From contig NZ_CP073745.1 of the NCBI RefSeq assembly GCF_024397975.1, positions 737,501 to 801,500 of the forward strand: a stretch of DNA of 64,000 nt. Direction: 5' to 3'. The notes under the pieces are model-generated. The model worked only from the letters and a program-made list of their open reading frames with translations. It was not told where the DNA came from and searched no databases. The position numbers and the translations under genes were made by a program. Positions 1 through 64,000 of this stretch are shown one piece after another (the stretch's first letter is position 1; each line of letters starts with the position of its first letter). The stretch comes from Bacterioplanoides sp. SCSIO 12839. Its GTDB lineage: Bacteria; Pseudomonadota; Gammaproteobacteria; Pseudomonadales; Oceanobacteraceae.

Positions 1-494
<494 letters not shown>

Positions 495-1127
495 ATGAAG
501 TATCTGATCCGTACCCTGATAGCAGCATCTCTATCTATGACTCTGCCCTCGTATGCAGAGACGGTCGAGAATATGCTGGTTGAAATGACCATGATTCAGA
601 ACAATACGGCACTGATGCAGGCCGCGGTTGCCGATGGTCGTGAACGTGGACAACTGTGTTTTCGCTGCCATGGTGATGATGGTAACTCCAAGCGTGATTA
701 CATCCCGAATCTGGCCAGTCAGAATGCGTTATACCTGTTCACTCAATTTGAACATTTTGCCGATGGCACTCGTAAAGATTATGTGATGAGTAAACTGGCC
801 GGCCATTTAAGCAAAGAAGATCGCATCAATATTGCTTTGTATTTTTCGCAAAGCCCGGTGGCAAAACGTCAGCAACCGGTTGAAAGCAACGCCAAAGGTG
901 AGCAGATTTACCGTTCCATGTGTTTTGCCTGTCACGGTAATGATGGGTATGGTAATCAGCAGTATCCGCGTATTGCCGGGCAACCGTACGAATACCTGGA
1001 AAAAACGCTGATGAAGTTTTTGCACAAAGACCCGGAACGCCAGAACTCTCCGATGTCTTCTGTTATTCAGAATATGAATGAACAGCAAATGAAGGACGTA
1101 GCAGCCTATGTGGCGCACATGCCGTAA
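495..1127 (+). CDS. Diheme cytochrome c (c4/c553 type)
   Basis: Periplasmic electron carrier with two covalently bound hemes. From the ATG at 495 the protein is 210 residues: a signal peptide (MKYLIRTLIAASLSMTLPSYA) is followed by two class I cytochrome domains. The heme sites are CFRCH (C55, C58, H59) and CFACH (C143, C146, H147). Met residues near the end of each domain could be the sixth heme ligands. The open frame extends upstream to 420, but the ATG at 495 is chosen because it directly precedes the signal peptide. This matches the c4 family layout (two domains, about 200 residues). The redox partner is unknown. The stop overlaps the next gene by 20 bases, suggesting co-transcription. 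Confidence 0.85.
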   Translation: MKYLIRTLIAASLSMTLPSYAETVENMLVEMTMIQNNTALMQAAVADGRERGQLCFRCHGDDGNSKRDYIPNLASQNALYLFTQFEHFADGTRKDYVMSKLAGHLSKEDRINIALYFSQSPVAKRQQPVESNAKGEQIYRSMCFACHGNDGYGNQQYPRIAGQPYEYLEKTLMKFLHKDPERQNSPMSSVIQNMNEQQMKDVAAYVAHMP

Positions 1128-2754
1128 CTGTTTTTGCCTTATTTTTTGTGCGTGGCTACTGAGTAGCTGCGCATCTTTCCCTGAATATTCTAATCTCACG
1201 CCACAATATCATCGCTCTGCACCCGAGCATTCACCTTTGCAGCAATGGCAGCCCTCATCTGTTGCTTCGACTTCTGTCACTGAACTTCGCTCTGTCACTG
1301 ACCTGGCTTCTGTGCCGACATTGTCTGACGCTTCGGGCCAACAGGCCGGTTTAAAATTGTTAGGCGATGGTCTTGATGCCTTTATTGCCCGACTGGCGCT
1401 GATCCAGGCTGCAACGTCAACACTGGATCTGCAATATTATCTTTATCATGACGATCTGACCGGACGTGCTTTGACACTGGCCTTATTGCAGGCTGCTGAT
1501 CGTGGAGTGCGTGTTCGTTTATTGCTCGATGATATGGCGACCCGTGGAAAAGACGAAGCACTGTTTCAGGTGGCAGCTCACCCAAATATTGATATTCGTT
1601 TTTTTAATCCGTTCCGCCGTGAATACTCCAGAGAACTACAGTTCATCACCCGTTATGGCGTGTCCACCCGGCGCATGCACAATAAAGCGATGATTGCCGA
1701 TAATCTGATGGCGATTGTGGGGGGGCGAAATATTGGCGATGAATACTTTAATGCCGCTCGCGATGACGTGGTGTTTGGTGACCTTGATGTTTTATTTACA
1801 GGCCCGGTAGTCAGTGATGCCTCGGTTTCTTTTGATCGCTATTGGAACAGCTCGCTCAGTTTTCCGGTGGAGCAGTTGTATCAGGAAGACATTAGCGCTG
1901 AACAGTTAACCGCCTCTCGTCAAAAGCTCGAGCAGTGGGCTCAAAACAAGCAAGAACACCCGTATTTAAAGGCATTAAAAAAACGAGCCGGTGAATTAGT
2001 CTCGGACCTTGGGCTGAAGACGGGTGTGGAAGTCGGGTCAGGTTCTGTGCCGAGTTCCGGACAAGAATTACGACAAGGAAAGGCCTATCTGCTGGGAGAT
2101 TCCCCTGACAAACTGCTTAAGCCAGAAAGTCACTCCGCGGTTTTTGACAATATCAGCCAGATCAGTGATCAGACCACAGAGAGTTTATTGGTGGTATCGC
2201 CTTATTTTGTACCAGGTGATGAGGGAGTGAAATACCTGAAGCAACTGGTTGATCGCGGTGTAGAGGTTACCGTACTAACGAACTCTCTGGCTGCGACGGA
2301 TGTTCCGGCGGTGCACTCTGCCTATAAAAAATACCGCCGTGGTTTGTTACAAGGAGGTGTTCGTTTATGGGAACTGAAACCCGACCTGAGACAAGAGCCG
2401 GTGACTTCCTGGAGTGGCTCTTCATCCGCCAGTTTACACGCCAAGATGCTGGTGGCTGACCAGCGTTATATTTTTGTGGGCTCCATGAATCTGGACCCAA
2501 GATCCGTTGTTGAGAATACTGAGATGGGGTTGTTGTTTGAGCAGGCTCAGATGGCCACTGAAATCCGACGTGTGATGGCACAGCAATTACCAACCCAGGC
2601 ATATCGTTTATCGTTACAGGATAACCAACTGACCTGGCATGAGCAGCGCCAGGACTGTGTCGAAAAAACGTATGACAGCGACCCTCAGGCCAGCAGCTGG
2701 CGTCGCCTGCAATCATGGTTTCTGGGGTGGTTGCCAATTGAATCGGAGTTATAG
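1108..2754 (+). CDS. Phospholipase D-family lipoprotein, cardiolipin synthase C-like
   Basis: Member of the PLD superfamily, which transfers phosphatidyl groups between phospholipids (ClsC/YmdC type) or hydrolyses them. The 548-residue protein begins with a lipoprotein signal ending in LLSSCAS, so it should be lipid-anchored in the envelope. It carries two HKD motifs: HNKAMIADNLMAIVGGRN near residue 192 and HAKMLVADQRYIFVGSMN near residue 444, the second followed by LDPRS. The two-motif architecture and length fit the ClsC-like group. Its start lies inside the end of the cytochrome gene, implying translational coupling. Whether it makes cardiolipin or another lipid cannot be decided from sequence. 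No partner like E. coli ymdB is adjacent. Confidence 0.82.
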   Translation: MWRTCRNCFCLIFCAWLLSSCASFPEYSNLTPQYHRSAPEHSPLQQWQPSSVASTSVTELRSVTDLASVPTLSDASGQQAGLKLLGDGLDAFIARLALIQAATSTLDLQYYLYHDDLTGRALTLALLQAADRGVRVRLLLDDMATRGKDEALFQVAAHPNIDIRFFNPFRREYSRELQFITRYGVSTRRMHNKAMIADNLMAIVGGRNIGDEYFNAARDDVVFGDLDVLFTGPVVSDASVSFDRYWNSSLSFPVEQLYQEDISAEQLTASRQKLEQWAQNKQEHPYLKALKKRAGELVSDLGLKTGVEVGSGSVPSSGQELRQGKAYLLGDSPDKLLKPESHSAVFDNISQISDQTTESLLVVSPYFVPGDEGVKYLKQLVDRGVEVTVLTNSLAATDVPAVHSAYKKYRRGLLQGGVRLWELKPDLRQEPVTSWSGSSSASLHAKMLVADQRYIFVGSMNLDPRSVVENTEMGLLFEQAQMATEIRRVMAQQLPTQAYRLSLQDNQLTWHEQRQDCVEKTYDSDPQASSWRRLQSWFLGWLPIESEL

Positions 2755-2847
2755 CCGGGCTTGCTAGTTGGTGTTGATGCTTGAACTGGGCGTAGCGACT
2801 GCCTACTATCGCGGTTTGTTCTTTATTCGGTTTCCGGTTGTACTCTC

Positions 2848-5800
2848 ATGTCTGCTTCTGATGTTTCTGATCATTCTTTCTGGCAATTCTGGGTCGATCG
2901 GGGCGGCACGTTCACTGATATTGTTGCCCGTCGTCCGGATGGTGAATTATTAAGCCGTAAGCTGTTATCCGAAAATCCACAACATTACCAAGATGCCGCC
3001 GTTGAGGGGATTCGCCGTATTCGTGCCGAATTCCCCCAGTTTCCGCAAGACGGTAGCGGTCAGATTGAATCGGTGAAAATGGGCACCACAGTAGCCACCA
3101 ATGCCTTGCTGGAACGCAAAGGTGAAGACACTTGCCTGTTAATTAGCCATGGCTTGCGCGACCAGCTGGAAATTGGCTATCAGACCCGGCCGGATATTTT
3201 TGCCATTCATATTGAACAACCAGAGTTGTTGTATCGTTGTGTGTATGAAGCACCGGAGCGAGTATTAGCCGATGGCACGGTGGATATGCCACTGGATGAA
3301 GAAGGGGTTCAGGTCATCCTGCGTGAAGCCCGCGAGCAGGGGCTAACATCGTTGGCGGTAGTGTTTATGCACGCTTATAAATACCCGCAGCATGAGCAAA
3401 TGGTCGCTGATATTGCCCGTGACATGGGCTTTACTCAGATTTCGTTATCGCATCAGGTCAGCCCGCTGATTAAATTCGTGCCGCGGGGTGACACTACGGT
3501 GGCGGATGCCTATTTATCCCCGGTGTTAAAGCGTTACGTACAGCAAGTAAAAAATGGACTGCCGGTTTCCGTAAACGGTAAGCCAACCGATTTACAGTTT
3601 ATGCAATCCAATGGCGGCTTAACCGATGCCGACGTATTTCATGGCAAAGATGCGGTGTTATCCGGCCCGGCCGGTGGTGTGGTGGGCATGGTGCGCACTG
3701 CCGAGCAAGATGGTTTTAACCAGATTATTGGTTTTGATATGGGTGGCACCTCCACCGATGTCAGCCACTACACCGCAGGTGAAAAAGGAGAGAGGGCTGG
3801 TGAACTTGAGCGTGAAACCGAAACACAGGTAACCGGTATCCGCTTGCGGGTGCCAATGATGAATATTCATACGGTGGCCGCCGGTGGTGGCTCGATTGTG
3901 AAGTTTGCCGATGGTCGTTTTCAGGTCGGGCCGGAATCAGCTGGCGCGTTCCCCGGACCAGCCTGTTATCGTAATGGTGGGCCGTTAACGGTCACCGACT
4001 GCAATGTGTTGCTCGGAAAAATTCAACCGCAACACTTTCCTTATGTGTTTGGTGCACAACAAAACGAGCCGCTGGATAAGAAAATTGTTGAGCAGAAATT
4101 CTGGCAGTTATCAGAACAGATTCAACAGGAAAGTGGCCAGCAGCTCACACCACAGCAGATTGCTGAAGGTTTCTTAACCATTGCGGTCGATAATATGGCC
4201 AATGCCGTGAAAAAGATTTCCGTGCAGCGTGGTTATGATATTCAGAATTATGCACTCAATGCCTTTGGTGGCGCGGGCGCGCAACATGCGTGTTTGGTTG
4301 CCGATGCTTTGGGTATGGAGCATGTTTATCTGCATCCTCTGGCCGGCGTATTATCAGCTTATGGTATTGGTCTGGCTGAACAACGCTGGTTGGGAGAAGA
4401 AGCGGTTGAAAAGTCTCTGAGTCAGGAACCTCTAGAGACACTGGCCGCAGCAGAGCAGGCCTTTTTAACACTTCAGCAACAGTCGGACATAAGTGGCTCT
4501 CAAGCAACCGAAACGCGTCGTGCCTATTGTCGGTATGACGGTTCGGACACGCACTTATTGGTTGAGTTTTCTGATGCGCCTGCCATGCGCGAAAACTTTG
4601 AACAGCAACACCAGCAATTATTTGGTTTTATTTACCGCGACAAAGAATTATTGCTCGATGCGGTGCAACTCGAAGTGGTTGCCGGGGGTTATCAGCCAGA
4701 GCCACAAACTTTACCATCGGGTCAGCCTGCTGTGACAGAAACCAGCGAACTTTTCTCTGGCAATCAACAACACGCAATCAATGTATATGCTCGTGAGCAA
4801 TTACCCGCTGGTTTTAGCTTGGCAGGCCCTGCGTTATTAACCGATGCCAATAGCACGATTGTGATCGAACCGAACTGGCAGTTGGAAGTATTAACCAGCG
4901 GCGCGTTAGTTATTAAAAAATCTTTATCAGCGGAAAGCGCTGTGCAAAAAAGCGCGCTGACGTCAGAGCCTGAAAGCATTAAAAACGATGCTGTTAAGAA
5001 CGACCCAGTACGATTAGAAATATTTAATAATATTTTTATGTCAGCCGCTGAACAAATGGGGTTTGTACTGGAAAAAACCGCAACCAGCGTCAACATTAAA
5101 GAACGTCTGGATTTCTCTTGTGCCATTTTTGATGGTGATGGCGAGCTGGTGGCGAATGCGCCGCATATTCCGGTGCATTTAGGCTCAATGAGCGAAAGCA
5201 TTAAAGTGGTGATAAAAGATCATCCGAATATGCAGCCCGGCGATGCTTTTGTATTAAATACGCCCTATAACGGCGGTACGCATTTGCCGGATGTAACTGT
5301 TGTAAAACCGGTATTTATTCAGCAGAACTTGATAAATGAAAAACCCGACTTTTATGTTGCAGCCCGTGGTCACCATGCCGATATCGGCGGTATTACTCCC
5401 GGCTCAATGCCTGCCAATAGCCAGCATATCGAACAAGAAGGAGTGTTACTCGATAATCTGGTGTTGATACGTGATGGCGAATTTCAAACGCAAAGCATTC
5501 TAGACGTATTGTCTGCGGCTAAATATCCGGCACGAAATCCCCAACAAAATATTGCCGACTTAACCGCACAAGTGGCGGCTTGTGAGAAAGGCGCCAGTGA
5601 ACTGCAACGTGTCTGCGCTGAATATGGCTTGCCAACGGTATTGGCGTATATGCAATACGTTCAGGAAAATGCCGAACAAACCCTGCGCGATTGCTTAGCG
5701 GATTTACCCAGCGGTTCATTTTGTTATGCCATGGATGACGGCACTCAGTTTCAGGTGGCTATCGAGGTCGATCAAACCACTCAAACGGCGGTGATTGATT

Positions 5801-6570
5801 TTTCCGGAACCGGCTACCGCCCAGATCAGTTAATGCATCCCGGTAATTTTAATGCCCCTACCTCGGTGGTTTATGCTGCGGTGTTATACAGCTTCCGCGC
5901 GCTGGTAGATAAACCCATGCCATTAAATGCCGGATTTTTTAAACCGTTAACCATTAAGGTTCCGCCGCAATCGATTATTGCTCCGGTTTATCCAGCGGCG
6001 GTGGTATCGGGTAATGTAGAAACCGCGCAATATTTAACCGACTGCATGATGGGTGCGTCAGGGCTAATGGCGGGCTGTCAGGGCACCAATAATAATTTCA
6101 CCTTTGGTGATGACTCCCACCAATATTACGAAACCTTATGCGGTGGGGTGGGTGCCAGCCACAAGGGCGATGGTGCCAGTGGGGTCCACAGTCATATGAC
6201 GAATTCGCGTTTAACCGACCCGGAAATTTTAGAACAACGTTTTCCTGTGATGTTGGAACATTTTCACTTGCGTGCGTTATCCGGTGGTAGCGGCTTGTTC
6301 AATGGTGGTCATGGAGTTGAGCGCCATATTCGTTTTTTAAAAAATATGCGGGCAAATATTATCAGTGGCCATCGTCAACAAACCACCTTTGGCCTGAATG
6401 GGGGCAGCTCCGGGCAGGTTGGTTTTAATTTTGTTAAACGTCGCTCTGGCAAGCTGGAGAAATTAGCAGGTTGTGCCGATGTTGAATTACAAGCGGGAGA
6501 GGTGTTTTGCATTCATACTCCGGGAGGAGGTGGTTTTGGTGAGCCAACCTCTCAATCTACCGCTGAGTGA
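2848..6570 (+). CDS. Hydantoinase A/B fusion, 5-oxoprolinase family
   Basis: Cytosolic ATP-dependent enzyme of the hydantoinase/5-oxoprolinase family, likely opening 5-oxoproline or a related lactam ring. The 1240 residues comprise an N-terminal HyuA part, with FWVDRGGTFTD near residue 13 and the sugar-kinase-like GFDMGGTSTDVSHY around residue 294, then a charged linker near 700-725, then a HyuB part starting about residue 728 with SAAEQMGFVLEKTATS and ending in a glycine-rich tail (HTPGGGGFGEP). Total length matches single-chain 5-oxoprolinases (about 1250-1290 residues). The start at 2848 puts the family motif at the expected distance. It is 12 bases from the MalT-like regulator gene and probably co-transcribed with it. 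Hydantoin or acetone substrates are possible alternatives. Confidence 0.85.
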   Translation: MSASDVSDHSFWQFWVDRGGTFTDIVARRPDGELLSRKLLSENPQHYQDAAVEGIRRIRAEFPQFPQDGSGQIESVKMGTTVATNALLERKGEDTCLLISHGLRDQLEIGYQTRPDIFAIHIEQPELLYRCVYEAPERVLADGTVDMPLDEEGVQVILREAREQGLTSLAVVFMHAYKYPQHEQMVADIARDMGFTQISLSHQVSPLIKFVPRGDTTVADAYLSPVLKRYVQQVKNGLPVSVNGKPTDLQFMQSNGGLTDADVFHGKDAVLSGPAGGVVGMVRTAEQDGFNQIIGFDMGGTSTDVSHYTAGEKGERAGELERETETQVTGIRLRVPMMNIHTVAAGGGSIVKFADGRFQVGPESAGAFPGPACYRNGGPLTVTDCNVLLGKIQPQHFPYVFGAQQNEPLDKKIVEQKFWQLSEQIQQESGQQLTPQQIAEGFLTIAVDNMANAVKKISVQRGYDIQNYALNAFGGAGAQHACLVADALGMEHVYLHPLAGVLSAYGIGLAEQRWLGEEAVEKSLSQEPLETLAAAEQAFLTLQQQSDISGSQATETRRAYCRYDGSDTHLLVEFSDAPAMRENFEQQHQQLFGFIYRDKELLLDAVQLEVVAGGYQPEPQTLPSGQPAVTETSELFSGNQQHAINVYAREQLPAGFSLAGPALLTDANSTIVIEPNWQLEVLTSGALVIKKSLSAESAVQKSALTSEPESIKNDAVKNDPVRLEIFNNIFMSAAEQMGFVLEKTATSVNIKERLDFSCAIFDGDGELVANAPHIPVHLGSMSESIKVVIKDHPNMQPGDAFVLNTPYNGGTHLPDVTVVKPVFIQQNLINEKPDFYVAARGHHADIGGITPGSMPANSQHIEQEGVLLDNLVLIRDGEFQTQSILDVLSAAKYPARNPQQNIADLTAQVAACEKGASELQRVCAEYGLPTVLAYMQYVQENAEQTLRDCLADLPSGSFCYAMDDGTQFQVAIEVDQTTQTAVIDFSGTGYRPDQLMHPGNFNAPTSVVYAAVLYSFRALVDKPMPLNAGFFKPLTIKVPPQSIIAPVYPAAVVSGNVETAQYLTDCMMGASGLMAGCQGTNNNFTFGDDSHQYYETLCGGVGASHKGDGASGVHSHMTNSRLTDPEILEQRFPVMLEHFHLRALSGGSGLFNGGHGVERHIRFLKNMRANIISGHRQQTTFGLNGGSSGQVGFNFVKRRSGKLEKLAGCADVELQAGEVFCIHTPGGGGFGEPTSQSTAE

Positions 6571-6582
6571 TGGAACAATAAA

Positions 6583-9195
6583 ATGACGGAGAAACACACA
6601 ATCGATCCGCAAACGATGAAAAAACAGCTGGAACAGCGTGCTCGCCAGGCGGTTATTCATAATAAGGCCAGACGCCCTGTATTTGCTCCTCATTTCTGGC
6701 GACGGTCGGAGTTGTTAACAAAAGCGTTTCAGCAGCAGGATATTGTCTGGCTCAACTGCGCGGCAGGCTATGGCAAGACCTTGTTGATGGCGGAATACTG
6801 TGATCAGCAATCGCATGTCATCTGGTTTCGCTGTGATGATCGTGATGCCTCCGCGATGGCATTTCTGGATAACTTGCTGGAAGTGTGTGCGGCGCAACTA
6901 ATGGAGATAGAAAATCTCGCGTTATCGCATCGGCAACTGTCTGCTGCCCAGCACCCCAGTACCACGGTTGATGCGGATCAATCCCTGCTGTTGTGGTTGG
7001 ATGAAATCGCGGCGTATCAGCAACCCGTTGTCTTGTGTCTGGACGATGTTCACTTATTAAAAAGTGATGATGTTCAATCGTTATTAGCCCGCCTTATATC
7101 GGAACGGCCAAATAATCTTAAGTTGCTGCTGGCCGGACGTTACTTGCCACAATCATTAGGACGTTTACGGCTGCAACAGAATATTGTCTGGTTGAGTAGT
7201 CAGGAGCTGACCTTTAATGATGATCAGGTTCAACGTTTTCTGATGAATAATGACGTTGAGCAGGCGGGTCGCCTGGTACCGGTAATTCATTCACGCTTGC
7301 AGGGCTGGCCCGCTGGCCTGAGTTTGTGGCTCGGTTGTTTCCGGGCGTTAGGTAAACCGTCTGAACCGCCGGTGCTCCTGGGGCAGCTGGAAATGAGCGA
7401 TTACCTGCAAGGCGAAGCTTTACATGCATTATCAACGGATATGCAGCAATTTATCCAGCAAGCGGCGGTGGTGGGGACATTCAATGAATCGCTTCTGGAA
7501 CACTGCCTTGGCAGCCATAACTTCCACGGCTTATTACAACAAGCGCTGTCACAAAATTTGTTTATTGAACCTCTGTCAGACCGGCCGGGTTGGTATGCCT
7601 TTCATCCGGTGATGGCTTCCCTGTTAAGTCAGCAGTTACCGCAGGCATCGCGTCAGTCCCTTCATGCTCAGGCATACGATTGGTTACGACGTGGCAACGA
7701 TCGAATGGCTGCACTGTTTCATGCCAAAGAAGCGGGTTTATCCCAACAGGTCATTCCTTGGGTTGAAGAACAGGTCGACCATCTGATTGGGAGTCTGGAT
7801 ATTGCTGCCATGCTTGAGTGGCTTGAGGGATTAGGGGATGAGTTATTACGCCGCTCTTCTCATCTGATGATGATTGCCGCCTGGTCATGGTTATTTACTC
7901 AACAACGCGATAAAGCTTTGCCGTTGGTGAATACGCTGATTCAGAGCGAGCAGATTTCAGAGTATGAAAAAGCCGCATTGCAGGGTTATCTGGCGCGCCT
8001 GGATGGTGATATCAAACATGCCGAAGAGCGCTGTAAGTTTGCCTTAGAACATTTACCTGAAGATCGTTTTACCATCCGTATTCTGATGGGTACCAGCTTG
8101 TCTTTACTTTGTCTGGTCAATAACGATGCGGATGGGGCCAGAATCTGGAATCGCTTTGCTCAGGATCTGGCGCGCCAGCACCAGGTACCGGCAATGGAAG
8201 CTCAGGTATTGTTTGATTATGGTCGGATTGAATTAAATCGCGGCCATATTAAACGTAGCCTGGCAGTGATTGAACAGGGGCTGACGTTATTAACGGCGAA
8301 CAAAAACAGTGGTATTTCATTAGGCCGTTTATTGTCATACAAAGCCTTTATGCTGTGGCTGATGGGGCATGACCGTAAGCCACTGATTGATATGATGCAG
8401 CAGGGTATCTCAGCCAGCAGTCGCAGTCATGATACTGCCGTTTGTTATGGTTATGCCTTCCTGGCCATGGCCAAGGCCGAAGTGGGCCAATACGACGAAG
8501 CACTGGATTTGCTGGATCAGGTTGAGCGTCTGATGCAACGCTGGCAGGTACGTATTGAAAACTACCAATGGCTGGCAATGGTGAAGGCCAATGTCTGGAT
8601 TTATCAGGGTAAATTGACCCGTGCTCAGAGTTACATCGATGAATTCATAAAAATGCAGGAAAATGGCCCGTTGGTACGCTCGGACGTATTTCCAATGTTG
8701 CCCGACTTTATCTCGGTTACCCGTGCACGTTTGTATCTTAAAGCGAATAACCCCAAAGCCTGTATTGCTGAAGCGGATCAATGGTTACGTAACAACAGTC
8801 AGAATTTAATGAGTGTGGTTATCATGATGCTCCGAGCGGTGGCGCTGCGCGCAGAAAAACCAGCCGAAGGAGAAGCCCAGTTACGCCACCTGCAAACAAT
8901 CCTTGATCGCGAAGGCATTGGTATGGATATGAGCCAATGGATACCTAATCTGCATACTAACTGGAGTGAAGACGTCGAACTACTCACCAAAGTACCAGAC
9001 AATGTATCGCTCAGTGAGAGAGAGCTTGAAGTATTGCGCAAAATAGACCAGGGGTTATCCAATCAGGAAATTGCCGATTTATTGTTTATTTCCCTTCATA
9101 CCGTGAAAACACATGCGCGTAAAATTAACGTTAAGCTAGGTGCTAAAAGTCGAACACAAGCATTGCACCGAGCCAAAGAGTTACTACTTATCTGA
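6583..9195 (+). CDS. MalT-type LuxR family transcriptional regulator
   Basis: Large ATP-binding transcriptional activator of the MalT/LAL type, 870 residues. A P-loop (CAAGYGKT) lies near residue 60 and a Walker B-like stretch (VVLCLDDVH) near 150. The central part (about 380-780) is helical and fits the TPR-like sensor region of MalT proteins. The LuxR DNA-binding helix-turn-helix is at about 808-865 (LSERELEVLRKIDQGLSNQE, then TVKTHARKINVKL). It follows the oxoprolinase gene with a 12-base gap, so it may respond to a substrate or product of that enzyme; this is inference from context only. A hairpin follows before the next gene. Confidence 0.85.
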   Translation: MTEKHTIDPQTMKKQLEQRARQAVIHNKARRPVFAPHFWRRSELLTKAFQQQDIVWLNCAAGYGKTLLMAEYCDQQSHVIWFRCDDRDASAMAFLDNLLEVCAAQLMEIENLALSHRQLSAAQHPSTTVDADQSLLLWLDEIAAYQQPVVLCLDDVHLLKSDDVQSLLARLISERPNNLKLLLAGRYLPQSLGRLRLQQNIVWLSSQELTFNDDQVQRFLMNNDVEQAGRLVPVIHSRLQGWPAGLSLWLGCFRALGKPSEPPVLLGQLEMSDYLQGEALHALSTDMQQFIQQAAVVGTFNESLLEHCLGSHNFHGLLQQALSQNLFIEPLSDRPGWYAFHPVMASLLSQQLPQASRQSLHAQAYDWLRRGNDRMAALFHAKEAGLSQQVIPWVEEQVDHLIGSLDIAAMLEWLEGLGDELLRRSSHLMMIAAWSWLFTQQRDKALPLVNTLIQSEQISEYEKAALQGYLARLDGDIKHAEERCKFALEHLPEDRFTIRILMGTSLSLLCLVNNDADGARIWNRFAQDLARQHQVPAMEAQVLFDYGRIELNRGHIKRSLAVIEQGLTLLTANKNSGISLGRLLSYKAFMLWLMGHDRKPLIDMMQQGISASSRSHDTAVCYGYAFLAMAKAEVGQYDEALDLLDQVERLMQRWQVRIENYQWLAMVKANVWIYQGKLTRAQSYIDEFIKMQENGPLVRSDVFPMLPDFISVTRARLYLKANNPKACIAEADQWLRNNSQNLMSVVIMMLRAVALRAEKPAEGEAQLRHLQTILDREGIGMDMSQWIPNLHTNWSEDVELLTKVPDNVSLSERELEVLRKIDQGLSNQEIADLLFISLHTVKTHARKINVKLGAKSRTQALHRAKELLLI

Positions 9196-9303
9196 TTTGT
9201 TTTTATAACCATTCGAGATAGAAATATTATTCCTCATAGCAGTTGTTAAAAAAACGATCAGAAAGCCTGTTTGAATTGGCATATCAGTAAGTCATTAGCT
9301 AAA

Positions 9304-9329
9304 CCTGAGTAATTAGTTAACTACTCAGG
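9304..9329 (+). promoter_or_regulatory. Hairpin that includes the ribosome binding site of the next gene
   Basis: An inverted repeat has outer arms CCTGAGTA (9304-9311) and TACTCAGG (9322-9329), and the inner bases are also nearly self-complementary if G-U pairs are allowed. The 3' arm ends in AGG eight bases before the ATG at 9338, so it may hide the Shine-Dalgarno sequence. The following CTTTAAT is too weak in T for a confident intrinsic terminator of the upstream gene, but that remains possible. Confidence 0.5.
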
Positions 9330-9337
9330 CTTTAATA

Positions 9338-10504
9338 ATGGCTTACCCTGCGTTATTGGTTGGCGTGACAGATTGCCAGAATCTTGATCAGCAACTTGGC
9401 TCTGCTTATGAACTCACTCATATTGCGACCATTGATAATATCCATGAAAAAACAATGGATTTTTCAGTGGTTGTCATCAATGCCGTTAGTTTGGGGATGG
9501 GTCAGGCAATCCAAAGCTGTGAGTTATTAAAGCAACATGCCAAATACCAGGATAGCTCGGTGATTGTATTGGCAAGCCGCGACGAATTGGCAGACCGTAT
9601 GGATGCACTGGCCGCTGGTTTTGATGACTTTATTTGCCACGACTCGATGTGGGAATTAAAAGCCAGATTAGATCGGGTTGTTTTTAATAAACTGGCCAAC
9701 GTGCAATTAAAAACTCAGCTACAGCAAGCCAATGAAATGGCCTTTATTGCCATGTCAGATACCTCCGACCTGGGGGTGAATGTTCAGTTTTTACTCGACT
9801 GCAATACCTGTAATAACCTGGATGAACTCGGCATGCGATTGTTTCAGGCATTGCAGAGTTACGGGCTGAACTGCAGTTTACAAATGCGCAGTACGCATGG
9901 CGTTAAAAATATGGAAGCCAATGGCATGGCAAAAGCGATGGAATCGGTACTGTTGGAACAATGCAAAAATCAGGGCCGTTACGTGGATTTTGGCCATCGA
10001 TCCATTATGAATTATGAGAGCGTATCGTTATTGGTTAAAAACATGCCGATCCACGATGAAAAAAAATACGGCGCGATTAAAGACAATGTATTTTCATTAT
10101 TACAGGGAACTCATGCACGTGTGGTGGCTCTGGATAATCAGAAAAACCTTGAATTAGAAGGTGCTCTGGTTAAACAAATGACCCAAAAAATGAACCAGTT
10201 GATGAAACATGTGGATGATTCTTATCAGGAAGTGATGCGACAAATTGTCGATGTGGTTGAAACTATGGCAGAAGGCATGGATAACAGCGTGCACTTTTTA
10301 GGACTGGATGAAAGCCAGGAAATGGCCATTCAGAAAATTATGGAAACCGGCATTCTCGATACCAATAAGATATTTAATAGTGGGATGACGTTAGACCGCG
10401 AATTGAAAGACTTTCTGACACTGGTTGAAGAAAGTTTCAATCAGAAACAGATTGATGCTTCACTGTTAAATAAATTGGTTGAACGTATGCCAACGGAACA
10501 TTAG
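9338..10504 (+). CDS. Degenerate receiver-domain protein of unknown function
   Basis: A 388-residue soluble protein. Residues 1-115 have the alternating strand/helix pattern of a response-regulator receiver (FSVVVINAVSLGMG, then SSVIVLASRDELADRMDALAAGFDDFICHDS). The normal phospho-acceptor Asp appears to be Asn (about N48) and the conserved Lys is His (about H101), so it is probably not phosphorylated. The middle (about 125-265) may be a GAF-like sensor and the end (about 270-385) is helical. No output domain such as GGDEF or HTH was recognised. It appears as a single-gene unit, convergent with the phosphatase gene, and may be controlled through the hairpin that overlaps its ribosome binding site. 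Function unknown. Confidence 0.6.
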   Translation: MAYPALLVGVTDCQNLDQQLGSAYELTHIATIDNIHEKTMDFSVVVINAVSLGMGQAIQSCELLKQHAKYQDSSVIVLASRDELADRMDALAAGFDDFICHDSMWELKARLDRVVFNKLANVQLKTQLQQANEMAFIAMSDTSDLGVNVQFLLDCNTCNNLDELGMRLFQALQSYGLNCSLQMRSTHGVKNMEANGMAKAMESVLLEQCKNQGRYVDFGHRSIMNYESVSLLVKNMPIHDEKKYGAIKDNVFSLLQGTHARVVALDNQKNLELEGALVKQMTQKMNQLMKHVDDSYQEVMRQIVDVVETMAEGMDNSVHFLGLDESQEMAIQKIMETGILDTNKIFNSGMTLDRELKDFLTLVEESFNQKQIDASLLNKLVERMPTEH

Positions 10505-10547
10505 CGACACGGGCATTCAACGACATGGGTGCTTTACGACGCTATAG

Positions 10548-11207
10548 CTACAACTGCTTAATGGTCAGCGGGTTACCCAGGTAAGCCCCTTGATCGATAT
10601 ACAAGCGATTACCCAGCTGCAACTCCTGCTCAGAAATATTATGACCATGAACCAGGCAGTCGACATTGGCAACGACATGCTGGCTGCGCTCCTTAAAGTG
10701 CGTTCGTCCCCAAATACATTGCTTCAATTCATGCTCTGTTAGTGTTTCAAACTGGTGCCAATCATTCAGCGGATAATCAGCGTGAACAATGCCATACGCC
10801 AAACCCGAAGCATTGTGTACCTCAATGGCAATTGGCATCGCTTCGATAGCGCAGAACCAATCTGGCCAATGGCAAGGATCGGTACTTGTGATCCAATCAC
10901 CGCCATGCTGCAGCCATAACATTTTGTCTTGATTGTTATGGTATTTCAGCGCATTCACCATCAGGTATTCGTGATTGCCTAATACCGAAAAGAACCAGGG
11001 TTTTTCCAACAACTCCAAGGCACGTTGTGATTGAGGGCCTCGATCGATCAAATCACCCACACAAATCAGCCGGTCTTGCTGCTTATCAAAATTTAGTTGC
11101 TGCAGCTGTTGATACAAGCCGTCGACACAGCCGTGCAAGTCGCCCACCACAAAGTCTCGACCAGAGGTATTTACCGGCAGTGTTAATTTAGAGGCACTCA
11201 GTTTCAT
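10548..11207 (-). CDS. PphA-like serine/threonine protein phosphatase
   Basis: Cytosolic metallophosphoesterase of the bacteriophage lambda/PphA-PrpE group, which removes phosphate from proteins using two metal ions. All core motifs are visible in the 219 residues: GDLHGCVDGL near residue 22, GDLIDRGPQS near 51, LGNHEYLMV near 75, and the metal-binding histidine in LVHGHN near 186. Length is typical (E. coli PphA is about 218). It lies 6 bases downstream of the O-antigen-ligase-like gene on the same strand, so the two are probably co-transcribed. The substrate is unknown. Confidence 0.85.
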   Translation of the reverse strand: MKLSASKLTLPVNTSGRDFVVGDLHGCVDGLYQQLQQLNFDKQQDRLICVGDLIDRGPQSQRALELLEKPWFFSVLGNHEYLMVNALKYHNNQDKMLWLQHGGDWITSTDPCHWPDWFCAIEAMPIAIEVHNASGLAYGIVHADYPLNDWHQFETLTEHELKQCIWGRTHFKERSQHVVANVDCLVHGHNISEQELQLGNRLYIDQGAYLGNPLTIKQL

Positions 11208-11213
11208 AATGAG

Positions 11214-12479
11214 TTATCGCAATGGTGTATAGCGGGCAATACAAGCCATGGCCATTAAAAAGACAAACATAAAGGCATTGGCCGGAATCTGTAGATTAAA
11301 ATCCACACTGGAATGAATCGCAATGGCTAACAGGCCCATGGTCGAGGCAAAACCTAATCCTTTCATCAAATTACTGTGCCGTTTACGCATAGCAACCAGC
11401 CCCAGCCAGCCACACCAGACAGCGGCTAACATCAAAGCAATAAAACCAGGCAGGCCAAACTCGGCTAAAAACTGCAGATAATCATTATGGGCATGGTCGT
11501 ATAATCCCCGGACGGTGACATCAGCACTGCGATAGGCCGGGTAGGTGTATTGATAACTGCCCGCACCAATACCCAATGCCGGGTTTTGCTGCCACATCTG
11601 ATAAGTATCGCGTGCCACCTCATCGCGGCTTTCTTTTTCAACACTGGTGTTTTGCAGGCGTTCGGCTACTTTTTCGACACCAAAAAAAGTGCCCACAATG
11701 GCAACATCAATCACCAATAAGCTGGTTAGCAGAACTGTAGTGGCGCGCGAACGGTTTTTCATGAGCAGCAGTGCAAGGGCACCAGTGATCATCAAGCTGG
11801 CAAAAAAAGCGGTATTGCCCATACGAGAGCGGGTTAATACTAACGCAATCACCATTACGGCTAATAATAAGCGCATAATCACTTTAGGGCTTAATATAGT
11901 ATCAATGGTTTGCCGTAGGCGTTGTCGCCAGCTACCTCGATAACGTGCTGACTGCGACAATAAGAAACCAATACCCAGCGCCAGACTCATCTCAAGGTAG
12001 CCCGCTAAGTGGTTGCGGTTAATAAAGGTGCCGGTGGCTGTGCCACGGTAACTGGACTTTTCAGTAAAAAAGCTCCACTCCAGACCACTCAGTACCATCA
12101 GTGCCCCGTAAATGGCCTGAAAACTGGCCGCGAGAATAACAACCCAAATCGCACGCTTGATACGCTCACGAGTTGTTAATAGCAACAATGTCAGTACAAA
12201 AAAAGCGACCAGCCCCAGGCCCTGTAATAAAGAATGTTGGATATCATGGCGGTTATCCAACAGCAGGCTTTGTATAATCACCCACAGTTGAGCAACTAAT
12301 AACAAGAGCCAGACGGGTGAGGCTTTGGTTAAAACCAGGGGATAAACCGATGTTTTTAATTCATAAAAAAGCATGAAAAAGACAGCGGCGCAAAACAACG
12401 GCCAGGCCCAATCAACATTACCAGAAAATGGCAGAGGCAATGTAAATAAAACAAGCAGATAGTATTTCCAGTTACTCAT
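11214..12479 (-). CDS. O-antigen ligase/polymerase family membrane protein
   Basis: Polytopic inner-membrane protein of the Wzy/WaaL family (Wzy_C), which polymerises or transfers undecaprenyl-linked glycans on the periplasmic side. The 421 residues contain about ten to twelve hydrophobic segments and a large periplasmic loop with the family signature (NPALGIGAGSYQYTYPAYR, then YDHAHNDYLQFLAEFGLPG). The start at 12479 (MSNWKYYLLV) is preferred; the frame can be opened from a TTG at 12509, but that lies inside the terminator of the upstream gene. It sits just outside the polysaccharide locus on the opposite strand. Ligase versus polymerase cannot be decided from sequence. Confidence 0.8.
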   Translation of the reverse strand: MSNWKYYLLVLFTLPLPFSGNVDWAWPLFCAAVFFMLFYELKTSVYPLVLTKASPVWLLLLVAQLWVIIQSLLLDNRHDIQHSLLQGLGLVAFFVLTLLLLTTRERIKRAIWVVILAASFQAIYGALMVLSGLEWSFFTEKSSYRGTATGTFINRNHLAGYLEMSLALGIGFLLSQSARYRGSWRQRLRQTIDTILSPKVIMRLLLAVMVIALVLTRSRMGNTAFFASLMITGALALLLMKNRSRATTVLLTSLLVIDVAIVGTFFGVEKVAERLQNTSVEKESRDEVARDTYQMWQQNPALGIGAGSYQYTYPAYRSADVTVRGLYDHAHNDYLQFLAEFGLPGFIALMLAAVWCGWLGLVAMRKRHSNLMKGLGFASTMGLLAIAIHSSVDFNLQIPANAFMFVFLMAMACIARYTPLR

Positions 12480-12495
12480 AAGGCCAGCATAAAGC

Positions 12496-12516
12496 AAAAA
12501 ACCCGGCAAGCCGGGT
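12496..12516 (-). terminator. Rho-independent terminator of the alanine-rich protein gene
   Basis: Read on the minus strand, ACCCGGC and GCCGGGT form a perfect 7-bp GC-rich stem with a two-base loop, followed by a run of six T. It lies about 30 bases after the stop of the gene ending at 12547 and just before the ATG at 12479. Confidence 0.85.
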
Positions 12517-12546
12517 AATAAAGATATGAACTACAAAGCCTAAAAC

Positions 12547-13089
12547 TTAGTTAGGGCTAACGGGTTGTAGGGCACCGACAACTGGGGCAGGACGAGCTGG
12601 TGTCGAACCACCAACAGGTGCTGTTGTAACAGTACCGGTAGCAGGGCTTTGTGATTGCGATTGTGCTATCGCAGCACCAATATCAGCTTCAGAAATGTTC
12701 TGGTTTTGTGCTGCTGCAACCACTAATGCACTATCAATTTGGTTGTTTTGTGCGGCCGTATTAACAGCAGCGACGGCGTCAGCATTACTAACGCCAGCGG
12801 CAGTGGTAGCGGCAAGAACATCAGCAACTGACTGATTATTGGCTAATGCAGCACTGGCGGCATCCGCGGCAGGAATGCCGGCAGCAATAGCAGCAGCCAT
12901 GGTGTCATTGAGCGATACACCTGCGTCTAACATTTCTGTAATCAGGTCTTGTGCACAAGAAGCACTACTACAAGCATCAACGGCCTTTTGCATGGCTTCA
13001 GCGGGAGAAAGGGTCGTTAAATCGGTTTTTAAATCGGCAAAGGCTGACAGACTTGTCATAAAAGTCATAAGAAGCAGTAAAGTTCTCAT
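12547..13089 (-). CDS. Secreted alanine-rich protein with 14-residue repeats
   Basis: Function not recognised. From the ATG at 13089 the protein is 180 residues with a clear signal peptide (MRTLLLLMTFMTSLSAFA). Two close cysteines (DACSSASC) could form a disulfide. Residues about 70-150 are built of roughly 14-residue units of the form [G/N]xSxxDxxAAxxAA, for example GVSLNDTMAAAIAA, GIPAADAASAALAN and NQSVADVLAATTAA, predicting a helical stack. The tail is rich in Ser, Thr, Pro and Val and ends ALQPVSPN. The frame continues upstream to 13185, but the signal peptide fixes the start. It is divergent from the polysaccharide locus and may share its promoter region. Confidence 0.65.
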   Translation of the reverse strand: MRTLLLLMTFMTSLSAFADLKTDLTTLSPAEAMQKAVDACSSASCAQDLITEMLDAGVSLNDTMAAAIAAGIPAADAASAALANNQSVADVLAATTAAGVSNADAVAAVNTAAQNNQIDSALVVAAAQNQNISEADIGAAIAQSQSQSPATGTVTTAPVGGSTPARPAPVVGALQPVSPN

Positions 13090-13410
13090 TAGTAAGATCC
13101 CTCTTGTGCAGAACGAATACATTGGAAGTCTAATGGTTATATCTCCATAAGCCAAGTGAAAGTGGCGTAATTTGATCACTTTCATCAGGGCTTAATATCT
13201 AGTTCTAATTCATTAGCTGGCCAATGATAAGCAAAAAATATGATCGATATATGACAAATAGAAAAGTGTTTAGATATTTTGAGACTACCGGTAAAAATGG
13301 CGGTAAATGGCAAGTTTTTTAGAGTAAGTCATTCACAAAATGAGAGCGGATGTGTAAAGTTCTGATGACTAGGGATTCTAATATTTTGAATGACACGCTA
13401 TGGACAGATT
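13090..13410. promoter_or_regulatory. Divergent promoter region of the polysaccharide locus
   Basis: A non-coding stretch of about 320 bases, clearly richer in A and T than its flanks, between the leftward alanine-rich protein gene and the first rightward glycosyltransferase. It must carry promoters in both directions. A partly symmetric element, ACCGGTAAAAATGGCGGT, lies near 13290. No JUMPStart/ops element (GGCGGTAG) was found. No promoter could be assigned with confidence. Confidence 0.45.
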
Positions 13411-14304
13411 ATGCTTATCTCAGTTTGTATGTGCACATATAAGCGGTTGCATGTAGTCGAAACGCTGAAAAGTATCGATCAACAACAATTGCCTGAAGGT
13501 ATCAATCTAGAAGTTGTGGTAGTTGATAATGACGAAAGTGCGTTCGCAAGAGATCTAGTTTTAAATCAAGCTAAGAAAATGGTGGTTCCTGTAGTTTACG
13601 CTCAGGAAACGGCGAAAAATATTGCAAAAGCTAGAAATAAAACCATCGCGAATGCTTCTGGCGAGTGGCTTGCTTTTATCGATGATGATGAAGTTGCTGA
13701 TGCGCAATGGATTAAACATCTTTTAGCCACTGCTGAAGCTTATCAGGCGGATGTGGTTTTTGGCCGTGTTATTTCTTTGTATCCAGAAAATACGCCTCAA
13801 TGGGTGATTAAATCTGGTGCCTTTGAGCGACCTACACGTCCTGATGGCTCTGTTGTAACGAGTGGTGGCACTAATTCCACTTTGGTCAATAAAGCTTTTC
13901 TTGATCATAACGCTCTAAAATTTGACGAGGCTTATGGTCTTACCGGCGGTGAAGATGCCGATTTATTCCATAGAATGCACGAGCTGGGAGCTAAATTAGT
14001 TACATCTAATAATGCTACCGTGTCAGAAGAGGTCGCCCAAGATCGACTTAATTCATCGTATATCTTAAAAAAATGTTTCAGAGTTGGTGAAACATACACA
14101 CGCTATCGACTGCTTGATCAAGCCTCTTCTAAGAAAATTCGTTATATGGCTGAAAACTCTCTAAAGGGATTGGTGTTTTTAGTGTGGATGTTGTTGCTTT
14201 TGCCAATGGGGAAAAATTCATATTTTAAACCGTTACTTGGTTTTGTAGATAAAGCCGGAAAGCTAAAAGCGCTATTTTCTAAACGTGTGGTTGAGTTGTA
14301 CTGA
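13411..14304 (+). CDS. Family 2 glycosyltransferase
   Basis: Inverting GT-A glycosyltransferase that adds a sugar from a nucleotide donor to the growing undecaprenyl-linked repeat unit at the inner face of the membrane. The 297-residue protein starts with the family pattern MLISVCMCTYKR and has the metal-binding DxD-type motif in LAFIDDDEVAD near residue 90, plus GGEDADLFHRM near 187 in the acceptor region. A hydrophobic C-terminal segment (LVFLVWMLLLLP) may anchor it. The frame also has an ATG at 13390 (MTRYGQI), but the ATG at 13411 gives the usual family N terminus. Its stop overlaps the next gene by one base. Confidence 0.85.
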   Translation: MLISVCMCTYKRLHVVETLKSIDQQQLPEGINLEVVVVDNDESAFARDLVLNQAKKMVVPVVYAQETAKNIAKARNKTIANASGEWLAFIDDDEVADAQWIKHLLATAEAYQADVVFGRVISLYPENTPQWVIKSGAFERPTRPDGSVVTSGGTNSTLVNKAFLDHNALKFDEAYGLTGGEDADLFHRMHELGAKLVTSNNATVSEEVAQDRLNSSYILKKCFRVGETYTRYRLLDQASSKKIRYMAENSLKGLVFLVWMLLLLPMGKNSYFKPLLGFVDKAGKLKALFSKRVVELY

Positions 14305-15545
14305 TGAGGCTGCTGGAAGGGAATGGCAGCTCTATCTCATACCTATGGGAGAAATACGGTTTCTGTCTCGTGCTGTTGTTTTGCCTTGGTGTTTTTCAGG
14401 CTGATTTAACGAGTAAAGGCGGTATGATGGAGGCTGACTTTTCACAAAGGATGGCCAATAAATCCGGCGGCAATTTCATCAAACAACTCTTCTGGATTAG
14501 CTTTTTCCTTTTCTATATCAGTCGTTTTTTTCTAGTTAATAGTTTAGCGTCCAAAGAATTGGGCAAAAAGCTATTTTGGTTGTTGGTCTTACCCTCGGTG
14601 GCCTTAGTTAGCGCGATTTGGGCTGAACAGTCCAGCTACGTGATTAAGCGGTCTTTCTTTCAGCTCTGTTTCATTTTTACGGTTTGTTTATCGTTTTATT
14701 ACAGTTATCAACGCGGTGGTTTATACCGTTCCGTGGTGGTGGCAGTTTGCGTGGTTTTTCTGTTAACGCTCATCTCCATTGCGCTTGGGGCTGGTTTTAC
14801 CCCGTCTGGCGCATTATCTGCTTATGTGGCTGGAAAAAATGTTAATGCCATTAACCTCATCGTTCTGATTGCACTTGTGACGCTTTTGATTGTTCATATG
14901 GGTGCAAGGAAAGAATTACTCTGGATGACTTTTGGTTTGATGGCGTTGCTTATACTGACCAAAAGCAAAACCAACATATTCATAGCGTGTCTTTTCTTTT
15001 TTCTTGTTTGGCTACGTCCTGTGTTTTCCACCCCAGTAGTGCTTTCTCTGTTTACTGGTGCAGTAATGTTATTTGTAATAGTACCTTTGGTTACTCTGAC
15101 ATTGAACTTTGAATGGAACCCAGGCATGTCTTTAGAACCTGATGCTTTAACGGGCAGGGGGTTTATTTGGGATACGTTGTATTTTGACATCAAGACCTTT
15201 GACAAGGTACTGCTCGGTTATGGTTATGGTGGCTACTTTGGTACAGGATCTATACCGTTTTATTTTGACGATGACTTTAGTTTTATTAAACGCATTACGA
15301 CGGCACATAATGGCTATTTGGAATTAATTCTCCAATTAGGATATATCCTGACGCTTTTCGTACTTTGTTTTATTGCCTATCTAATTAAAGGATTTTCTTA
15401 CGGCTGGCAGGTCTCTGCTATGGCCATTCCTATCATTCACAACTTAACGGAATCTTCGATCTTTCGAGATCAGAATATGATTTGGTTATTGTGCTTAATA
15501 GTTATCACTTCTACGTGTTTTAAGTTGGAGAAGGCAAAGTTATGA
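14304..15545 (+). CDS. Wzy-like O-antigen polymerase/ligase
   Basis: Polytopic inner-membrane protein of 413 residues, probably the polymerase that links repeat units in the periplasm. About ten hydrophobic segments are visible. The large loop near residues 270-345 contains GRGFIWDTLYFDIKTFDKVL, GYGYGGYFGTGS and TTAHNGYLELILQLG, matching the Wzy_C pattern in which a loop Arg and the HNGYLE motif are conserved. Its position between glycosyltransferase and acyltransferase genes, with one- and four-base overlaps, supports the polymerase role. The donor polymer is unknown. Confidence 0.8.
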   Translation: MRLLEGNGSSISYLWEKYGFCLVLLFCLGVFQADLTSKGGMMEADFSQRMANKSGGNFIKQLFWISFFLFYISRFFLVNSLASKELGKKLFWLLVLPSVALVSAIWAEQSSYVIKRSFFQLCFIFTVCLSFYYSYQRGGLYRSVVVAVCVVFLLTLISIALGAGFTPSGALSAYVAGKNVNAINLIVLIALVTLLIVHMGARKELLWMTFGLMALLILTKSKTNIFIACLFFFLVWLRPVFSTPVVLSLFTGAVMLFVIVPLVTLTLNFEWNPGMSLEPDALTGRGFIWDTLYFDIKTFDKVLLGYGYGGYFGTGSIPFYFDDDFSFIKRITTAHNGYLELILQLGYILTLFVLCFIAYLIKGFSYGWQVSAMAIPIIHNLTESSIFRDQNMIWLLCLIVITSTCFKLEKAKL

Positions 15546-16633
15546 GTCGTATTACTTGGCTGGATACAGGCAGAGGATTAGCCATTATATTGCTAATTTT
15601 TGCTCATTATATTGGTGCTTTAGAGTCAAGAGGAATTATCTCGGAAGAGGTTTTGAACTGGTTAAAAGCGTTTTTCCGAATTGCGACGCCATACTTTATT
15701 TTAATCTTTGGGTTTACCTTTTTTATTGCCTACTCAAGAAAAGTTGATGGTTTATCATCGATGCCTTCTCTTTATCAAAAATTAAAAGTTCGTATTTTTA
15801 AGATATTCATAGCTAGGGAAATGATCGTTCTGATTTTAGCATTTCGTTTTCCAGAGATGATGGATCAGCTGTTCACGATCATGATTTATCAACAGTTTGC
15901 GAAAGGGGGCGAGATACTGACCTTTTATTTGATGGCTGTTGCTTTGGCTCCGCTGGCAATTTTATGGATGAAACGAGTTAACACCAGCACCGCGTTAGTA
16001 TCCATTTTCAGTCTTTATATTGGTTCTTATGCTATCGGCTTATCATTTGGTGCTGCTGATAACAGTAACTTGTTTAGAGTTCTGTTTTATAACGTTTATC
16101 CGTTCTTTCCTTTTTTCGCCTTAGCGCTTATCGGTATGTTAATCGCTAAAGACTTTAGATCTTTAAGTAACCTTACCGTTGTGAAAGTTTACGGCTCTCT
16201 TTCAGCATTTTTAATTATAGGATCAATTATTGGTTTCAACCTGATAGATGATCAGCCACTCATAAAGCTTGCGTTAGCTAAATATAAGGCGCCGCCACAT
16301 CCTCTTTATATGAGTCTCTACTTAGGGCTTTCTATTGCTGTGACCATGCTGGTTGCAGTGCTCAGTCAATTTAAAGGATGGATTGCAAAAATTAAATCGG
16401 TTGTAGATACCATTGGCCGTAATTCTCTTGCTTCTTATGTATTGCACTATGCACTTTATTTCTCTGTGCCGTTAGCTGCTTTGGCACCGAGTCATAATAA
16501 ATTGGTTGAAGTGTTTACCTTTATTTTATTGATGATTCTTTTTTATCTTTTGATCGTTATTCGAGACGAGCAGAAGCGAAATGGACATTCCATCTGGCAA
16601 TTTAAGTTCTTGATGCCTATAGCGAACAGGTGA
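15542..16633 (+). CDS. Acyltransferase-3 family membrane protein (first copy)
   Basis: Integral membrane protein of the acyltransferase 3 (OafA/WcaH-like) family, which O-acetylates or otherwise acylates sugars of surface polysaccharides. The 363 residues start with RITWLDTGRGLAIILLIFAHYIGAL, split here by helix 1: the family motif is D-x-G-R-G followed by a His in the first membrane helix. About ten membrane segments follow, with a late Asn-Ser motif (GRNSLASYVLHYAL) typical of the group. The start overlaps the Wzy-like gene by four bases (ATGA). The acyl group and target sugar cannot be predicted. Confidence 0.8.
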   Translation: MSRITWLDTGRGLAIILLIFAHYIGALESRGIISEEVLNWLKAFFRIATPYFILIFGFTFFIAYSRKVDGLSSMPSLYQKLKVRIFKIFIAREMIVLILAFRFPEMMDQLFTIMIYQQFAKGGEILTFYLMAVALAPLAILWMKRVNTSTALVSIFSLYIGSYAIGLSFGAADNSNLFRVLFYNVYPFFPFFALALIGMLIAKDFRSLSNLTVVKVYGSLSAFLIIGSIIGFNLIDDQPLIKLALAKYKAPPHPLYMSLYLGLSIAVTMLVAVLSQFKGWIAKIKSVVDTIGRNSLASYVLHYALYFSVPLAALAPSHNKLVEVFTFILLMILFYLLIVIRDEQKRNGHSIWQFKFLMPIANR

Positions 16634-16637
16634 ATTT

Positions 16638-17816
16638 ATGAAAGTCGCATTAATCCATGATTGGCTCGTCGTAAATGGCGGAGCAGAGAAAGTTCTAGAA
16701 CAAATACTGATTCAGTATCCGAATGCGGATATCTTTACATTAGTGGATTTCTTACCTGAAAAAGAGCGTGGTTGGTTGAATAATGCAAAGGTGACCACTT
16801 CATTTATTCAAAAGTTGCCTTTCGCAAAAAACAAGTATCGTAACTATTTTCCGTTATTTCCGATTGCGATCGAGCAGTTTGATCTATCTGATTATGATTT
16901 GGTTATATCTTCGAGTTATTCGGTTGCTAAGGGGGTAATTACTGGCCCTGATCAAGTTCATATCAGTTACTGTCATTCACCGGCTCGTTATGCTTGGGAT
17001 CTGCAGGCGCAATACTTAAAAGAAAGTGCCATCGAGCGGGGCTTGAAGTCAATTATTGCTCGTTATTTTCTGCATAAGTTTAGAATTTGGGATGTGCGTA
17101 CTTCAAACGGTGTTGATGAGTTTATTGCTAATTCAGGTTTTATTAAAAAGCGGATTTATAAGTGTTATCGCAGGGAAGCATTACTAGTGTATCCACCTGT
17201 TGATGTAGAACGCTTTCAGGTGTGTAAAGAAAAAGATGACTATTACCTGGCTGCCTCCCGTTTAGTTCCTTATAAGCGTATTGATCTTATCGTTGAGGCA
17301 TTTACTCATATGCCCGATAAAAAGTTAAAGGTCATCGGTGATGGCCCGGATATGAGTAAGATTAAGAATTTAGCCAAGAATGCCCCGAATATCGAAATCT
17401 TAGGGTATCAGTCGAATGAAGCCATGGTCACGCATATGCAAAAAGCCAAAGCGTTTGTTTTTGCAGCTGAAGAAGACTTTGGCATTGTACCTGTTGAGGC
17501 GCAAGCATGTGGGACTCCAGTTATTGCTTATGGTAAAGGGGGATGCCTGGAAACTGTTCGCAATGGCGTAACCGGCATGCACTTTCAGGAGCAAACTTCG
17601 GCATCTATTCAGGCTGCTGTAAACCGTTTTGAAACGCTATCGGATAACTTGAGCGTTGAAGATATTAGGGCCAATGCGGAGCGATTTTCTAATACCACCT
17701 TCAGAAAAAATATTCATTCTGTGGTGACACGAAACTCTCAATTGCTCACTGATCATGTGGAGCCTTTCGATTCCACAACGGTATCAACCAGCCTTTTAGA
17801 TAAGGTGCAAAGCTAA
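16638..17816 (+). CDS. Family 4 glycosyltransferase, WbaZ/mannosyltransferase-like
   Basis: Retaining GT-B glycosyltransferase of 392 residues. The N terminus (MKVALIHDWLVVNGGAEKVL) is the acceptor-domain glycine-rich loop, YCHSPARYAWD near residue 115 is typical of the WbaZ/mannosyltransferase group, and the donor-domain E-x7-E motif is EEDFGIVPVEAQACGTPVIAY near residue 275. Since manC and manB supply GDP-mannose in the same locus, mannose is the likely donor sugar; this is inference. It begins four bases after the preceding stop and has a good ribosome binding site. Confidence 0.85.
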   Translation: MKVALIHDWLVVNGGAEKVLEQILIQYPNADIFTLVDFLPEKERGWLNNAKVTTSFIQKLPFAKNKYRNYFPLFPIAIEQFDLSDYDLVISSSYSVAKGVITGPDQVHISYCHSPARYAWDLQAQYLKESAIERGLKSIIARYFLHKFRIWDVRTSNGVDEFIANSGFIKKRIYKCYRREALLVYPPVDVERFQVCKEKDDYYLAASRLVPYKRIDLIVEAFTHMPDKKLKVIGDGPDMSKIKNLAKNAPNIEILGYQSNEAMVTHMQKAKAFVFAAEEDFGIVPVEAQACGTPVIAYGKGGCLETVRNGVTGMHFQEQTSASIQAAVNRFETLSDNLSVEDIRANAERFSNTTFRKNIHSVVTRNSQLLTDHVEPFDSTTVSTSLLDKVQS

Positions 17817-17825
17817 AGGTATTGA

Positions 17826-18977
17826 ATGATGAGTAAACGGATTTTACACATTCATCAAGATTATCCAGATGGCAGGCCATATCCTTTTACAAGGGCGGTT
17901 TCCAATTTAATTGAAGCAACTGAGTTTGAAACGCATGAAGTGAGTCATTTCGTTCTGTCAATTAATAGAACTTCGAATCCATTTAAAGTATCTGTCAAGG
18001 AGTTTGATAAAGGATTATCTATTGTGTACTGGGCTTTACCAATTCCTTATATATATATGCCAGTAATTTTTGTTTGGTCATATATATTTTATCAATTTTT
18101 AAGGAATAAAAACTTTGACTTGATTCATGGTCATAAGTTGACAACAGAAGGGCTAATAGCCAATAGGTTATCTCGATTTTTAAATATTCCTTATTTAATA
18201 TCGGTAAGGGGTGGGTCAGATAGTCATAATATAAATCGATTGCCGTGTTCGAGGAAAAAGTTTAGAGAAGTAGCTCTCAATGCCAAACATATATTTTTTG
18301 TTAGTCCTTGGATGAAGAGCTCTTATTCAGATTTTTTTAATGTGAAAAATTCAAGTGATTTTCCTAATGTATGTGAACTTTCAGGTGATTTACTTTCTTA
18401 TAAGGATTCTTTAATGCATAAAAATTTTATAAGTGTTTTAAGTTTTCATCAATACAAAAGGAAAGGGGTAATACCTCTTATAACTTCTATTTCTTCTCTA
18501 AAGGATAAAGGTATTAATGTTTATCTTGATATTTATGGTGGTGGTGATGAACGGAATTTTGAAATAGTAAGAAATCATATTGACAATTTAGGTTGTGGTG
18601 ATTTGGTAAGCTTAAAAGGTGAGGTAAGTAGAGAAAGCTTGTTAGTATCAATGAAAAATTCAAGAGGGTTATTATTACCTGCCTCAAATGAAACTTTTGG
18701 TATGGTCTATATTGAAGCGTTATTTTCTGGTGTTCCTATTTTATATCATAAGAAAACTGGTATTGATGGCTATTTTGATGAATTCAATGTTGGGGTCTCA
18801 GTAGAATCAAAAAATCATCAGGAAATTGAAATTCAACTAAAAGAACTTATTAATAATATTGATTATTATATTTCAGGCGTAAGAGAATTTAATAAATCAG
18901 AAGCTTCAAAGAAATTTTTGACCAAAAATATAATTGATCATTATATTTCGATTATAAGAGGGAGCATGTATGGGTAA
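17826..18977 (+). CDS. AT-rich family 4 glycosyltransferase
   Basis: GT-B glycosyltransferase of 383 residues. Signatures are HGHKLTTEGLIANRLSR and the donor-site region LLPASNETFGMVYIEALFSG, with E-x7-E glutamates near residue 295. The N-terminal domain has LISVRGGSD, expected for GT4 acceptor domains. The DNA is visibly richer in A and T than the flanking genes (long runs such as those at 18410-18560 and 18830-18950), pointing to separate acquisition within the locus. Two adjacent ATG codons (17826, 17829) could serve as start. The end overlaps the next gene by eight bases. Confidence 0.82.
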   Translation: MMSKRILHIHQDYPDGRPYPFTRAVSNLIEATEFETHEVSHFVLSINRTSNPFKVSVKEFDKGLSIVYWALPIPYIYMPVIFVWSYIFYQFLRNKNFDLIHGHKLTTEGLIANRLSRFLNIPYLISVRGGSDSHNINRLPCSRKKFREVALNAKHIFFVSPWMKSSYSDFFNVKNSSDFPNVCELSGDLLSYKDSLMHKNFISVLSFHQYKRKGVIPLITSISSLKDKGINVYLDIYGGGDERNFEIVRNHIDNLGCGDLVSLKGEVSRESLLVSMKNSRGLLLPASNETFGMVYIEALFSGVPILYHKKTGIDGYFDEFNVGVSVESKNHQEIEIQLKELINNIDYYISGVREFNKSEASKKFLTKNIIDHYISIIRGSMYG

Positions 18978-19965
18978 TAAAGTTTTGATCGTGGCTTCTG
19001 CAGGTGGTCATTTGACTCAAGCCATGTGTGCTACAAGTGAGTTTGACGATATAGTTTTGGTGAGCAACAAAATAACCATAACGGACGATCGTATCAATCG
19101 CGCTTATCAAATATTTGATACTCAATTTAATCCGTTTATACATTTTATTAATGTATTTTTTGCCTTATTTATATTATTACGACATCGACCAAAAGCGATT
19201 TTAAGTACTGGTGGCCCTATCGTTTTACCTTTCGCTTTGTTGGCCAAGGTTTTGCGCTTTAGATTTGTGTTTATTGATACCCTTTCTCGCGTGGTTGAAT
19301 TATCAAACACAGGAAAGCTGATCCGAAAATATAAGCTCTTTAACTTATTTTTCTCTCAATGGGAGCAGATCGCTAAGCGAAATGATGTTCAGTACATAGG
19401 CAAGTGTTTCGATATTCTTAATGAGAACCAAGAACACGTTTCAATCACCCCGTTAGACTCGCCAAAAATACCTTTAATACTGGTAACGTTAGGCACTTCC
19501 GACTATCAATTTCAGCGCTTATTGGAACTCATTTCTGAGCACCCTTTATACAAAAGTGCCAAGGTTCGATGGGTGATTCAGGCAGGTGATAATGAAGTGA
19601 AAAAACACCCGGCTAACGGTGAAGTTGTGAATTTAGTCTCACGTCAGGATATGGAGGCGTATGTAAAAGAGGCGAGTTTGGTTGTCAGTCATTGTGGTAT
19701 TGGAAGTATTAACTTGATGCTCAGCTATCAAAAGCGAGTATTTTTTGTGCCTCGAGTTGAGAAATTTTCTGAGTTTTCGGATGACCATCAACTTCAAATC
19801 GCACAAGAGATTAATCATCCGCTTATGAATGTTGTATACCCTAATGAGTCGTTACCCAGTTTAAGTGTTGAAGACTTATTGACTCAGCCTCGATATAACG
19901 TCTCTAGAGATATTACGAACAGGGTATTTGCTAAGCAAATTCATAAAGTGTGTATTAGGGCTTAG
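18970..19965 (+). CDS. Alg14-Alg13-type fused UDP-sugar glycosyltransferase
   Basis: Two half-enzymes appear joined in one 331-residue chain. Residues 1-155 resemble Alg14/PssD (VLIVASAGGHLTQAM at the start, LSTGGPIVLPFALLAKVLRF near 77, then DTLSRVVELSNTGKL); these form the membrane-bound acceptor half. Residues about 170-330 resemble Alg13/PssE, the donor-binding half (LILVTLGTSDYQFQRLLELI near 175, LVVSHCGIGSINLML near 240). In most bacteria PssD and PssE are separate proteins of about 150 residues each. UDP-glucuronate or UDP-glucose is a plausible donor because ugd lies in the locus. The ATG overlaps the previous gene. Confidence 0.78.
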   Translation: MGNKVLIVASAGGHLTQAMCATSEFDDIVLVSNKITITDDRINRAYQIFDTQFNPFIHFINVFFALFILLRHRPKAILSTGGPIVLPFALLAKVLRFRFVFIDTLSRVVELSNTGKLIRKYKLFNLFFSQWEQIAKRNDVQYIGKCFDILNENQEHVSITPLDSPKIPLILVTLGTSDYQFQRLLELISEHPLYKSAKVRWVIQAGDNEVKKHPANGEVVNLVSRQDMEAYVKEASLVVSHCGIGSINLMLSYQKRVFFVPRVEKFSEFSDDHQLQIAQEINHPLMNVVYPNESLPSLSVEDLLTQPRYNVSRDITNRVFAKQIHKVCIRA

Positions 19966-19967
19966 TT

Positions 19968-20966
19968 ATGTTTTATCAATATGTACATAACTTGCGTGGA
20001 CTAGCTATTTTGTTAGTTATTTCCGCCCATGTGATTTCTGTTGTTCCTTTCAGTAATTCAGAGTTTGCCGATGTCATTCGTAGTTTGCTGAGAAATTGCA
20101 CTGTTATTTTTGTATTGATTGGCGGCTGGCTATTTTCTTATCTGGTCTCTAAATACACTTATAAATCATATTTGGTGAATAAACTTCAAAAAGTCGTTAT
20201 TCCTTACATGGTGATATCGCTGCCTGCATTGGCCATTTATTTGTTAGGGTACAAGAGCGCTCATCCATGGGTGGATTTAGCTGCACTTAAAGAAAGCTAT
20301 GGTTTGATAGGACAAACCCTGTACTTTTTGTTTACGGGAGCACATCTCGGGCCTCTTTGGTTTATGCCTATGGTGTTTTTGTTTTATTTGGCTTTTCCTA
20401 TCTTTAAGGCCTTATCGAGTAGTCGTTATTTACCCCTTGTAATTGTACTTGCGTTAATACCTGCTCTTTATTTAGGCAGGCCTCTTGCTAACGATAATAC
20501 TCTTCAATCATTTTTCTATTTCTTACCTGTTTGGTTGATGGGGATGGCCATTTTTCACCATAAAGTCATGTATCAGAGCTTGTCCCGTTATTTCTATTTG
20601 TACTTCTTTTTCTTCTTAGTGCTGCTTACATCGATTTATTTTATTTGGGAATGGGACTCTCGAGTGGATTTACTTTTGAAAATTGCTATAGGCGTGATGC
20701 TTTTTTCAGGTTTCTATCGTTTAGCGAATTCACCTAATAGGTTTTTAGGTTTGATGGCGGACTTATCTTTTTATCTATTTTTTATTCATGGTTACTTCAT
20801 GGCCGTATTCAGAGCTCTATTCGCTAAGTTCACTTTTCTACCTCAAGATATTTTAGGTTTTATTATCGTTTTTATTTTAGTGCTTAGTTTATCTGTTATG
20901 AGTTTTTATTGTTTCAGGTTCTTCCTAAAAAGTAGAACTGGTACGTTACTTGGAGCCTATAGATAA
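19968..20966 (+). CDS. Acyltransferase-3 family membrane protein (second copy)
   Basis: Ten-helix membrane protein of 332 residues. The N terminus FYQYVHNLRGLAILLVISAH contains the R-G and helix-1 His that mark the acyltransferase 3 family, and GAHLGPLWFMPMVFLFY near residue 123 matches the second conserved region. It probably transfers an acyl group (often acetyl) to the polysaccharide repeat unit. The gene starts two bases after the fused glycosyltransferase stop and ends directly against the flippase start, so it is part of the same transcript. Sugar and acyl specificity are unknown. Confidence 0.8.
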   Translation: MFYQYVHNLRGLAILLVISAHVISVVPFSNSEFADVIRSLLRNCTVIFVLIGGWLFSYLVSKYTYKSYLVNKLQKVVIPYMVISLPALAIYLLGYKSAHPWVDLAALKESYGLIGQTLYFLFTGAHLGPLWFMPMVFLFYLAFPIFKALSSSRYLPLVIVLALIPALYLGRPLANDNTLQSFFYFLPVWLMGMAIFHHKVMYQSLSRYFYLYFFFFLVLLTSIYFIWEWDSRVDLLLKIAIGVMLFSGFYRLANSPNRFLGLMADLSFYLFFIHGYFMAVFRALFAKFTFLPQDILGFIIVFILVLSLSVMSFYCFRFFLKSRTGTLLGAYR

Positions 20967-22394
20967 ATGGCAATATCCAAAGATTTAAATAAAGCAATTA
21001 TTCGAAGTATTACAGGTAAATACGCGTTATACGTTATACAAATACTGTCTCTTATCCTACTGTCTCGAATTTTTACTCCAGAAGAATTTGGCGTTATTGC
21101 TGCGGTTCAAGTAATTGCTCTTTTCTTTCAGATGGTTGCAACCTCAGGACTAGCTCCAGCAGTGGTGTTTCATGATGGGTTAACCGATGATAAACGTGAT
21201 GGAATTTTTAGTGCATCGATCTTAATCGGGGTCGTATTGGCCATTCTTTTTGCATTCTGCTCTTCTCCTTTTTTGATCTGGCTTGGTATTGAAGACAGCT
21301 GGATGTTAACGATTTTACTATCGATAAACATATTATTTGCCAGCGTTTCGATGTTGCCTGTGGCTGCTCTGCAAAAAGATGAAATGTTTATTAAGGTATC
21401 CTCAGCCGAGGTAATTGCAGAGCTTGTTTTGCTGAGTGTATGCCTATTTTTATTCTTCTATTATCAATGGGGGCTCGAAGCTTTAGCCATTAAGATTCTA
21501 TTAACGCCTTTTCTACGATTTGTATGTTATTTCTATTTTTCTAGTAACACTCAACTGGGAAGACCTCGAATTGGTAAGGATGTTGGCGCATTCGGAGAGC
21601 TCTATCAATTTGCAAAATTTCAGGTGTTATTTAACTTTTTAAATTTCTTTTCACGCAATTTAGATACCTTGTTGGTCACTAAGTATTTCGGTACCGCGGT
21701 GGTTGGATTTTACGATAAGTCTTATCAATTAATGCGTTATCCTTTGCAATTGTTCACCTTTGCAATTACGCCTGCCTTACAACCTGTGTTAACTAAATAT
21801 AAAGATCAACCTGATGTAGTGCAGAAAGAGTTTTATCGAGTGGCTTCTAAGTTAGCGGTTGTAGGGCTTTTTGCATCAAATGTTCTTTATTGGTGTGCTG
21901 CCGATGTACTTTTTATTATGTTTGGTGATCAGTGGTTTGGTGCGACTGATATTTTGAAAGTACTTGCGGTGTCCATCCCTTTACAGATGGTGCTAAGTTC
22001 CACAGGGGGGATTTATCAAGCCTTTGGGGATACCAAGAGCTTGTTTATTTGTGGTGTCTTTTCATCGGTTGTGAATGTATCCGCTATTGTCATAGGGATA
22101 GCTATGAATGATATTTTGTGGCTATGTTTCTTATTGATTGGGGTCTTTATTCTGAACTTTATTCAGTGTTTTTGGCTGATGCATAAGTCGGTATTTATAG
22201 CTGTTCAGCCTATAAAGTTTCTCTGTTTACTCACTCTGTGTTTATTACCTTACTGTAATTTGTTCTTCTTTTCTGTTTCAGACGTTTATCCAGATCAGCT
22301 TTTAACTTCGTTTATGGATGCTTCTTTTGTGACATGTATTTCTATCGCTTTTTCTGCGGTTTTTTTCTTTATGAGTAAAAAGGTATTCGGATGA
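20967..22394 (+). CDS. Wzx-type polysaccharide repeat-unit flippase
   Basis: Membrane transporter of the PST/MOP superfamily that flips undecaprenyl-diphosphate-linked repeat units to the periplasmic side. The 475 residues contain about 12-14 membrane segments. The N terminus (KAIIRSITGKYALYVIQILSLILLSRIFTPEEFG, here split into family features: a basic start, a first helix and the LLxRxFTPEEFG motif) and NLDTLLVTKYFGTAVVGFYD near residue 235 are typical of the Wzx/TuaB/WzxC branch. It lies among glycosyltransferase and acyltransferase genes, directly abutting its neighbours. The ATG at 20967 follows the previous stop without a gap. Confidence 0.85.
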   Translation: MAISKDLNKAIIRSITGKYALYVIQILSLILLSRIFTPEEFGVIAAVQVIALFFQMVATSGLAPAVVFHDGLTDDKRDGIFSASILIGVVLAILFAFCSSPFLIWLGIEDSWMLTILLSINILFASVSMLPVAALQKDEMFIKVSSAEVIAELVLLSVCLFLFFYYQWGLEALAIKILLTPFLRFVCYFYFSSNTQLGRPRIGKDVGAFGELYQFAKFQVLFNFLNFFSRNLDTLLVTKYFGTAVVGFYDKSYQLMRYPLQLFTFAITPALQPVLTKYKDQPDVVQKEFYRVASKLAVVGLFASNVLYWCAADVLFIMFGDQWFGATDILKVLAVSIPLQMVLSSTGGIYQAFGDTKSLFICGVFSSVVNVSAIVIGIAMNDILWLCFLLIGVFILNFIQCFWLMHKSVFIAVQPIKFLCLLTLCLLPYCNLFFFSVSDVYPDQLLTSFMDASFVTCISIAFSAVFFFMSKKVFG

Positions 22395-23392
22395 ACAGCA
22401 GATCAGCAGGAATGTTTTTAAGTCTTATTCTCGTGATCGTCGTTGTTGGCAAAGTCAGTGCAACGCCAATGACTGGATGTTCCTATCAATTGACTGCATC
22501 TTTTTTTCCATATATTCCTTTTATTAATGAGTTTCAGACGTTTGCGGATATAGAAGATAAGCTGCAGCCGGGTGATATCGTGTGCTTTGAAGAAGGGCAA
22601 TACTCTGGAATCTCAATTGAAAATGTACATGCGACTCAGTCTTCACCCATAGTTCTTAAATCAATAGTGGATAAGGGCGCTCATATTTCGTTGTCTGATT
22701 ATAAAGGCACAGGTATTAGTTTAAGGGAGAGTAGTTACATTCGTATTGAAGGGTTTAAAGTTTCTGGAGGGCTTTATGGCATTAGAGCTCTAGATAGTCA
22801 TGATTTGGTTATTCAAAGAAACTGGATCGAGAATGTCGGGCAAGAAGCCATTCTTGCTACTGTTGATAAATGCAGTACCGATTCGGGCAATTTTAATATC
22901 AGTGAAAACCGTATTTTGACAACAGGCAGGAAAAACCCTCAATACGGTGAGGGCATTTATATTGGTTCAGGTAAGGCATCTCTTTGTGGCATAGAGACTG
23001 TGCTGATTAATGGGAATTCCATATCTGAGACGACTAATGAAGCGATTGATATTAAATACAATGTATCTGACGTATTAATCCAAAATAATCGTATCGATAA
23101 TATTGATTTGGCGTTTAATGGTGTCATTACCTTATCTACCTCTGAATTCCCAAAAGTAGATGGTAAGTATCGAGTACTCAATAATAGAATTTCTAATTTT
23201 GTAAATAGAAATGGCTACATTGCCAATGCCATAGCTATTGGTAATGGAAGTGCTTTGATCAAAGGTAATGATGTCAAAAATGAGGGGGGCTTGTTTATAA
23301 GATTCTATGACTCGTTGAAGGCTACCGCGTTTGATTACATAGAAGTTGAGTCTAATACTTTGTCGGGTGGGTTGGGCTATTCAAATGAGTGA
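22391..23392 (+). CDS. Secreted right-handed beta-helix protein
   Basis: Exported 333-residue protein with a signal peptide (FLSLILVIVVVGKVSATP) and many short parallel beta-helix turns, for example ITLSTSEFPKVDGKYRVLNN and the repeated N-x-I/x-x-N pattern (ENVHAT, NRILTT, NGNSISET, QNNRIDN). Such folds occur in polysaccharide lyases, epimerases and adhesins. Inside a Wzy-type locus the likely role is trimming or modifying the polymer in the periplasm, but catalytic residues were not identified. The start overlaps the flippase stop by four bases. The C terminus overlaps the next gene by eight bases. Confidence 0.7.
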   Translation: MNSRSAGMFLSLILVIVVVGKVSATPMTGCSYQLTASFFPYIPFINEFQTFADIEDKLQPGDIVCFEEGQYSGISIENVHATQSSPIVLKSIVDKGAHISLSDYKGTGISLRESSYIRIEGFKVSGGLYGIRALDSHDLVIQRNWIENVGQEAILATVDKCSTDSGNFNISENRILTTGRKNPQYGEGIYIGSGKASLCGIETVLINGNSISETTNEAIDIKYNVSDVLIQNNRIDNIDLAFNGVITLSTSEFPKVDGKYRVLNNRISNFVNRNGYIANAIAIGNGSALIKGNDVKNEGGLFIRFYDSLKATAFDYIEVESNTLSGGLGYSNE

Positions 23393-24410
23393 ATCAAAGA
23401 AAAAAAGAGTAACGCACGTTGATGTTGCTAGAGGTATTTCGATCACTCTTGTGGCGTTATTTCATAGTAAAGTAAGTCTGTATTTCCCTTCATTTATGGA
23501 TGCGTTAAGTGTCTTAAGAATGCCTTTCTTCTTTTTTATATCGGGGCTTTTTTTTAATTTAAATACAGACCTGAATCGAATTGTTAGTTCAAAAGCCTCA
23601 GCATTATTAAAACCGTACCTTGTAACTCTTGTACTTGTTCTTTTAGCAAGTACTATTTTGCAGGGTGAGTCGTTTATGATTCAAGCGCTAGGTATTCTCT
23701 ATGGTAATGGAGATACTTTGAAATGGACGCCCTTATGGTTTTTAGTGCATCTGTTTTGGATTTATGTGTTAGCAAAACTTTTCTATAGTTTTGTTTTATA
23801 TAAGATTGAAAGTACTTTATCTATTGTTGTTATATTAATAGCAATACTTTTAGTCGGTGCTTACAACCTTTCATTGATGTATAGCCCCAATACACTAGGC
23901 GAAAAAGTTTACTTTTCAGGCTTACCTCATTCTTTAGATATTATTCTGGTGAGCTTGCCTTACTTTTTGCTTGGCAGTTATTTAAAGCAATATGTTCTGC
24001 AGTTTAAAGCTAACTTGGTAGCCGCGACTCTGGCAATTGCAGTTTTCTTCAGTATCGTTTTATTTGTTCAACCTCAGGTGGACCTAAACCGTCGTATCTT
24101 TGAGTTCCCGATGTACTCGGTTGTTGCTTCTTTTGCAGGGATTTATTTGATGGTTCAGGTTGCCTATTTATTAAGTAAAGTATCGTTTTTATCTAATTTT
24201 TTTATTCGTTTAGGGCAGGCATCTCTATTTATTTTGATTTTTCATGTCTATCTAGGTGCTGTCTCCAATAAGATTATCACTAGGTTTGTAGAGCCCTCAG
24301 TGTTGATTGCTTTTGTTACTTTCATAATAAGTATCGTTGCCCCAATAGTGATTTTTGAGCTGGTCAAGAGGAATGTTTTTTTGTCAATGCTTTATTTGTA
24401 TAGGAAATAA
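23385..24410 (+). CDS. Acyltransferase-3 family membrane protein (third copy)
   Basis: Membrane-bound acyltransferase of 341 residues from the ATG at 23385. VTHVDVARGISITLVALFHS carries the D-x-A-R-G and helix-1 His pattern, and LRMPFFFFISGLFF is the second family motif. About ten hydrophobic segments follow. The frame is open upstream to 23346, but the overlap ATGAGTGA with the beta-helix gene and the usual N terminus support 23385. It is the third such enzyme in the locus, so the polymer probably carries several acyl groups. Confidence 0.8.
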   Translation: MSESKKKRVTHVDVARGISITLVALFHSKVSLYFPSFMDALSVLRMPFFFFISGLFFNLNTDLNRIVSSKASALLKPYLVTLVLVLLASTILQGESFMIQALGILYGNGDTLKWTPLWFLVHLFWIYVLAKLFYSFVLYKIESTLSIVVILIAILLVGAYNLSLMYSPNTLGEKVYFSGLPHSLDIILVSLPYFLLGSYLKQYVLQFKANLVAATLAIAVFFSIVLFVQPQVDLNRRIFEFPMYSVVASFAGIYLMVQVAYLLSKVSFLSNFFIRLGQASLFILIFHVYLGAVSNKIITRFVEPSVLIAFVTFIISIVAPIVIFELVKRNVFLSMLYLYRK

Positions 24411-24532
24411 AATGAGAAACTGATAAATTTTACTGTTATTTGTGTTACCTTTTTTGTTGGGTGTTTTAAGAAGATTTCATCCATGTATTATTGTTGTATG
24501 TATCATGTTGTTAATATTTGAGAATTACTAGT

Positions 24533-25957
24533 ATGATTACTCCTGTTATCATGGCCGGTGGCTCCGGTACTCGTTTATGGCCCATGTCACGTACGGCGTT
24601 TCCTAAGCAGTTCCTAGCATTAGGTAAGCAGCTAACCATGCTGCAGCAAACTACGGCGCGTTTGGATGGCCTGCACTCTGGCAAGCCAGTGGTAATAACC
24701 AATGAAGAGCATCGTTTTCTCGTTGCAGAGCAAATGCGTCAGCAGAGCCTTGAGGGGGATATTTTACTGGAGCCGGTCGGTCGTAATACGGCACCTGCGA
24801 TCGCTCTGGCTGCGTTTCAGTTATTAAAAAACAATCCTAATAATGTTCCGGTTATGCTGGTGTTGGCTTCTGATCATATTATTCAAAATACTGAGGCGTT
24901 TCAGCAATCAGTATTAACCTTACTGCCAGATGTTGAAGCGGGTAATTTTGGTACGCTAGGGATTGTGCCAACCGAGCCTGCAACGGGTTACGGCTATATA
25001 AAACGTGCTTCTTCTGACGTGGTGGCTGATGTCGAGCAATTTGTTGAGAAGCCCGATGCCGTAACTGCGAAAACTTATCTCGAAAATGACTACTTGTGGA
25101 ATAGTGGCATGTTTATGATTCGTGCCGATCGTTATCTGGAAGAGTTAAAGGAGTATCGGCCGGATATCTATCAGGCTTGTGAAAAAGCCATGATGGATAC
25201 TTCGCAGGATCTGGACTTTACCCGTGTTAATAAAGAAGCATTTGAAGCCTGCCCGGATGAATCCATCGATTACGCAGTGATGGAGCCGTTATCCGTGACC
25301 GGTAATGTGGTGGTTACACCACTGAATGCTGGCTGGAGTGATGTCGGCAGTTGGTCTGCCCTGTGGGAAATTGGTGAGAAGTGTGCTGATGGCAATGTTT
25401 TACTTGGTAAAGACGTTCATCAACATGCGATATTAAAAGACACACGTGATAGTTTCATCTTCAGTGAAAATCGTTTAATCACAACGTTGGGTGTTGAGAA
25501 CCTGGTAGTGGTAGATACACCGGATGCCATTTTGATCGCTGATAAAGATAAAGTACAAAACGTTAAAGAAATCGTAGCCGAGATTAAAAAACAAGGTCGT
25601 ACTGAGCACTACAGTCATCGCGAAGTGTATCGCCCTTGGGGGAAATACGACTCCATCGATAATGGCGAGCGTTACCAGGTTAAGCGCATTACCGTTAAAC
25701 CAGGCGCGAAATTGTCGGTGCAGATGCATCATCACCGTGCGGAACATTGGATTGTGGTTTCAGGAACCGCCAGTGTTACCAATGGTGATAACACTTATCT
25801 GGTGACTGAAAACGAGTCCACCTATATCCCTATTGGTCAGGTGCATGCGCTGGAAAATCCTGGCGTGATTCCATTGGAAATGATCGAAGTGCAATCGGGT
25901 TCTTATTTAGGTGAAGATGATATCGTTCGCCTCAAAGATAAATACGGTCGCGCCTGA
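24533..25957 (+). CDS. manC: Mannose-1-phosphate guanylyltransferase / mannose-6-phosphate isomerase
   Basis: Bifunctional cytosolic enzyme that makes GDP-mannose from mannose-1-phosphate and GTP and interconverts fructose-6-P and mannose-6-P. The 474 residues start [20 protein letters not shown] with the nucleotidyltransferase signature G-G-S-G-T-R and the lysine in [15 protein letters not shown] near residue 180 is the metal/sugar motif. A C-terminal cupin ([35 protein letters not shown]) is the isomerase part. A TTG at 24518 could extend the frame, but the ATG at 24533 fits the family. With manB 20 bases downstream it supplies GDP-mannose for the locus. Confidence 0.93.
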
Positions 25958-25977
25958 CACAAAAGGTAATAGAAATT

Positions 25978-27345
25978 ATGACGCAGTTAAGTTGCTTTAA
26001 AGCCTATGACATTCGTGGCCGTTTAGGCGAAGAATTAAATACCGATATTGCTTATCGTATCGGGCGGGCTTATGCCCAGTTTCTGGATGCTAAAAAAGTT
26101 GTGGTAGGCGGTGATGTTCGGGAAACCAGTGAAGCGCTTAAGCAAGCACTGGCACAAGGTATGACGGATGCCGGTTGCGATGTGATTGACCTGGGAATGA
26201 CAGGGACTGAGCAAGTGTATTTTGCGGCATTCCATCTGGATGTGGATGGCGGTATTGAAGTGACGGCCAGTCATAACCCCATCGACTTTAATGGCATGAA
26301 GCTGGTACGCCGTGGTGCTCAACCGATTAGTGGCGATACCGGGCTAAAAGATATTCAGGCATTGGCTGAATCTGGCGACTTCAACAAGGTAGAGCATAAG
26401 GGGTCAGTTACCTCTCTGGATTTGATGTCAGCCTATGTTGATCACTTGCTGGGTTATGTTGACCTAAGCAATTTTAAACCGCTGAAATTAGTCGTAAATG
26501 CGGGTAATGGCTCTGCCGGGCCAAGCATTGATGCCATTGAAAATGCATTGAACCAGCGTGGTGTGCCAGTTGAATTTATCAAAGTACACCATGAGCCTGA
26601 TGCCAGTTTCCCACATGGTATTCCCAACCCTCTGTTACCCGAAAATCGTTCTGCCACGGCGGCTGCAGTGGTTGAGCACAAGGCCGATATGGGCATTGCC
26701 TGGGATGGGGATTTTGATCGTTGTTTTTTGTTTGATGAAAACGGCGAATTCATTGAAGGTTATTACATTGTTGGTTTATTAGCCGAAGCCTTTTTGCTAA
26801 AGCATCCAGGTGAAAAAATCATCCATGATCCACGTTTAACCTGGAATACTATCGATATGGTTGAGCGCAGTGGCGGTGTTGCGATTCAGAGTAAAACCGG
26901 CCATGCCTTTATCAAGGAGCGGATGAGAGCTGAAAACGCCGTATACGGTGGTGAAATGAGCGCGCACCACTATTTCCGCGACTTTGCTTATTGTGATAGT
27001 GGCATGATCCCCTGGTTGTTGGTGGCTGAGCTGCTGTGTGTTCAGGGTAAGACGATGTCAGAGCTGGTTGGTGAGCGTATGGCAGCCTTCCCATGCAGTG
27101 GTGAAATTAACTATCGCGTATCGGATGTGCCAGCTGTGTTGGCGGCTGTGAAAGTGCATTTTGCTGCCAAGAATCCGGTAATAGATACCACCGATGGCCT
27201 GAGCCTTGAAATGCCCGAGTGGCGTATGAATATTCGTGCCTCGAATACCGAACCGCTGTTGCGTTTGAATATTGAAACCCGTGGAGACGCTCAACTCGTT
27301 GACGTATTGGTAGCTGATATTGAGCGGATGATTGAGTTGGTTTGA
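25978..27345 (+). CDS. manB: Phosphomannomutase
   Basis: Cytosolic alpha-D-phosphohexomutase of 455 residues converting mannose-6-P to mannose-1-P (CpsG/AlgC type). Visible signatures are the N-terminal [16 protein letters not shown], the active-site phosphoserine loop [13 protein letters not shown] near residue 97, the metal site DGDFDRCF near 242, and the sugar-binding [10 protein letters not shown] near 322. Length is typical for the family. It is adjacent to manC in the same orientation. It could also act on glucose phosphates, as AlgC does. Confidence 0.92.
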
Positions 27346-27441
27346 TGTGCCAATACTTGGATGGAGTCAGAATCATGTGGCGCTCTATGATTAAATAGAT
27401 GCGGTGCTAGGAATAACCCACAAAAACACACGGAGGTGTTT

Positions 27442-28926
27442 ATGTATTCTATTCGTCATCATGGTGCGGTATCCGGTGTGACTGGTTCTTGCCATCAGTT
27501 AACGCTGGATTCTGGTGGTAGTGTTCTGATTGATTGTGGTTTGTTTCAGGGCGCAGAGTCGTTTGATCGTGAATCTGAAGATTCTGGCTTTGGCCAAAAG
27601 CAAATTGATTTTGATATTTCGAATGTAAAAGCGTTACTGGTAACCCATTGCCACATCGATCATGTTGGGCGTATCCCTTATTTGTTAGCCGCTGGTTTCA
27701 ACGGCCCGATTTATGCCAGCCGCGCTACTGCTGAGTTATTACCCCAGGTTATCGAAGATGCCATTAAGGTAGGCGTTTCCCGTAATCGCCAGATTATTAC
27801 TTCGGTATTACGCAGGCTTAAAAAACAGCTGGTTGCAGTAGATTATAATGACTGGCAGGCAGTGATGCCGGGTTTAAAAGCCAGGTTTAAAGTGGCGGGG
27901 CATATTCTGGGGTCGGCTTATATTGAGCTGGATGTCTTTCCGATGCAGCAGACTGCTGGCCGGCAATCGCCTGATAGAGTGATGTCAATACGGGAGCAGT
28001 CAAAACGAGTCATCTTCTCCGGTGATCTGGGGGCACCTTATTCTCCTTTATTGCCAGCTCCAAAATCGCCGTATCGTTGTGATGAGCTGATTATTGAAAG
28101 TACCTACGGTGATAGAATGCACGAAGGGCGAAAGTTACGCCGCAAGCGTTTAAAAGCCGTGGTTGAGCGGTGTTTACAGAACAAAGGTACGGTTTTAATC
28201 CCGGCGTTTTCCATTGGTCGCACTCAGGAGCTGCTGTACGAGCTGGAAGATATTATCGCCCAGACTGATCGCATTGAAGGCGATACGCTTTGGCATCATC
28301 TGGATGTCATTGTTGATTCGCCACTGGCATCCCGTTTTACCGAGCACTATCAACGTTTAAAGCATCTGTGGGATGCTGAGGCGCGGCGCAAAGTAAGCTC
28401 TGGCCGACATCCCTTATCCTTTGAAAACTTGTTAACAGTGAATACGCATCAGGAGCATACAAGGCTGGTGCAATACCTGAAAGATAGTGGTCGCCCGGCG
28501 ATTGTCATTGCTGCCAGTGGCATGTGCGCGGGGGGCCGGATGCAGAACTATTTACAACAACTGCTACCTGATGAGCGCACCGATGTGGTGTTTGTGGGGT
28601 ATCAGGCAAAAGGCACGCCCGGGCGTGATATTCAGCGCTATGGTCCTCGTTTTAGTCAGGGTAAACCACCGGGATATGTCGTCTTTGATCAGCAAGGTGG
28701 TTCTGCTGAGAAAGTCGATATACGCGCGGGTATCTATACACTCAGTGGCTATAGCGCCCATGCAGACCAGGCTGGCCTGGTCAACTTTGTTAAGCGCATG
28801 CGCCATTGGCCCAAGCATATTCGTATTGTGCATGGTGACGAGGATGCAAAGCAGCAGTTAAAGTCAGTTTATCTCCAATTGTATGATGACCATGCTCAGG
28901 ATGTGGATGTACAGATTCCGCAGTGA
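27442..28926 (+). CDS. MBL-fold beta-CASP protein with RNA-specificity domain
   Basis: Metallo-beta-lactamase superfamily protein of 494 residues of the CPSF/YsiH-like type, predicted nuclease or RNA-processing enzyme. Metal motifs are HCHIDHVGR near residue 70, the HILGS segment near 155, and SGDLGAPYSPLL near 195; the beta-CASP/RMMBL part has SIGRTQELLYELEDII, SGMCAGGRM, VGYQAKGTPGRDI and GYSAHADQAGL. The frame has a GTG at 27436 inside the strong ribosome binding site (CGGAGG); the ATG at 27442 is the likely start. Its position between manB and ugd is unusual, and no link to polysaccharide synthesis is evident. Substrate unknown. Confidence 0.82.
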   Translation: MYSIRHHGAVSGVTGSCHQLTLDSGGSVLIDCGLFQGAESFDRESEDSGFGQKQIDFDISNVKALLVTHCHIDHVGRIPYLLAAGFNGPIYASRATAELLPQVIEDAIKVGVSRNRQIITSVLRRLKKQLVAVDYNDWQAVMPGLKARFKVAGHILGSAYIELDVFPMQQTAGRQSPDRVMSIREQSKRVIFSGDLGAPYSPLLPAPKSPYRCDELIIESTYGDRMHEGRKLRRKRLKAVVERCLQNKGTVLIPAFSIGRTQELLYELEDIIAQTDRIEGDTLWHHLDVIVDSPLASRFTEHYQRLKHLWDAEARRKVSSGRHPLSFENLLTVNTHQEHTRLVQYLKDSGRPAIVIAASGMCAGGRMQNYLQQLLPDERTDVVFVGYQAKGTPGRDIQRYGPRFSQGKPPGYVVFDQQGGSAEKVDIRAGIYTLSGYSAHADQAGLVNFVKRMRHWPKHIRIVHGDEDAKQQLKSVYLQLYDDHAQDVDVQIPQ

Positions 28927-28998
28927 TATGGTGTGCGCAGAATTTATAGTCGTGGCTGTAAAGCTACGGCGTAGGTTAAAAATTAAACAGGAAGCAAT

Positions 28999-30165
28999 AT
29001 GAAAATTACTGTTGCAGGCACAGGATACGTCGGTTTATCCAATGCGATGTTACTGGCACAACATAACGATGTCGTGGCCTTGGATATTGATGAACACAAG
29101 GTGGCTTTATTAAATGATCGCCAGTCACCGATTGTTGATAAAGAAATTGAAGAGTTTTTGGCCCGAGACGATCTCAGCTTTCATGCGACATTGGATAAAG
29201 AAGCCGCTTATAACGGCGCTGATTTTGTAATCATCGCTACCCCGACAGACTACGATGTTGAGACCAACTACTTTAACACCTCCAGTGTTGAAGCTGTGAT
29301 CAAGGATGTGATGACCTTTAACCCGAGTGCGGTGATGATCATTAAATCTACCATTCCGGTTGGCTTCACGCAGCGAATTAAGCAGGAAGTTGGCTCTGAT
29401 AATATTATCTTCTCGCCAGAATTCCTGCGAGAAGGTAAGGCCTTGTACGATAATCTGTACCCATCACGTATTATTGTGGGTGAAGACAGCGAACGTGCCC
29501 GCACATTCGCAGCTCTGCTGGCAGCTGGTGCTATTAAGCAGGACATCAATCAGCTGTTTGTGAATTCGACTGAGGCTGAAGCCGTTAAGTTATTCTCTAA
29601 CACCTACCTGGCAATGCGTGTGGCTTATTTTAATGAGCTGGACAGTTATGCCGAAGTGCACGGCTTGAACAGTCGTCAGATCATTGAAGGTGTCGGCCTG
29701 GATCCACGTATTGGTGATCATTACAACAATCCTTCATTTGGCTATGGCGGTTACTGCTTACCAAAAGATACCAAGCAGTTATTGGCAAATTTTCAGGATG
29801 TGCCGAGTAATATGGTACGCGCGATTGTCGATGCTAACACCACCCGAAAAGACTTTATTGCAGATTCAATTATTGCTCGTAACCCGAAGGTGGTAGGTAT
29901 ATATCGTTTGGTTATGAAGTCTGGTTCTGATAACTTCCGCGCATCGGCCATTCAGGGCATTATGAAACGTATTAAAGCCAAAGGCATTGATGTTGTCATT
30001 TACGAACCCACTATGTCTGAATCTGAGTTCTTCCGTTCCCGGGTTGAATCGGACTTTACTCAGTTTAAGGCAGATTGTGATGTCATTATTGCCAATCGTA
30101 TGGCTGATGAGCTGAATGACGTAGAAAGCAAAGTTTATACTCGTGATTTATTTGGCAGTGATTAA
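28999..30165 (+). CDS. ugd: UDP-glucose 6-dehydrogenase
   Basis: Cytosolic NAD-dependent enzyme oxidising UDP-glucose to UDP-glucuronate in two steps. The 388 residues equal the E. coli Ugd length. The Rossmann motif is at the start ([20 protein letters not shown]), [16 protein letters not shown] follows, and the catalytic Cys is in [15 protein letters not shown] near residue 253. [20 protein letters not shown] marks the substrate region. It supplies UDP-glucuronate for the polysaccharide made by this locus. A Rho-independent terminator lies about 130 bases after its stop. Confidence 0.93.
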
Positions 30166-30296
30166 AAAATTAATAATAATGTATTGGTTTTATGCTTTTA
30201 TAAATCTATTCTGTAAGAAAAGATGGTGCGAAATGAGATTTATAAAAAGAAAAAAGCACTAAATCATTAGTTTTCATTGTTTAGCAAATAAGTATT

Positions 30297-30324
30297 AAAA
30301 AATGGCCGTTTTGGCCATTTTTTA
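30297..30324 (+). terminator. Rho-independent terminator downstream of ugd
   Basis: AAAAAATGGCC (30297-30307) and GGCCATTTTTT (30313-30323) form a perfect 11-bp stem around a five-base loop, ending in a T run. The A- and T-rich tails allow termination in both directions, but only the rightward transcript comes from upstream genes. It splits the locus into two transcription units. Confidence 0.9.
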
Positions 30325-30483
30325 TGCATTTAATATGACGTTTTTTTTAAATTGATATGACTTAATGCGACAGGGAGTAGTTAATTGTAAAATGATGTGA
30401 TAGCTTCCGATTTCACGGACTACATTTCCAATGTAATGGATTTGGAAGCAGACTGAAAAGTAAATCAGTCAAGGATGATTCTT
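30325..30483 (+). promoter_or_regulatory. Promoter and structured leader of the initiating transferase gene
   Basis: Between the terminator and the ATG at 30484 lies a leader with consecutive inverted repeats. GCTTCC (30403-30408) pairs with GGAAGC (30444-30449), enclosing a perfect TACATT/AATGTA hairpin (30421-30435, loop TCC). GACTGA (30451-30456) pairs with TCAGTC (30465-30470). The ribosome binding site AAGGA follows at 30471-30475. The upstream T-rich segment near 30340-30365 probably holds the promoter. A regulatory role for the hairpins is inference. Confidence 0.5.
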
Positions 30484-31887
30484 ATGACCCATCAAGGAAT
30501 GATACGCTCTAATCAGGGAAGTTTTTCTGCTGGTTATCGTCTTATAGATATGCTTATTATCATAAGCTGTTTGATCGTTTCTTCTGGTATTTATGATATC
30601 ACCGTTGATGCAGGCTATTTGTTGGTTTGTTTGTTGGGTGTTATTGGTTTCTATTTTATTGCTGAATCTTCTGGTCTGTATGGTTCCTGGCGAGCAGCTT
30701 CGTCATTGCGAATGTTCATGACAACGATCATTGCTTGGAGTGTCTGCTGTTGTTTGTTGTTACTGGTTGGTTTTTTTGCCAAGGCCAGTGTTGATTACTC
30801 GAGGTTAGTTATTGGTACTTGGATGTTATCGACCATGGTTTTGCTCTTGAGTTGGCGTTTGTTATTACAGGAAATTTTAAAAGTATTTCGAAGCCAGGGG
30901 TATAACAGTCGTCATGCTGCAGTGGTTGGCTTAAATGACAACGCAATTCGCATGAAAAGCGAGTTAATGAATAGCCCTGAGACTGGTATACGATTTGAAG
31001 GTTTTTTTGATGATCGTAGCCATCAGCGGTGTGCTTCAGATTTTCCGGATGAGCAGTTGCAAGGCACTATTGAAGATTTATTAAATCGCACTAAATCCGG
31101 TGAATTTGATCTGATCTTTATCGCTTTGCCACTCAAAGCACAAAAGCGAATTGCTCAAATTCTGGAACGTTGTGGTGATACCACTGCCAGTGTTCATCTG
31201 ATTCCCGATTTTTTCACTTATAACCTGATCAATGCTCAGCTGGGCAATGTCGGCAATGTGCAAACCATCAGTATTTACGACACCCCATTTGCGGGCTTTA
31301 ACGATATCTTGAAGCGCTTGTTTGATATCATATTTTCAAGCTGTGTTTTGATGGTGATTGCATTACCTATGCTGGTAATTGCATTGGCAGTGAAGTTAAC
31401 TTCACCTGGGCCAGTGATTTTTAAGCAATATCGCTACGGCTTAGATGGACGCAAGATTCAGGTTTGGAAATTCCGTAGCATGACAACGATGGATAATGGC
31501 AACAAAGTCGTACAGGCTCAAAAGAATGATGCTCGTATTACAGCCGTTGGAGCATTTATCCGAAAAACGTCTCTGGATGAACTGCCACAATTTATTAATG
31601 TATTACAGGGTAGAATGTCTGTGGTTGGCCCTCGACCACACGCTGTAGCACACAACGAAGAGTACCGCCGGCTTATTCCTTATTACATGTTGCGTCACAA
31701 AGTAAAACCCGGTATCACAGGTTGGGCTCAGATCAATGGCTATCGTGGTGAAACCGATACGCTGGATAAAATGGAAGGGCGTGTTGATTATGACCTGGAC
31801 TATATTCGAAACTGGTCATTACTGATGGATATTAAAATTGTATTTTTAACTTTCTTTAAAGGGTTTGTTGGCAACGATGCTCGCTGA
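30484..31887 (+). CDS. Undecaprenyl-phosphate sugar-1-phosphate transferase (WcaJ type)
   Basis: Inner-membrane enzyme that starts repeat-unit assembly by moving a hexose-1-phosphate (usually glucose) from UDP-sugar to undecaprenyl phosphate. The 467 residues show four N-terminal membrane helices, a central Rossmann-like domain, a fifth hydrophobic segment near 290, and the bacterial sugar transferase domain: KRLFDIIFSSCVLMVIALP, GPVIFKQYRYGLDGRKIQVW, KFRSM, RKTSLDELPQFINVLQGRMS and VGPRPHAVAHN. The ATG at 30484, eight bases after AAGGA, is preferred over the ATG at 30475, which overlaps that site. It heads the second transcription unit of the locus. Confidence 0.88.
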   Translation: MTHQGMIRSNQGSFSAGYRLIDMLIIISCLIVSSGIYDITVDAGYLLVCLLGVIGFYFIAESSGLYGSWRAASSLRMFMTTIIAWSVCCCLLLLVGFFAKASVDYSRLVIGTWMLSTMVLLLSWRLLLQEILKVFRSQGYNSRHAAVVGLNDNAIRMKSELMNSPETGIRFEGFFDDRSHQRCASDFPDEQLQGTIEDLLNRTKSGEFDLIFIALPLKAQKRIAQILERCGDTTASVHLIPDFFTYNLINAQLGNVGNVQTISIYDTPFAGFNDILKRLFDIIFSSCVLMVIALPMLVIALAVKLTSPGPVIFKQYRYGLDGRKIQVWKFRSMTTMDNGNKVVQAQKNDARITAVGAFIRKTSLDELPQFINVLQGRMSVVGPRPHAVAHNEEYRRLIPYYMLRHKVKPGITGWAQINGYRGETDTLDKMEGRVDYDLDYIRNWSLLMDIKIVFLTFFKGFVGNDAR

Positions 31888-31916
31888 AATTTCTGCTAAA
31901 TAGAGAAAAGCAACAG

Positions 31917-32339
31917 ATGGCTAAAGTTGCATTATGTTTGTATACCATATTCTTAATGAGCTTAAGTATAGGCAAGTCACTGGGGTATCACACCGATAGT
32001 ATTCTGGCTCTCGAGCGAGCTATGTTTGGTGACAAATGGATGCATTTTATTTTATCGATACCTTTGTCACTGATGCTGCTTGTGGTTTTGCATCAGCTAG
32101 GTAGAAAAGCTTATTCTGATGCGTTATACGCTTTACTGTTCCTGGTTCTGATTTTAGGGCTGGATGAGCTAAGTCAATTCTGGATTGGCTCAAGGCATTT
32201 TGATTGGCGGGATACATTGAGTGGAGTTGCTGGTGTAATGGCTGGCGCTTTAGTTTTTTTCTTCTGGCAAGTATTACTCCGCTTGTCATGCATTATGCGG
32301 CGTCATGGTTTGATAATAGGGAGCATCGGGAAGCGATGA
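31917..32339 (+). CDS. VanZ-like small membrane protein
   Basis: A 140-residue inner-membrane protein with four predicted helices. The pattern GDKWMHFILSIPLSLMLL near residue 38, LDELSQFWIGSRHFDWRDTL near 82 and GVAGVMAGALVFFFW resembles the VanZ-like family: conserved D/K-x-x-H in helix 2, and E-x-x-Q-x-x-x-x-R-x-x-D-x-x-D just after helix 3. VanZ homologues often accompany polysaccharide loci, but their biochemical role is unsettled. The stop overlaps the next gene by four bases, so translation is probably coupled to the outer-membrane barrel. Confidence 0.7.
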   Translation: MAKVALCLYTIFLMSLSIGKSLGYHTDSILALERAMFGDKWMHFILSIPLSLMLLVVLHQLGRKAYSDALYALLFLVLILGLDELSQFWIGSRHFDWRDTLSGVAGVMAGALVFFFWQVLLRLSCIMRRHGLIIGSIGKR

Positions 32340-33538
32340 TGAAACTTAACACGGGTATCACTTTTTTTATGGCGTTGATCAGTGGCTCTGTATTGGCTGT
32401 CGAGCCAATCGGCAGAAGCCTTGGTAGTGGTATTGCAGTCTACCCTGATGTTAAAGCCGAAGTTGAGCATAACGATAATATCTACTTGCTTGAAAATAAC
32501 ACAATAGACTCTGTAATTACGCGAGTCTCACCCGGAGTAACTTTTAAAGGTGACATGCCAGCGCTGCAATGGCAGGCAGGTTATCGCTTTGAACAAGCGT
32601 TTTATAGTGAAGATGGTGATGATGACTATTTTGATCAGGATCTTAATGTGGATCTTGATTATGAACTGAATAGCTATCATCAGATTGCATTTGATGCGGG
32701 TTTCCACGACGGGCATGAAGCACGGGGTGCAGGTTCTATTGAAGGCGGTTTGGCTCTGTTTCTTGAGGCTCCTGATGAGTATGATGAATACGATGCTAAT
32801 CTGGAATATAAATATGGCGCTGACGAGTCTTTGGCTGATTTTAATGCCAAGCTTGGCAGTTACCAGAAGCGCTTTGAAGACAATGAAACCCGAAATGGTA
32901 TAAACATTTCCAATGCCGATCGCGATTATGATCAATGGAATGCATTGTTAGGTATGGACTTCACTATCAGCCCGGCAACTAAAGCGGTGGTGGAACTTTC
33001 AAATACGGAAGTGAGTTATAAAGAAGACAGTGATGACTTTCGTGAAGGCGGAACTATTCGTGCATTAGCAGGTTTCCGTTGGGATATTACTGGTAAAACA
33101 ACTGGTGAAGCAAAATTTGGTACCTCAACCCGGGACTTCAAAAATGGTGATGCAGATTCTGAAACACGCTTCAGTTGGTCGGTTGATTTAACCTGGAAGC
33201 CTCAACTGCAGTCGTCCGTAGCTTTCTATTCGGCACAAAGTAACGATGAAACTTATCGTGTTGGTAACTATATAGATAACCGTTATAGCCAAATAAGCTG
33301 GGATCACAGCTTCTCTACGTTTATTGCTGCGGGTTTGGAAGGTAGCTTATCTCATGATGATTATGTGGGTTCCGAGCGTGAAGATGACATAACCTCACTA
33401 TCAGCTAGTGTAACCTATTCACCGCGTATCTGGATGGATGTGAAGGCCTCTCTGAAACATGAGAACCGTGATTCCGAAGCGGACAATCTGGATTACTCTC
33501 GTCAGGTATTCAATGTTTCTGTGACTTTAGCATTATAA
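32336..33538 (+). CDS. Outer-membrane beta-barrel protein of the polysaccharide locus
   Basis: Exported protein of 400 residues (ATG at 32336, or the adjacent one at 32339) with signal peptide MKLNTGITFFMALISGSVLA. The rest consists of alternating amphipathic strands and acidic turns (VKAEVEHNDNIYLLEN, YRFEQAFYSEDGDDDYFDQD, ASVTYSPRIWMDVKASLKHE) and ends with a strand terminating VSVTLAL, as expected for a barrel of roughly 16-18 strands resembling BBP2_2-type porins. It directly precedes a short Wza-type protein, so it may form the outer-membrane pore for the polymer, as proposed for Wzp-type porins in Myxococcus. That role is inferred from context. The frame is open upstream to 32204. Confidence 0.7.
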   Translation: MMKLNTGITFFMALISGSVLAVEPIGRSLGSGIAVYPDVKAEVEHNDNIYLLENNTIDSVITRVSPGVTFKGDMPALQWQAGYRFEQAFYSEDGDDDYFDQDLNVDLDYELNSYHQIAFDAGFHDGHEARGAGSIEGGLALFLEAPDEYDEYDANLEYKYGADESLADFNAKLGSYQKRFEDNETRNGINISNADRDYDQWNALLGMDFTISPATKAVVELSNTEVSYKEDSDDFREGGTIRALAGFRWDITGKTTGEAKFGTSTRDFKNGDADSETRFSWSVDLTWKPQLQSSVAFYSAQSNDETYRVGNYIDNRYSQISWDHSFSTFIAAGLEGSLSHDDYVGSEREDDITSLSASVTYSPRIWMDVKASLKHENRDSEADNLDYSRQVFNVSVTLAL

Positions 33539-33622
33539 TTTTTCTGCTTTTAACGTAATATTCAGATTCTGAGGGCTGGCTGCTGTAAGCCCTCTGCTCG
33601 CAGTAAGTTACAGGATGTACTC

Positions 33623-34180
33623 ATGTCGCGCTTTTTATGTCTTCTTTTTTTCGTTGCTTTTCCTTTATTCTCTGTTGCAGAAGTTGATGCCTACCGACTT
33701 GGTGCCGGTGACCTTATAAGTATCAGTGTATACGATGAACCCGACCTCGATATTGAAATGCGCATCGGTCTATCCGGTTCTATTTCTTATCCTTTTCTGG
33801 GGGATGTTGCGGTTTCAGGCCTGAGCCCTTCAGAGCTTGAAAAAAAGCTGACCTCCGGCCTGAAAGGCCCATACTTGATTGACCCTAATATCACTGTTTC
33901 AATTATTGAATATCGTCCATTTTATGTGATTGGTGAAGTGGAAAAGCCGGGTAGTTATGCCTTTCATCCGGGTCTTACCGTTAATCGTGCTATCTCGATT
34001 GCCGGAGGCTTTACCGATCGTGCCTCTCGCTCCAGCATTTATGTGATTGATGATCAGCAGAAGTTAAAAGAACTGATGCAGCCAGACAGTGTTGAAGATG
34101 AACAAAAAAGAAAAAAAGTAAAACTGTTTGATTTTGTTCAGCCTGGCAGCGTGATCACTGTCGAGCAAAGCTTTTTCTGA
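33623..34180 (+). CDS. Short Wza-type polysaccharide export protein
   Basis: Periplasmic export protein of the Poly_export/SLBB family, 185 residues, with signal peptide MSRFLCLLFFVAFPLFSVA. YRLGAGDLISISVYDEPDLD begins the Poly_export domain and RPFYVIGEVEKPGSYAFHPG starts one SLBB domain. Classical Wza is about 380 residues, lipid-anchored and has a C-terminal outer-membrane helix. Here there is no lipobox cysteine, only one SLBB unit, and no C-terminal helix. It probably forms a periplasmic ring between the Wzc homologue encoded 12 bases downstream and a separate outer-membrane barrel encoded upstream. Confidence 0.83.
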   Translation: MSRFLCLLFFVAFPLFSVAEVDAYRLGAGDLISISVYDEPDLDIEMRIGLSGSISYPFLGDVAVSGLSPSELEKKLTSGLKGPYLIDPNITVSIIEYRPFYVIGEVEKPGSYAFHPGLTVNRAISIAGGFTDRASRSSIYVIDDQQKLKELMQPDSVEDEQKRKKVKLFDFVQPGSVITVEQSFF

Positions 34181-34192
34181 GGAATATGGAAT

Positions 34193-36382
34193 ATGAATCA
34201 AAGGTCTGAACTAACCAGTCAGCCAGTGATTGAGGTGATCGATCTTTCTTATTACTGGAATATTATTCGCAGAAATCTAACGACTATTATTGCCTTATCT
34301 GCCGTTGTTACCATTATCACGGCACTGGTGGTTTTCTCGTTAACACCTAAATATGTTGCAACTACAACACTGCTGATTGAGGCAGAAGAAACCAACCTGC
34401 TATCCATCGAGGAAGTGTATGGTATCTCTTCAGATTCCAAAGAGTATTTTCTGACTCAATTTGAAATCCTGAAGTCGCGTGACATTGCCAGACGAGTTGT
34501 TGAAGGCCTCAATCTGATTGATAACCCTGAATTTAATCCCTTTCATCCAGCTACAGAAAAAGGCTTTAGTATTAAATCTCTGATCATTGATGAAGAGGAG
34601 CTTCCAGCCCCGGAAAAGATCATTAAGGTAACGATCGATAACTTTTGGAAGTCAATTACGATCTCTCCTGTCAGGAAGACACAACTGGTTAAGATATCGG
34701 TTGAAAGCCGGAACAAGGCCTTCACCGCAGAGGCAGCTAATGCGGTCGCGAATGCCTATATTGATAGCCAGTTGGAAGCAAAAGTAGGGTTGAACAACCA
34801 GGCTTCAGGTTGGTTGGGTGGCCGTTTAGGTGGGCTTAAAGAAAGGTTAGAAAAGTCAGAACAAGAGTTGCAGCAGTTTCGGGAAGCGAACAGTTTGGTC
34901 GATGCTGAAGGCGTAAATACCTTTTATCTTAAAGAATTAGAACGCATCACGGAGAAGTTGGTTGATGCTCGTAATAACCGCTCTAACATCGAAAGTACAT
35001 TTAAGCAGTTACAATCATTACCAAACCTGACCTATGAAAATCTGAGCGTACTGCCTGCAATTCTGAAGCACCCTTTGATTGTGCGTCTGCGTGAACAGGA
35101 GACGATTGCTGAGCTGAAGGTTTCTGAACTGAGTAAGCGTTATGGGCCCAAGCACCCGCGTATGATTGCAGCACAATCGGATGTAGATGCAGTAAAAGAC
35201 TCTGTATTAATTCAGATGAAGCGCATTGCTGACGGTATTGAACAGGATTATCTGGTGGCTAAAACTCAGGAGCAATCACTTGAGCAGTCATTCCAGAACA
35301 TTAAGAAAAAGATACAGCAACTGAATCGCAAAGAGTTTGAGCTGAATGAGTACACTCGTGAAGTGCAGGCGAATCGATCTTTATATGATGCTTTTTTTAA
35401 TCGTGTACGTGAAACATCAGCGACAGGTGGTTTGCAAACGGCGAATGCACGTATCGTTGACCCGGCAGTTTTACCGGATTTCCCAGTAAAACCGAAGAAA
35501 AAATTAATTGTTGCTCTGGCGATGGTAGCCAGCTTTATGTTTGGTATTGCATTGGTCTTTCTTAAAGATGCGCTTGATGCGACGATTAAAAACAGTGACG
35601 ACGTTACGAAGAAGTTATCGACCTCCATTGTTGGCTTAATACCATTTGTAAAGCTGGATAAAAAACTAGCTGAAGACTCTGTTAACCATATGGCCAAAGC
35701 TTACATCAGCGATCGACATGTCGGTTTTTCAGAATCCGTTCGTACACTGCGGACCAGTCTGGCACTGGCATCGTTACAATCGCCGCATAAGGTGCTGTTG
35801 TTTACTTCTTCAGTGCCTGGTGAAGGCAAAACGACGACTTCATTGAATCTGGCTGCGGCTTATGGTCAGGTGGAAAAAGTATTATTAATTGATGCGGATA
35901 TGCGCCGGCCAACGGTGGCTAAACAATTGCAAATGGCTGCGGCGGCACCTGGTTTATCCAATGCTATTCTTGATGTCGAGCAGCTGGATAATAGTATTCA
36001 TCATTTTGATGATCTCAATATTGATGTCATGCCTGCCGGAGTATTACCGCCTAACCCTCTGGAACTGCTGTCTTCTCCAGCCTTTGCTGAATTGTTAGAT
36101 CGCTTAAAGCGGCGTTACCAACGCATTATTATTGACTCCGCACCGATGCAAATTGTCAGTGACGCTTTGTACTTGTCGACACTGGTGGATGGCACTGTGT
36201 ATGTGATCAAAGCAGACTCTACCAAGGATAAATACGTCAAAGGTGGAGTAGAGCGCCTGCAGCAGGCCAATGCCAATGTATTAGGTGTGGTGTTGAATCA
36301 GGTGGATGTTGAAAAAGAAGCGCGCTACGGCGATTATCAGGGTGGTTACTACAGCCAGTATGGTTATACCTCTGAAGCGTAA
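34193..36382 (+). CDS. wzc: Wzc-type polysaccharide co-polymerase and tyrosine autokinase
   Basis: Inner-membrane protein of 729 residues controlling polymer length and export. A Wzz domain lies between two membrane helices (about residues 30-50 and 435-455), with a long periplasmic coiled coil (KERLEKSEQELQQFREANS near 220). The cytoplasmic BY-kinase has Walker A (SSVPGEGKTTTSLNLA near 538), Walker A' (LLIDADMRRP near 564), Walker B (RIIIDSAPM near 645) and a tyrosine cluster at the end (YGDYQGGYYSQYGY). It autophosphorylates these tyrosines in the family model. It follows the wza-like gene with a 12-base gap, and its last 23 bases overlap the next gene. Confidence 0.92.
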   Translation: MNQRSELTSQPVIEVIDLSYYWNIIRRNLTTIIALSAVVTIITALVVFSLTPKYVATTTLLIEAEETNLLSIEEVYGISSDSKEYFLTQFEILKSRDIARRVVEGLNLIDNPEFNPFHPATEKGFSIKSLIIDEEELPAPEKIIKVTIDNFWKSITISPVRKTQLVKISVESRNKAFTAEAANAVANAYIDSQLEAKVGLNNQASGWLGGRLGGLKERLEKSEQELQQFREANSLVDAEGVNTFYLKELERITEKLVDARNNRSNIESTFKQLQSLPNLTYENLSVLPAILKHPLIVRLREQETIAELKVSELSKRYGPKHPRMIAAQSDVDAVKDSVLIQMKRIADGIEQDYLVAKTQEQSLEQSFQNIKKKIQQLNRKEFELNEYTREVQANRSLYDAFFNRVRETSATGGLQTANARIVDPAVLPDFPVKPKKKLIVALAMVASFMFGIALVFLKDALDATIKNSDDVTKKLSTSIVGLIPFVKLDKKLAEDSVNHMAKAYISDRHVGFSESVRTLRTSLALASLQSPHKVLLFTSSVPGEGKTTTSLNLAAAYGQVEKVLLIDADMRRPTVAKQLQMAAAAPGLSNAILDVEQLDNSIHHFDDLNIDVMPAGVLPPNPLELLSSPAFAELLDRLKRRYQRIIIDSAPMQIVSDALYLSTLVDGTVYVIKADSTKDKYVKGGVERLQQANANVLGVVLNQVDVEKEARYGDYQGGYYSQYGYTSEA

Positions 36383-36983
36383 TGCCAATCGGCTGATCAA
36401 TCTCGCTTTGGTTAGCCTGGCATTGGTGTCGTGTTATGTATTTGTTGTGGCTTCTTTAAGGTCACTGGGCGATCAAAGACCCGTGACCGCCGATGATAAT
36501 ATCTGGCTTATCGCTGCTGACCAGCTGGCAATCAATAACCCGGATGTATCTGCCAGCCTTGCTTATTATCAGCGTCAACAAGCATTTTATTATGAGTCTG
36601 AACAACGTCAGCAATTGCTGCGCTCATCACTCAATCATTGGCAGAAAGCCTCAGCTTTGCGGCCGTTATGGCCGTACTACCAGCTTGGCGCGCTTGATAT
36701 CGAGGTCATACTCGATCAGCCTGCTGCGCAAATCCAGTCACGCATTACATGGGTTATCAGCCTGACTCCTAATGAACGAGGTCTGGATAAATCGTTGTTG
36801 GAGCTAGCAGTCTTTTCCTGGGAAAAGTTAACGCAGGGGCAAAAAGATTGGATGTTAAAGCGCTTAAAACTGCTAAATCACAGCGAGTTGCTATTTGTCC
36901 TTGAAGCGGCAGAAAAGGTAAATAAAAAGGCGCTGTTATGCGCCTATTTGCCGTTTACGAAAATACGTCGCTACTGTCGCTAA
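36360..36983 (+). CDS. Small membrane protein at the end of the polysaccharide locus, VpsP-like
   Basis: A 207-residue protein whose ATG at 36360 lies within the tyrosine-cluster codons of wzc. One N-terminal membrane segment (LINLALVSLALVSCYVFVVA) anchors a periplasmic helical domain (SEQRQQLLRSSLNHWQKASA and following). Family assignment is uncertain; its place after wzc and single-helix layout resemble the VpsP group of Vibrio-type polysaccharide loci. Upstream ATGs in frame exist (36306), but they fall deeper inside wzc. The final codons contain the terminator of the convergent gene. Confidence 0.6.
   Translation: MVIPLKRNANRLINLALVSLALVSCYVFVVASLRSLGDQRPVTADDNIWLIAADQLAINNPDVSASLAYYQRQQAFYYESEQRQQLLRSSLNHWQKASALRPLWPYYQLGALDIEVILDQPAAQIQSRITWVISLTPNERGLDKSLLELAVFSWEKLTQGQKDWMLKRLKLLNHSELLFVLEAAEKVNKKALLCAYLPFTKIRRYCR
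36924..36945 (-). terminator. Terminator of the secreted methyltransferase gene
   Basis: On the minus strand, AGGCGC-ATAACA-GCGCCT followed by TTTTTATT forms a compact intrinsic terminator about 50 bases after the stop at 36997. It is located inside the last codons of the convergent rightward gene, so those bases do double duty. In the rightward direction the hairpin is followed by ATTTG, too weak to terminate. Confidence 0.75.
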
Positions 36984-36996
36984 TACGTTTAGGCCG

Positions 36997-37797
36997 TTAG
37001 GGCTTACGAAACTTCAGCGTCATACGATCGCTTTCGCCAATCGCAAGAAATTTCTCTTTATCAACATCACCCAGTCGTAACGATGGTGGTAGCGTCCAAA
37101 CGCCTTTCGGGTGGTTTTTAGTATCTTTACTGTTCGCGTTCACTTCGGAACCCGCAATAAATTCAAACCCGGCTTTTTCGGCCAGTTCTTTTACATACGT
37201 TTCACTGACATAACCGGACTGAACCATTTTTTCGTAAGAAAATGAATCAGGCGCTCTGTGTTCTACCACACCCAGAATACCGCCGGATTTTAATGCCTTA
37301 AAGGCTGCATTAAAAACGGCTTGCTCCTGTTGGTTACGCATCCAGTTATGCACATTACGAAAGGTCAGTACTTTATCGGCACTGCCATCGTCAGCCATTT
37401 TCAGGTGTTTTGGCGGTTCCAGCTGAGTGATCTGGATATTGCCGTAACGCTCTGGTTTTGTCAGGAATTTGCTTTCGAATTCGCCGCGCAAACGGCGGAA
37501 AAAACCGACCTTGGAATCTGTTGGCCAATGAGCCGCAATCAGCTGACCATTATCTTTTAATAGTGGCGCCAGAATTTCGCTGTACCAGCCGCCACCGGGC
37601 CAGATCTCTACGACCGTATCGCTTGGTTTGATGTCAAAGAAGGCCAGGGTTTCTGCTGGGTGACGAAACTGATCCCGATTTCGCTGTTGCTCGCTGCGGT
37701 GGCTTTGGTCACCGATGTCCAAAGCCGTTGGTGCCTGCTGAGCCAGGCTGTTGCCAGATAAAACCAATGCGGCAGAGAGCAGAAGTGTCAGTTTCAT
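36997..37797 (-). CDS. Secreted class I methyltransferase-fold protein
   Basis: A 266-residue protein with a clear signal peptide (MKLTLLLSAALVLSGNSLAQ) followed by a Rossmann-type methyltransferase domain. Motif I is VVEIWPGGGWYSEILAPLL near residue 61, and VLTFRNVHNWMRNQQEQAVF near 143 corresponds to the motif IV region. GGILGVVEHRAP follows. Homologues with export signals are known in gammaproteobacteria, but the source of S-adenosylmethionine outside the cytoplasm is unclear, so the catalytic role is uncertain. A LysR gene lies 21 bases upstream on the same strand. Confidence 0.78.
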   Translation of the reverse strand: MKLTLLLSAALVLSGNSLAQQAPTALDIGDQSHRSEQQRNRDQFRHPAETLAFFDIKPSDTVVEIWPGGGWYSEILAPLLKDNGQLIAAHWPTDSKVGFFRRLRGEFESKFLTKPERYGNIQITQLEPPKHLKMADDGSADKVLTFRNVHNWMRNQQEQAVFNAAFKALKSGGILGVVEHRAPDSFSYEKMVQSGYVSETYVKELAEKAGFEFIAGSEVNANSKDTKNHPKGVWTLPPSLRLGDVDKEKFLAIGESDRMTLKFRKP

Positions 37798-37818
37798 GCC
37801 GGTACTCCTTGAGTCGTG

Positions 37819-38796
37819 TTATTGCAGAGAGATATTTTCCAGCTCTGATTGAGTAAGGCAGCGTCCGGCTTCACCTAACTCCACCTCCCATGGTGGGTTA
37901 GGGCGAACACTCTCAATCACAAAATCAACAAAACTGCGCACCTTCGCGGATAGGTGACGGTTGCTTGGATACAGAGCGTGAATCGGACTGTTTTCAAACG
38001 GCCAATCGCACAATACTGGTACCAGGTTGGTTGAGCGAATGCCTGAGGCGGCAATTAACATTGGCAGTGGGGCAATGCCAACACCGGATAAGGCCAAGGT
38101 GTAGAGGCTGGCGAAGTCATTCACCTGTAAGCGTGGTTTTACCTGAACCGTGGTTTCTTTTTCATCCGGGCCCACAAGGCTCCAGCTGGTCCACTCTGGG
38201 GTGGACAATAAGGTATGTTCGCTTAAGTCCTGTGGATGATTCGGTGTGCCATGGCGCTTCAGATATTCCGGGCTGGCACACAACATGGCGTGAACATCGC
38301 CTAAATGACGGCCAATTAACGATGAGTCTTCTAACTGGCCGATACGAAAGGCGATATCAATGCCTTCCTGTACAAGGTCGAGCTTTTGGTCGGATAACAC
38401 CATGTCGATTGAAACCTGTGGGTGTTGCTCCATGTAGTCGGCTACCAGACTGCTGAGTACCGTTGAACCAAACAGCACCGGTGCAGTGATACGCAAAGTA
38501 CCGGTGGGTGTGCTCTGCATTTGGGTGACTGCGATATTGGCTTCTTCGATTTCACTGAGAATTCGCGCACAGTGGTTGTAATAAGCATTGCCGGTATCGG
38601 TCAGGCGCAGGCTGCGCGTTGTACGTTGAATCAAGCGGATACCGAGGCGTTCCTCCAGCTGAGTAATTTTTCGGCTGACGGTCGATTTGGGCAATCCCAG
38701 GTTTTTAGCCGCACCTGTGAAACTGCCTGCTTCAACCACATGAACAAAAATGGCCATTTCGTTCAGGTCGAACTCTTCGCGTTTGCCGATCAGCAT
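37819..38796 (-). CDS. LysR family transcriptional regulator
   Basis: DNA-binding regulator of 325 residues. The winged helix-turn-helix is at about residues 12-70 (LNEMAIFVHVVEAGSFTGAA, then KSTVSRKITQLEERLG), followed by the effector-binding domain (PTGTLRITAPVLFGSTVLSS and QEGIDIAFRIGQLEDSSLIG). It resembles the CrgA/AaeR-like subgroup. The gene is 21 bases upstream of the methyltransferase gene on the same strand and may be transcribed with it. Its effector and targets are not evident. Confidence 0.88.
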   Translation of the reverse strand: MLIGKREEFDLNEMAIFVHVVEAGSFTGAAKNLGLPKSTVSRKITQLEERLGIRLIQRTTRSLRLTDTGNAYYNHCARILSEIEEANIAVTQMQSTPTGTLRITAPVLFGSTVLSSLVADYMEQHPQVSIDMVLSDQKLDLVQEGIDIAFRIGQLEDSSLIGRHLGDVHAMLCASPEYLKRHGTPNHPQDLSEHTLLSTPEWTSWSLVGPDEKETTVQVKPRLQVNDFASLYTLALSGVGIAPLPMLIAASGIRSTNLVPVLCDWPFENSPIHALYPSNRHLSAKVRSFVDFVIESVRPNPPWEVELGEAGRCLTQSELENISLQ

Positions 38797-38960
38797 GATG
38801 GTGTCTCCGGTTCTTGCTTCAAAAACATAATATTTACAGTATGGGGATTAATTCGTAAAAATAAAGTTTTTGGAACAATTGGTGTTTTTACTTTGTTATT
38901 GATCCATAAAAATGTCGTTTGTCACTATCATATATGCCTGTTATGGAATAATGAGACATC

Positions 38961-41072
38961 TCAGAGCTTTGCTTTGATTCCAAACGAAACAATGGTGGGC
39001 AGATCGGTCACATCTTCGCGATTACTGTAGTCTGCTCCCTCATACTCGTAATCTACGACATTGCTTCTGCCATAAAGGTTCAGAATTTCGGCGTAAAAAT
39101 CCATTTCCCAGCGTTTGAAGACAAACGTACGGTCAGCACGCACATCCAACTTGTGATAAGCCGGTAAGCGTTCTGAGTTCAGGTCGCCATAGATAGGATT
39201 GTATAACGCCGGGTTATCTTCATCCTGCACAGCACCTTCCAGTGGAGTGATCAGCTGGCCACTTTGATAGCGCCATTTAAAGCCGATTTGCCAATCCCGG
39301 TTATATTGATAGTTAGCGACCGCATTGATGATGACGGGCTGGTCGTAGTTGTAACGAAAGCTGTCACCGGTGAGTTGATCTTTGCGCTCTGTCCGGGAAT
39401 ACGCAGCAGATAACCAGCCATACCATTGGTCGCTCAGATTTTTATTCACAAAAAATTCCGCTCCCCATGCCTTACCATTGGCATCGTTGGTGTAACGCGG
39501 CAGGTTATTGTATTGCTCGTCACTGAGTTCACTGTAGCGCGGGTCTTTGGGGGGGCGGCCAATAATGATGTCTTCCAGGGTTTTGTAATACAGTTCAACT
39601 TTCCAGAACAGTTCGCCGAGAAAAAAATCGTCTGACAGCGTATTTTCGAGCCCCAGTTCATAATGATCGGCGGTTGGCTGTTTTAACTCCGGATTACCAA
39701 ACTCTGGTGTGTAAGAACCAAAATTATCTGGCAGGATATGGTATTGGCCATAGCCGGAAGTGAACGCCCAGTTATTCGTGAATTCCCAGCGGCTGTTCAG
39801 TTTGGGTTCGATAAAGTCTTGCTCGGTATAATCGTCGGTGGATAACAAAATACCGGAGCTGAGTGTCCAGTTGGGAGTGACCGACCAGACATCCGTCAGG
39901 TTGGCATACCAGGTTTTAACAACCGGTTTACCCGAGCCACTGATGGTTTCAGTGCCATCGATAATGCGGCAATCTGGCTCAAATTCATCACAAGGTGGCG
40001 CATCAAAGCGGCCTTTATAGCCGATATGCGCCTCGTCGTATTCCAGCCCCCATTGCAGTTCGTGATCAATATGAATCGGATAACTGAATTGTGAACGCAG
40101 ATTGTATGAGTTGACCTTCACATCAATACGGTTATCAAAACCGATACCAAAGGCAAACTTCTCTTCCAGTTGCGACAAGCCAATCTTGTGGCTCAGGCCG
40201 GAGTCATACAATTTATCCCAGACAACCCCCTGACTATTAAAGAAGGCCTCAAATTGCAGGCCACCTTCAAGACCCGGATCTTGCAATACTTCGTCGGAAT
40301 CGTCAGCGAATAACAATCCCCCTTTATCGCGTGCGCCAATAATCTGCACGCTCAGGGTTTCGGTATCATTAATCCGCCAGCTGTATTTACCCTGATAATC
40401 GTAAAATTCCGGTACCGTGGTGAATTCAAAGTCTTCTTCATCAAGAAAGTTTTCGATGTAATACTGGAACAAACTCTGGCGGGCAGAAAAATAAAAGGCC
40501 TGATCATCGGTGATCTGATTTTCAACAAAAATGCCGGCTTTTAATAAGCTGAGATCTAAAACCAGCTGATCGCGGTCCTGATAGGGTAAGCGGGAGTCGG
40601 CATCAATCACAGCGCCGGTGGCATTGTTGTATTCACTGCCAAACGCTGCCGCTTCCAGTTTAAAACCTTCGACCACGTTATCATTCAAAATACTGCTGCT
40701 ATCGAGGTGGAAGATATAACCCACCGGTAAAAAGTCGACGATATAGGCATTATCGGCAGGGGATGAACCACGTACTGCCGGTTCGGAGCGGTTACCATTG
40801 CCAAATACCACGCCGGGTAAGCTTTCAATGGCTCTGAGTGGGTCATTGCCTGCACCTGGCACTTTAAGTAGTTTGTCGGCACTGATGGTATCCAGCGTAT
40901 CTTCTTCACCCTGAATACTGACGGTTTCCAGATTGACGGTTTCCGGGTTGACAGTGCCCTGGCTGCTGTCTTCGGGAGGAGCGGTTTCCGCATAACTGGC
41001 TACGGATAACGAACCTGCTAATAAATACATCCCTGAATATTTGATAAAACGATGGGTACGAAACAATTTCAT
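38961..41072 (-). CDS. TonB-dependent outer-membrane receptor
   Basis: Outer-membrane transporter of 703 residues that imports a ligand using TonB energy. A signal peptide (MYLLAGSLSVASYA after a basic start) is followed by a plug domain, with PGAGNDPLRAIESLPGVVFG and RSEPAVRGSSPADNAYIVDF near residues 72-113. The remainder is beta-strand rich and ends VSFGIKAKL, although the usual final Phe or Trp is absent. No typical TonB box was found. It lies 40 bases downstream of the secreted-protein gene and may be the tail of that operon. The ligand is unknown. Confidence 0.85.
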   Translation of the reverse strand: MKLFRTHRFIKYSGMYLLAGSLSVASYAETAPPEDSSQGTVNPETVNLETVSIQGEEDTLDTISADKLLKVPGAGNDPLRAIESLPGVVFGNGNRSEPAVRGSSPADNAYIVDFLPVGYIFHLDSSSILNDNVVEGFKLEAAAFGSEYNNATGAVIDADSRLPYQDRDQLVLDLSLLKAGIFVENQITDDQAFYFSARQSLFQYYIENFLDEEDFEFTTVPEFYDYQGKYSWRINDTETLSVQIIGARDKGGLLFADDSDEVLQDPGLEGGLQFEAFFNSQGVVWDKLYDSGLSHKIGLSQLEEKFAFGIGFDNRIDVKVNSYNLRSQFSYPIHIDHELQWGLEYDEAHIGYKGRFDAPPCDEFEPDCRIIDGTETISGSGKPVVKTWYANLTDVWSVTPNWTLSSGILLSTDDYTEQDFIEPKLNSRWEFTNNWAFTSGYGQYHILPDNFGSYTPEFGNPELKQPTADHYELGLENTLSDDFFLGELFWKVELYYKTLEDIIIGRPPKDPRYSELSDEQYNNLPRYTNDANGKAWGAEFFVNKNLSDQWYGWLSAAYSRTERKDQLTGDSFRYNYDQPVIINAVANYQYNRDWQIGFKWRYQSGQLITPLEGAVQDEDNPALYNPIYGDLNSERLPAYHKLDVRADRTFVFKRWEMDFYAEILNLYGRSNVVDYEYEGADYSNREDVTDLPTIVSFGIKAKL

Positions 41073-41112
41073 AACACTTCCCTATGGCAGCCAGTCATGG
41101 TCAATAATGCCA

Positions 41113-41964
41113 TCAGTTTGCCTCACCTGGCTGAACAGCTGATGAATGGACAGAATTAATCGCTGTTGAAGGTGAAGACGGCTCATAATAATGATAGCGA
41201 ATATCCACCTCCTGACCATCGCCATTCTTATCCTGAATATTACTCAAACCACGATAACGCATCAGGCGCTGAGTGTTGCGATCGTATTCCAGTTTAATCG
41301 GAGACATCAACCAGGATAATAAGGACGAACGCAATGTCATCTCCAGTTTGAGATTGGTTGCATCCGATTGTTCTGGGTTTTGCGCTTCAACTTCAAAATT
41401 AACACTGGTTTGTCGCGCGACAGAGGCAAAGCTGAAAGGAATGGTTTTTCCAGCCAGTAAGGCATCCCAATGCTGGCGAATAAAATCATCAAAGCCTGCA
41501 TCAATCACCAGTTCATAATCAAATTCGGTTAACTGAGTTTGTTCAGTTTCCTGGTTTTCCGTCAGGATTAAAGTGAGGGTGTTAGTGTTGCTCGTTTCCG
41601 TACTTTTTGCCTCTTCCCTATAATCCGTGCGAAAATCTGTCAGAATAAAATCTGGCTGTGTAGGCGAGCTAAGATACCAGTTTTCTTTGCTGGCGATTAA
41701 CTCTCCCTCGGCCGAATAATAATTAACCTGACGTTTTACCGGCTTCCCTGCTTGTAATAATAAACGATGTTCTTCCCGGTAGAGCAGGGTATTCGAGCTG
41801 TTTGAACTGCCGAGTAAATACGCTTCACCAACATAACTGATTTCTGACGATTTCAGGGGCTCTGACAAGTTCTGTGCAGCAAATGCAATAACAGAACTGC
41901 CGGTAAAAAGTAACGCTATAAACAAATGATTAATAAGCGCCATTAGCCGATTAAATAGAGCCAT
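41113..41964 (-). CDS. Secreted protein of the photolyase/lipid operon
   Basis: Exported protein of 283 residues from the ATG at 41964, with a signal segment (LMALINHLFIALLFTGSSVI plus AFA). The mature part is predicted as beta-rich (EISYVGEAYLLGSSNSSNTL, VNYYSAEGELIASKENWYL) with a lipocalin- or DUF3108-like look: periplasmic proteins with a central barrel. No catalytic motif was recognised. The start overlaps the DUF2878 gene by 14 bases, so it belongs to the same transcript. The frame continues upstream to 42036, but the signal segment fixes the start. Confidence 0.6.
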   Translation of the reverse strand: MALFNRLMALINHLFIALLFTGSSVIAFAAQNLSEPLKSSEISYVGEAYLLGSSNSSNTLLYREEHRLLLQAGKPVKRQVNYYSAEGELIASKENWYLSSPTQPDFILTDFRTDYREEAKSTETSNTNTLTLILTENQETEQTQLTEFDYELVIDAGFDDFIRQHWDALLAGKTIPFSFASVARQTSVNFEVEAQNPEQSDATNLKLEMTLRSSLLSWLMSPIKLEYDRNTQRLMRYRGLSNIQDKNGDGQEVDIRYHYYEPSSPSTAINSVHSSAVQPGEAN

Positions 41965-42496
41965 CAGCAGCCTCCGTTTTTTGTAATTGCACGCACACCG
42001 CCAACAACAGCAGGCTCCAGAATAAGCTGATTGCAATCAAGGCATTCATCGTCACGGAGACGGCCCCCAGTTGATGACCCAGGTAATAACTCCAGGGTGC
42101 CCCTAATGCTCCAAATAACACAGCAACCATAGGTCTTTTCAGCAATCCGACCATGGAATGTCGCACGGTTGATGCAAAGGCCAGCCATAGCGCCATTAAC
42201 CAGAAAGGAATCGTGACCCCAGATGGCTGAGGGAAAACAATCCATTCAATCTGCATAAGTACCGTATCGAATAAAATGCCCAGGCTGATCAAGGGCAAAA
42301 CCAGACGCATTTCATCCAGTAACTGATTTTGCTCAACAATCCAGCCTGCATGAACCACCACCAGAAGCAGCAGTGCGGCTAATGCCCACTGGTTGCCTCC
42401 AACCACACAGGCCAGCCAGCAGAGCTGAAACAGCACGATATTAATAACGGTTTTCAACCAGCTGTTGTTGTGCATTACTTGTTGAATGGATGGCAT
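41951..42496 (-). CDS. DUF2878 family inner-membrane protein
   Basis: Hydrophobic protein of 181 residues with about five to six membrane helices (NIVLFQLCWLACVVGGNQWA, LMALWLAFASTVRHSM, LFGALGAPWSYYLGHQLGAV). The conserved W-x(n)-N and GAPWSYYLGxxLGA patterns match the DUF2878 family, which recurs beside Cfa, DUF1365 and flavin oxidase genes in photolyase/lipid clusters. The ATG at 42496 follows AGGAG with good spacing; a TTG at 42517 opens the frame but is less likely. Function is unknown. Confidence 0.75.
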   Translation of the reverse strand: MPSIQQVMHNNSWLKTVINIVLFQLCWLACVVGGNQWALAALLLLVVVHAGWIVEQNQLLDEMRLVLPLISLGILFDTVLMQIEWIVFPQPSGVTIPFWLMALWLAFASTVRHSMVGLLKRPMVAVLFGALGAPWSYYLGHQLGAVSVTMNALIAISLFWSLLLLAVCVQLQKTEAADGSI

Positions 42497-42533
42497 ACAT
42501 CGGCTCCTACTCGTCAACGATATTCAATAGCCT

Positions 42534-43862
42534 TTATTGTTTGAGCTGTCCCAGAACTGTGTCCCGGCGATTTAATGGCTTAGCGAACATCAGCTGTACA
42601 TCTCCAATGACACGTTCGGCAAAGCCACCTTCACAATAAGCAAAGTAGAAATCCCATAAGCGAATAAAGGTATCGTCATAACCCAGCGCTTTAATCGCCT
42701 CCTGATTGTCCAGAAAGCGCTCACGCCATTTTGCCAGTGTCAGGGCATAGTGCGGGGTGATGTCTTCCATATGGGTCATTTTCATATCTGATGCCTGAGT
42801 CACCGCTCCCTGAATGGCGGTTACACAAGGAATAAAGCTGCCGGGGAAAATATAACGCTTAATAAAATCGACTTCGGTTTTGGCTTGTTCGTATCGTTGG
42901 TCGTCAATGGTAATGGCCTGAATTAATGCAACGCCATCGGCCTTTAATAAGCGACTACAGGCTTCAATGTAGGTGTTCAGAAATTGGTAACCCACGGCTT
43001 CAATCATTTCAATCGAAACCAGTTTGTCGAATTGCCCCTCTCGTTCGTCTGCCAGCAAACGGTAGTCTTGCTTTAACAGAGTAATTTTATCTTCCAGACC
43101 TTCTGCCCGAACTTTTTCCTGAGCCCAGGCGAACTGTTCTTCGGAGATGGTGGTGGTGGTTACTTTACAGCCGTAATGTTTGGCGGCATGAATGGCCATA
43201 GAACCCCAACCGGTGCCAATTTCCACCAAATGATCTTCTTCTTTCAGGTCGAGCTTCTGACAGATACGGTCCAGTTTATACACCGAGGCCTGTTCCATGG
43301 TGGCATCGGCCGTTGGAAAAATACCACTGGAGTACATCATAGTAGGGTCAAGGAATAACTCAAACATATCGTTACCCAAATCGTAATGGGCAGCGATATT
43401 GCGCTTGGAACCTTTTTCAGTATTTTTGTTCAGCTGGTGGAAAAACTGTAACGCCAGTTTACCCACATTGGCCCAACCACCATCAATCTGATCCACCACG
43501 TCTTTGTTTAATGCCAGTACCCGAATAACCATGGGTAAATCCGGACTGCTCCAGTCATGAGTCATATAAGCTTCACCAGCGCCAACACTGCCGTATAAAG
43601 CGATATTGCGATACGCCTCATAGTCATGAATGGTGATGCTGGCATGATGGCTTTGGGCTGAAGCAAAATTTGTTGAGTCTGTTTGTTCGGGCTGGCCAAA
43701 ATGAAAACTCTGATCACCTTCAACAATCGTCAAACTGCCGGTATGGAGTTTTTCCAGTGTGTTAAATAATCCCTGGCGACACAGGCGGTCCAGCCAATGC
43801 ATTTTTTTATTGTCTATTGACGATGACTTTAAAGATGACGGCTTTAAGGCTAATGGTTTCAT
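42534..43862 (-). CDS. cfa: Cyclopropane-fatty-acid synthase family methyltransferase
   Basis: S-adenosylmethionine-dependent enzyme acting on unsaturated acyl chains of membrane phospholipids, 442 residues. Signatures: [20 protein letters not shown] near residue 157, SAM motif [20 protein letters not shown] near 212, KYIFPGS-like motif [11 protein letters not shown] near 337, and the C-terminal [20 protein letters not shown] with the conserved Cys and Glu. In this operon type (DUF1365, flavin amine oxidase and SDR neighbours) relatives include the methyltransferase step of furan fatty acid synthesis in Rhodobacter, so a product other than a cyclopropane ring is possible. Its ATG overlaps the DUF1365 stop. 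Confidence 0.88.
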
Positions 43863-44779
43863 AACACAGACTCCTTGTTATTAAGAGCAGAGTGGTCGGT
43901 TGCAGGATTGTTTTTTTGTTGAAAAGTCTCAACCGGATTATTTTCCGGATGATCATAAAAAGGTGAGCGTTTTATCCACAGCTTCAGGGCATTCCAATAA
44001 ATGCCAGCGAATACTTTTAACGTCATCAGCGGGTATTGGTACAACACCTTGTTCATGGCTGAGCGGCTGAAGGGTTCGGCTGTGAGTTTCATGGTGGCAT
44101 CAAATTCACGCTCGTATTGCTGGTTTTTATGAGCCAGGTTATCCATATGAATCAACAGCTCATCACCGGGTAATTGCATCACCCAGCGATATTGCATATC
44201 CATCGGATTAAACGGAGATACATGGAAACTCTTTTCAAAGCGATAACAAAACTTGGGTTGTTCTGATTCTTCACCGATTATTTTCTCAGCAGCAATAGCG
44301 CTATCTGAATAAGCCTGAGACGTCGCCAGTAAAGTATATTGAAAGCGTTCATCCCAGGGCGTATTGGTAATTTCTGCCAGTGTGCCCAGCCAATTATCGA
44401 CTTCATCAAAACAGTAATAAAACGTGACTGGATTAATTAGATAACCAAAGTAGCGTAGGTTGGTTAACATTTTGATTTTACTGGCGCGTAACCCGGTATC
44501 TTTAAAAAATCGCTCAGTCACCGCCTGCTTTAAATCCGAAGCCGGCGAGGAGGATGACCCAGACTCAGCCTTAGAACCAGAACCAGCCTCTGAAAAATAA
44601 TCACGACGACAAAATTGTGCTGGTGCCCATCGGCGTGTTGACCAAAAAGGTGAGCGCGAAAAAATATCGTCAATTTCATCCAGGTCCAGCAATACCATAA
44701 AGACCTGATACGTGAATGCGTTATTCACTTTGGTATAGCGACGATGGCGAACCCAGCCTTTATAGATCCGGCTGTTCAT
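43859..44779 (-). CDS. DUF1365 family protein
   Basis: A 306-residue protein that begins [20 protein letters not shown], the usual DUF1365 start. Other family patterns are [20 protein letters not shown] near residue 120, [15 protein letters not shown] near 147 and [17 protein letters not shown] near 205. The family is almost always found between a flavin amine-oxidase-like gene and a Cfa-like gene, as here, so a role in lipid modification is likely although no reaction is established. A Ser/Ala-rich insertion ([16 protein letters not shown]) lies near residue 70. It overlaps the neighbours on both sides. Confidence 0.85.
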
Positions 44780-46152
44780 CAGGCCACCTGATTCCGGCCG
44801 GTGTCGCTATCAATAGCATCGACTGAGCGGTGATTTTTCAGGTTAATACCAAACGACTCACAGACTCGTAATGCACTGTTAACGCCATCTTCATGGAAAC
44901 CATTTAACCAATATGCGCCACAAAAGTGTGTGTGGTGTTTATTATTAATTAATGCATGGTTTTGTTGGGCCTGCATGCCTTCCATGGTGAACACCGGGTG
45001 AGCGTAATGGAAGGTACGGATGATTTTAGCCGGATCAATATCTTCGGTTTTGTTCAGCGTGACGCAAAAATGTTCCGGGCTGTCATCAAAGTTCTGCAGG
45101 CGGTTCATATAATAAGTGACGGCAACTGTATCCCGTTGTTTGGCGCTGTCTGTTTCATCGAGGTGGTAGTTCCACGCCGCCCAGGCCGCTTGACGCTTCG
45201 GCAGGATTGATTCATCGGTGTGAAGCACCACTTCGTTCATTTGGTAAGGAATTGCACTCAGTATTTTGTGCTCATCGTCTGTGGTGTCTTGCAACATAGT
45301 CAGCGCCTGATCGCTGTGACAGGCAAAAATTACCTCGTCGAATTTTTGTTGCTGTTGTTGTGTTTGCTGTGGCTGGCTACTATCGCTTCCTGTCGTGATT
45401 ACCACTCCACCTTTTTGGCGTGAAACCGTCGTGACCGGTGTATTCAGATGAACCTGATGTTCTGGCAACTGCGCCTGAATGGCTTCAACGTACGAGCGGG
45501 AACCACCACTGATCACCCGCCATTGCGGGCGGTCATCAACACTTAACATGCCGTGGTTGTTAAAAAAACGAACAAAGAAATACAGCGGGAATGACATCAT
45601 CATATCTTCACTGGCTGACCAAACTGCGGCGCCCATAGGGATGATGTAATAACGACGAAAATAATCGCCGTAGCCTTTTCGGGTCAGGTAACTGCCGAGT
45701 GTCTCATTGCGGCTGATTTCATCACTGGCCAGCTCAGCACGGGTTTCTTTGTTGAATCGCAAAATATCGCGCAACATCAACCAGAACCTGGGGTTAAGCA
45801 GATTCCGTCGCTTGGCAAATAATGAATTAAAATCATGGCCGTTGTATTCCATGTCTTTAGCCGGGCTTTTAACGCTGAAGCTCATATCCGAATCTTCACT
45901 GGCAACCCCTAGCTGATCCATCAGCTCAATAAAATTGGGGTAAGTCCAGTCATTGAAAACAATAAATCCGGTATTAACCGGGTAGGTTTTACCCGCAACA
46001 GGAACATCGGTTGTTTGAGTATGGCCACCCAGATAGTCATTGGCCTCAAACAGGTGAATATCGTGACGATGATTCAACAGGTAGGCACAGGTCAGGCCAG
46101 AAATACCTGAACCGATAATGGCGATTTTTTTTCTTGGGTGTACGTCATTCAT
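44779..46152 (-). CDS. Flavin amine-oxidase-like oxidoreductase
   Basis: FAD-dependent protein of 457 residues. The dinucleotide-binding motif is [20 protein letters not shown] at residue 9, followed by [15 protein letters not shown] and [19 protein letters not shown]; the C terminus has [19 protein letters not shown], the second FAD contact. These match the NAD(P)-binding protein family adjacent to Cfa and DUF1365. Such proteins are candidates for desaturating methylated acyl chains, as in furan fatty acid biosynthesis; the exact reaction here is not known. It overlaps the DUF1365 gene by one base and follows the SDR gene by 19. Confidence 0.83.
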
Positions 46153-46171
46153 AATACTTACCTGTCATGGT

Positions 46172-46975
46172 TTATTGTCGGCTCATTGATTGGGTCAGGC
46201 GCATCCGTAATGACGCAGGCAAGGCTGCAATCAATTTCAGAATGCGTGTGAAGCGGCGTGGGAAATGAATTTCCCAATCACGTTTTTTAATGCCTTTGAT
46301 GATCTCATCGGCGGCTTGTTCTGCGCTGATACGCATAGGCATATCAAAATCATTCTGATCGGTAAGCGGGGTTTTAACGAAACCAGGGCAAATGACCGAA
46401 ACATCCATCTGTTCCGGAGCCAGGTCGATCTTCATGGCTTCAAGAAAATGATTGGTCGCTGCTTTGCTGGCACCATAAGCCTGTGCTCGGGTCAGTGGTA
46501 AATACGCAACACTGGAGCTCATCCCAACAATATAACTGCGCTGATTTAAATCAGACTGACTTTTGCGCAGTAAGGGTAAAGCGGCTTCAACACAGTTAGC
46601 CAAACCAATTAAATTGGTATGAATAACCCGCTCGAATAACTCGGCATCAAACTGCTGAACATCCACATATTCACAGGTTCCTGCGTTGGCGATCAGGGTA
46701 TGCAAACCACCAAACTGCTGTTCAATCACGTTGGCAACTTTATGCAATTGGTCCCGGTCGGTGATATCTGCCGGAGCACAAACAATATTGTTACAGCCAC
46801 TCAAACGGGCAACCTGTTGCAGTTTTTCCTGATTGCGAGCTGAGATGATCAGGGCTTTGCATTGCTCGGCTAATGGTTTAACCAGTGCTTCACCAATACC
46901 GGAAGATGCACCGGTTAACCAGATAACCTGTTGTGATAAATCCGGTTTTGTCGCCTGTTGTTTAAAAGAACTCAT
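46172..46975 (-). CDS. Short-chain dehydrogenase/reductase
   Basis: NAD(P)-dependent oxidoreductase of 267 residues. The cofactor motif is WLTGASSGIGEALVKPLAEQ at about residue 19, LIANAGTCEYVDVQ near 95, and the catalytic Ser, Tyr and Lys are in VGMSSSVAYLPLTRAQAYGASKAA-type context: S near 153, YGASK near 166. The C-terminal IHFPRRFTRILKLIAALP suggests membrane association, as in lipid-acting SDRs. It is encoded in a lipid-modification operon, its ATG overlapping the NTF2-like gene. Substrate unknown. Confidence 0.85.
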   Translation of the reverse strand: MSSFKQQATKPDLSQQVIWLTGASSGIGEALVKPLAEQCKALIISARNQEKLQQVARLSGCNNIVCAPADITDRDQLHKVANVIEQQFGGLHTLIANAGTCEYVDVQQFDAELFERVIHTNLIGLANCVEAALPLLRKSQSDLNQRSYIVGMSSSVAYLPLTRAQAYGASKAATNHFLEAMKIDLAPEQMDVSVICPGFVKTPLTDQNDFDMPMRISAEQAADEIIKGIKKRDWEIHFPRRFTRILKLIAALPASLRMRLTQSMSRQ

Positions 46976-47433
46976 TGCATGCGCTCCTTTAATTTACGGA
47001 TCGCCCAGCCCATCAGCGGAAGATGCTCGTATAACATCTGGCCACCATCAAAAAAGTCCTGATGCTGAATAATTTTGTCGTTATGCCAGATTAATTCGCT
47101 GCCACCATCGACCTGCACTGTCTTTCCTGAATTAATGCGTGGATGTTGGTAGCGCATTTGCCAACGAATAAAGGCACTGGTTTTGGTGTTTGTGTGATTG
47201 TTGGCATCCACTGAATCCAGCCAGCTGTGGCCAAATTCAAATTCAATATGCTCAACATTTTCGTACATATTGATAAAATAATGCGTTAGTGATTCCAGGC
47301 CATTAACCTGATGAAACGGATCCCGGAACTGGATTTTTTCATCGTAAACCGATGCCAGGATGTCATGACTAACCTGTCCGCGGTTGAGCTTGTGATATAA
47401 CTCCTGAAAGGCATGTATTGAAGCCTTATTCAT
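46972..47433 (-). CDS. NTF2-like/SnoaL-like protein
   Basis: Small cytosolic protein of 153 residues with the cone-shaped NTF2-like fold: YHKLNRGQVSHDILASVYDE, IQFRDPFHQVNGLESLTHYF and SAFIRWQMRYQHPR are typical for the SnoaL-like group. Members bind hydrophobic ligands or catalyse isomerisations. The gene is fixed between desaturase and SDR genes with overlaps on both sides (eight and four bases), a gene order seen with other photolyase/lipid clusters. Its reaction is unknown. Confidence 0.78.
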   Translation of the reverse strand: MNKASIHAFQELYHKLNRGQVSHDILASVYDEKIQFRDPFHQVNGLESLTHYFINMYENVEHIEFEFGHSWLDSVDANNHTNTKTSAFIRWQMRYQHPRINSGKTVQVDGGSELIWHNDKIIQHQDFFDGGQMLYEHLPLMGWAIRKLKERMQ

Positions 47434-48382
47434 GATTGGCCTCCTGTTTGAAGTAAGGTGTTTTACCTTCTTCCAGAATGCGCGAAGGCACAGGATTCAG
47501 GCTATGAACAATGCCCACCCAGCTCATCATTTTCAGGACGTAATAGGTGATATCAATTTGCCACCAATAAAACCCCTGACGTGCCGATACCGCAAACCGA
47601 TGATGATTATTGTGCCAGCCTTCACCCAGCGTCAGCACGGCAAGTAAAGCGTTGTTACGGCTTTCATCTTTGGTTTTAAAGCGTTTATTGCCCCAGATAT
47701 GTCCCAGTGAGTTGATTGCCACGGTTGAATGAAATAACAACACGGTTGAGACAAAAAATCCCCACATCACCAATTGCATGCCGTTGGTATTCAGCGCTGG
47801 TTGATGGTGTGCCAGTAACTCGCCGGTTAAATACAGTAAGGCGACTAATAATACCGGGCCAAAAATGTCGTAACGATCAAGCCAGCGCAGTTCCGGAAAT
47901 TTAGCAAAATCTTTAATCCGCTGATATTGGGTGCGGAAGCTGGCATCACAGGTAAACCAGCCAACATGGCTCCACCAAAAGCCGCGCAGCACGGGCGAGT
48001 GAAGGTCTTTATCGGTATCAGAATGTTGGTGGTGTGCACGATGATGTGCCGCCCACCACAGCGGCCCACGCTGGGCGGCCATGTTACCTAATAAGGCAAA
48101 AATAAATTGCCAGAAGCGATTGGTTTTATAGGAGCGATGCGAAAAATAACGATGATAAAAAGCCGTGATGGCGAACTGGCGTAACCAATACAAAGCAAAA
48201 CACACCACAATCGCGGTGGTGCTGATATCCATAAACAGTGCACTGATCGCAACCAAGTGCAATGCAATAAAAGGAATAACCCGCACCCAGTTAAACTGGG
48301 TACTGGTCATGGCTTCGTCCTGGCCGATATCAGAATCAACCCAGCGCGCAATATTTTTCCAGACAGATGTTCCGGTTCCCAT
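47426..48382 (-). CDS. Delta-9-type acyl-CoA/acyl-lipid desaturase
   Basis: Membrane di-iron enzyme of 318 residues that introduces a double bond into fatty acyl chains. The three histidine boxes are HRYFSH (residues 77-82), HRAHHQHSD (114-122) and GEGWHNNHHRF (near 255), separated by two pairs of membrane segments. NSLGHIWGNKRF near residue 225 is also conserved. It could create the unsaturated substrate for the Cfa-type enzyme encoded further down the operon. Its ATG overlaps the photolyase stop by one base. Confidence 0.88.
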   Translation of the reverse strand: MGTGTSVWKNIARWVDSDIGQDEAMTSTQFNWVRVIPFIALHLVAISALFMDISTTAIVVCFALYWLRQFAITAFYHRYFSHRSYKTNRFWQFIFALLGNMAAQRGPLWWAAHHRAHHQHSDTDKDLHSPVLRGFWWSHVGWFTCDASFRTQYQRIKDFAKFPELRWLDRYDIFGPVLLVALLYLTGELLAHHQPALNTNGMQLVMWGFFVSTVLLFHSTVAINSLGHIWGNKRFKTKDESRNNALLAVLTLGEGWHNNHHRFAVSARQGFYWWQIDITYYVLKMMSWVGIVHSLNPVPSRILEEGKTPYFKQEANHE

Positions 48383-49920
48383 CAGATACTCTCATTGCTG
48401 ACTGTGTCAGCGGCAGATGTTGAAAATAAATCGGTTTGAGTGGTGTTTAATTCAGATGCCTGTGTGTCAGGAGTTGGCTCACCCTTAAAGGCCGCCAGTG
48501 CACGTTCACGGCCAGATTTATGCTCCACAATGGCTTGCGGATAGCGGCAAAAACGACGCTTGGCGCTATCGGGTGCATGGCGTTGTTTTGGTTCCAGCGG
48601 CAACAGTTCAGGCACGTAACGCACAATAAAGTCACCTTGCGGATCAAACTTCTGCGATTGGCTGGTTGGATTAAAAATACGGAAATAAGGCGCACCATCT
48701 GCGCCGGTTGATGCACTCCATTGCCAACCGCCGTTATTTGAAGCCAGATCAAAGTCCACCAGATTTTCAGCAAACCAGGCTTCTCCCCAGCGCCAATCGA
48801 TTAATAAATGTTTGGTTAAAAACATGGCGCTGATCATGCGCAGACGATTGTGCATCCAACCGGTGTGCTTTAGCTGGCGCATGGCGGCATCAACAATGGG
48901 ATAGCCGGTATTGCCATCACACCATGCCTGAAAATCCTGTTGATCATAGCGCCAGGGCACTTGCTCGGTTTCTGGTTTAAAGGCTTTGTGTTTACACAAA
49001 TCCGGATAGGCAACAATCAGATGGCGATAAAATTCACGCCAGATTAACTCATTGACCCAGCTGTCGAGGCCGGGTTTAGCGCCTGTTAGTTCACCGCCAT
49101 TGTTTTGCCAGCAGGCATAAAAACATTGCCGGGGAGATAACAGCCCCAGTGCCAGTGCCATGGATAATTGGCTGGTGGCAGGCTGTGATGGAATATCCCG
49201 TAATTCGTGATAATCCTGAACTCGCTGTTCAAGAAAATCGTTTAATTGCTGATGGGCATGCTCCTGCGTTACCTGCCAGAGTGGGTCTTCGCTTGGCTCG
49301 AGGGTTACCAACGTCAGGGTCAGCTCAGGCACTATTATTTCAGGAACTGTTAGCTCAGAAGCTGGCCACATCATGTTGTGACGCTCTCGGGCTGCCGGTT
49401 GTGCCATGGGTGGTTGCTGGTACGTTGCCGCTTGTTTTTGCCAGGCACGTTTAAAGGGCGAATACACTTTAAACATGGTGTCGCTGGCGGTGAGTACCTG
49501 GCCAGGAGGAATCAGACACTGGTCATGATAGCTATGGATGGTAATTCCAAGTTGCTGGCACTGATGTGAAAATTCCGCATCTCTTTGTTGTTCATTCACT
49601 TCGTATTCGTGGTTAAAAAATACCTGGTCGACCTGCATCTCGCGGCACAAAATTTGTAACTGTGCGACGCTGTTGTCGAACGTTTGTGAATCAATAATCA
49701 GCAATGGGATATTCAGGCTACGCAACTCTTGCTGTAGCTCATACACGGCATTTTTCAGCAGCTGTATCTGACGTTTCCCCATACCGTGTTGTTGCCATTG
49801 TTGTTCGGTGAGGCAAAACACCGCGACCAGTTTTTCATCAGCGCTTGCCTGGCAGGCGCAAAACAGTGCTGGGTTATCACGTGTACGAAGGTCTTTGCGG
49901 AACCAGACTAACCGTGTCAT
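48382..49920 (-). CDS. phrB: Class I CPD photolyase
   Basis: Flavoenzyme of 512 residues that splits UV-induced cyclobutane pyrimidine dimers with blue light. The N-terminal antenna domain starts TRLVWFRKDLRTRDNPALF. The FAD/DNA domain has WVNELIWREFYRHLIVAYPD, GNTGYPIVDAAMRQLKHTGW, MHNRLRMISAMFLTKHLLID and NNGGWQWSASTGADGAPYFR, including the tryptophans of the electron-transfer chain. These are canonical for class I enzymes, unlike the three paralogues in this window. It overlaps the MerR gene by four bases, so regulator and enzyme are co-expressed. Confidence 0.92.
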   Translation of the reverse strand: MTRLVWFRKDLRTRDNPALFCACQASADEKLVAVFCLTEQQWQQHGMGKRQIQLLKNAVYELQQELRSLNIPLLIIDSQTFDNSVAQLQILCREMQVDQVFFNHEYEVNEQQRDAEFSHQCQQLGITIHSYHDQCLIPPGQVLTASDTMFKVYSPFKRAWQKQAATYQQPPMAQPAARERHNMMWPASELTVPEIIVPELTLTLVTLEPSEDPLWQVTQEHAHQQLNDFLEQRVQDYHELRDIPSQPATSQLSMALALGLLSPRQCFYACWQNNGGELTGAKPGLDSWVNELIWREFYRHLIVAYPDLCKHKAFKPETEQVPWRYDQQDFQAWCDGNTGYPIVDAAMRQLKHTGWMHNRLRMISAMFLTKHLLIDWRWGEAWFAENLVDFDLASNNGGWQWSASTGADGAPYFRIFNPTSQSQKFDPQGDFIVRYVPELLPLEPKQRHAPDSAKRRFCRYPQAIVEHKSGRERALAAFKGEPTPDTQASELNTTQTDLFSTSAADTVSNESI

Positions 49921-50813
49921 GCGTTTTCTCCTGTGGTTTGATGCTGAATAAAAAAAGCCAGCTGGTCGGAGAAACGCTCAGGTAAATGCAGAATTTCACT
50001 GTTGTCACCGGCCTCATCACGACTGATACTGGAAAAAACAGGTAGCTGCTGGTGCAGGTAATTTAATTGCTGCAGCCATTGTTCCGCTTTACCGGATACG
50101 GATGGCGACAGGTCCGCCCATAACTGGCTACAACCCAGCAACTCAATTAAATCGCTCAGTTCAGTCGGCGAAATCGCCTGGCAATATACCTCTACCCGAA
50201 AAGCCGCAGCCCCCAAGGCATAAGCCATGGCGTACATGGCAATTTCATGTTGGTAATGGTTACTAACCAGCAATAGCACCGGCCCGGTGTTGTGCTTTTG
50301 TTGATGATGACTAAGACAAATTAATTTGCGTTTTAATTGCTGGCAGTACAACTGATACAGCAGAGGCTCTGATTGCAGAAAAGCCATAACAGGCTGCAGG
50401 CAACGTTCGTAATAAACGGCCATCGGGTAGTTGGCTAACCCTTCGGTAATAAAATGATCCAGCGGTTGTAGTTGCCCTTTTGAAAGATAGGCAATGTGCT
50501 GCTCACGAATACTTTGCCAGCCATCATCTTGTTCACTGGGGGGCTGGTCGTTTTGCAATAACAGTTTTACCTGACGAATCGGGTAACCCTGATCGAGCCA
50601 ATAAAGGATGTTTTTAATTCGCTGAATATCAACTTCCCGATAAAAGCGATGACCTTTGTCGGTTCGTTGTGGCTGAATAATGCCATAACGTCGTTCCCAG
50701 GCACGCAGAGTCACGGGGTTAACGCCGGTCAGTCGGGCAAATTCACGAATAGGATAATGGCCAGAAAAATCGTCGACCTTATCCATCGCTGTATTATCGA
50801 TATCAGATGTCAT
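49917..50813 (-). CDS. MerR/LitR-type regulator with degenerate cobalamin domain
   Basis: Probable repressor of the surrounding light/stress genes, 298 residues. The MerR DNA-binding domain is at 20-90 (YPIREFARLTGVNPVTLRAW, GIIQPQRTDKGHRFY, IKNILYWLDQGYPIRQVKLL). The C-terminal half has the shape of the CarH/LitR photosensor: a helical bundle (about 100-170) and a Rossmann-like domain (about 178-290) with YQHEIAMYAMAYALG at 187. The cobalamin-capping motif W-x9-E-H of CarH appears as F145-x9-L155-Y156, so adenosylcobalamin binding is doubtful. It lies between DUF523-DUF1722 and phrB, overlapping both. Light input may come from another protein. Confidence 0.8.
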   Translation of the reverse strand: MTSDIDNTAMDKVDDFSGHYPIREFARLTGVNPVTLRAWERRYGIIQPQRTDKGHRFYREVDIQRIKNILYWLDQGYPIRQVKLLLQNDQPPSEQDDGWQSIREQHIAYLSKGQLQPLDHFITEGLANYPMAVYYERCLQPVMAFLQSEPLLYQLYCQQLKRKLICLSHHQQKHNTGPVLLLVSNHYQHEIAMYAMAYALGAAAFRVEVYCQAISPTELSDLIELLGCSQLWADLSPSVSGKAEQWLQQLNYLHQQLPVFSSISRDEAGDNSEILHLPERFSDQLAFFIQHQTTGENA

Positions 50814-51816
50814 TACGCAGCCCCAGCTCGTAGGGGTAAGGGTTTAAATAAACTTGCTGCCAGGCGTACTGATTCACTTCCTGATGGTTTTTTAAATGAT
50901 GCTTAAGCAGGGTTAACGGCACGATTAACGGCACAATGGCTTTGTGATACTGATGAATCACATCGGTTAATTCCTGCTTGTCATCCGTTGATAAACGGTT
51001 TTTCAGATAACCCTGCAGATGCATCAGGGTATTGGTGTGCATTTTACGGGAAGCCGGTTTTGCCAATGCCTGCATCAGCTCACTGAAATATTCCTGGCCG
51101 ATCTGGCGAATATCTTTGCCGGATAAATCGGCTAACAAACGGCCCAGCGATTTGTAATGCGATTGGCTGTGAGCCATCACCAGGTATTTGTAGCGGGCAT
51201 GAAATTCGATCAGATCTTTGGCGCTGTACGGCTGAGCAGAAAACTGTTGCCAGTCGCTGTAAGTGAATACCCGCACCAGAAAATTTTCACGCAGCCCCGG
51301 ATCGTTCAGACGACCTGCTTCTTCAACGGGTAATAACGGCTGTTGTTTGCAGAACTCATCGGCGTACAAGCCGCGGGTAGAACCCTCTGGCATCCCATTG
51401 CTGAGATAACGTTTGACCCCAAACAGACCACAGCTCGGACTCTTTTGCATGAAAATATAGCCGCACAGATTTTGTTGCTGTTGCCCCTGCATTCGGCCGT
51501 ACTGACGGAGGTCATCACTCACATCCAGTGTTTCATCGCGTGTACCGCGGGCAAAAACTTCAGTGCTGTCGTCAACAACCCCTTTGTTATCGTCGCTGAC
51601 CAGACGAATCGGCTGGCGAGGGGTGCCCATGCCAATCGCTACTTCCGGACACAGAGGTACGTAGTCAAAATAATCTGACAACACGTCGGTACAGAAACGT
51701 GAACGTTTGTGGCCGCCATCAAAACGAACTTCATGGCCCATCAGGCAGGCACTGATGCCAATCTGGATTTTTGGTTGGGATAATTCGCTGGCGTGTGAAG
51801 ATGATAATGCCGTCAT
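50803..51816 (-). CDS. DUF523-DUF1722 fusion protein
   Basis: A 337-residue two-domain protein. The N-terminal DUF523 part starts IQIGISACLMGHEVRFDGGH and has CPEVAIGMGTPRQPIRLV and SPSCGLFGVKRYL, with conserved cysteines; the C-terminal DUF1722 (YbgA) part has YKYLVMAHSQSHYKSLGRLL near residue 215. This fusion recurs at the head of photolyase operons and has been suggested to bind metal or act in tRNA or DNA repair, without proof. The start is the ATG at 51816; the frame continues to a TTG at 51849 that lies within an operator repeat. The ribosome binding site GAGG overlaps the operator. Confidence 0.83.
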   Translation of the reverse strand: MTALSSSHASELSQPKIQIGISACLMGHEVRFDGGHKRSRFCTDVLSDYFDYVPLCPEVAIGMGTPRQPIRLVSDDNKGVVDDSTEVFARGTRDETLDVSDDLRQYGRMQGQQQQNLCGYIFMQKSPSCGLFGVKRYLSNGMPEGSTRGLYADEFCKQQPLLPVEEAGRLNDPGLRENFLVRVFTYSDWQQFSAQPYSAKDLIEFHARYKYLVMAHSQSHYKSLGRLLADLSGKDIRQIGQEYFSELMQALAKPASRKMHTNTLMHLQGYLKNRLSTDDKQELTDVIHQYHKAIVPLIVPLTLLKHHLKNHQEVNQYAWQQVYLNPYPYELGLRNDI

Positions 51817-51819
51817 TTC

Positions 51820-51852
51820 TTGTACAACCTCTGGTATAACTTTGTACAAGAT
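51820..51852. promoter_or_regulatory. Operator of three 11-base repeats at the start of the photolyase operon
   Basis: Three head-to-tail 11-base units lie just upstream of the ATG at 51816 (top strand): TTGTACAACCT (51820-51830), CTGGTATAACT (51831-51841) and TTGTACAAGAT (51842-51852). The outer units contain the palindrome TTGTACAA. CarH-type MerR regulators are known to bind tandem 11-base direct repeats, so this is a strong candidate for autoregulation by the MerR protein. It overlaps the ribosome binding site region. Confidence 0.65.
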
Positions 51853-51877
51853 TTAATTTGCACTCAGAAGTTCTACA

Positions 51878-51917
51878 AGTCAAACACTTTTTGTATAAGT
51901 AATTATATTTTTGTATA
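51878..51917 (-). promoter_or_regulatory. Promoter and upstream TTGTATA elements of the photolyase operon
   Basis: On the minus strand TTGACT (51883-51878) is a good -35 hexamer; a -10 in the A- and T-rich stretch 51850-51860 is plausible with 17-19 base spacing but not certain. Just upstream, on the top strand, TTGTATA occurs at 51891 and again at 51911, with a weaker TTATA between them, a spacing of two helical turns. Together with the repeats at 51820-51852, operator-like sites flank the promoter on both sides. Confidence 0.5.
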
Positions 51918-51996
51918 GGCTTACTACCCGTAAGGATAATGAGGACTTTGTTGTTGGTGAGATTGCTTTGGAGGATTTGTCTGATGGCTTTGAATA

Positions 51997-52018
51997 GCCT
52001 GGCTGATGGCAGCCAGGC
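51997..52018 (-). terminator. Stable hairpin after cbiX
   Basis: GCCTGGCTG (51997-52005) and CAGCCAGGC (52010-52018) form a perfect 9-bp GC-rich stem with the loop ATGG, 17 bases past the cbiX stop. There is no T run on either side, so it may act as an RNA 3'-end stabiliser or a Rho-assisted end rather than a classical terminator. Confidence 0.5.
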
Positions 52019-52034
52019 GTCGTGCGAGAAAGGG

Positions 52035-52421
52035 TCAGGACAATTTGCGGACAACCACCTGGCTGATAGCGCTGGCCATTTCTGGCTCAAGACCAATTGG
52101 TGGGTGAAGGGTTAGCTCAACCTGATGGCCTTGCTGCTGTAGCTGTTGCTGCAGCGCTTCCAGCATATTCGGTACGTCTTTACGCAGGTGACGACCAGCG
52201 GCAAAAAACAGTGGCAGGATATCCACGTGTTGATAACCCTGTTTAACCAGCTCAGTAATGGACTGCTCCATACTGGGCTCGGCCAGCTCCATGTAAGCCA
52301 GCTCAACTCGCTCACTGTCATGCAGCTCGCTGCGAATGTGTTCCAGCAACGTCTGAAACGGTGCCAGCCAGTTGGCATCACTGCTGCCATGGGCCAATAG
52401 AACGGAGGCCTTGTTCGCCAT
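52035..52421 (-). CDS. cbiX: CbiX-type sirohydrochlorin chelatase
   Basis: Small cytosolic chelatase of 128 residues, CbiX-S size, that inserts cobalt (cobalamin route) or iron (siroheme route) into sirohydrochlorin. ASVLLAHGSSDANWLAPFQT holds the first metal-ligand His and ILPLFFAAGRHLRKDVP the second. The ATG at 52421 follows AAGGGG; the frame runs upstream to 52529 through tandem repeats that look like non-coding sequence. It is 67 bases downstream of the renalase-like flavoprotein gene on the same strand. Proximity to a LitR-type regulator raises a possible cobalamin link. Confidence 0.85.
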   Translation of the reverse strand: MANKASVLLAHGSSDANWLAPFQTLLEHIRSELHDSERVELAYMELAEPSMEQSITELVKQGYQHVDILPLFFAAGRHLRKDVPNMLEALQQQLQQQGHQVELTLHPPIGLEPEMASAISQVVVRKLS

Positions 52422-52439
52422 AGAAATCCCCTTGCGATC

Positions 52440-52499
52440 GTAGTTACAGACGTTGTAGTTACAGGCGTTGTAGTTACAGGCGTTGTAGTTACAGGCGTT
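52440..52499. repeat. Four tandem copies of a 15-base repeat
   Basis: GTAGTTACAGGCGTT is repeated head to tail at 52455, 52470 and 52485; the copy at 52440 has one change (GACGTT). The array spans the spacer between the renalase-like gene and cbiX, and the TAA stop of the former falls in the last copy. Copies are identical apart from that one base, suggesting recent slippage. There are no spacers, so it is not a CRISPR array. Confidence 0.9.
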
Positions 52500-53499
52500 G
52501 TTGAAGTAATTGAGACGCTTTCTGGCCACTTAGCCAGGCACCTTCGATTGCACCTTGTTCCAACCAGTCGCCACATACGGTCAGTGGCAGGTTTGCCGAT
52601 TGCAGCGCGCCACAATGTAATGGTTGATCAACAATGGCGTATAACCAGCGGTGCAGCCAGATTTCACTGGTGACTTTTACTGGCTGGCGCATTACTTCAA
52701 AAAACGCATCCAGCATTTGTTGTTGTACCCACTCGCGAGGACTTTCGGCATGCTCACGTGTCCAGTGATGGTTTGCGTGTATCGTCCAAGTTTGTGGCGA
52801 ACCGTCAGCCGGTTTGTCGCGCTCTGGTTTGTCCGAATTCTGAGCAATAAAATCGATAATCGGATGGTGCACAAAGGCCGCTTTGATGTCTTCTTCGCGG
52901 TTAGGCGACGTCAGTGGTTGATCAAATGCCAACAACAGTGTCCAGGCGGGCATCATGTCGACATCGCAACGTTGTGCCAGTTCTGGTGCCGGGTTTTGTA
53001 ACAGAGGTTTCGCCTGTTGCGGTGGAGTATTGATTACCAGACCATCAAAACCGTCAAAGGTACGATTGTCATCCGCAGTAAGTGACCACTTACCCTGGTG
53101 ATATTGGCAGTCAACAATCCGGGTTGAGGCAACAAACTCATCGGCAGCTTCCAGTAATTTGCGGCTCAATGCCGTCATACGGCTCACGCCAACAAAACGT
53201 TCAACGTCATCGGCGGAACGACGAATGCCATCGGCATCGATGACATGTGGTTGAAAATTCCAGTGTTTCACCCATCCGTCAAGCTCCCACTGACGCAACA
53301 CTTTGCTGAACTCAGAATGATGGCTGCGCATGAACTGTGCCCCCATATCCCAGCTGGCATTACCCACCTTTTTGGTGGCCAGGCGGCCGCCAGAACCGCG
53401 ACTTTTCTCAAAAACAGTGACCTGGTGGCCAGACTGTTTCAGAGACTGCAAAGCACTCAGCCCTGCCATGCCTGCGCCAATAATTGCAATGTGCGCCAT
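52489..53499 (-). CDS. Renalase-like FAD-dependent oxidoreductase
   Basis: Flavoprotein of 336 residues. The FAD motif is HIAIIGAGMAGLSALQSLKQ at the start, followed by VFEKSRGSGGRLATKK, DMGAQFMRSHH and the C-terminal CGDWLEQGAIEGAWLSGQKA that contacts FAD. This is the bacterial renalase/NAD(P)-binding amine oxidase pattern, which in studied members oxidises aberrant forms of NAD(P)H. The family often occurs near photolyase genes. The gene is preceded by an 18-base palindrome containing TTGTACAA and followed by tandem repeats. It is likely co-transcribed with cbiX. Confidence 0.82.
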   Translation of the reverse strand: MAHIAIIGAGMAGLSALQSLKQSGHQVTVFEKSRGSGGRLATKKVGNASWDMGAQFMRSHHSEFSKVLRQWELDGWVKHWNFQPHVIDADGIRRSADDVERFVGVSRMTALSRKLLEAADEFVASTRIVDCQYHQGKWSLTADDNRTFDGFDGLVINTPPQQAKPLLQNPAPELAQRCDVDMMPAWTLLLAFDQPLTSPNREEDIKAAFVHHPIIDFIAQNSDKPERDKPADGSPQTWTIHANHHWTREHAESPREWVQQQMLDAFFEVMRQPVKVTSEIWLHRWLYAIVDQPLHCGALQSANLPLTVCGDWLEQGAIEGAWLSGQKASQLLQQRL

Positions 53500-53519
53500 G
53501 AAAACTCCTATGACTCTGT

Positions 53520-53547
53520 ATTAATCAACTTCAAATTAATCAACTTC
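53520..53547. repeat. Direct repeat of 13 bases in the leader of the renalase-like gene
   Basis: ATTAATCAACTTC occurs at 53520-53532 and again at 53535-53547 with a two-base spacer (15-base period). It lies between the ribosome binding site of the leftward gene and its upstream palindrome, and could overlap the -10 region or the transcript start. Confidence 0.75.
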
Positions 53548-53552
53548 TTACG

Positions 53553-53570
53553 ATTAGTTGTACAACTAAT
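53553..53570. promoter_or_regulatory. 18-base perfect palindrome with TTGTACAA core
   Basis: ATTAGTTGTACAACTAAT is perfectly self-complementary and has the same TTGTACAA core as the two elements in front of the DUF523 gene. It lies about 55-70 bases upstream of the renalase-like gene start, where TTGTAC could also serve as a -35 hexamer on the minus strand. A binding site for the MerR regulator is proposed. Confidence 0.6.
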
Positions 53571-53678
53571 TCAATTGACGAGTGTTATTTTGCCATGTCG
53601 TTTGTTTGTGGGCCATGGTCAGATCGTCGTGATTATCGATGGAATGATTGTATCAGTATTTGCCTAATTAAATAAAAT

Positions 53679-53700
53679 ATGTATAACTTATGTATAGCTA
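53679..53700. promoter_or_regulatory. Two 11-base ATGTATA repeats upstream of the acyl-CoA dehydrogenase gene
   Basis: ATGTATAACTT (53679-53689) is followed directly by ATGTATAGCTA (53690-53700). Period and core match the elements in front of the FeS-photolyase gene. They lie about 90 bases before the acyl-CoA dehydrogenase start and 180 bases before the renalase-like gene on the other strand, so they could control either. Confidence 0.55.
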
Positions 53701-53751
53701 TGGGTGTTAGAGCATAGCGTAACGTCAACGACACATGATTGCTTAGTGACA

Positions 53752-53791
53752 TTGATCACGAAGATAGAAAATTGACCACGAGGATAGAAAA
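53752..53791 (+). repeat. Tandem duplication of the ribosome-binding segment
   Basis: TTGATCACGAAGATAGAAAA (53752-53771) and TTGACCACGAGGATAGAAAA (53772-53791) are two 20-base copies differing at two positions. The second supplies GAGG before the ATG at 53792; the first has GAAG before a TTG at 53772 that would start a seven-codon frame ending across the ATG. Confidence 0.8.
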
Positions 53792-55561
53792 ATGACGTAT
53801 CAGGCGCCACTGCGCGATATGCAATTCGTATTGTATGAAGTTTTGAAAGGGGACGAGATTCTGCCGTCTCTGCCGGGTTTTGAAGATGCGACTCGCGAGA
53901 TCATGGATGCCATGCTGACGGAGGGTGCTAAGCTGGCTGAAAATGTCATGGCCCCTCTGAATACCTCGGGTGACCGTGAAGGCTGCCAATACGACCCTGA
54001 AACCAAAAGTGTGACGACACCAACGGGTTTTAAAGAGGCGTACAAGCAGTTTGCTGAAAACGGCTGGACAGCGTTGTCCTCACCGGTGGAATACGGTGGT
54101 CAGGGTCTGCCTCACACACTGAACACACTGGCAGAAGAGATGGTGTGTTCGGCTAACCTGTCATTAGGTATGTATCCGGGCCTGACTCATGGCGCTATTA
54201 ATGCACTCACCAGTTACGGTTCGGATGAGCTGAAAAACAAGTTTCTGCCTCAGCTGATCAGCGGTGAGTGGACTGGCACTATGTGTCTGACCGAGCCTCA
54301 CTGTGGTACCGACCTGGGTCTGATCCGTACCAAGGCTGAGCCTCAGGCTGACGGTTCTTACGCTATTTCCGGTACTAAGATCTGGATCACCGGCGGTGAG
54401 CATGACCTGGCGGATAACATTGTTCATCTGGTGCTGGCAAAACTGCCGGATGCACCGGGTGGCTCAAAAGGTATTTCGCTGTTCCTGGTGCCGAAGTTCC
54501 TGGATGACGGAAGTCGTAACCCGGCTTTCTGTGGTGGTCTGGAACACAAAATGGGTATTAAAGGTTCGGCTACCTGTGTGATGAACTTTGAAGAAGCTAA
54601 AGGCTGGCTCATCGGTGAACCACACAAAGGCTTACAGGCCATGTTCGTCATGATGAACAGCGCTCGCCTGATGGTTGGTTTACAGGGTTTAGGCGTGGCA
54701 GAAGCGGCTTATCAGACCTCGCTGGGGTTTGCTAAAGATCGTCGTCAAAGCCGTTCTTTGTCGGGTCCACAAGAACCGGATCAGGCGGCTGATTGCATCA
54801 TTGTGCATCCGGATGTGCGTCGCATGCTGTTACGTCAGAAAGCCACCATTGAAGGCGGCCGTGCTCTGGCTTATTTCACGGCGATGCAGCTGGATATTTC
54901 CAACCACGGTGAAACACCAGAAGCACGTGAACACGCCGATGATATGGTTCAGTTATTAACCCCTGTGGTGAAAGCGTTCCTGACTGATGAAGGCTTCTTC
55001 TGTGCCAATGATGGCCTGCAGTTGATGGGTGGTAATGGTTTCACTCAGGACTGGCCGGTTGAGCAATATGTGCGTGATGCCCGTATCACCCGTATCTATG
55101 AAGGTACCAATGGTATTCAGGCGTTGGATCTGGTGGGTCGTAAACTGGGTATGGCAGGTGGCCGTCCACTGAAGCGTTTCTTTGCTATGTTAGAAAGCTA
55201 CGCCAAAGAAAACGAAGATGCGCCGCATGTAGGTGAGCTGAAAGCGTCGATGGCTAAGCTGCAGAAAGCCACCATGTGGCTAATGCAAAACGGCATGGTC
55301 GACCGTGAACAGGCTGGTTCTGCGGCGACGCCATACTTGCGTTTGATGGCTTTAACGGCGTTAGCCTATTTCTGGAGCAAAATGGCTCTGGTGGCGCGTC
55401 AGCAGCTGGATGCTGGCAGTACCGAAACCGATTTCTATCAGGCAAAACTGCACAGTGCTGAGTTTTATATGGCGAAAATTCTGCCACAAACCAGCAGCCT
55501 GCTGACCGAAATCGAAGCCGGTAAAGACAGCCTGATGGCGATGACATTAGAACAGTTCTGA
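53792..55561 (+). CDS. Acyl-CoA dehydrogenase with C-terminal extension
   Basis: FAD enzyme of 589 residues making trans-2-enoyl-CoA from acyl-CoA, or acting on 3-methylthiopropionyl-CoA as in DmdC relatives. MTYQAPLRDMQFVLYEVL is the typical start of the long, about 600-residue group. FAD/substrate motifs are MCLTEPHCGTDLGLIRTKA near residue 164 and KIWITGGEHDLADNIVHLVL; the C-terminal part has DARITRIYEGTNGIQALDLV near 428 with the catalytic-region Glu, followed by the extra C-terminal domain. It is preceded by a duplicated ribosome-binding segment. Chain-length specificity cannot be read from sequence. Confidence 0.9.
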   Translation: MTYQAPLRDMQFVLYEVLKGDEILPSLPGFEDATREIMDAMLTEGAKLAENVMAPLNTSGDREGCQYDPETKSVTTPTGFKEAYKQFAENGWTALSSPVEYGGQGLPHTLNTLAEEMVCSANLSLGMYPGLTHGAINALTSYGSDELKNKFLPQLISGEWTGTMCLTEPHCGTDLGLIRTKAEPQADGSYAISGTKIWITGGEHDLADNIVHLVLAKLPDAPGGSKGISLFLVPKFLDDGSRNPAFCGGLEHKMGIKGSATCVMNFEEAKGWLIGEPHKGLQAMFVMMNSARLMVGLQGLGVAEAAYQTSLGFAKDRRQSRSLSGPQEPDQAADCIIVHPDVRRMLLRQKATIEGGRALAYFTAMQLDISNHGETPEAREHADDMVQLLTPVVKAFLTDEGFFCANDGLQLMGGNGFTQDWPVEQYVRDARITRIYEGTNGIQALDLVGRKLGMAGGRPLKRFFAMLESYAKENEDAPHVGELKASMAKLQKATMWLMQNGMVDREQAGSAATPYLRLMALTALAYFWSKMALVARQQLDAGSTETDFYQAKLHSAEFYMAKILPQTSSLLTEIEAGKDSLMAMTLEQF

Positions 55562-55605
55562 TAAAAGCACAGTTCTGATTGATACGCAGCTCTACACGAG
55601 TTGCC

Positions 55606-55708
55606 GAACGCGACACACTTTTTCAACGGTGCGCAAAAAGCCACATCCCTGTGATCTTTGCGCACAGCAATCGTCCTGATTGCTACTCTGAAAAAATGTG
55701 TCGCGTTC
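55606..55708. other. Three-way-junction inverted repeat
   Basis: A 103-base element between two rightward genes folds almost completely. The outer arms are GAACGCGACACACTTTTTC (55606-55624) and GAAAAAATGTGTCGCGTTC (55690-55708), 18 of 19 bases paired. Inside are hairpin 1 (55629-55665: GTGCGCAAA with TTTGCGCAC, extended by CACA/TGTG around TCCC) and hairpin 2 (AGCAATC 55666-55672 with GATTGCT 55678-55684). It could be a structured RNA, a terminator or a small non-autonomous mobile element. Confidence 0.7.
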
Positions 55709-55756
55709 TTTATACGACCGTTTCCATTCCCGTTTAAAAGATTGCAGGAGAAGCGC

Positions 55757-56671
55757 ATGAGTAAACGCATATTAATCACCGGTGGCAGTGGTTTTATTGG
55801 CAGTCGTTTGATCGACGATTGGCTGAAAGCGGGTCATCAGGTTGTGGTGTTTACCCGTCGTCCTTCACGCGTGATTGAGCGTTTTAACGGTCATGTCCGT
55901 GCCGTCGACAGTCTCGCCCAGTTAAATGAATCATTTGACTGGCTGGTGAATCTTGCCGGGGAAGGCATTGCTGATAAGCGCTGGAGTGATGCACGCAAAG
56001 ATATGTTGCGTCAGTCACGGGTTGATCTGACCCGCGATCTATTACAGTGGGCCAAGCGTTCGCAACAATCGTTTGAACTGGTGTTATCCGGTTCTGCGGT
56101 TGGCTATTACGGCAGTTTCACTCATGACGCCCAGCAGGGCAGTAGCCTGACGGAAAATAACGATCATGGTGAGGGTTTTGCCGCTCACTTATGTCGTGAC
56201 TGGGAGACTATTGCTCAGGAGTTTTCGACACTGAGCCAGCGTTGTGTTTGGTTACGTACAGGCATTGTGTTGGGTCCTGGCGGCGGCATGCTGAAACGTT
56301 TGTGGCTTCCTTTCTCGTTTGGCCTTGGTGGTGTTATTGGTTCTGGGGAGCAGGTCTTGTCGTGGATTGATCTTGAGGACTACGCGCGGGCAATACAGCA
56401 TATCTGTGAATCGGGCCTGCAGGGTGCGGTTAATATGACGGCGCCTAAGGCGGTGACTAACCGTGAATTTACCCGGGTATTGGCAGCTGAACTGAAACGA
56501 CCCGCTCTGTTTCCTATGCACGAATGGGTAGCCAAAATGTTATTTGGCGAGATGTCTGAATTGTTGTTAGAAGGGCAGCGAGTGCAACCACAGCAGCTGT
56601 TAAAGAGCGGCTTTCAGTATAAATTTGTCAGTATTGAGCAATCTCTGAAACGAATTCATCATGAGTGGTAA
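55757..56671 (+). CDS. TIGR01777 family epimerase/reductase (YfcH-like)
   Basis: Extended SDR-type NAD(P)-binding protein of 304 residues. The cofactor motif is SKRILITGGSGFIGSRLIDD at the start; WLVNLAGEGIADKRWSDARK near residue 64, SGSAVGYYGS near 115 and LRTGIVLGPGGGMLKRLWLP near 172 are characteristic of the TIGR01777 family. C-terminal GQRVQPQQLLKSGFQYKF matches the DUF1731 end. The ATG at 55757 follows GGAG; the frame stays open upstream through the inverted-repeat element. Members commonly accompany photolyase and lipid clusters, but the substrate is unknown. Confidence 0.88.
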   Translation: MSKRILITGGSGFIGSRLIDDWLKAGHQVVVFTRRPSRVIERFNGHVRAVDSLAQLNESFDWLVNLAGEGIADKRWSDARKDMLRQSRVDLTRDLLQWAKRSQQSFELVLSGSAVGYYGSFTHDAQQGSSLTENNDHGEGFAAHLCRDWETIAQEFSTLSQRCVWLRTGIVLGPGGGMLKRLWLPFSFGLGGVIGSGEQVLSWIDLEDYARAIQHICESGLQGAVNMTAPKAVTNREFTRVLAAELKRPALFPMHEWVAKMLFGEMSELLLEGQRVQPQQLLKSGFQYKFVSIEQSLKRIHHEW

Positions 56672-56694
56672 GGTCTTTTGGCCTGATTAACATT

Positions 56695-56749
56695 TGTACA
56701 GATATACAGGGTTTGTAGTTGTGTAATGCCCTGTGTAGTTCTGTAATGC
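56695..56749. promoter_or_regulatory. Array of three TGTA-N4-TRTA elements
   Basis: TGTACAGATATA (56695-56706), TGTAGTTGTGTA (56714-56725) and TGTAGTTCTGTA (56734-56745) are spaced 19 and 20 bases apart, two helical turns. The last two extend into a 16-base direct repeat, TGTAGTTGTGTAATGC / TGTAGTTCTGTAATGC. A further related copy, TGTAGTTTTGTGTTAGC, lies at 56844. The array sits in the 283-base gap before the small gene at 56955 and is a candidate operator. Confidence 0.5.
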
Positions 56750-56954
56750 ACAATAATTTGACACCTGTCTGGCCTGACAAATCCTTGTTTTCATACACTT
56801 TTTCCGACAAATAACCGCCACTTTTGACGGTTACAAAAAAGACTGTAGTTTTGTGTTAGCGCACATTGCGATGAAATCAGTAAGCAGCTAAACCTATAGA
56901 TATCCAAGTGATTACCTCACTTTGTCACAGCAGATAGCAGGTTAGTTTTACATT

Positions 56955-57284
56955 ATGAGCATCAGTCGCCAGACCTTAGAGCAGAACCTTTATGAATTTG
57001 ATCAGGGATATCGCGTTACCTATGTGAACTTTTCACGGGCTAACGAGTTGACGGATGCACAACTGATTCTGACATTAGAACGCGGATGTGAGCGCAAAAC
57101 CTTTGCTTTTTCACAACCACAATTCAGCGACGTGGATAAAAATCTGGTTGCAAGCCATGGTATTTATATCGCAGCGATTAAAAGTTCACCATTGTCGCCA
57201 AACCGTATTGAGGTGGGAGACTCTGAAGGAGGTTTTGCCTACTTCACCGCAAAAAATGTGAAAAACATTACACCAACGGCGTGA
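56955..57284 (+). CDS. Small protein of unknown function
   Basis: A 109-residue soluble protein, not recognised. It has no signal peptide or membrane segment. The sequence mixes predicted beta strands (YRVTYVNFSRANELTDAQLI, GFAYFTAKNVKNITPT) with charged loops and has one cysteine. The ribosome binding site is weak. A long upstream region with repeated TGTA elements suggests regulated expression, and a strong terminator lies about 100 bases downstream. It is flanked by the TIGR01777 gene and a DUF6482-type gene on the same strand. Confidence 0.55.
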   Translation: MSISRQTLEQNLYEFDQGYRVTYVNFSRANELTDAQLILTLERGCERKTFAFSQPQFSDVDKNLVASHGIYIAAIKSSPLSPNRIEVGDSEGGFAYFTAKNVKNITPTA

Positions 57285-57382
57285 CACCGTATGGATGATC
57301 ATTTGTCAGGATGAGCGAATGATCCAATAGCAGCACCCTACGCTGTATCTGCTTTCACTTCAGTAACCTGAAGCAGCACCCC

Positions 57383-57410
57383 AAAAAGCGGCCATTATGG
57401 TCGCTTTTTT
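57383..57410 (+). terminator. Rho-independent terminator before the DUF6482-type gene
   Basis: AAAAAGCGGCC (57383-57393) pairs with GGTCGCTTTTT (57399-57409), including one G-U pair and a short loop, and ends in a run of six T. It ends the transcript of the small unknown gene. Confidence 0.88.
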
Positions 57411-57463
57411 TACTCAAAAAATCTCGATTAGGTTAAAATAAAAACTCTTAAAAGGAGGCTTTT

Positions 57464-57799
57464 ATGACCATCCGTATTCGTGATCTTAAAAAAGTAAAAA
57501 CGATCGAAAAAGTCATCATTCATTCTCTGGATCTTTGCCTGTATCAGGCCTCGGTCATGATCGACGGAGAAGAACATTATGTCACCGATGATAAGGGAAA
57601 ACTGTTACGCAGTTATAACGTATTGTCGTTTCAGGCGATGTTTGAAAAGTTTCCTGCACAGTCTTTTGTGATCAAACACCAAAGCGCTTACGACGAAATG
57701 GTCGGGCAACCGGTACGTGAATGCAGCAATGCCATTGAAGTGGCTTATGGCAATAACCAGCTGGCCGCTGAAAGTTCTACCTTACCCGTTGTACACTGA
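57464..57799 (+). CDS. DUF6482-like small protein
   Basis: A 111-residue cytosolic protein preceded by a strong ribosome binding site (AAAGGAGG). The pattern VIIHSLDLCLYQASVMIDGE, HYVTDDKGKLLRSYNVL and FVIKHQSAYDEMVGQP matches my recollection of the DUF6482 family found in Pseudomonas and marine relatives; no function is known. It stands alone between a terminator and a convergent photolyase operon. Its TGA stop is part of a heptamer repeat array. Confidence 0.65.
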   Translation: MTIRIRDLKKVKTIEKVIIHSLDLCLYQASVMIDGEEHYVTDDKGKLLRSYNVLSFQAMFEKFPAQSFVIKHQSAYDEMVGQPVRECSNAIEVAYGNNQLAAESSTLPVVH

Positions 57800-57838
57800 T
57801 GGCTGATGGCTGATGGCTGATGGCTGATTGCTGGTGGC
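57797..57838. repeat. Heptamer tandem repeat at a stop codon
   Basis: TGATGGC is repeated four times exactly from 57797 to 57824, followed by two diverged copies (TGATTGC, TGGTGGC). The first TGA is the stop codon of the preceding gene. Slippage would change only the spacer between two convergent genes. Confidence 0.85.
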
Positions 57839-57858
57839 CACTTCTAAGTTAAAAACAA

Positions 57859-59421
57859 TTAAAAAAGAGAAAGCTGCTGTGTATCCGTGGCTTTTTTGTT
57901 AGTCGTTCGCGATACTTTTCTGGTCGGCGTTCGTTTTCGCGACCCGTGTTTTTTACCAATTTTCTCAGCGTGTGAATAAAAGTCGCTTTGGCGTACGGTT
58001 TTAATCGCTTGTTTGGCTTGTCGGCTGGCTTGTGAAAAATCAACCGGAGGGATTGCATAGTCTTGTGACTGATATTGAGTTTTTAATGCGTCAGGCATTA
58101 ACCAGGGCTGGTGAATCCAGCTATTGGGCACATATTTTAATTCCGGAATCCATTGGCGAATAAAATGCCCGTGTGGGTCTTGTTTCTGCGCCTGCAGGGT
58201 TGGGTTATACATACGGGGAATATTGATGCCGGTTGTGCCAGACTGCATTTGTACCTGTGGGTAATGAATGCCGGGCTCATAATCGACAAATAAACGCGCC
58301 AGTACAGGGGCGGTTGTCTGCCAGGGGAGCCACAGTGTATAGCTGGCAATCGACACTAACATGGCGCGCATGCGGAAATTGATCCAGCCGTGGTGCTGCA
58401 AATAACGCATGCAGGCATCCACCAGTGGCCAGCCAGTTTTTCCCTGCTGCCAGGCTGACAACCACTGCGGATGATAATTCTGCCGTATCTGATTGTAAGC
58501 CGGGTGTAGGTTTTGCCATTCCATCTCTGGCTCGTCTTCCAGCTTCTGAATAAAATGACAGTGCCACCATAAACGGCTTTCAAACGCTTTCAGGCTGTTA
58601 TTCCAATGTGTTTTTTTATCCGGATGCTGGCGAAAATACTGCCGGGCTGCCATCAGAATCTGATACGTTTCTTTCATGCTGATACAGCCGTAAGCCAGAT
58701 AGGGGCTCAGTCGCGAGCAGGCATTTTGTGCCGTGATTGGTGAGCTGATGGACGAACGATAAAACTCGCCGCGCTGCCTTAAAAAGCTGTTTAATATGGC
58801 GAATGCCTGCTGGCGTCCGCCGGGTTGTTTGCCCGGACAAGGGGTTTGGTCGTTAACCCGGTTTGAGAGTTGGGCTAAGTCATTGACATCGGTTACTGCT
58901 TCTACACCTGTCATACCTTGTAAATCGTGTGTTTGCCACGGCTGTTTTTGCCACTGAATAGTGGTCACGTCAGTTAAATCTGAGTGAATAAATTGTTGCC
59001 AGTTTTTTGCCCAATGGTCGCGGTTTGGGTTGGGGCGAAACACTCCGAATTGTGAGTATTCCTGCCAGTGAATCTGGTGTTGCTGACACCAGTGTTTCAC
59101 CGCTATATCACGCTGAAACGTCCAATAATTACCGGTTTCTTCATGGCTGTGTAAACAGAAGCTGCCAAAACGTTGTTGTATCTGCGTTAAAAACGCCGCA
59201 ACGTCACCCACTGCAATCACTAGTTGCTGTTGCAGCTGCTGATTTAAATCCTCTAATGATTCTTTAATAAACAGCCACTGACGCAAGCTGGTATCGGATT
59301 GTTGCCAGTATCCTGGTTCAAAACAATAAAAGGCAATCACAGGCCCTTGTTTGGCGGCTTGTGCTAACGCCTGATGATCTGCGGCGCGTAAATCACGCTT
59401 AAACCAAACCAGTTGCAACAT
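57859..59421 (-). CDS. Divergent photolyase/cryptochrome family protein
   Basis: FAD-binding protein of 520 residues of the photolyase superfamily. It begins LQLVWFKRDLRAADHQALAQ (antenna-domain start) and has SPYLAYGCISMKETYQILMA near residue 244. Key positions differ from class I enzymes: the MHNR motif is replaced in GWINFRMRAMLVSIASYTLW, and the usual W-SA-TG segment by QVQMQSGTTGINIPRMYNPT. These variants define a separate subgroup often annotated only as FAD-binding domain protein. Repair activity is uncertain and a photoreceptor role is possible. It is the last gene of a four-gene operon, 14 bases after cryptochrome-DASH, and ends in a basic tail. Confidence 0.82.
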   Translation of the reverse strand: MLQLVWFKRDLRAADHQALAQAAKQGPVIAFYCFEPGYWQQSDTSLRQWLFIKESLEDLNQQLQQQLVIAVGDVAAFLTQIQQRFGSFCLHSHEETGNYWTFQRDIAVKHWCQQHQIHWQEYSQFGVFRPNPNRDHWAKNWQQFIHSDLTDVTTIQWQKQPWQTHDLQGMTGVEAVTDVNDLAQLSNRVNDQTPCPGKQPGGRQQAFAILNSFLRQRGEFYRSSISSPITAQNACSRLSPYLAYGCISMKETYQILMAARQYFRQHPDKKTHWNNSLKAFESRLWWHCHFIQKLEDEPEMEWQNLHPAYNQIRQNYHPQWLSAWQQGKTGWPLVDACMRYLQHHGWINFRMRAMLVSIASYTLWLPWQTTAPVLARLFVDYEPGIHYPQVQMQSGTTGINIPRMYNPTLQAQKQDPHGHFIRQWIPELKYVPNSWIHQPWLMPDALKTQYQSQDYAIPPVDFSQASRQAKQAIKTVRQSDFYSHAEKIGKKHGSRKRTPTRKVSRTTNKKATDTQQLSLF

Positions 59422-59435
59422 CGCTGGAACAAACC

Positions 59436-60968
59436 TTAACTAATAGCTACTGGCATGACGGGTGCTGGATAATGCGCCAGAGTTTGTTGTCCACAGCTGT
59501 GCGCCTGTACTTGTGCTAAGTCCTGGCCGCTGAGTTCTGGTAACCACTGGTGAATATGGTGCAATTGTGGGTCATATTGCTGCAGTTGTTTATTCATAGA
59601 AAACCAGCGCCCTTGTGCCTGACCACCAGGTGTTTTTTGAGCGGAATCCGGATGATGTTGCGGATCATTGCCAACCCCGGCTAAGTAAGCCCAGTTTCCC
59701 CAGTTAATGGCGACATCAAAATCAATCAGATGCTGTTCAAAAAATTGTGCACCCAGACGCCAGTCCAGCTGCAGTTCATGAATAAAATAACTGGCCAGAT
59801 TCTGGCGCATGCGATTAGAACAATAACCACTGTGAATCAGTTCTTTTAATCCGGCGTCAATCATAGGAACCCCCGTTGTGGCATTATTCCAGGCCTGCCA
59901 ATGCTGTGGGTTGATGGGTGCCGGTTGAAAATGATTGTGCTGTGCCAAGCCAGAGTAACGAAAATATTCGCGACCGTGAATGCGCATACTCCAGTGAAAA
60001 TATTCACGCCACAACAATTCAAAATACAGCCACTGGGAATGTTCATTGGCTTGTAATTCATGCTCAAAATAACGTATTTCCTGCAGAACACGTTTGGCCG
60101 ATAAACAACCCCAGGCCAGGTAGGCGCTGAAAAAGGAACTGAAATTTTGCCCTGTCAGTTGATTGCGTGTTGTTTTATAACGATTAAGGCCATCGTATTG
60201 CCAGATATACGCCGATAGTCGGGCCAGGCCGTTATCTTCACCTCCCGGTAAATTAAATCGTGATGATGGCAGGTGATCGTTTTGTCCGGAAAAATCCGTT
60301 GGCCAAGGGACAGATGGATAACGTTGACTGCTTCTGTTCTGTAAAGCATGACCTTGTAAGTCATGATCCTGAAGATCATAGTCATCCACCGTGAGTGCTA
60401 CCGGCGGATTTGCCTTAATTAAATCAGCATTCAGGTGCTTTTCTACACGGCGGCGAAAGCCACTGAAACTGTCTGGCCATTGCCCGGCGGTTAACGATAA
60501 ACCGGCATCCTGCAACTGCGCTTCACTGAATAACGTCTGGTTGTTATAGGTGGTTAAGTCGGTGCCCTGTTGGCGGATTGCGTTGAGCCAATAGTTTTCC
60601 TCCGGAGCTTGCGCCTGTTGGGTGAAAACCTGTTGCAGCCCTTGTTGTTGCCATTGTGCAAAAAGTGAAACCGGGTCGCCATAAACCATCTGCAACTGAA
60701 TATTCTGACGATACAGCTGTCTTTGCAGATCAATTAAACTGGCACGTAAGAAACGTGCTTTGGGTTTGCTGATGCGTACCAGGCCTGATGTATTCAAATA
60801 CGATTCGGGATAAGAAAACGGTGTGCTGGCGTCTGCATCCAGCCAGAATTCCGGGACAATAAAAACCACACTGATCGGCAATCCGGATTGGTTTGCCAAC
60901 TCAAATGCCGGGTTGTCATGCAGGCGTAAATCGTTACGCAGCCAGATAATGTTAAAGTCGTTATTCAT
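59436..60968 (-). CDS. Cryptochrome-DASH
   Basis: Flavoprotein of 510 residues of the DASH group, which repairs dimers mainly in single-stranded DNA and may sense blue light. DASH-specific features are GLARLSAYIWQYDGLNRYKT (in place of the class I GEAxA region), LLWREYFHWSMRIHG, GVPMIDAGLKELIHSGYCSN, RMRQNLASYFIHELQLDWRL and INWGNWAYLAGVGNDPQHHP. The ATG at 60968 overlaps the DUF2256 stop (ATGA); a TTG one codon upstream is less likely. Several Leu-Gln-rich loops near residue 200 (LQDHDLQGHALQ) look like a local expansion. Confidence 0.9.
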   Translation of the reverse strand: MNNDFNIIWLRNDLRLHDNPAFELANQSGLPISVVFIVPEFWLDADASTPFSYPESYLNTSGLVRISKPKARFLRASLIDLQRQLYRQNIQLQMVYGDPVSLFAQWQQQGLQQVFTQQAQAPEENYWLNAIRQQGTDLTTYNNQTLFSEAQLQDAGLSLTAGQWPDSFSGFRRRVEKHLNADLIKANPPVALTVDDYDLQDHDLQGHALQNRSSQRYPSVPWPTDFSGQNDHLPSSRFNLPGGEDNGLARLSAYIWQYDGLNRYKTTRNQLTGQNFSSFFSAYLAWGCLSAKRVLQEIRYFEHELQANEHSQWLYFELLWREYFHWSMRIHGREYFRYSGLAQHNHFQPAPINPQHWQAWNNATTGVPMIDAGLKELIHSGYCSNRMRQNLASYFIHELQLDWRLGAQFFEQHLIDFDVAINWGNWAYLAGVGNDPQHHPDSAQKTPGGQAQGRWFSMNKQLQQYDPQLHHIHQWLPELSGQDLAQVQAHSCGQQTLAHYPAPVMPVAIS

Positions 60969-61171
60969 CAAAATTCATCTTCGACCTGTGCCGCAGCACA
61001 TAGATTTTGAGCGGCCTTGTGTTCGTGTTTTTTCTTTTTACTGAGTGCACGACAGGCATCGCTGCAATATTTAACGTCTTGCCAACAACGCTGCCATTTC
61101 TTACGCCAGGCAAATGGGCGCTGGCAGTGGTGGCAGGTTTTTTCAGGTAAATTCAGTTTTTTATGAGCCAT
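60968..61171 (-). CDS. DUF2256 zinc-finger-like protein
   Basis: A 67-residue basic protein. KTCHHCQRPFAWRKKWQRCW and KYCSDACRALSKKKKHEHKA carry the C-x2-C ... C-x3-C pattern of DUF2256, probably binding one zinc ion. The family occurs almost always beside cryptochrome and photolyase genes, as here between the FeS-type photolyase and cryptochrome-DASH. Its stop overlaps the cryptochrome start by four bases, suggesting coupled translation. The function is unknown; nucleic acid binding is a guess from its basic charge. Confidence 0.85.
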   Translation of the reverse strand: MAHKKLNLPEKTCHHCQRPFAWRKKWQRCWQDVKYCSDACRALSKKKKHEHKAAQNLCAAAQVEDEF

Positions 61172-61239
61172 AATTAATTTTGAACTCCATGATTAAATTT
61201 ATAGGTCATAGTTAATTTATGGGTTGCAGTTGAAGCCGG

Positions 61240-62784
61240 TTAAAGTTCATCAATGTTTGCCAATAAATAATCGGCTCGTTGAATCAGTGCTTGTTTTTTT
61301 TCATCATTCATTTTTTGCCAGTTGCGATACACCATGCTCATTCTTGGATTGTTTCCGAACTGTTGCTGGTGACGTTGAATAAAGTGCCAATACAAACTGT
61401 TAAACGGGCAGCTGTTGTTGTCGGTAGCGGTTGTCACCTTGTATTCGCAGTGTTTGCAATAATCCGACATTTTGTTGATGTAGTTACCCGAGGCGGCGTA
61501 AGGTTTGCTGCCAAGACGGCCACCATCAGCAAACATCACCATGCCGTGGGTGTTGGGCAGCTCGACCCATTCATAGGCGTCGGCATACACCGCCAGATAC
61601 CATTCGCCTATTTGTTGTGGTTCGATACCGGCCAATAACGCAAAATTTCCGGTAATCATCAGGCGTTGAATATGGTGGGCATAAGCATGTTGAAAGGTGT
61701 TTTCAAAACACTGACTCATGCAATGCATGCGGGTTTTTCCGTGCCAGTAATAAGCCGGTAATGAACGGTAATTATCCAGATGGTTGAGCGTGGCGTAGTC
61801 GGGCATCCATAACCAATAAATTCCCCGGACGTATTCACGCCAACCAATAACCTGACGGATAAAACCTTCAACCGCATTCAGCGGAGCCTGTTGGTTAACA
61901 TAGGCTTGTTCGGCTTTTTCACAGACTTCCAGCGCGGTTAATAATCCACAGTTTAAATATGGCGAAATCAGGCTATGAAACAGGGTGTGCTCGCCACTTT
62001 TCATAGCGTCCTGATAGGTACCAAAACTGGGCAGGCGATACTGAATAAAATGCTCCAGCTCGTTCAGTGCTTGTTGCCGGGTAGTGGCCCAATGAAAATG
62101 CTCCAGTGTTCCCGGATGGTCAGCAAACGCTTCTGCCACCAGAGTCAGCACTTCCTGGTCAATTGCGTCCCTTGGGTGAACAACACGGGGAACCAAAGGC
62201 ACTTCGCCGTTGTATCGTTTGCGGTTGTCCTGGTCGAAATTCCACTGATCGCCAATCGGTTTGTCCTGATCCATTAACAAACCGGTTTTACGACGCATTT
62301 CACGATAAAAATATTCCATGCGCAGTTGTTTGCGCCCAGAGGCCCAGCGACGGAACTCATCCGCTGAGCAGATAAAACGATCATCTTCATAACACTCAAC
62401 GCTGATGCCGAGTGTTTCTTGCCACTGCTCATCGATGGCGTGCTGCAGTCGATGCTCACCACACTCAGTGACAACGACGGCTTCAAATGGATTTGCTGGA
62501 TCAGAGTGCTGGCTACAACACCAGGCAATTACGTCCAGCAGCGATTGTCTTGGGCTGTTGCGATCAAATTGATGGTAAATAACCCGCCAGCCCTGTTGCT
62601 GTAACTCCTCTGCAAAATGGCGCATTGCACTGAATAGCAGGGCAATTTTTTGCTGATGATGGGCGACATACTGGGCCTCTTCGGCAACTTCAGCGAGCAA
62701 CAAGAGATCTGTCTGAGGGTTTAATGCTCTCAGGCTGGCCAGTTGATGTGTGAGCTGATCGCCCAGGATAATACCGAGTTTCAT
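61240..62784 (-). CDS. FeS-type bacterial cryptochrome/(6-4) photolyase
   Basis: Member of the iron-sulfur prokaryotic photolyase family (FeS-BCP, Pfam 'photolyase-related'), 514 residues. MKLGIILGDQLTHQLASLRA is the family start, YLNCGLLTALEVCEKAEQAY and GWREYVRGIYWLWMPDYATL are FAD-domain motifs. The four cluster cysteines are visible: one in RMHCMSQC, then CKHC and the Cys of NSCPFNSLYWHF, with spacings of 88, 3 and 13 that equal my recollection of Agrobacterium PhrB (C350, C438, C441, C454). Family members repair (6-4) photoproducts. It is the first gene of the operon and has 11-base ATGTATA repeats just upstream. Confidence 0.92.
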   Translation of the reverse strand: MKLGIILGDQLTHQLASLRALNPQTDLLLLAEVAEEAQYVAHHQQKIALLFSAMRHFAEELQQQGWRVIYHQFDRNSPRQSLLDVIAWCCSQHSDPANPFEAVVVTECGEHRLQHAIDEQWQETLGISVECYEDDRFICSADEFRRWASGRKQLRMEYFYREMRRKTGLLMDQDKPIGDQWNFDQDNRKRYNGEVPLVPRVVHPRDAIDQEVLTLVAEAFADHPGTLEHFHWATTRQQALNELEHFIQYRLPSFGTYQDAMKSGEHTLFHSLISPYLNCGLLTALEVCEKAEQAYVNQQAPLNAVEGFIRQVIGWREYVRGIYWLWMPDYATLNHLDNYRSLPAYYWHGKTRMHCMSQCFENTFQHAYAHHIQRLMITGNFALLAGIEPQQIGEWYLAVYADAYEWVELPNTHGMVMFADGGRLGSKPYAASGNYINKMSDYCKHCEYKVTTATDNNSCPFNSLYWHFIQRHQQQFGNNPRMSMVYRNWQKMNDEKKQALIQRADYLLANIDEL

Positions 62785-62792
62785 ATACTGAT

Positions 62793-62824
62793 TGTAGATT
62801 TTATGTATAGGTAATGTATAGATA
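62793..62824. promoter_or_regulatory. Three 11-base repeats upstream of the FeS-photolyase gene
   Basis: Starting 8-9 bases upstream of the ATG at 62784, three units with an 11-base period are visible on the top strand: TTGTAGATTTT (62792-62802, weaker), ATGTATAGGTA (62803-62813) and ATGTATAGATA (62814-62824). The same period and core occur at 53679 and, as TTGTACAA, at 51820. It is a likely operator for the MerR regulator, placed where it would cover the promoter or the transcript start. Confidence 0.6.
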
Positions 62825-63023
62825 ATGATTGAAAAATTCCAGACAAGAAGACACTACTGTCATAAATGGTGTGTACTTAGTGATTCGTGTTGAAGGGAAA
62901 GGCCAAATAACGTTTCTTTGTGGGCGTGTGCGATAGCTCAATAAAACTGCCTTTCATAACAGCTGTGACTTTTATCCATAACCTGAGCACAGTACTCTGT
63001 AAAAAAAGATGAGAGAGAGCGTT

Positions 63024-64000
63024 ATGCCCGAGAAAATTTTGTTGGCGGATGCCTATGGTTTGTTGATCCTGTTGGGGCTGCTCGCGGCGCTGGTGATTGG
63101 CGGGATACTTTGGGTGGTGATGGCGTATATCATTGATGTGACTCAGACTCGTCATACCGTCAGGCGTAACTTCCCGGTGATCGGTCGTTTCCGTTACACC
63201 TTTGAGCATCTGGGCGAGTTTTTCCGCCAGTATTTCTTTGCCATGGACCGTGAAGAGATGCCGTTTAACCGGGCGGAGCGGGCCTGGGCCTACAAAGCCG
63301 CAAAAAAAGTGAATACCACTGTCGCATTTGGTTCGACCCGGCGTCTCGACATTCCGGGAACCGTACTGTTTGTGAATAGCCCCTTTCCGGCCTTAAAACA
63401 GACCTTTGCTGAGCCTGCTGATATCACCATTGGCAAACATTGTCGTCATCCGTATACCACCCGCTCTGTGATCAATATTTCTGCCATGAGTTATGGTGCA
63501 TTGTCGAAGCCTGCCATTCAGGCGCTGTCCCATGGTGCTAAACAGGCAGGCTGTTGGATGAATTCCGGTGAGGGCGGTATTTCTCCGTTTCATCTGGAGA
63601 GTGGTTGTGATCTGGTGGCTCAGATTGGTACGGCTAAATACGGTGTCAGGACACCGGATGGACAGCTGGATGACGATAAGCTGCGCGAAATTGCTGCTCA
63701 TGAGCAAGTGCGGATGTTCGAAATCAAGCTCAGTCAGGGCGCTAAGCCAGGCAAAGGCGGGATGTTACCTGGTTCAAAAGTGACGGCTGAAATTGCGGCG
63801 ATTCGTGGCATCGCAGAAGGTGAAGACTCCATCAGCCCGAATGGCCATCCGGATATTCGTTCGGTGGATGATCTGCTGGATATGATCGCTCATATCCGCT
63901 CCGTGACGGGTAAGCCGGTTGGTTTCAAAACCGTGTTGGGCGGCATGGACTGGATTCACGAGTTATGCCACGAAATTATTCAGCGCGGCATTGAAAGTGC
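63024..64000 (+). CDS. FMN-binding glutamate-synthase-like protein, N-terminal part
   Basis: First 325 residues of a protein that continues beyond the window. The N terminus has a membrane segment (GLLILLGLLAALVIGGILWV) and then the FMN-binding barrel of the glutamate synthase large subunit family: RSVINISAMSYGALSKPAIQ, GCWMNSGEGGISPFHLE, MFEIKLSQGAKPGKGGMLPG and GKPVGFKTVLGG. Stand-alone, membrane-anchored members of this family are widespread in proteobacteria; their reaction is not established. The ATG at 63024 follows GAGAGAGAG. It is divergent from the FeS-photolyase operon with a 239-base gap. Confidence 0.85.
   Translation, partial: MPEKILLADAYGLLILLGLLAALVIGGILWVVMAYIIDVTQTRHTVRRNFPVIGRFRYTFEHLGEFFRQYFFAMDREEMPFNRAERAWAYKAAKKVNTTVAFGSTRRLDIPGTVLFVNSPFPALKQTFAEPADITIGKHCRHPYTTRSVINISAMSYGALSKPAIQALSHGAKQAGCWMNSGEGGISPFHLESGCDLVAQIGTAKYGVRTPDGQLDDDKLREIAAHEQVRMFEIKLSQGAKPGKGGMLPGSKVTAEIAAIRGIAEGEDSISPNGHPDIRSVDDLLDMIAHIRSVTGKPVGFKTVLGGMDWIHELCHEIIQRGIES

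Follow-up and report, generated by a model that had tools for sequence, protein, structure and literature searches.

A putative composite OPX/beta-barrel translocon, with a VanZ-like neighbour, in an exopolysaccharide locus of Bacterioplanoides sp. SCSIO 12839

A composite translocon consisting of an OPX protein and a separate beta-barrel was proposed in 2022, and described as widespread, by Schwabe (PMC9601211) and by Saidi (PMC9603273). In the first of these accounts, VpsN/VpsM of Vibrio cholerae, a gammaproteobacterium, are named as such a pair, and experimental data are given for the mutual stabilisation and interaction of EpsX and EpsY of Myxococcus xanthus. The second account defines Class 3 OPX proteins, names Wzp and treats its roles in export. 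The composite translocon has thus already been published, including for a gammaproteobacterium, and the locus described here is a new example of that system; the picture published in 2022 stays unchanged by it.

In the vps-II operon of V. cholerae, a short OPX protein (VpsN) is coupled with a barrel (VpsM), as is proposed here (PMC9601211). The window locus differs from vps-II in having a VanZ-like gene inserted before the barrel. The order of the vps genes, vpsL-M-N-O-P, is the same as the order phosphotransferase, barrel, OPX, co-polymerase and VpsP-like protein in the window locus, and two Vibrio loci (L039 and L041) are colinear with it up to the co-polymerase. The M. xanthus pairs EpsX/EpsY and Wzp/WzaX-S-B, likened here by their published description, likewise place a D1D2-only (Class 3) OPX protein beside a barrel, of 18 strands in their case, in a Wzx/Wzy pathway. 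According to PMC9601211, however, the D1D2 OPX proteins of myxobacteria, EpsY among them, are with one exception predicted to be lipoproteins, whereas the window OPX protein has a plain signal peptide, as do about 30% of Class 3 proteins in the account of PMC9603273. In E. coli, D1-D2 of Wza (Class 1) and the kinase/co-polymerase Wzc are homologous to the locus proteins, but the window OPX protein lacks D3, the D4 helix and the lipobox of Wza, and the helical hairpin of its co-polymerase is longer. The features of the window (the whole stretch of DNA analysed, 64 kb) that bear on export and polymer synthesis are as follows.

13390-14304, 16638-17816, 17826-18977 and 18970-19965, + strand: four glycosyltransferase-type proteins (Pfam)
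14304-15545, + strand: candidate Wzy polymerase (Pfam Wzy_C 35.9 bits, cut-off 31.7; 7 hydrophobic stretches)
15542-16633, + strand: acyltransferase-like protein (Pfam)
20967-22394, + strand: Wzx-type flippase (Pfam Polysacc_synt_3, E 5.7e-48)
24518-25957, + strand: ManC-type gene (Pfam, NCBIfam)
25978-27345, + strand: phosphomannomutase (Pfam, NCBIfam)
28999-30165, + strand: UDP-glucose dehydrogenase (Pfam, NCBIfam)
30475-31887, + strand: undecaprenyl-phosphate glucose phosphotransferase, initiating, WcaJ/VpsL type (NCBIfam TIGR03023, 549.6 bits, cut-off 410.75)
31917-32339, + strand: VanZ-like membrane protein, 140 aa (Pfam VanZ, E 8.1e-08, 33.4 bits, cut-off 30.1)
32336-33538, + strand: outer-membrane beta-barrel, 400 aa, proposed Wzp/EpsX/VpsM-type pore (Pfam BBP2_2, E 4.8e-38)
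33623-34180, + strand: short OPX protein, 185 aa, Poly_export and SLBB (Pfam)
34193-36382, + strand: polysaccharide co-polymerase with tyrosine autokinase domain, Wzc/VpsO type (Pfam Wzz, GNVR, AAA_31)
36306-36983, + strand: VpsP-like small membrane protein (NF038257, 25.8 bits, below the cut-off of 125)

The co-polymerase also scores above the cut-off of NCBIfam model TIGR01007 (167.5 against 108.05 bits). The start of the VpsP-like gene is uncertain, and a later ATG would shorten its overlap with the kinase gene. The Wzy candidate is surrounded by the glycosyltransferase-type and acyltransferase-like proteins; together with the sugar-nucleotide genes, this gene set indicates that the polymer is probably a heteropolysaccharide that contains mannose and glucuronate, is acidic and carries acyl groups. 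A second Wzy_C protein, on the opposite strand at 11214-12509, has a higher score (78.7 bits). A search of the 64-kb window with Rfam at the gathering threshold gave no match.

The locus very likely encodes the final, outer-membrane part of an exopolysaccharide pathway of the Wzx/Wzy-dependent type, with a composite translocon. The short OPX protein, made up of D1 and D2, would form a periplasmic ring atop the inner-membrane co-polymerase/kinase, and the separate barrel would carry the polymer through the outer membrane. The OPX protein has no lipid anchor by sequence, and its attachment to the outer membrane would therefore rest on the barrel alone. Contact between the OPX protein and the barrel, an oligomeric OPX ring and passage of the polymer through the barrel are what we infer from this arrangement. 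The core of this reading, in which a separate barrel is predicted to complete a short OPX protein, has good support: the family assignment, the genome-wide search without a Wza_C match and the conserved gene order agree. The same idea had been put forward in a sequence-only reading of this DNA, which also held the VanZ-like protein to be coupled to the barrel; the three grounds favour completion by the barrel, and the coupling is not conserved.

How short is the OPX protein? Pfam assigns the protein at 33623-34180 to Poly_export (PF02563, E 5.8e-22) and SLBB (PF10531, E 7.5e-12), with SLBB/SLBB_2 matched, and to no further family at E<=0.01, hence to neither Wza_C nor GfcC. Its start resembles a signal peptide, and residues 4-22 are its sole hydrophobic stretch; the sequence shows neither a lipobox-like motif nor a hydrophobic helix at its C-terminus. 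In an alignment with Wza of E. coli K-12, the protein spans the D1 and D2 portion and stops there; it thus has neither D3 nor the membrane helix D4. The limits of the Wza domains D1-D4 used for this comparison follow PMC9601211 in part. Pfam, hydrophobicity and the Wza alignment thus bear out the sequence-only reading in describing an OPX protein of 185 residues with neither lipobox nor C-terminal membrane helix. Assignment to Class 1 (Wza) was rejected, as the protein has no C-terminal outer-membrane helix and no lipoprotein signal. Poly_export and SLBB with neither Wza_C nor GfcC is the combination that defines Class 3 in PMC9603273; it was assessed here with Pfam, and the procedure of that paper has an HHpred step as well. 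Its predicted extent also falls within the description of composite-translocon OPX proteins in PMC9601211 (at most 280 aa, D1 and D2 only).

Residues 22-185 align to 9n9a, a solved export protein of 186 aa, through the last residue of both. Both 9n9a and the aligned OPX proteins (20 of 20) end in Phe-Phe, while the remoter proteins of L051-L054 end in WF, LF, ML and RF. This conserved C-terminal end is a candidate for the contact to the barrel. Lipobox-like motifs occur in four of the 20 aligned OPX proteins: the motif is clearly placed in those of the enterobacterial plasmids L042 and L043, doubtful in L024, where it lies at residue 13 within the hydrophobic stretch, and doubtful in L033, where it sits in an N-terminal extension that is probably untranslated. 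Single-sequence structure models of the OPX protein (mean pLDDT 36.2) and of the barrel (31.0) were unusable.

The product of the barrel gene (32336-33538) has 400 aa, or 399 if a second in-frame ATG at 32339 is used, and begins with what resembles a signal peptide; it is the only BBP2_2 match (putative beta-barrel porin 2) in the genome. A signal-peptide barrel of 400 residues directly upstream of the OPX gene, as had been noted before, is therefore confirmed; PMC9601211 looks for such a gene within 5 genes of the OPX gene. The protein shares 19-46% identity with 19 aligned relatives, and hydrophobicity averaged over the 20 aligned proteins alternates from residue to residue over much of the chain. 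Strands were counted with a hand-set dynamic programme, uncalibrated on known barrels. At a threshold of 3.5 the strand score is 45.0, against 12.5 +/- 3.6 in 200 shuffles. Thresholds of 2.5 to 4.5 gave 18, 17, 17, 16 and 15 strands with the 20-protein alignment; the window sequence by itself gave 21, 21 and 19. Between the called strands, very short turns alternate with long loops; the exception is a skipped gap of 29 residues, seen at thresholds 3.0 and 3.5, which would fit one more strand. Placing an extra strand there restores the alternation. For the strand number, which the sequence-only reading had left to prediction, the outcome is 17 called and one probable at these two thresholds. 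A barrel of 18 strands, the number given for composite translocons in PMC9601211, is the likeliest architecture, though not a proved one, since the calls range over 15-18 across thresholds and 19-21 on the single sequence. A profile of the barrel found no solved structure with an E-value better than 0.1 (3dwo).

Is the pairing of barrel and short OPX protein conserved? The barrel was found in 15 of the 35 genomes searched, including the host genome, and in all 14 of the others it is followed by a short OPX protein and then by the co-polymerase. The pairing exceeds chance, because the short OPX protein follows the barrel in every one of these 14 loci. The phosphotransferase gene lies upstream in 12 of the 14 relatives, downstream in L035, and went undetected in L036. 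In 12 of the 14, the place of the VpsP-like protein is taken by a relative. A search of a plasmid collection with the OPX protein returned 456 records, 57 of which cover at least 80% of the query. From the 20 listed, five named records were picked (Vibrio sp. THAF191d, Pseudoalteromonas sp. THAF3, Vibrio campbellii, an E. coli plasmid and an Enterobacter plasmid). Each of them shows the order phosphotransferase, barrel, short OPX protein and co-polymerase; the co-polymerase frame of one, L042, is merely 359 aa long. Among the matches listed, the best-scoring named OPX relatives are gammaproteobacterial.

A further 18 records were added, selected for long and short OPX proteins. A short OPX protein and a barrel occur together, in a looser gene order, in four alphaproteobacterial records: L052, L053 and L054, where the barrel was found with the barrel profile, and L063, where it was identified by annotation. 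No barrel was found with the same profile in L051 and L055 (OPX proteins of 208 and 246 aa), and OPX proteins this short without this barrel family therefore exist. Barrel-type proteins also adjoin long OPX proteins: GfcD lies by GfcE in L045, and YjbH-domain proteins are found in L059 and L061. Such neighbours of long OPX proteins are listed in Table 1 of PMC9603273. A neighbouring barrel by itself is thus weak evidence. Two scans of genome contigs yielded no barrel relative and three distant OPX loci, which were left out.

In the window, the frame of the VanZ-like protein (31917-32339) overlaps the start of the barrel gene by ATGA and is separated from the phosphotransferase gene by a gap of 29 bases. 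The protein has four hydrophobic stretches. A search with the window protein, which a divergent copy could escape, detected VanZ in 8 of the 14 relatives, in each case between phosphotransferase and barrel, and did not detect it in the other six or in the five named records. In L029, L030, L032 and L033 the gap holds no VanZ-like frame of at least 60 aa. Where VanZ is present, it overlaps the phosphotransferase gene in five of eight relatives, follows it at a distance of 3 bases in two, and of 52 bases in one; these distances are by the first possible start codon, and L027 and L034 overlap only with a non-ATG start. By conserved start sites, the barrel gene begins within the VanZ gene in the window only, and in none of the eight relatives with a detected VanZ; by the first possible start codon, the two would overlap in L028, L031 and L034. 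Conserved translational coupling of VanZ and barrel was rejected, as the overlap is confined to the window by conserved start sites. The weight that the sequence-only reading gave to the coupling finds no support in the relatives: VanZ escapes detection in six of the 14 relatives and elsewhere lies at most 52 bases from the phosphotransferase gene or overlaps it.

What might the VanZ-like protein do? The lipocone paper links VanZ-1 to exopolysaccharide genes including Wzc and Wzz, and proposes that it acts on lipid-linked sugars; the role proposed there for the VanZ family is that of a lipid-head-group enzyme (PMC12419801). Such chemistry fits the place of VanZ beside the phosphotransferase. 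The protein might serve this pathway specifically, as an enzyme whose substrate is the polymer or repeat unit on its undecaprenyl carrier and whose role is to release or recycle that carrier; its tie would then be to the initiating phosphotransferase and not to the barrel. This idea is tentative and rather unlikely to be right. If it is true, the enzyme would supply the step of terminal release that such export systems lack.

Could another protein of the host genome provide the outer-membrane passage? The genome (3.90 Mb, one contig) encodes two Poly_export proteins besides the locus OPX protein. One (L037) has 538 aa and is neighboured by the ATPase and permease of an ABC transporter (Pfam ABC_tran, ABC2_membrane); the other (L038) has 757 aa and many SLBB domains, and lies beside an AAA_31 ATPase. 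The first of these clusters also includes a 414-aa protein that reads like a co-polymerase, without a Pfam match. Wza_C is absent from both OPX proteins (Pfam, E<=0.001), and a search of the whole genome for Wza_C gave no match, with E. coli positive among 14 controls. A full-length Wza serving the locus from elsewhere, a finding that would have counted against the sequence-only reading, thus appears to be absent, to judge by sequence: the two other OPX proteins have no Wza_C and belong to other clusters. The locus provides a clean and complete example of the proposed two-piece exporter. As Wza_C has no match anywhere in the genome and the OPX protein carries no lipobox, it is a convenient case in which to ask how the periplasmic ring is kept at the outer membrane.

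The barrel could instead be a surface anchor or organiser like Wzi, with export by another route such as one of the longer OPX proteins. Both of these end in a hydrophobic stretch, so that a helix of another kind is possible in them and they might span the membrane, and Wzi is likewise described as an 18-stranded barrel (PMC9601211). This stands only a slight chance of being correct, however, given that Pfam assigns the barrel to BBP2_2 and, at E<=0.01, to no Wzi family (Caps_assemb_Wzi), that the barrel and OPX genes stay paired in the relatives, and that the longer OPX genes lie 2.53 and 1.35 Mb from the locus (contig coordinates), by ABC-transporter genes or their own ATPase. A Wzi-family search of the genome was also empty, in a search in which no control was positive. 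A reading in which short OPX protein and barrel form the translocon, and in which this translocon also requires the VanZ-like protein as a component, draws on the ATGA overlap in the window and on the position of VanZ between phosphotransferase and barrel in the eight relatives. It is very improbable, however: VanZ went undetected in six relatives that hold the barrel-OPX pair, as in the five named records, and its four hydrophobic stretches and the lipid-head-group role proposed in PMC12419801 point to the inner membrane.

There is next to no chance that the cluster is an exosortase (XrtA/PEP-CTERM) exopolysaccharide locus. The barrel, short OPX protein and co-polymerase do match, below the cut-offs, NCBIfam models of the XrtB-associated EpsL/EpsE/EpsF/EpsG and of XrtA loci, and the barrel and OPX protein match TIGR03014, TIGR03016, TIGR03027 and TIGR03028 weakly. 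All four of these scores, however, are far under the cut-offs, and a search of the genome for exosortase gave no match, the sole positive control being an archaeon; the assignment was rejected on both counts. The composite translocon, with the short OPX protein completed by the BBP2_2 barrel, is the preferred reading.

PMC9601211 proposes that D1D2 OPX proteins work with co-polymerases of extended periplasmic part. Measured between two bracketing anchors, the helical hairpin of the window co-polymerase is 216 residues long, which is 76 more than in Wzc; both Wzc and Etk have 140. The hairpin has 213-218 residues in all 22 full-length co-polymerases beside a short OPX protein and a barrel (the window, L023-L036, L039-L041, L043 and L052-L054), and 216 in the cut-off co-polymerase of L063. 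It has 140 in seven of seven beside a Wza-type OPX protein (Wzc, Etk and L046-L050). The co-polymerase of L042 (359 aa) was outside this count and that of L062 could not be aligned; none was found by profile in L051 and L057, and none is annotated in the stretches of L058, L059 and L061. In a tree of the kinase domain, the seven proteins of the 140 type form one clade (support 93/100; 96% of 200 bootstrap trees), and the difference may therefore go back to one evolutionary event. A counterexample is L060 (Rhizobium), where an OPX protein of 389 aa accompanies a hairpin of 215 residues. The idea that the hairpin acts as a ruler and makes up for the shortness of the OPX protein is weakened by this counterexample and by the single clade. 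The hairpin length is compatible with the extended-co-polymerase proposal of PMC9601211 and is not independent proof of it. Intermediate and greater lengths also tell against the ruler idea, with hairpins of 189 residues in L056 (OPX protein of 446 aa) and 237 in L055 (OPX protein of 246 aa, no barrel found).

All 20 short OPX proteins of alignment A2 end in Phe-Phe, as does the solved 186-aa export protein 9n9a, and the terminal Phe-Phe of the short OPX in the window (33623-34180) is a candidate contact to the barrel encoded directly upstream. The phosphotransferase-barrel-OPX set of the window is also found in L042, an E. coli plasmid locus, where it is surrounded by insertion sequences; the co-polymerase frame of this locus is short, at 359 aa, and an IS26 transposase is annotated directly behind it.

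The following features also lie in the window:

11214-12509, (-) strand, second Wzy_C/O-antigen-ligase protein (Wzy_C 78.7 bits)
22391-23392, right-handed beta-helix protein flanked by the flippase and an acyltransferase
27436-28926, beta-CASP metallo-beta-lactamase protein (Beta-Casp, RMMBL)
42534-50813, (-) strand, gene row: cyclopropane synthase, DUF1365, amine oxidase, short-chain dehydrogenase, SnoaL-like protein, desaturase, photolyase, MerR regulator

The beta-CASP gene sits amid the sugar-nucleotide genes, and an RNA-processing enzyme is unexpected within an exopolysaccharide cluster. Of the NCBIfam models, type VII Cas14 and aCPSF1 match this protein best, each with a score far under the cut-off.

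The frame of the beta-helix protein, which is perhaps a polymer-modifying enzyme, overlaps that of the neighbouring acyltransferase. The second Wzy_C protein scores higher in this domain than the Wzy candidate at 14304-15545 (35.9 bits), and the two are encoded on opposite strands.

Three frames on the (-) strand, 36997-37797 (266 aa), 38961-41072 (703 aa), and 41113-42036 (307 aa), have no Pfam match at E<=0.001. The gene row at 42534-50813 looks to us like a light-response operon.

Follow-up and report, generated by a model that had tools for sequence, protein, structure and literature searches.

The closest described relative of the element analysed here is TwoAYGGAY (RF01731), listed by Weinberg et al. 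2010 as a candidate RNA (PMC2864571). Gardner & Eldai proposed from loop evidence that this RNA binds CsrA, and its external stem is described as 'not well conserved' (PMC4333381). No test of TwoAYGGAY function since 2010 was found in the literature, and no description of a high-copy dispersed TwoAYGGAY element in its open-access part. While the RNA kind and its proposed CsrA binding are already known, what is new here is an outer stem of ~22 bp that is unrelated between copies yet common to two species at the same locus. The family shares with TwoAYGGAY an outer stem around two hairpins, of which the second has the longer stem, with loops resembling AYGGAY, and the same trailing CGG(n)GC. However, it is shorter, its hairpin-1 loop is usually AGGAY (one base fewer), it reaches ~87 copies in one genome with a locus-private 22-bp outer stem, and the copy studied here lies outside the Rfam model. 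Compared with AYGGAY, the architecture of two hairpins within an outer stem is present and the loops are broader: ANGGAY or AGGAY in the family, AGGAC and AGGGAT in the copy studied.

The sponge RNAs of CsrA/RsmA (CsrB/C, RsmX/Y/Z) likewise carry hairpin loops with GGA that match CANGGANG and are paired in a way that suits a CsrA dimer; however, they are single dedicated sRNA genes with promoter and terminator, whereas the present family consists of dozens of two-site elements without a recognisable promoter. REP/BIME sequences with their RAYT transposase are similarly intergenic, dispersed, palindromic and often found as inverted pairs, but the genome studied here lacks Y1_Tnp, and a three-way junction with covarying stems takes the place of a conserved-sequence palindrome. 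ERIC, RU-1 and other bacterial MITEs resemble the family as structured intergenic repeats of ~100-130 bp with no coding capacity; in contrast to their conserved terminal inverted repeats, the terminal repeats here differ in every copy.

The element at 55606-55708 and its family

The window, i.e., the whole 64,000-nucleotide stretch of Bacterioplanoides sp. SCSIO 12839 DNA that was analysed, carries the element at 55606-55708, between an acyl-CoA-dehydrogenase-like ORF (53792-55561, plus strand) and a NAD-dependent-epimerase-like ORF (ATG at ~55757, plus strand), both named from their translations and not by database search. Further along, the minus strand of 57859-60971 holds two neighbouring ORFs of 520 and 511 aa, photolyase/cryptochrome-like by a guess from translation only. 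The segment folds into the ordered three-way junction that had been claimed for it: the MFE is -49.4 kcal/mol as plus-strand RNA (z -9.2) and -37 for the minus-strand DNA fold (z -10.0), and in both cases 0 of 200 shuffles equalled it. The outer arms pair as described but are 20 bases long (55606-55625 and 55689-55708), not 19; both enclosed hairpins, said to be perfect or near-perfect, are present, but the second has an internal loop. The unpaired junction bases number 3 + 0 + 4. The outer stem has one A.C mismatch on the plus strand, which is a G.U pair on the minus strand, so that the latter is without mismatch. Because comparison among copies shows the minus strand to be the meaningful one, the parts are listed on it, 5' to 3':

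55606..55708, minus (GGA strand): whole element, a diverged member of the 87-copy family (fold z -9.2/-10.0; covariance model R1)
55689..55708, minus: outer stem 5' arm, GAACGCGACACATTTTTTCA on the minus strand, distal part private to the window copy (fold)
55666..55684 (19 nt), minus: hairpin 1, AGCAATC-AGGAC-GATTGCT, with a CsrA-type GGA loop (sequence, family loops)
55629..55665 (37 nt), minus: stem-loop 2, with outer helix GTGCGCAAA/TTTGCGCAC, internal loop and inner hairpin CAC-AGGGAT-GTG (sequence, fold)
55645..55650, minus: hairpin 2 loop AGGGAT; CACAGGGATGTG matches the RsmE consensus A/U-CANGGANG-U/A as given in PMC6849547
55606..55625, minus: outer stem 3' arm, TGAAAAAGTGTGTCGCGTTC on the minus strand (fold)

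The original prediction had proposed looking for further copies. A DNA search of the same genome returned three partial ones, which have only the inner loops and short stems in common and each of which has a different, well paired outer stem. The pattern GCAACRTCCTGTTGC gave 40 matches in the genome (0 for the reversed control). A covariance model (R1) and an alignment (A1) were made from 29 copies, and R1 found 87 copies in the 3.9-Mb genome and 37 in one congener (G001); a few other genera yielded one or two. The architecture also holds in members from more distant genera (G003, G041, G053), whose stem sequences are unrelated. Named relatives identified through the neighbouring gene (Oceanobacter, Bacterioplanes, Thalassolituus and similar) place the host among the Oceanospirillales-type gammaproteobacteria; R1 had no match in the SDR-gene neighbourhoods of eight such relatives, and a plasmid search with the window locus gave no match. 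The window copy itself matches R1 at 55611-55703 on the minus strand (66.9 bits, E 8.5e-17).

The Rfam search that had been suggested gave a split answer: the window is without a match, whereas sister copies match TwoAYGGAY. At the gathering threshold the whole window matched nothing in Rfam, and a permissive search over 24 kb missed TwoAYGGAY, which surfaced only when a short stretch was used; one sister copy then aligned to RF01731 end to end (31.5 bits, E 0.0019). Run against this genome, RF01731 identified at least 14 places at E<=0.001, most of those listed being over the gathering threshold of 43 bits (best 52.5). It was found in 37 of the 143 genomes searched, often in many copies, the counts being lower bounds as at most 18 candidates were scored per genome. 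RF01731 had no match in 55560-55757 at E<=10; the window copy is a diverged member, joined to the family only through R1 (66.9 bits).

Copies are intergenic, usually 10-60 bp from gene ends, with neighbours taken from ORF calls only. Their orientation relative to flanking genes is random (34 in the same direction as both, 31 opposite to both), so that about one third would be antisense to both neighbours. Inverted pairs ~20-80 bp apart, convergent or divergent, are frequent in the genome (e.g., 826401/826521, 2241965/2242078, 2603829/2603989 and 3715005/3715126; also 1021718/1021890, 1330409/1330535 and 1909349/1909467, all on G000:C1), and RF01731 matches in other genera show similar inverted pairing.

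Covariation, strand polarity and GGA loops

In A1, which comes from plain MAFFT and was not fitted to the structure, covariation was 0.506 versus 0.174 when shuffled and <=0.167 for slid partners, with two-sided changes in 23 of 30 pairs; hairpin 1 is near-invariant there, its motif having been the basis on which most copies were picked. With 105 copies from several genera, covariation rose to 0.722 versus 0.184 shuffled, two-sided changes occurred in 29 of 30 pairs and all helices covaried, in an alignment that was made to the model and therefore leans to structure. A lack of conserved pairing in relatives, which the original prediction had named as counting against it, is not what we found: pairing is strongly conserved.

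The two strands of the outer stem are not equivalent. A script found the arms by a scoring scheme of its own that treats G.U and A.C alike; read on the GGA strand, the stems contain 167 G.U versus 25 A.C (~7:1). G.U was in excess in 69 copies and A.C in 3 (sign test, p 2.6e-17), and the G.U:A.C counts were similar whether cores lay along the neighbouring genes (64:6) or opposed them (63:12). By stem position the counts were 99:8 at 6-17 and 25:14 from 18 outward; a recurrent G.U at position 5 is part of the total excess and is left out of the 6-17 count. The excess indicates that selection acts on the GGA strand by itself (minus in the window), as RNA or as single-stranded DNA.

Nearly all of the 105 copies carry AGGAT/AGGAC or ANGGAT in hairpin 1 and ANGGAT/ANGGAC in hairpin 2. 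The loop-closing pair is C-G in 99 of 105 copies for hairpin 1 and 101 of 105 for hairpin 2, and the pairs beneath vary freely; in the window copy the hairpin 1 loop AGGAC, at 55673-55677, is also closed by C-G. By these counts the loops with their closing pair fit, in paired sites, the context of CANGGANG, the Rsm consensus of Schubert et al. as quoted in PMC6849547. The genome has one csrA gene. The RsmY and RsmZ models gave nothing over cut-off; an RsmY match at 1824205 (24.7 bits, below cut-off) proved to be the ordinary terminator that follows a coding gene. Several congener copies have lost GGA from one loop but kept their stems, as if decaying (e.g., C1:396126, C3:276324 and C7:48327).

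The most likely reading, to which we give a probability of roughly 60%, is that the GGA strand is transcribed and that the resulting RNA presents its two loops next to each other to a CsrA dimer. The window element would belong to a family of structured RNAs of the TwoAYGGAY type, scattered over the genome: transcription of the GGA strand (minus in the window) would let the ~22-bp outer stem hold up the two (A)NGGA-loop hairpins together, and the paired loops would naturally suit bidentate binding by one CsrA/RsmA dimer. The many copies would then serve as CsrA-binding sites, whether as decoys or by locally stabilising the RNAs in which they lie or marking them for processing, in a family that also spreads, cores reappearing at new places with new arms. 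Structure, covariation, strand polarity, loop signature, copy number, homology and the csrA gene are what the analysis observed; transcription, CsrA binding and a regulatory effect are what we infer. If dozens of two-site decoys are scattered in this way, they could set the level of free CsrA; ~87 copies in one genome give unusual statistical power, with strand polarity, covariation and the constraint on the loops pointing to CsrA.

Several points speak against a CsrA-binding RNA: the random gene orientation, the blindness of RF01731 to the window copy, the loss of GGA in many congener copies, which implies that not all copies are under selection, and a G.U excess that would suit a single-stranded DNA hairpin as well. 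It also counts against this reading that, across copies, neither promoter-like enrichment 5' of the GGA strand nor a terminator tail was found (the 8 nt that follow the stem hold a mean of 2.8 T on one strand and 2.7 on the other); promoter and terminator readings were both rejected.

The original prediction had offered three readings, a structured RNA, a protein site on extruded DNA and a small mobile element, which taken together are partly supported. The first is the best supported, by covariation, the strand-specific G.U excess, the CsrA-type loops and the TwoAYGGAY homology of sister copies. The second is possible, as the strand asymmetry fits single-stranded DNA too. The third agrees with the behaviour of the family (87 scattered copies in both orientations, congener sites without the element, cores common to unrelated stems), but no mobilising enzyme was found.

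Private outer stems around shared cores

Measured outward from the junction-adjoining TTTTC/GAAAA, the stems end sharply at ~20-24 bp, with perfect 24-25-bp stems at some copies. Between copies, distal arms are dissimilar at random level, with identities of 0.50 when cores are >90% identical and 0.47 when they are <60%; whatever the core identity, the terminal inverted repeats are thus not conserved among copies, unlike those of a MITE. Orthology with the one congener compared was defined by flanking DNA similarity. Where locus and orientation agree between the two species, most pairs of copies are mutual best or near-best core matches (identity mostly 0.8-0.94), with arms at ~0.55-0.94. Arms at shared loci thus diverge only somewhat more than cores, which does not support the idea that arms simply mutate fast and implies that a new copy gets new arms or that cores are replaced between fixed arms.

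At 10 of 26 copies shared in orthologous spacers, core orientation is opposite in the two species. The flipped cores have paralogue-level identity (0.61-0.75). At four of these loci (2971055, 3708227, 2420034 and 2035113) the arms nevertheless resemble each other (0.61-0.75, versus a paralogue 95th percentile of 0.61); some of the rest may have arisen by separate insertion. In the congener, two well-supported sites lack the element (3805701 and 2424366), and neither arm is present there, although the spacers are too diverged to read insertion junctions or to decide whether arms are copies of the target flank. In two copies (G000:C1:3174257-3174394 and 3489011-3489144) a different hairpin element is nested in the GGA loop of hairpin 1 or hairpin 2, which suggests insertion into hairpin loops. 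In another genome, G010:C1:466366-467998 (L236) and other copies have variable outer stems between conserved inner and outer sequence, an arrangement with conserved sequence on both sides of the stem that is unlike that of the window's genome.

To our knowledge, private outer stems of fixed length around recycled cores are unlike any product of transposition. They raise a concrete mechanistic question, to which a mobile CsrA-binding RNA cassette is a possible rather than a probable answer: each site would make or capture its own pair of ~22-bp inverted arms, selection on the GGA strand would then preserve their pairing, and a ~65-nt core would move between such arms, pointing either way, by copying or exchange. 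If so, insertion would leave near-perfect inverted repeats that have a fixed length and yet are specific to the locus, and the genome would have a way to scatter decoys for a global regulator.

Alternatives to the proposed CsrA-binding RNA

The alternative that survives best, though we consider it doubtful, is a non-autonomous mobile element whose functional form is the GGA strand as a single-stranded DNA hairpin recognised by an enzyme, the GGA loops being protein contacts; it could work in a REP/IS200-like manner, or its core could insert into, or be exchanged within, palindromes. Selection on a single-stranded DNA fold accounts for G.T tolerance and for random orientation, and such an element fits the 87 intergenic copies scattered in either orientation, the close inverted pairs, the element-free congener sites 3805701 and 2424366, the unrelated arms around near-identical cores, the opposite core orientation at 10 shared loci and the hairpins nested in the loops of two copies. 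However, Y1_Tnp (PF01797) had 0 matches in the genome, whereas control genomes gave matches, which excludes REP/RAYT and IS200/IS605; no convincing target-site duplication and no partner gene were found, and the loops bear the signature of RNA sites for CsrA.

Much less probable is that replication template switching (quasi-palindrome correction) mainly shapes the arms and the orientation of the core, RNA function being unneeded. At a hairpin the polymerase would use one arm as template for the other and invert the core, as the perfect 24-25-bp stems and the opposite cores within recognisably common arms at 2971055, 3708227, 2420034 and 2035113 would suggest. However, this process predicts G.U equal to A.C, and the observed 167:25 counts against it as sole cause; it leaves the invariant GGA loops, the C-G closing pairs and the cores common to several sites unexplained, and the flipped cores, at paralogue-level identity, have changed more than a simple flip predicts.

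A bidirectional terminator, or an RNase III or mRNA-stabilising intergenic hairpin with the ~22-bp outer stem as its functional part, is the least credible, for although copies lie in intergenic regions usually 10-60 bp from gene ends and the stem length is sharply ~20-24 bp, close to the two helical turns that RNase III prefers, there is no T-tail enrichment, the window copy has no T-tail, the conserved loops go unexplained and strand polarity is independent of gene direction. The GC stem followed by a T-run of an intrinsic terminator is seen neither in the family nor in the window copy's own outer stem, in agreement with the original remark that the element is unlike a usual terminator and has no strong T run.

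Related repeats were also encountered elsewhere. In G003, contigs C26, C27, C28, C40, C41 and C51 (L183-L185) contain GC-rich intergenic repeats with the same double-GGA junction, in units of ~270-340 bp that are in places tandem; 7-bp tandem repeats (CGTCGGA) adjoin some units and produce spurious long ORFs. A second, smaller element type, with GAGCCTACAGGGAYGTATTYACGGCGTG and a GGA hairpin and matching the model weakly, is present at L146:1554-1634 and L153:1354-1434.
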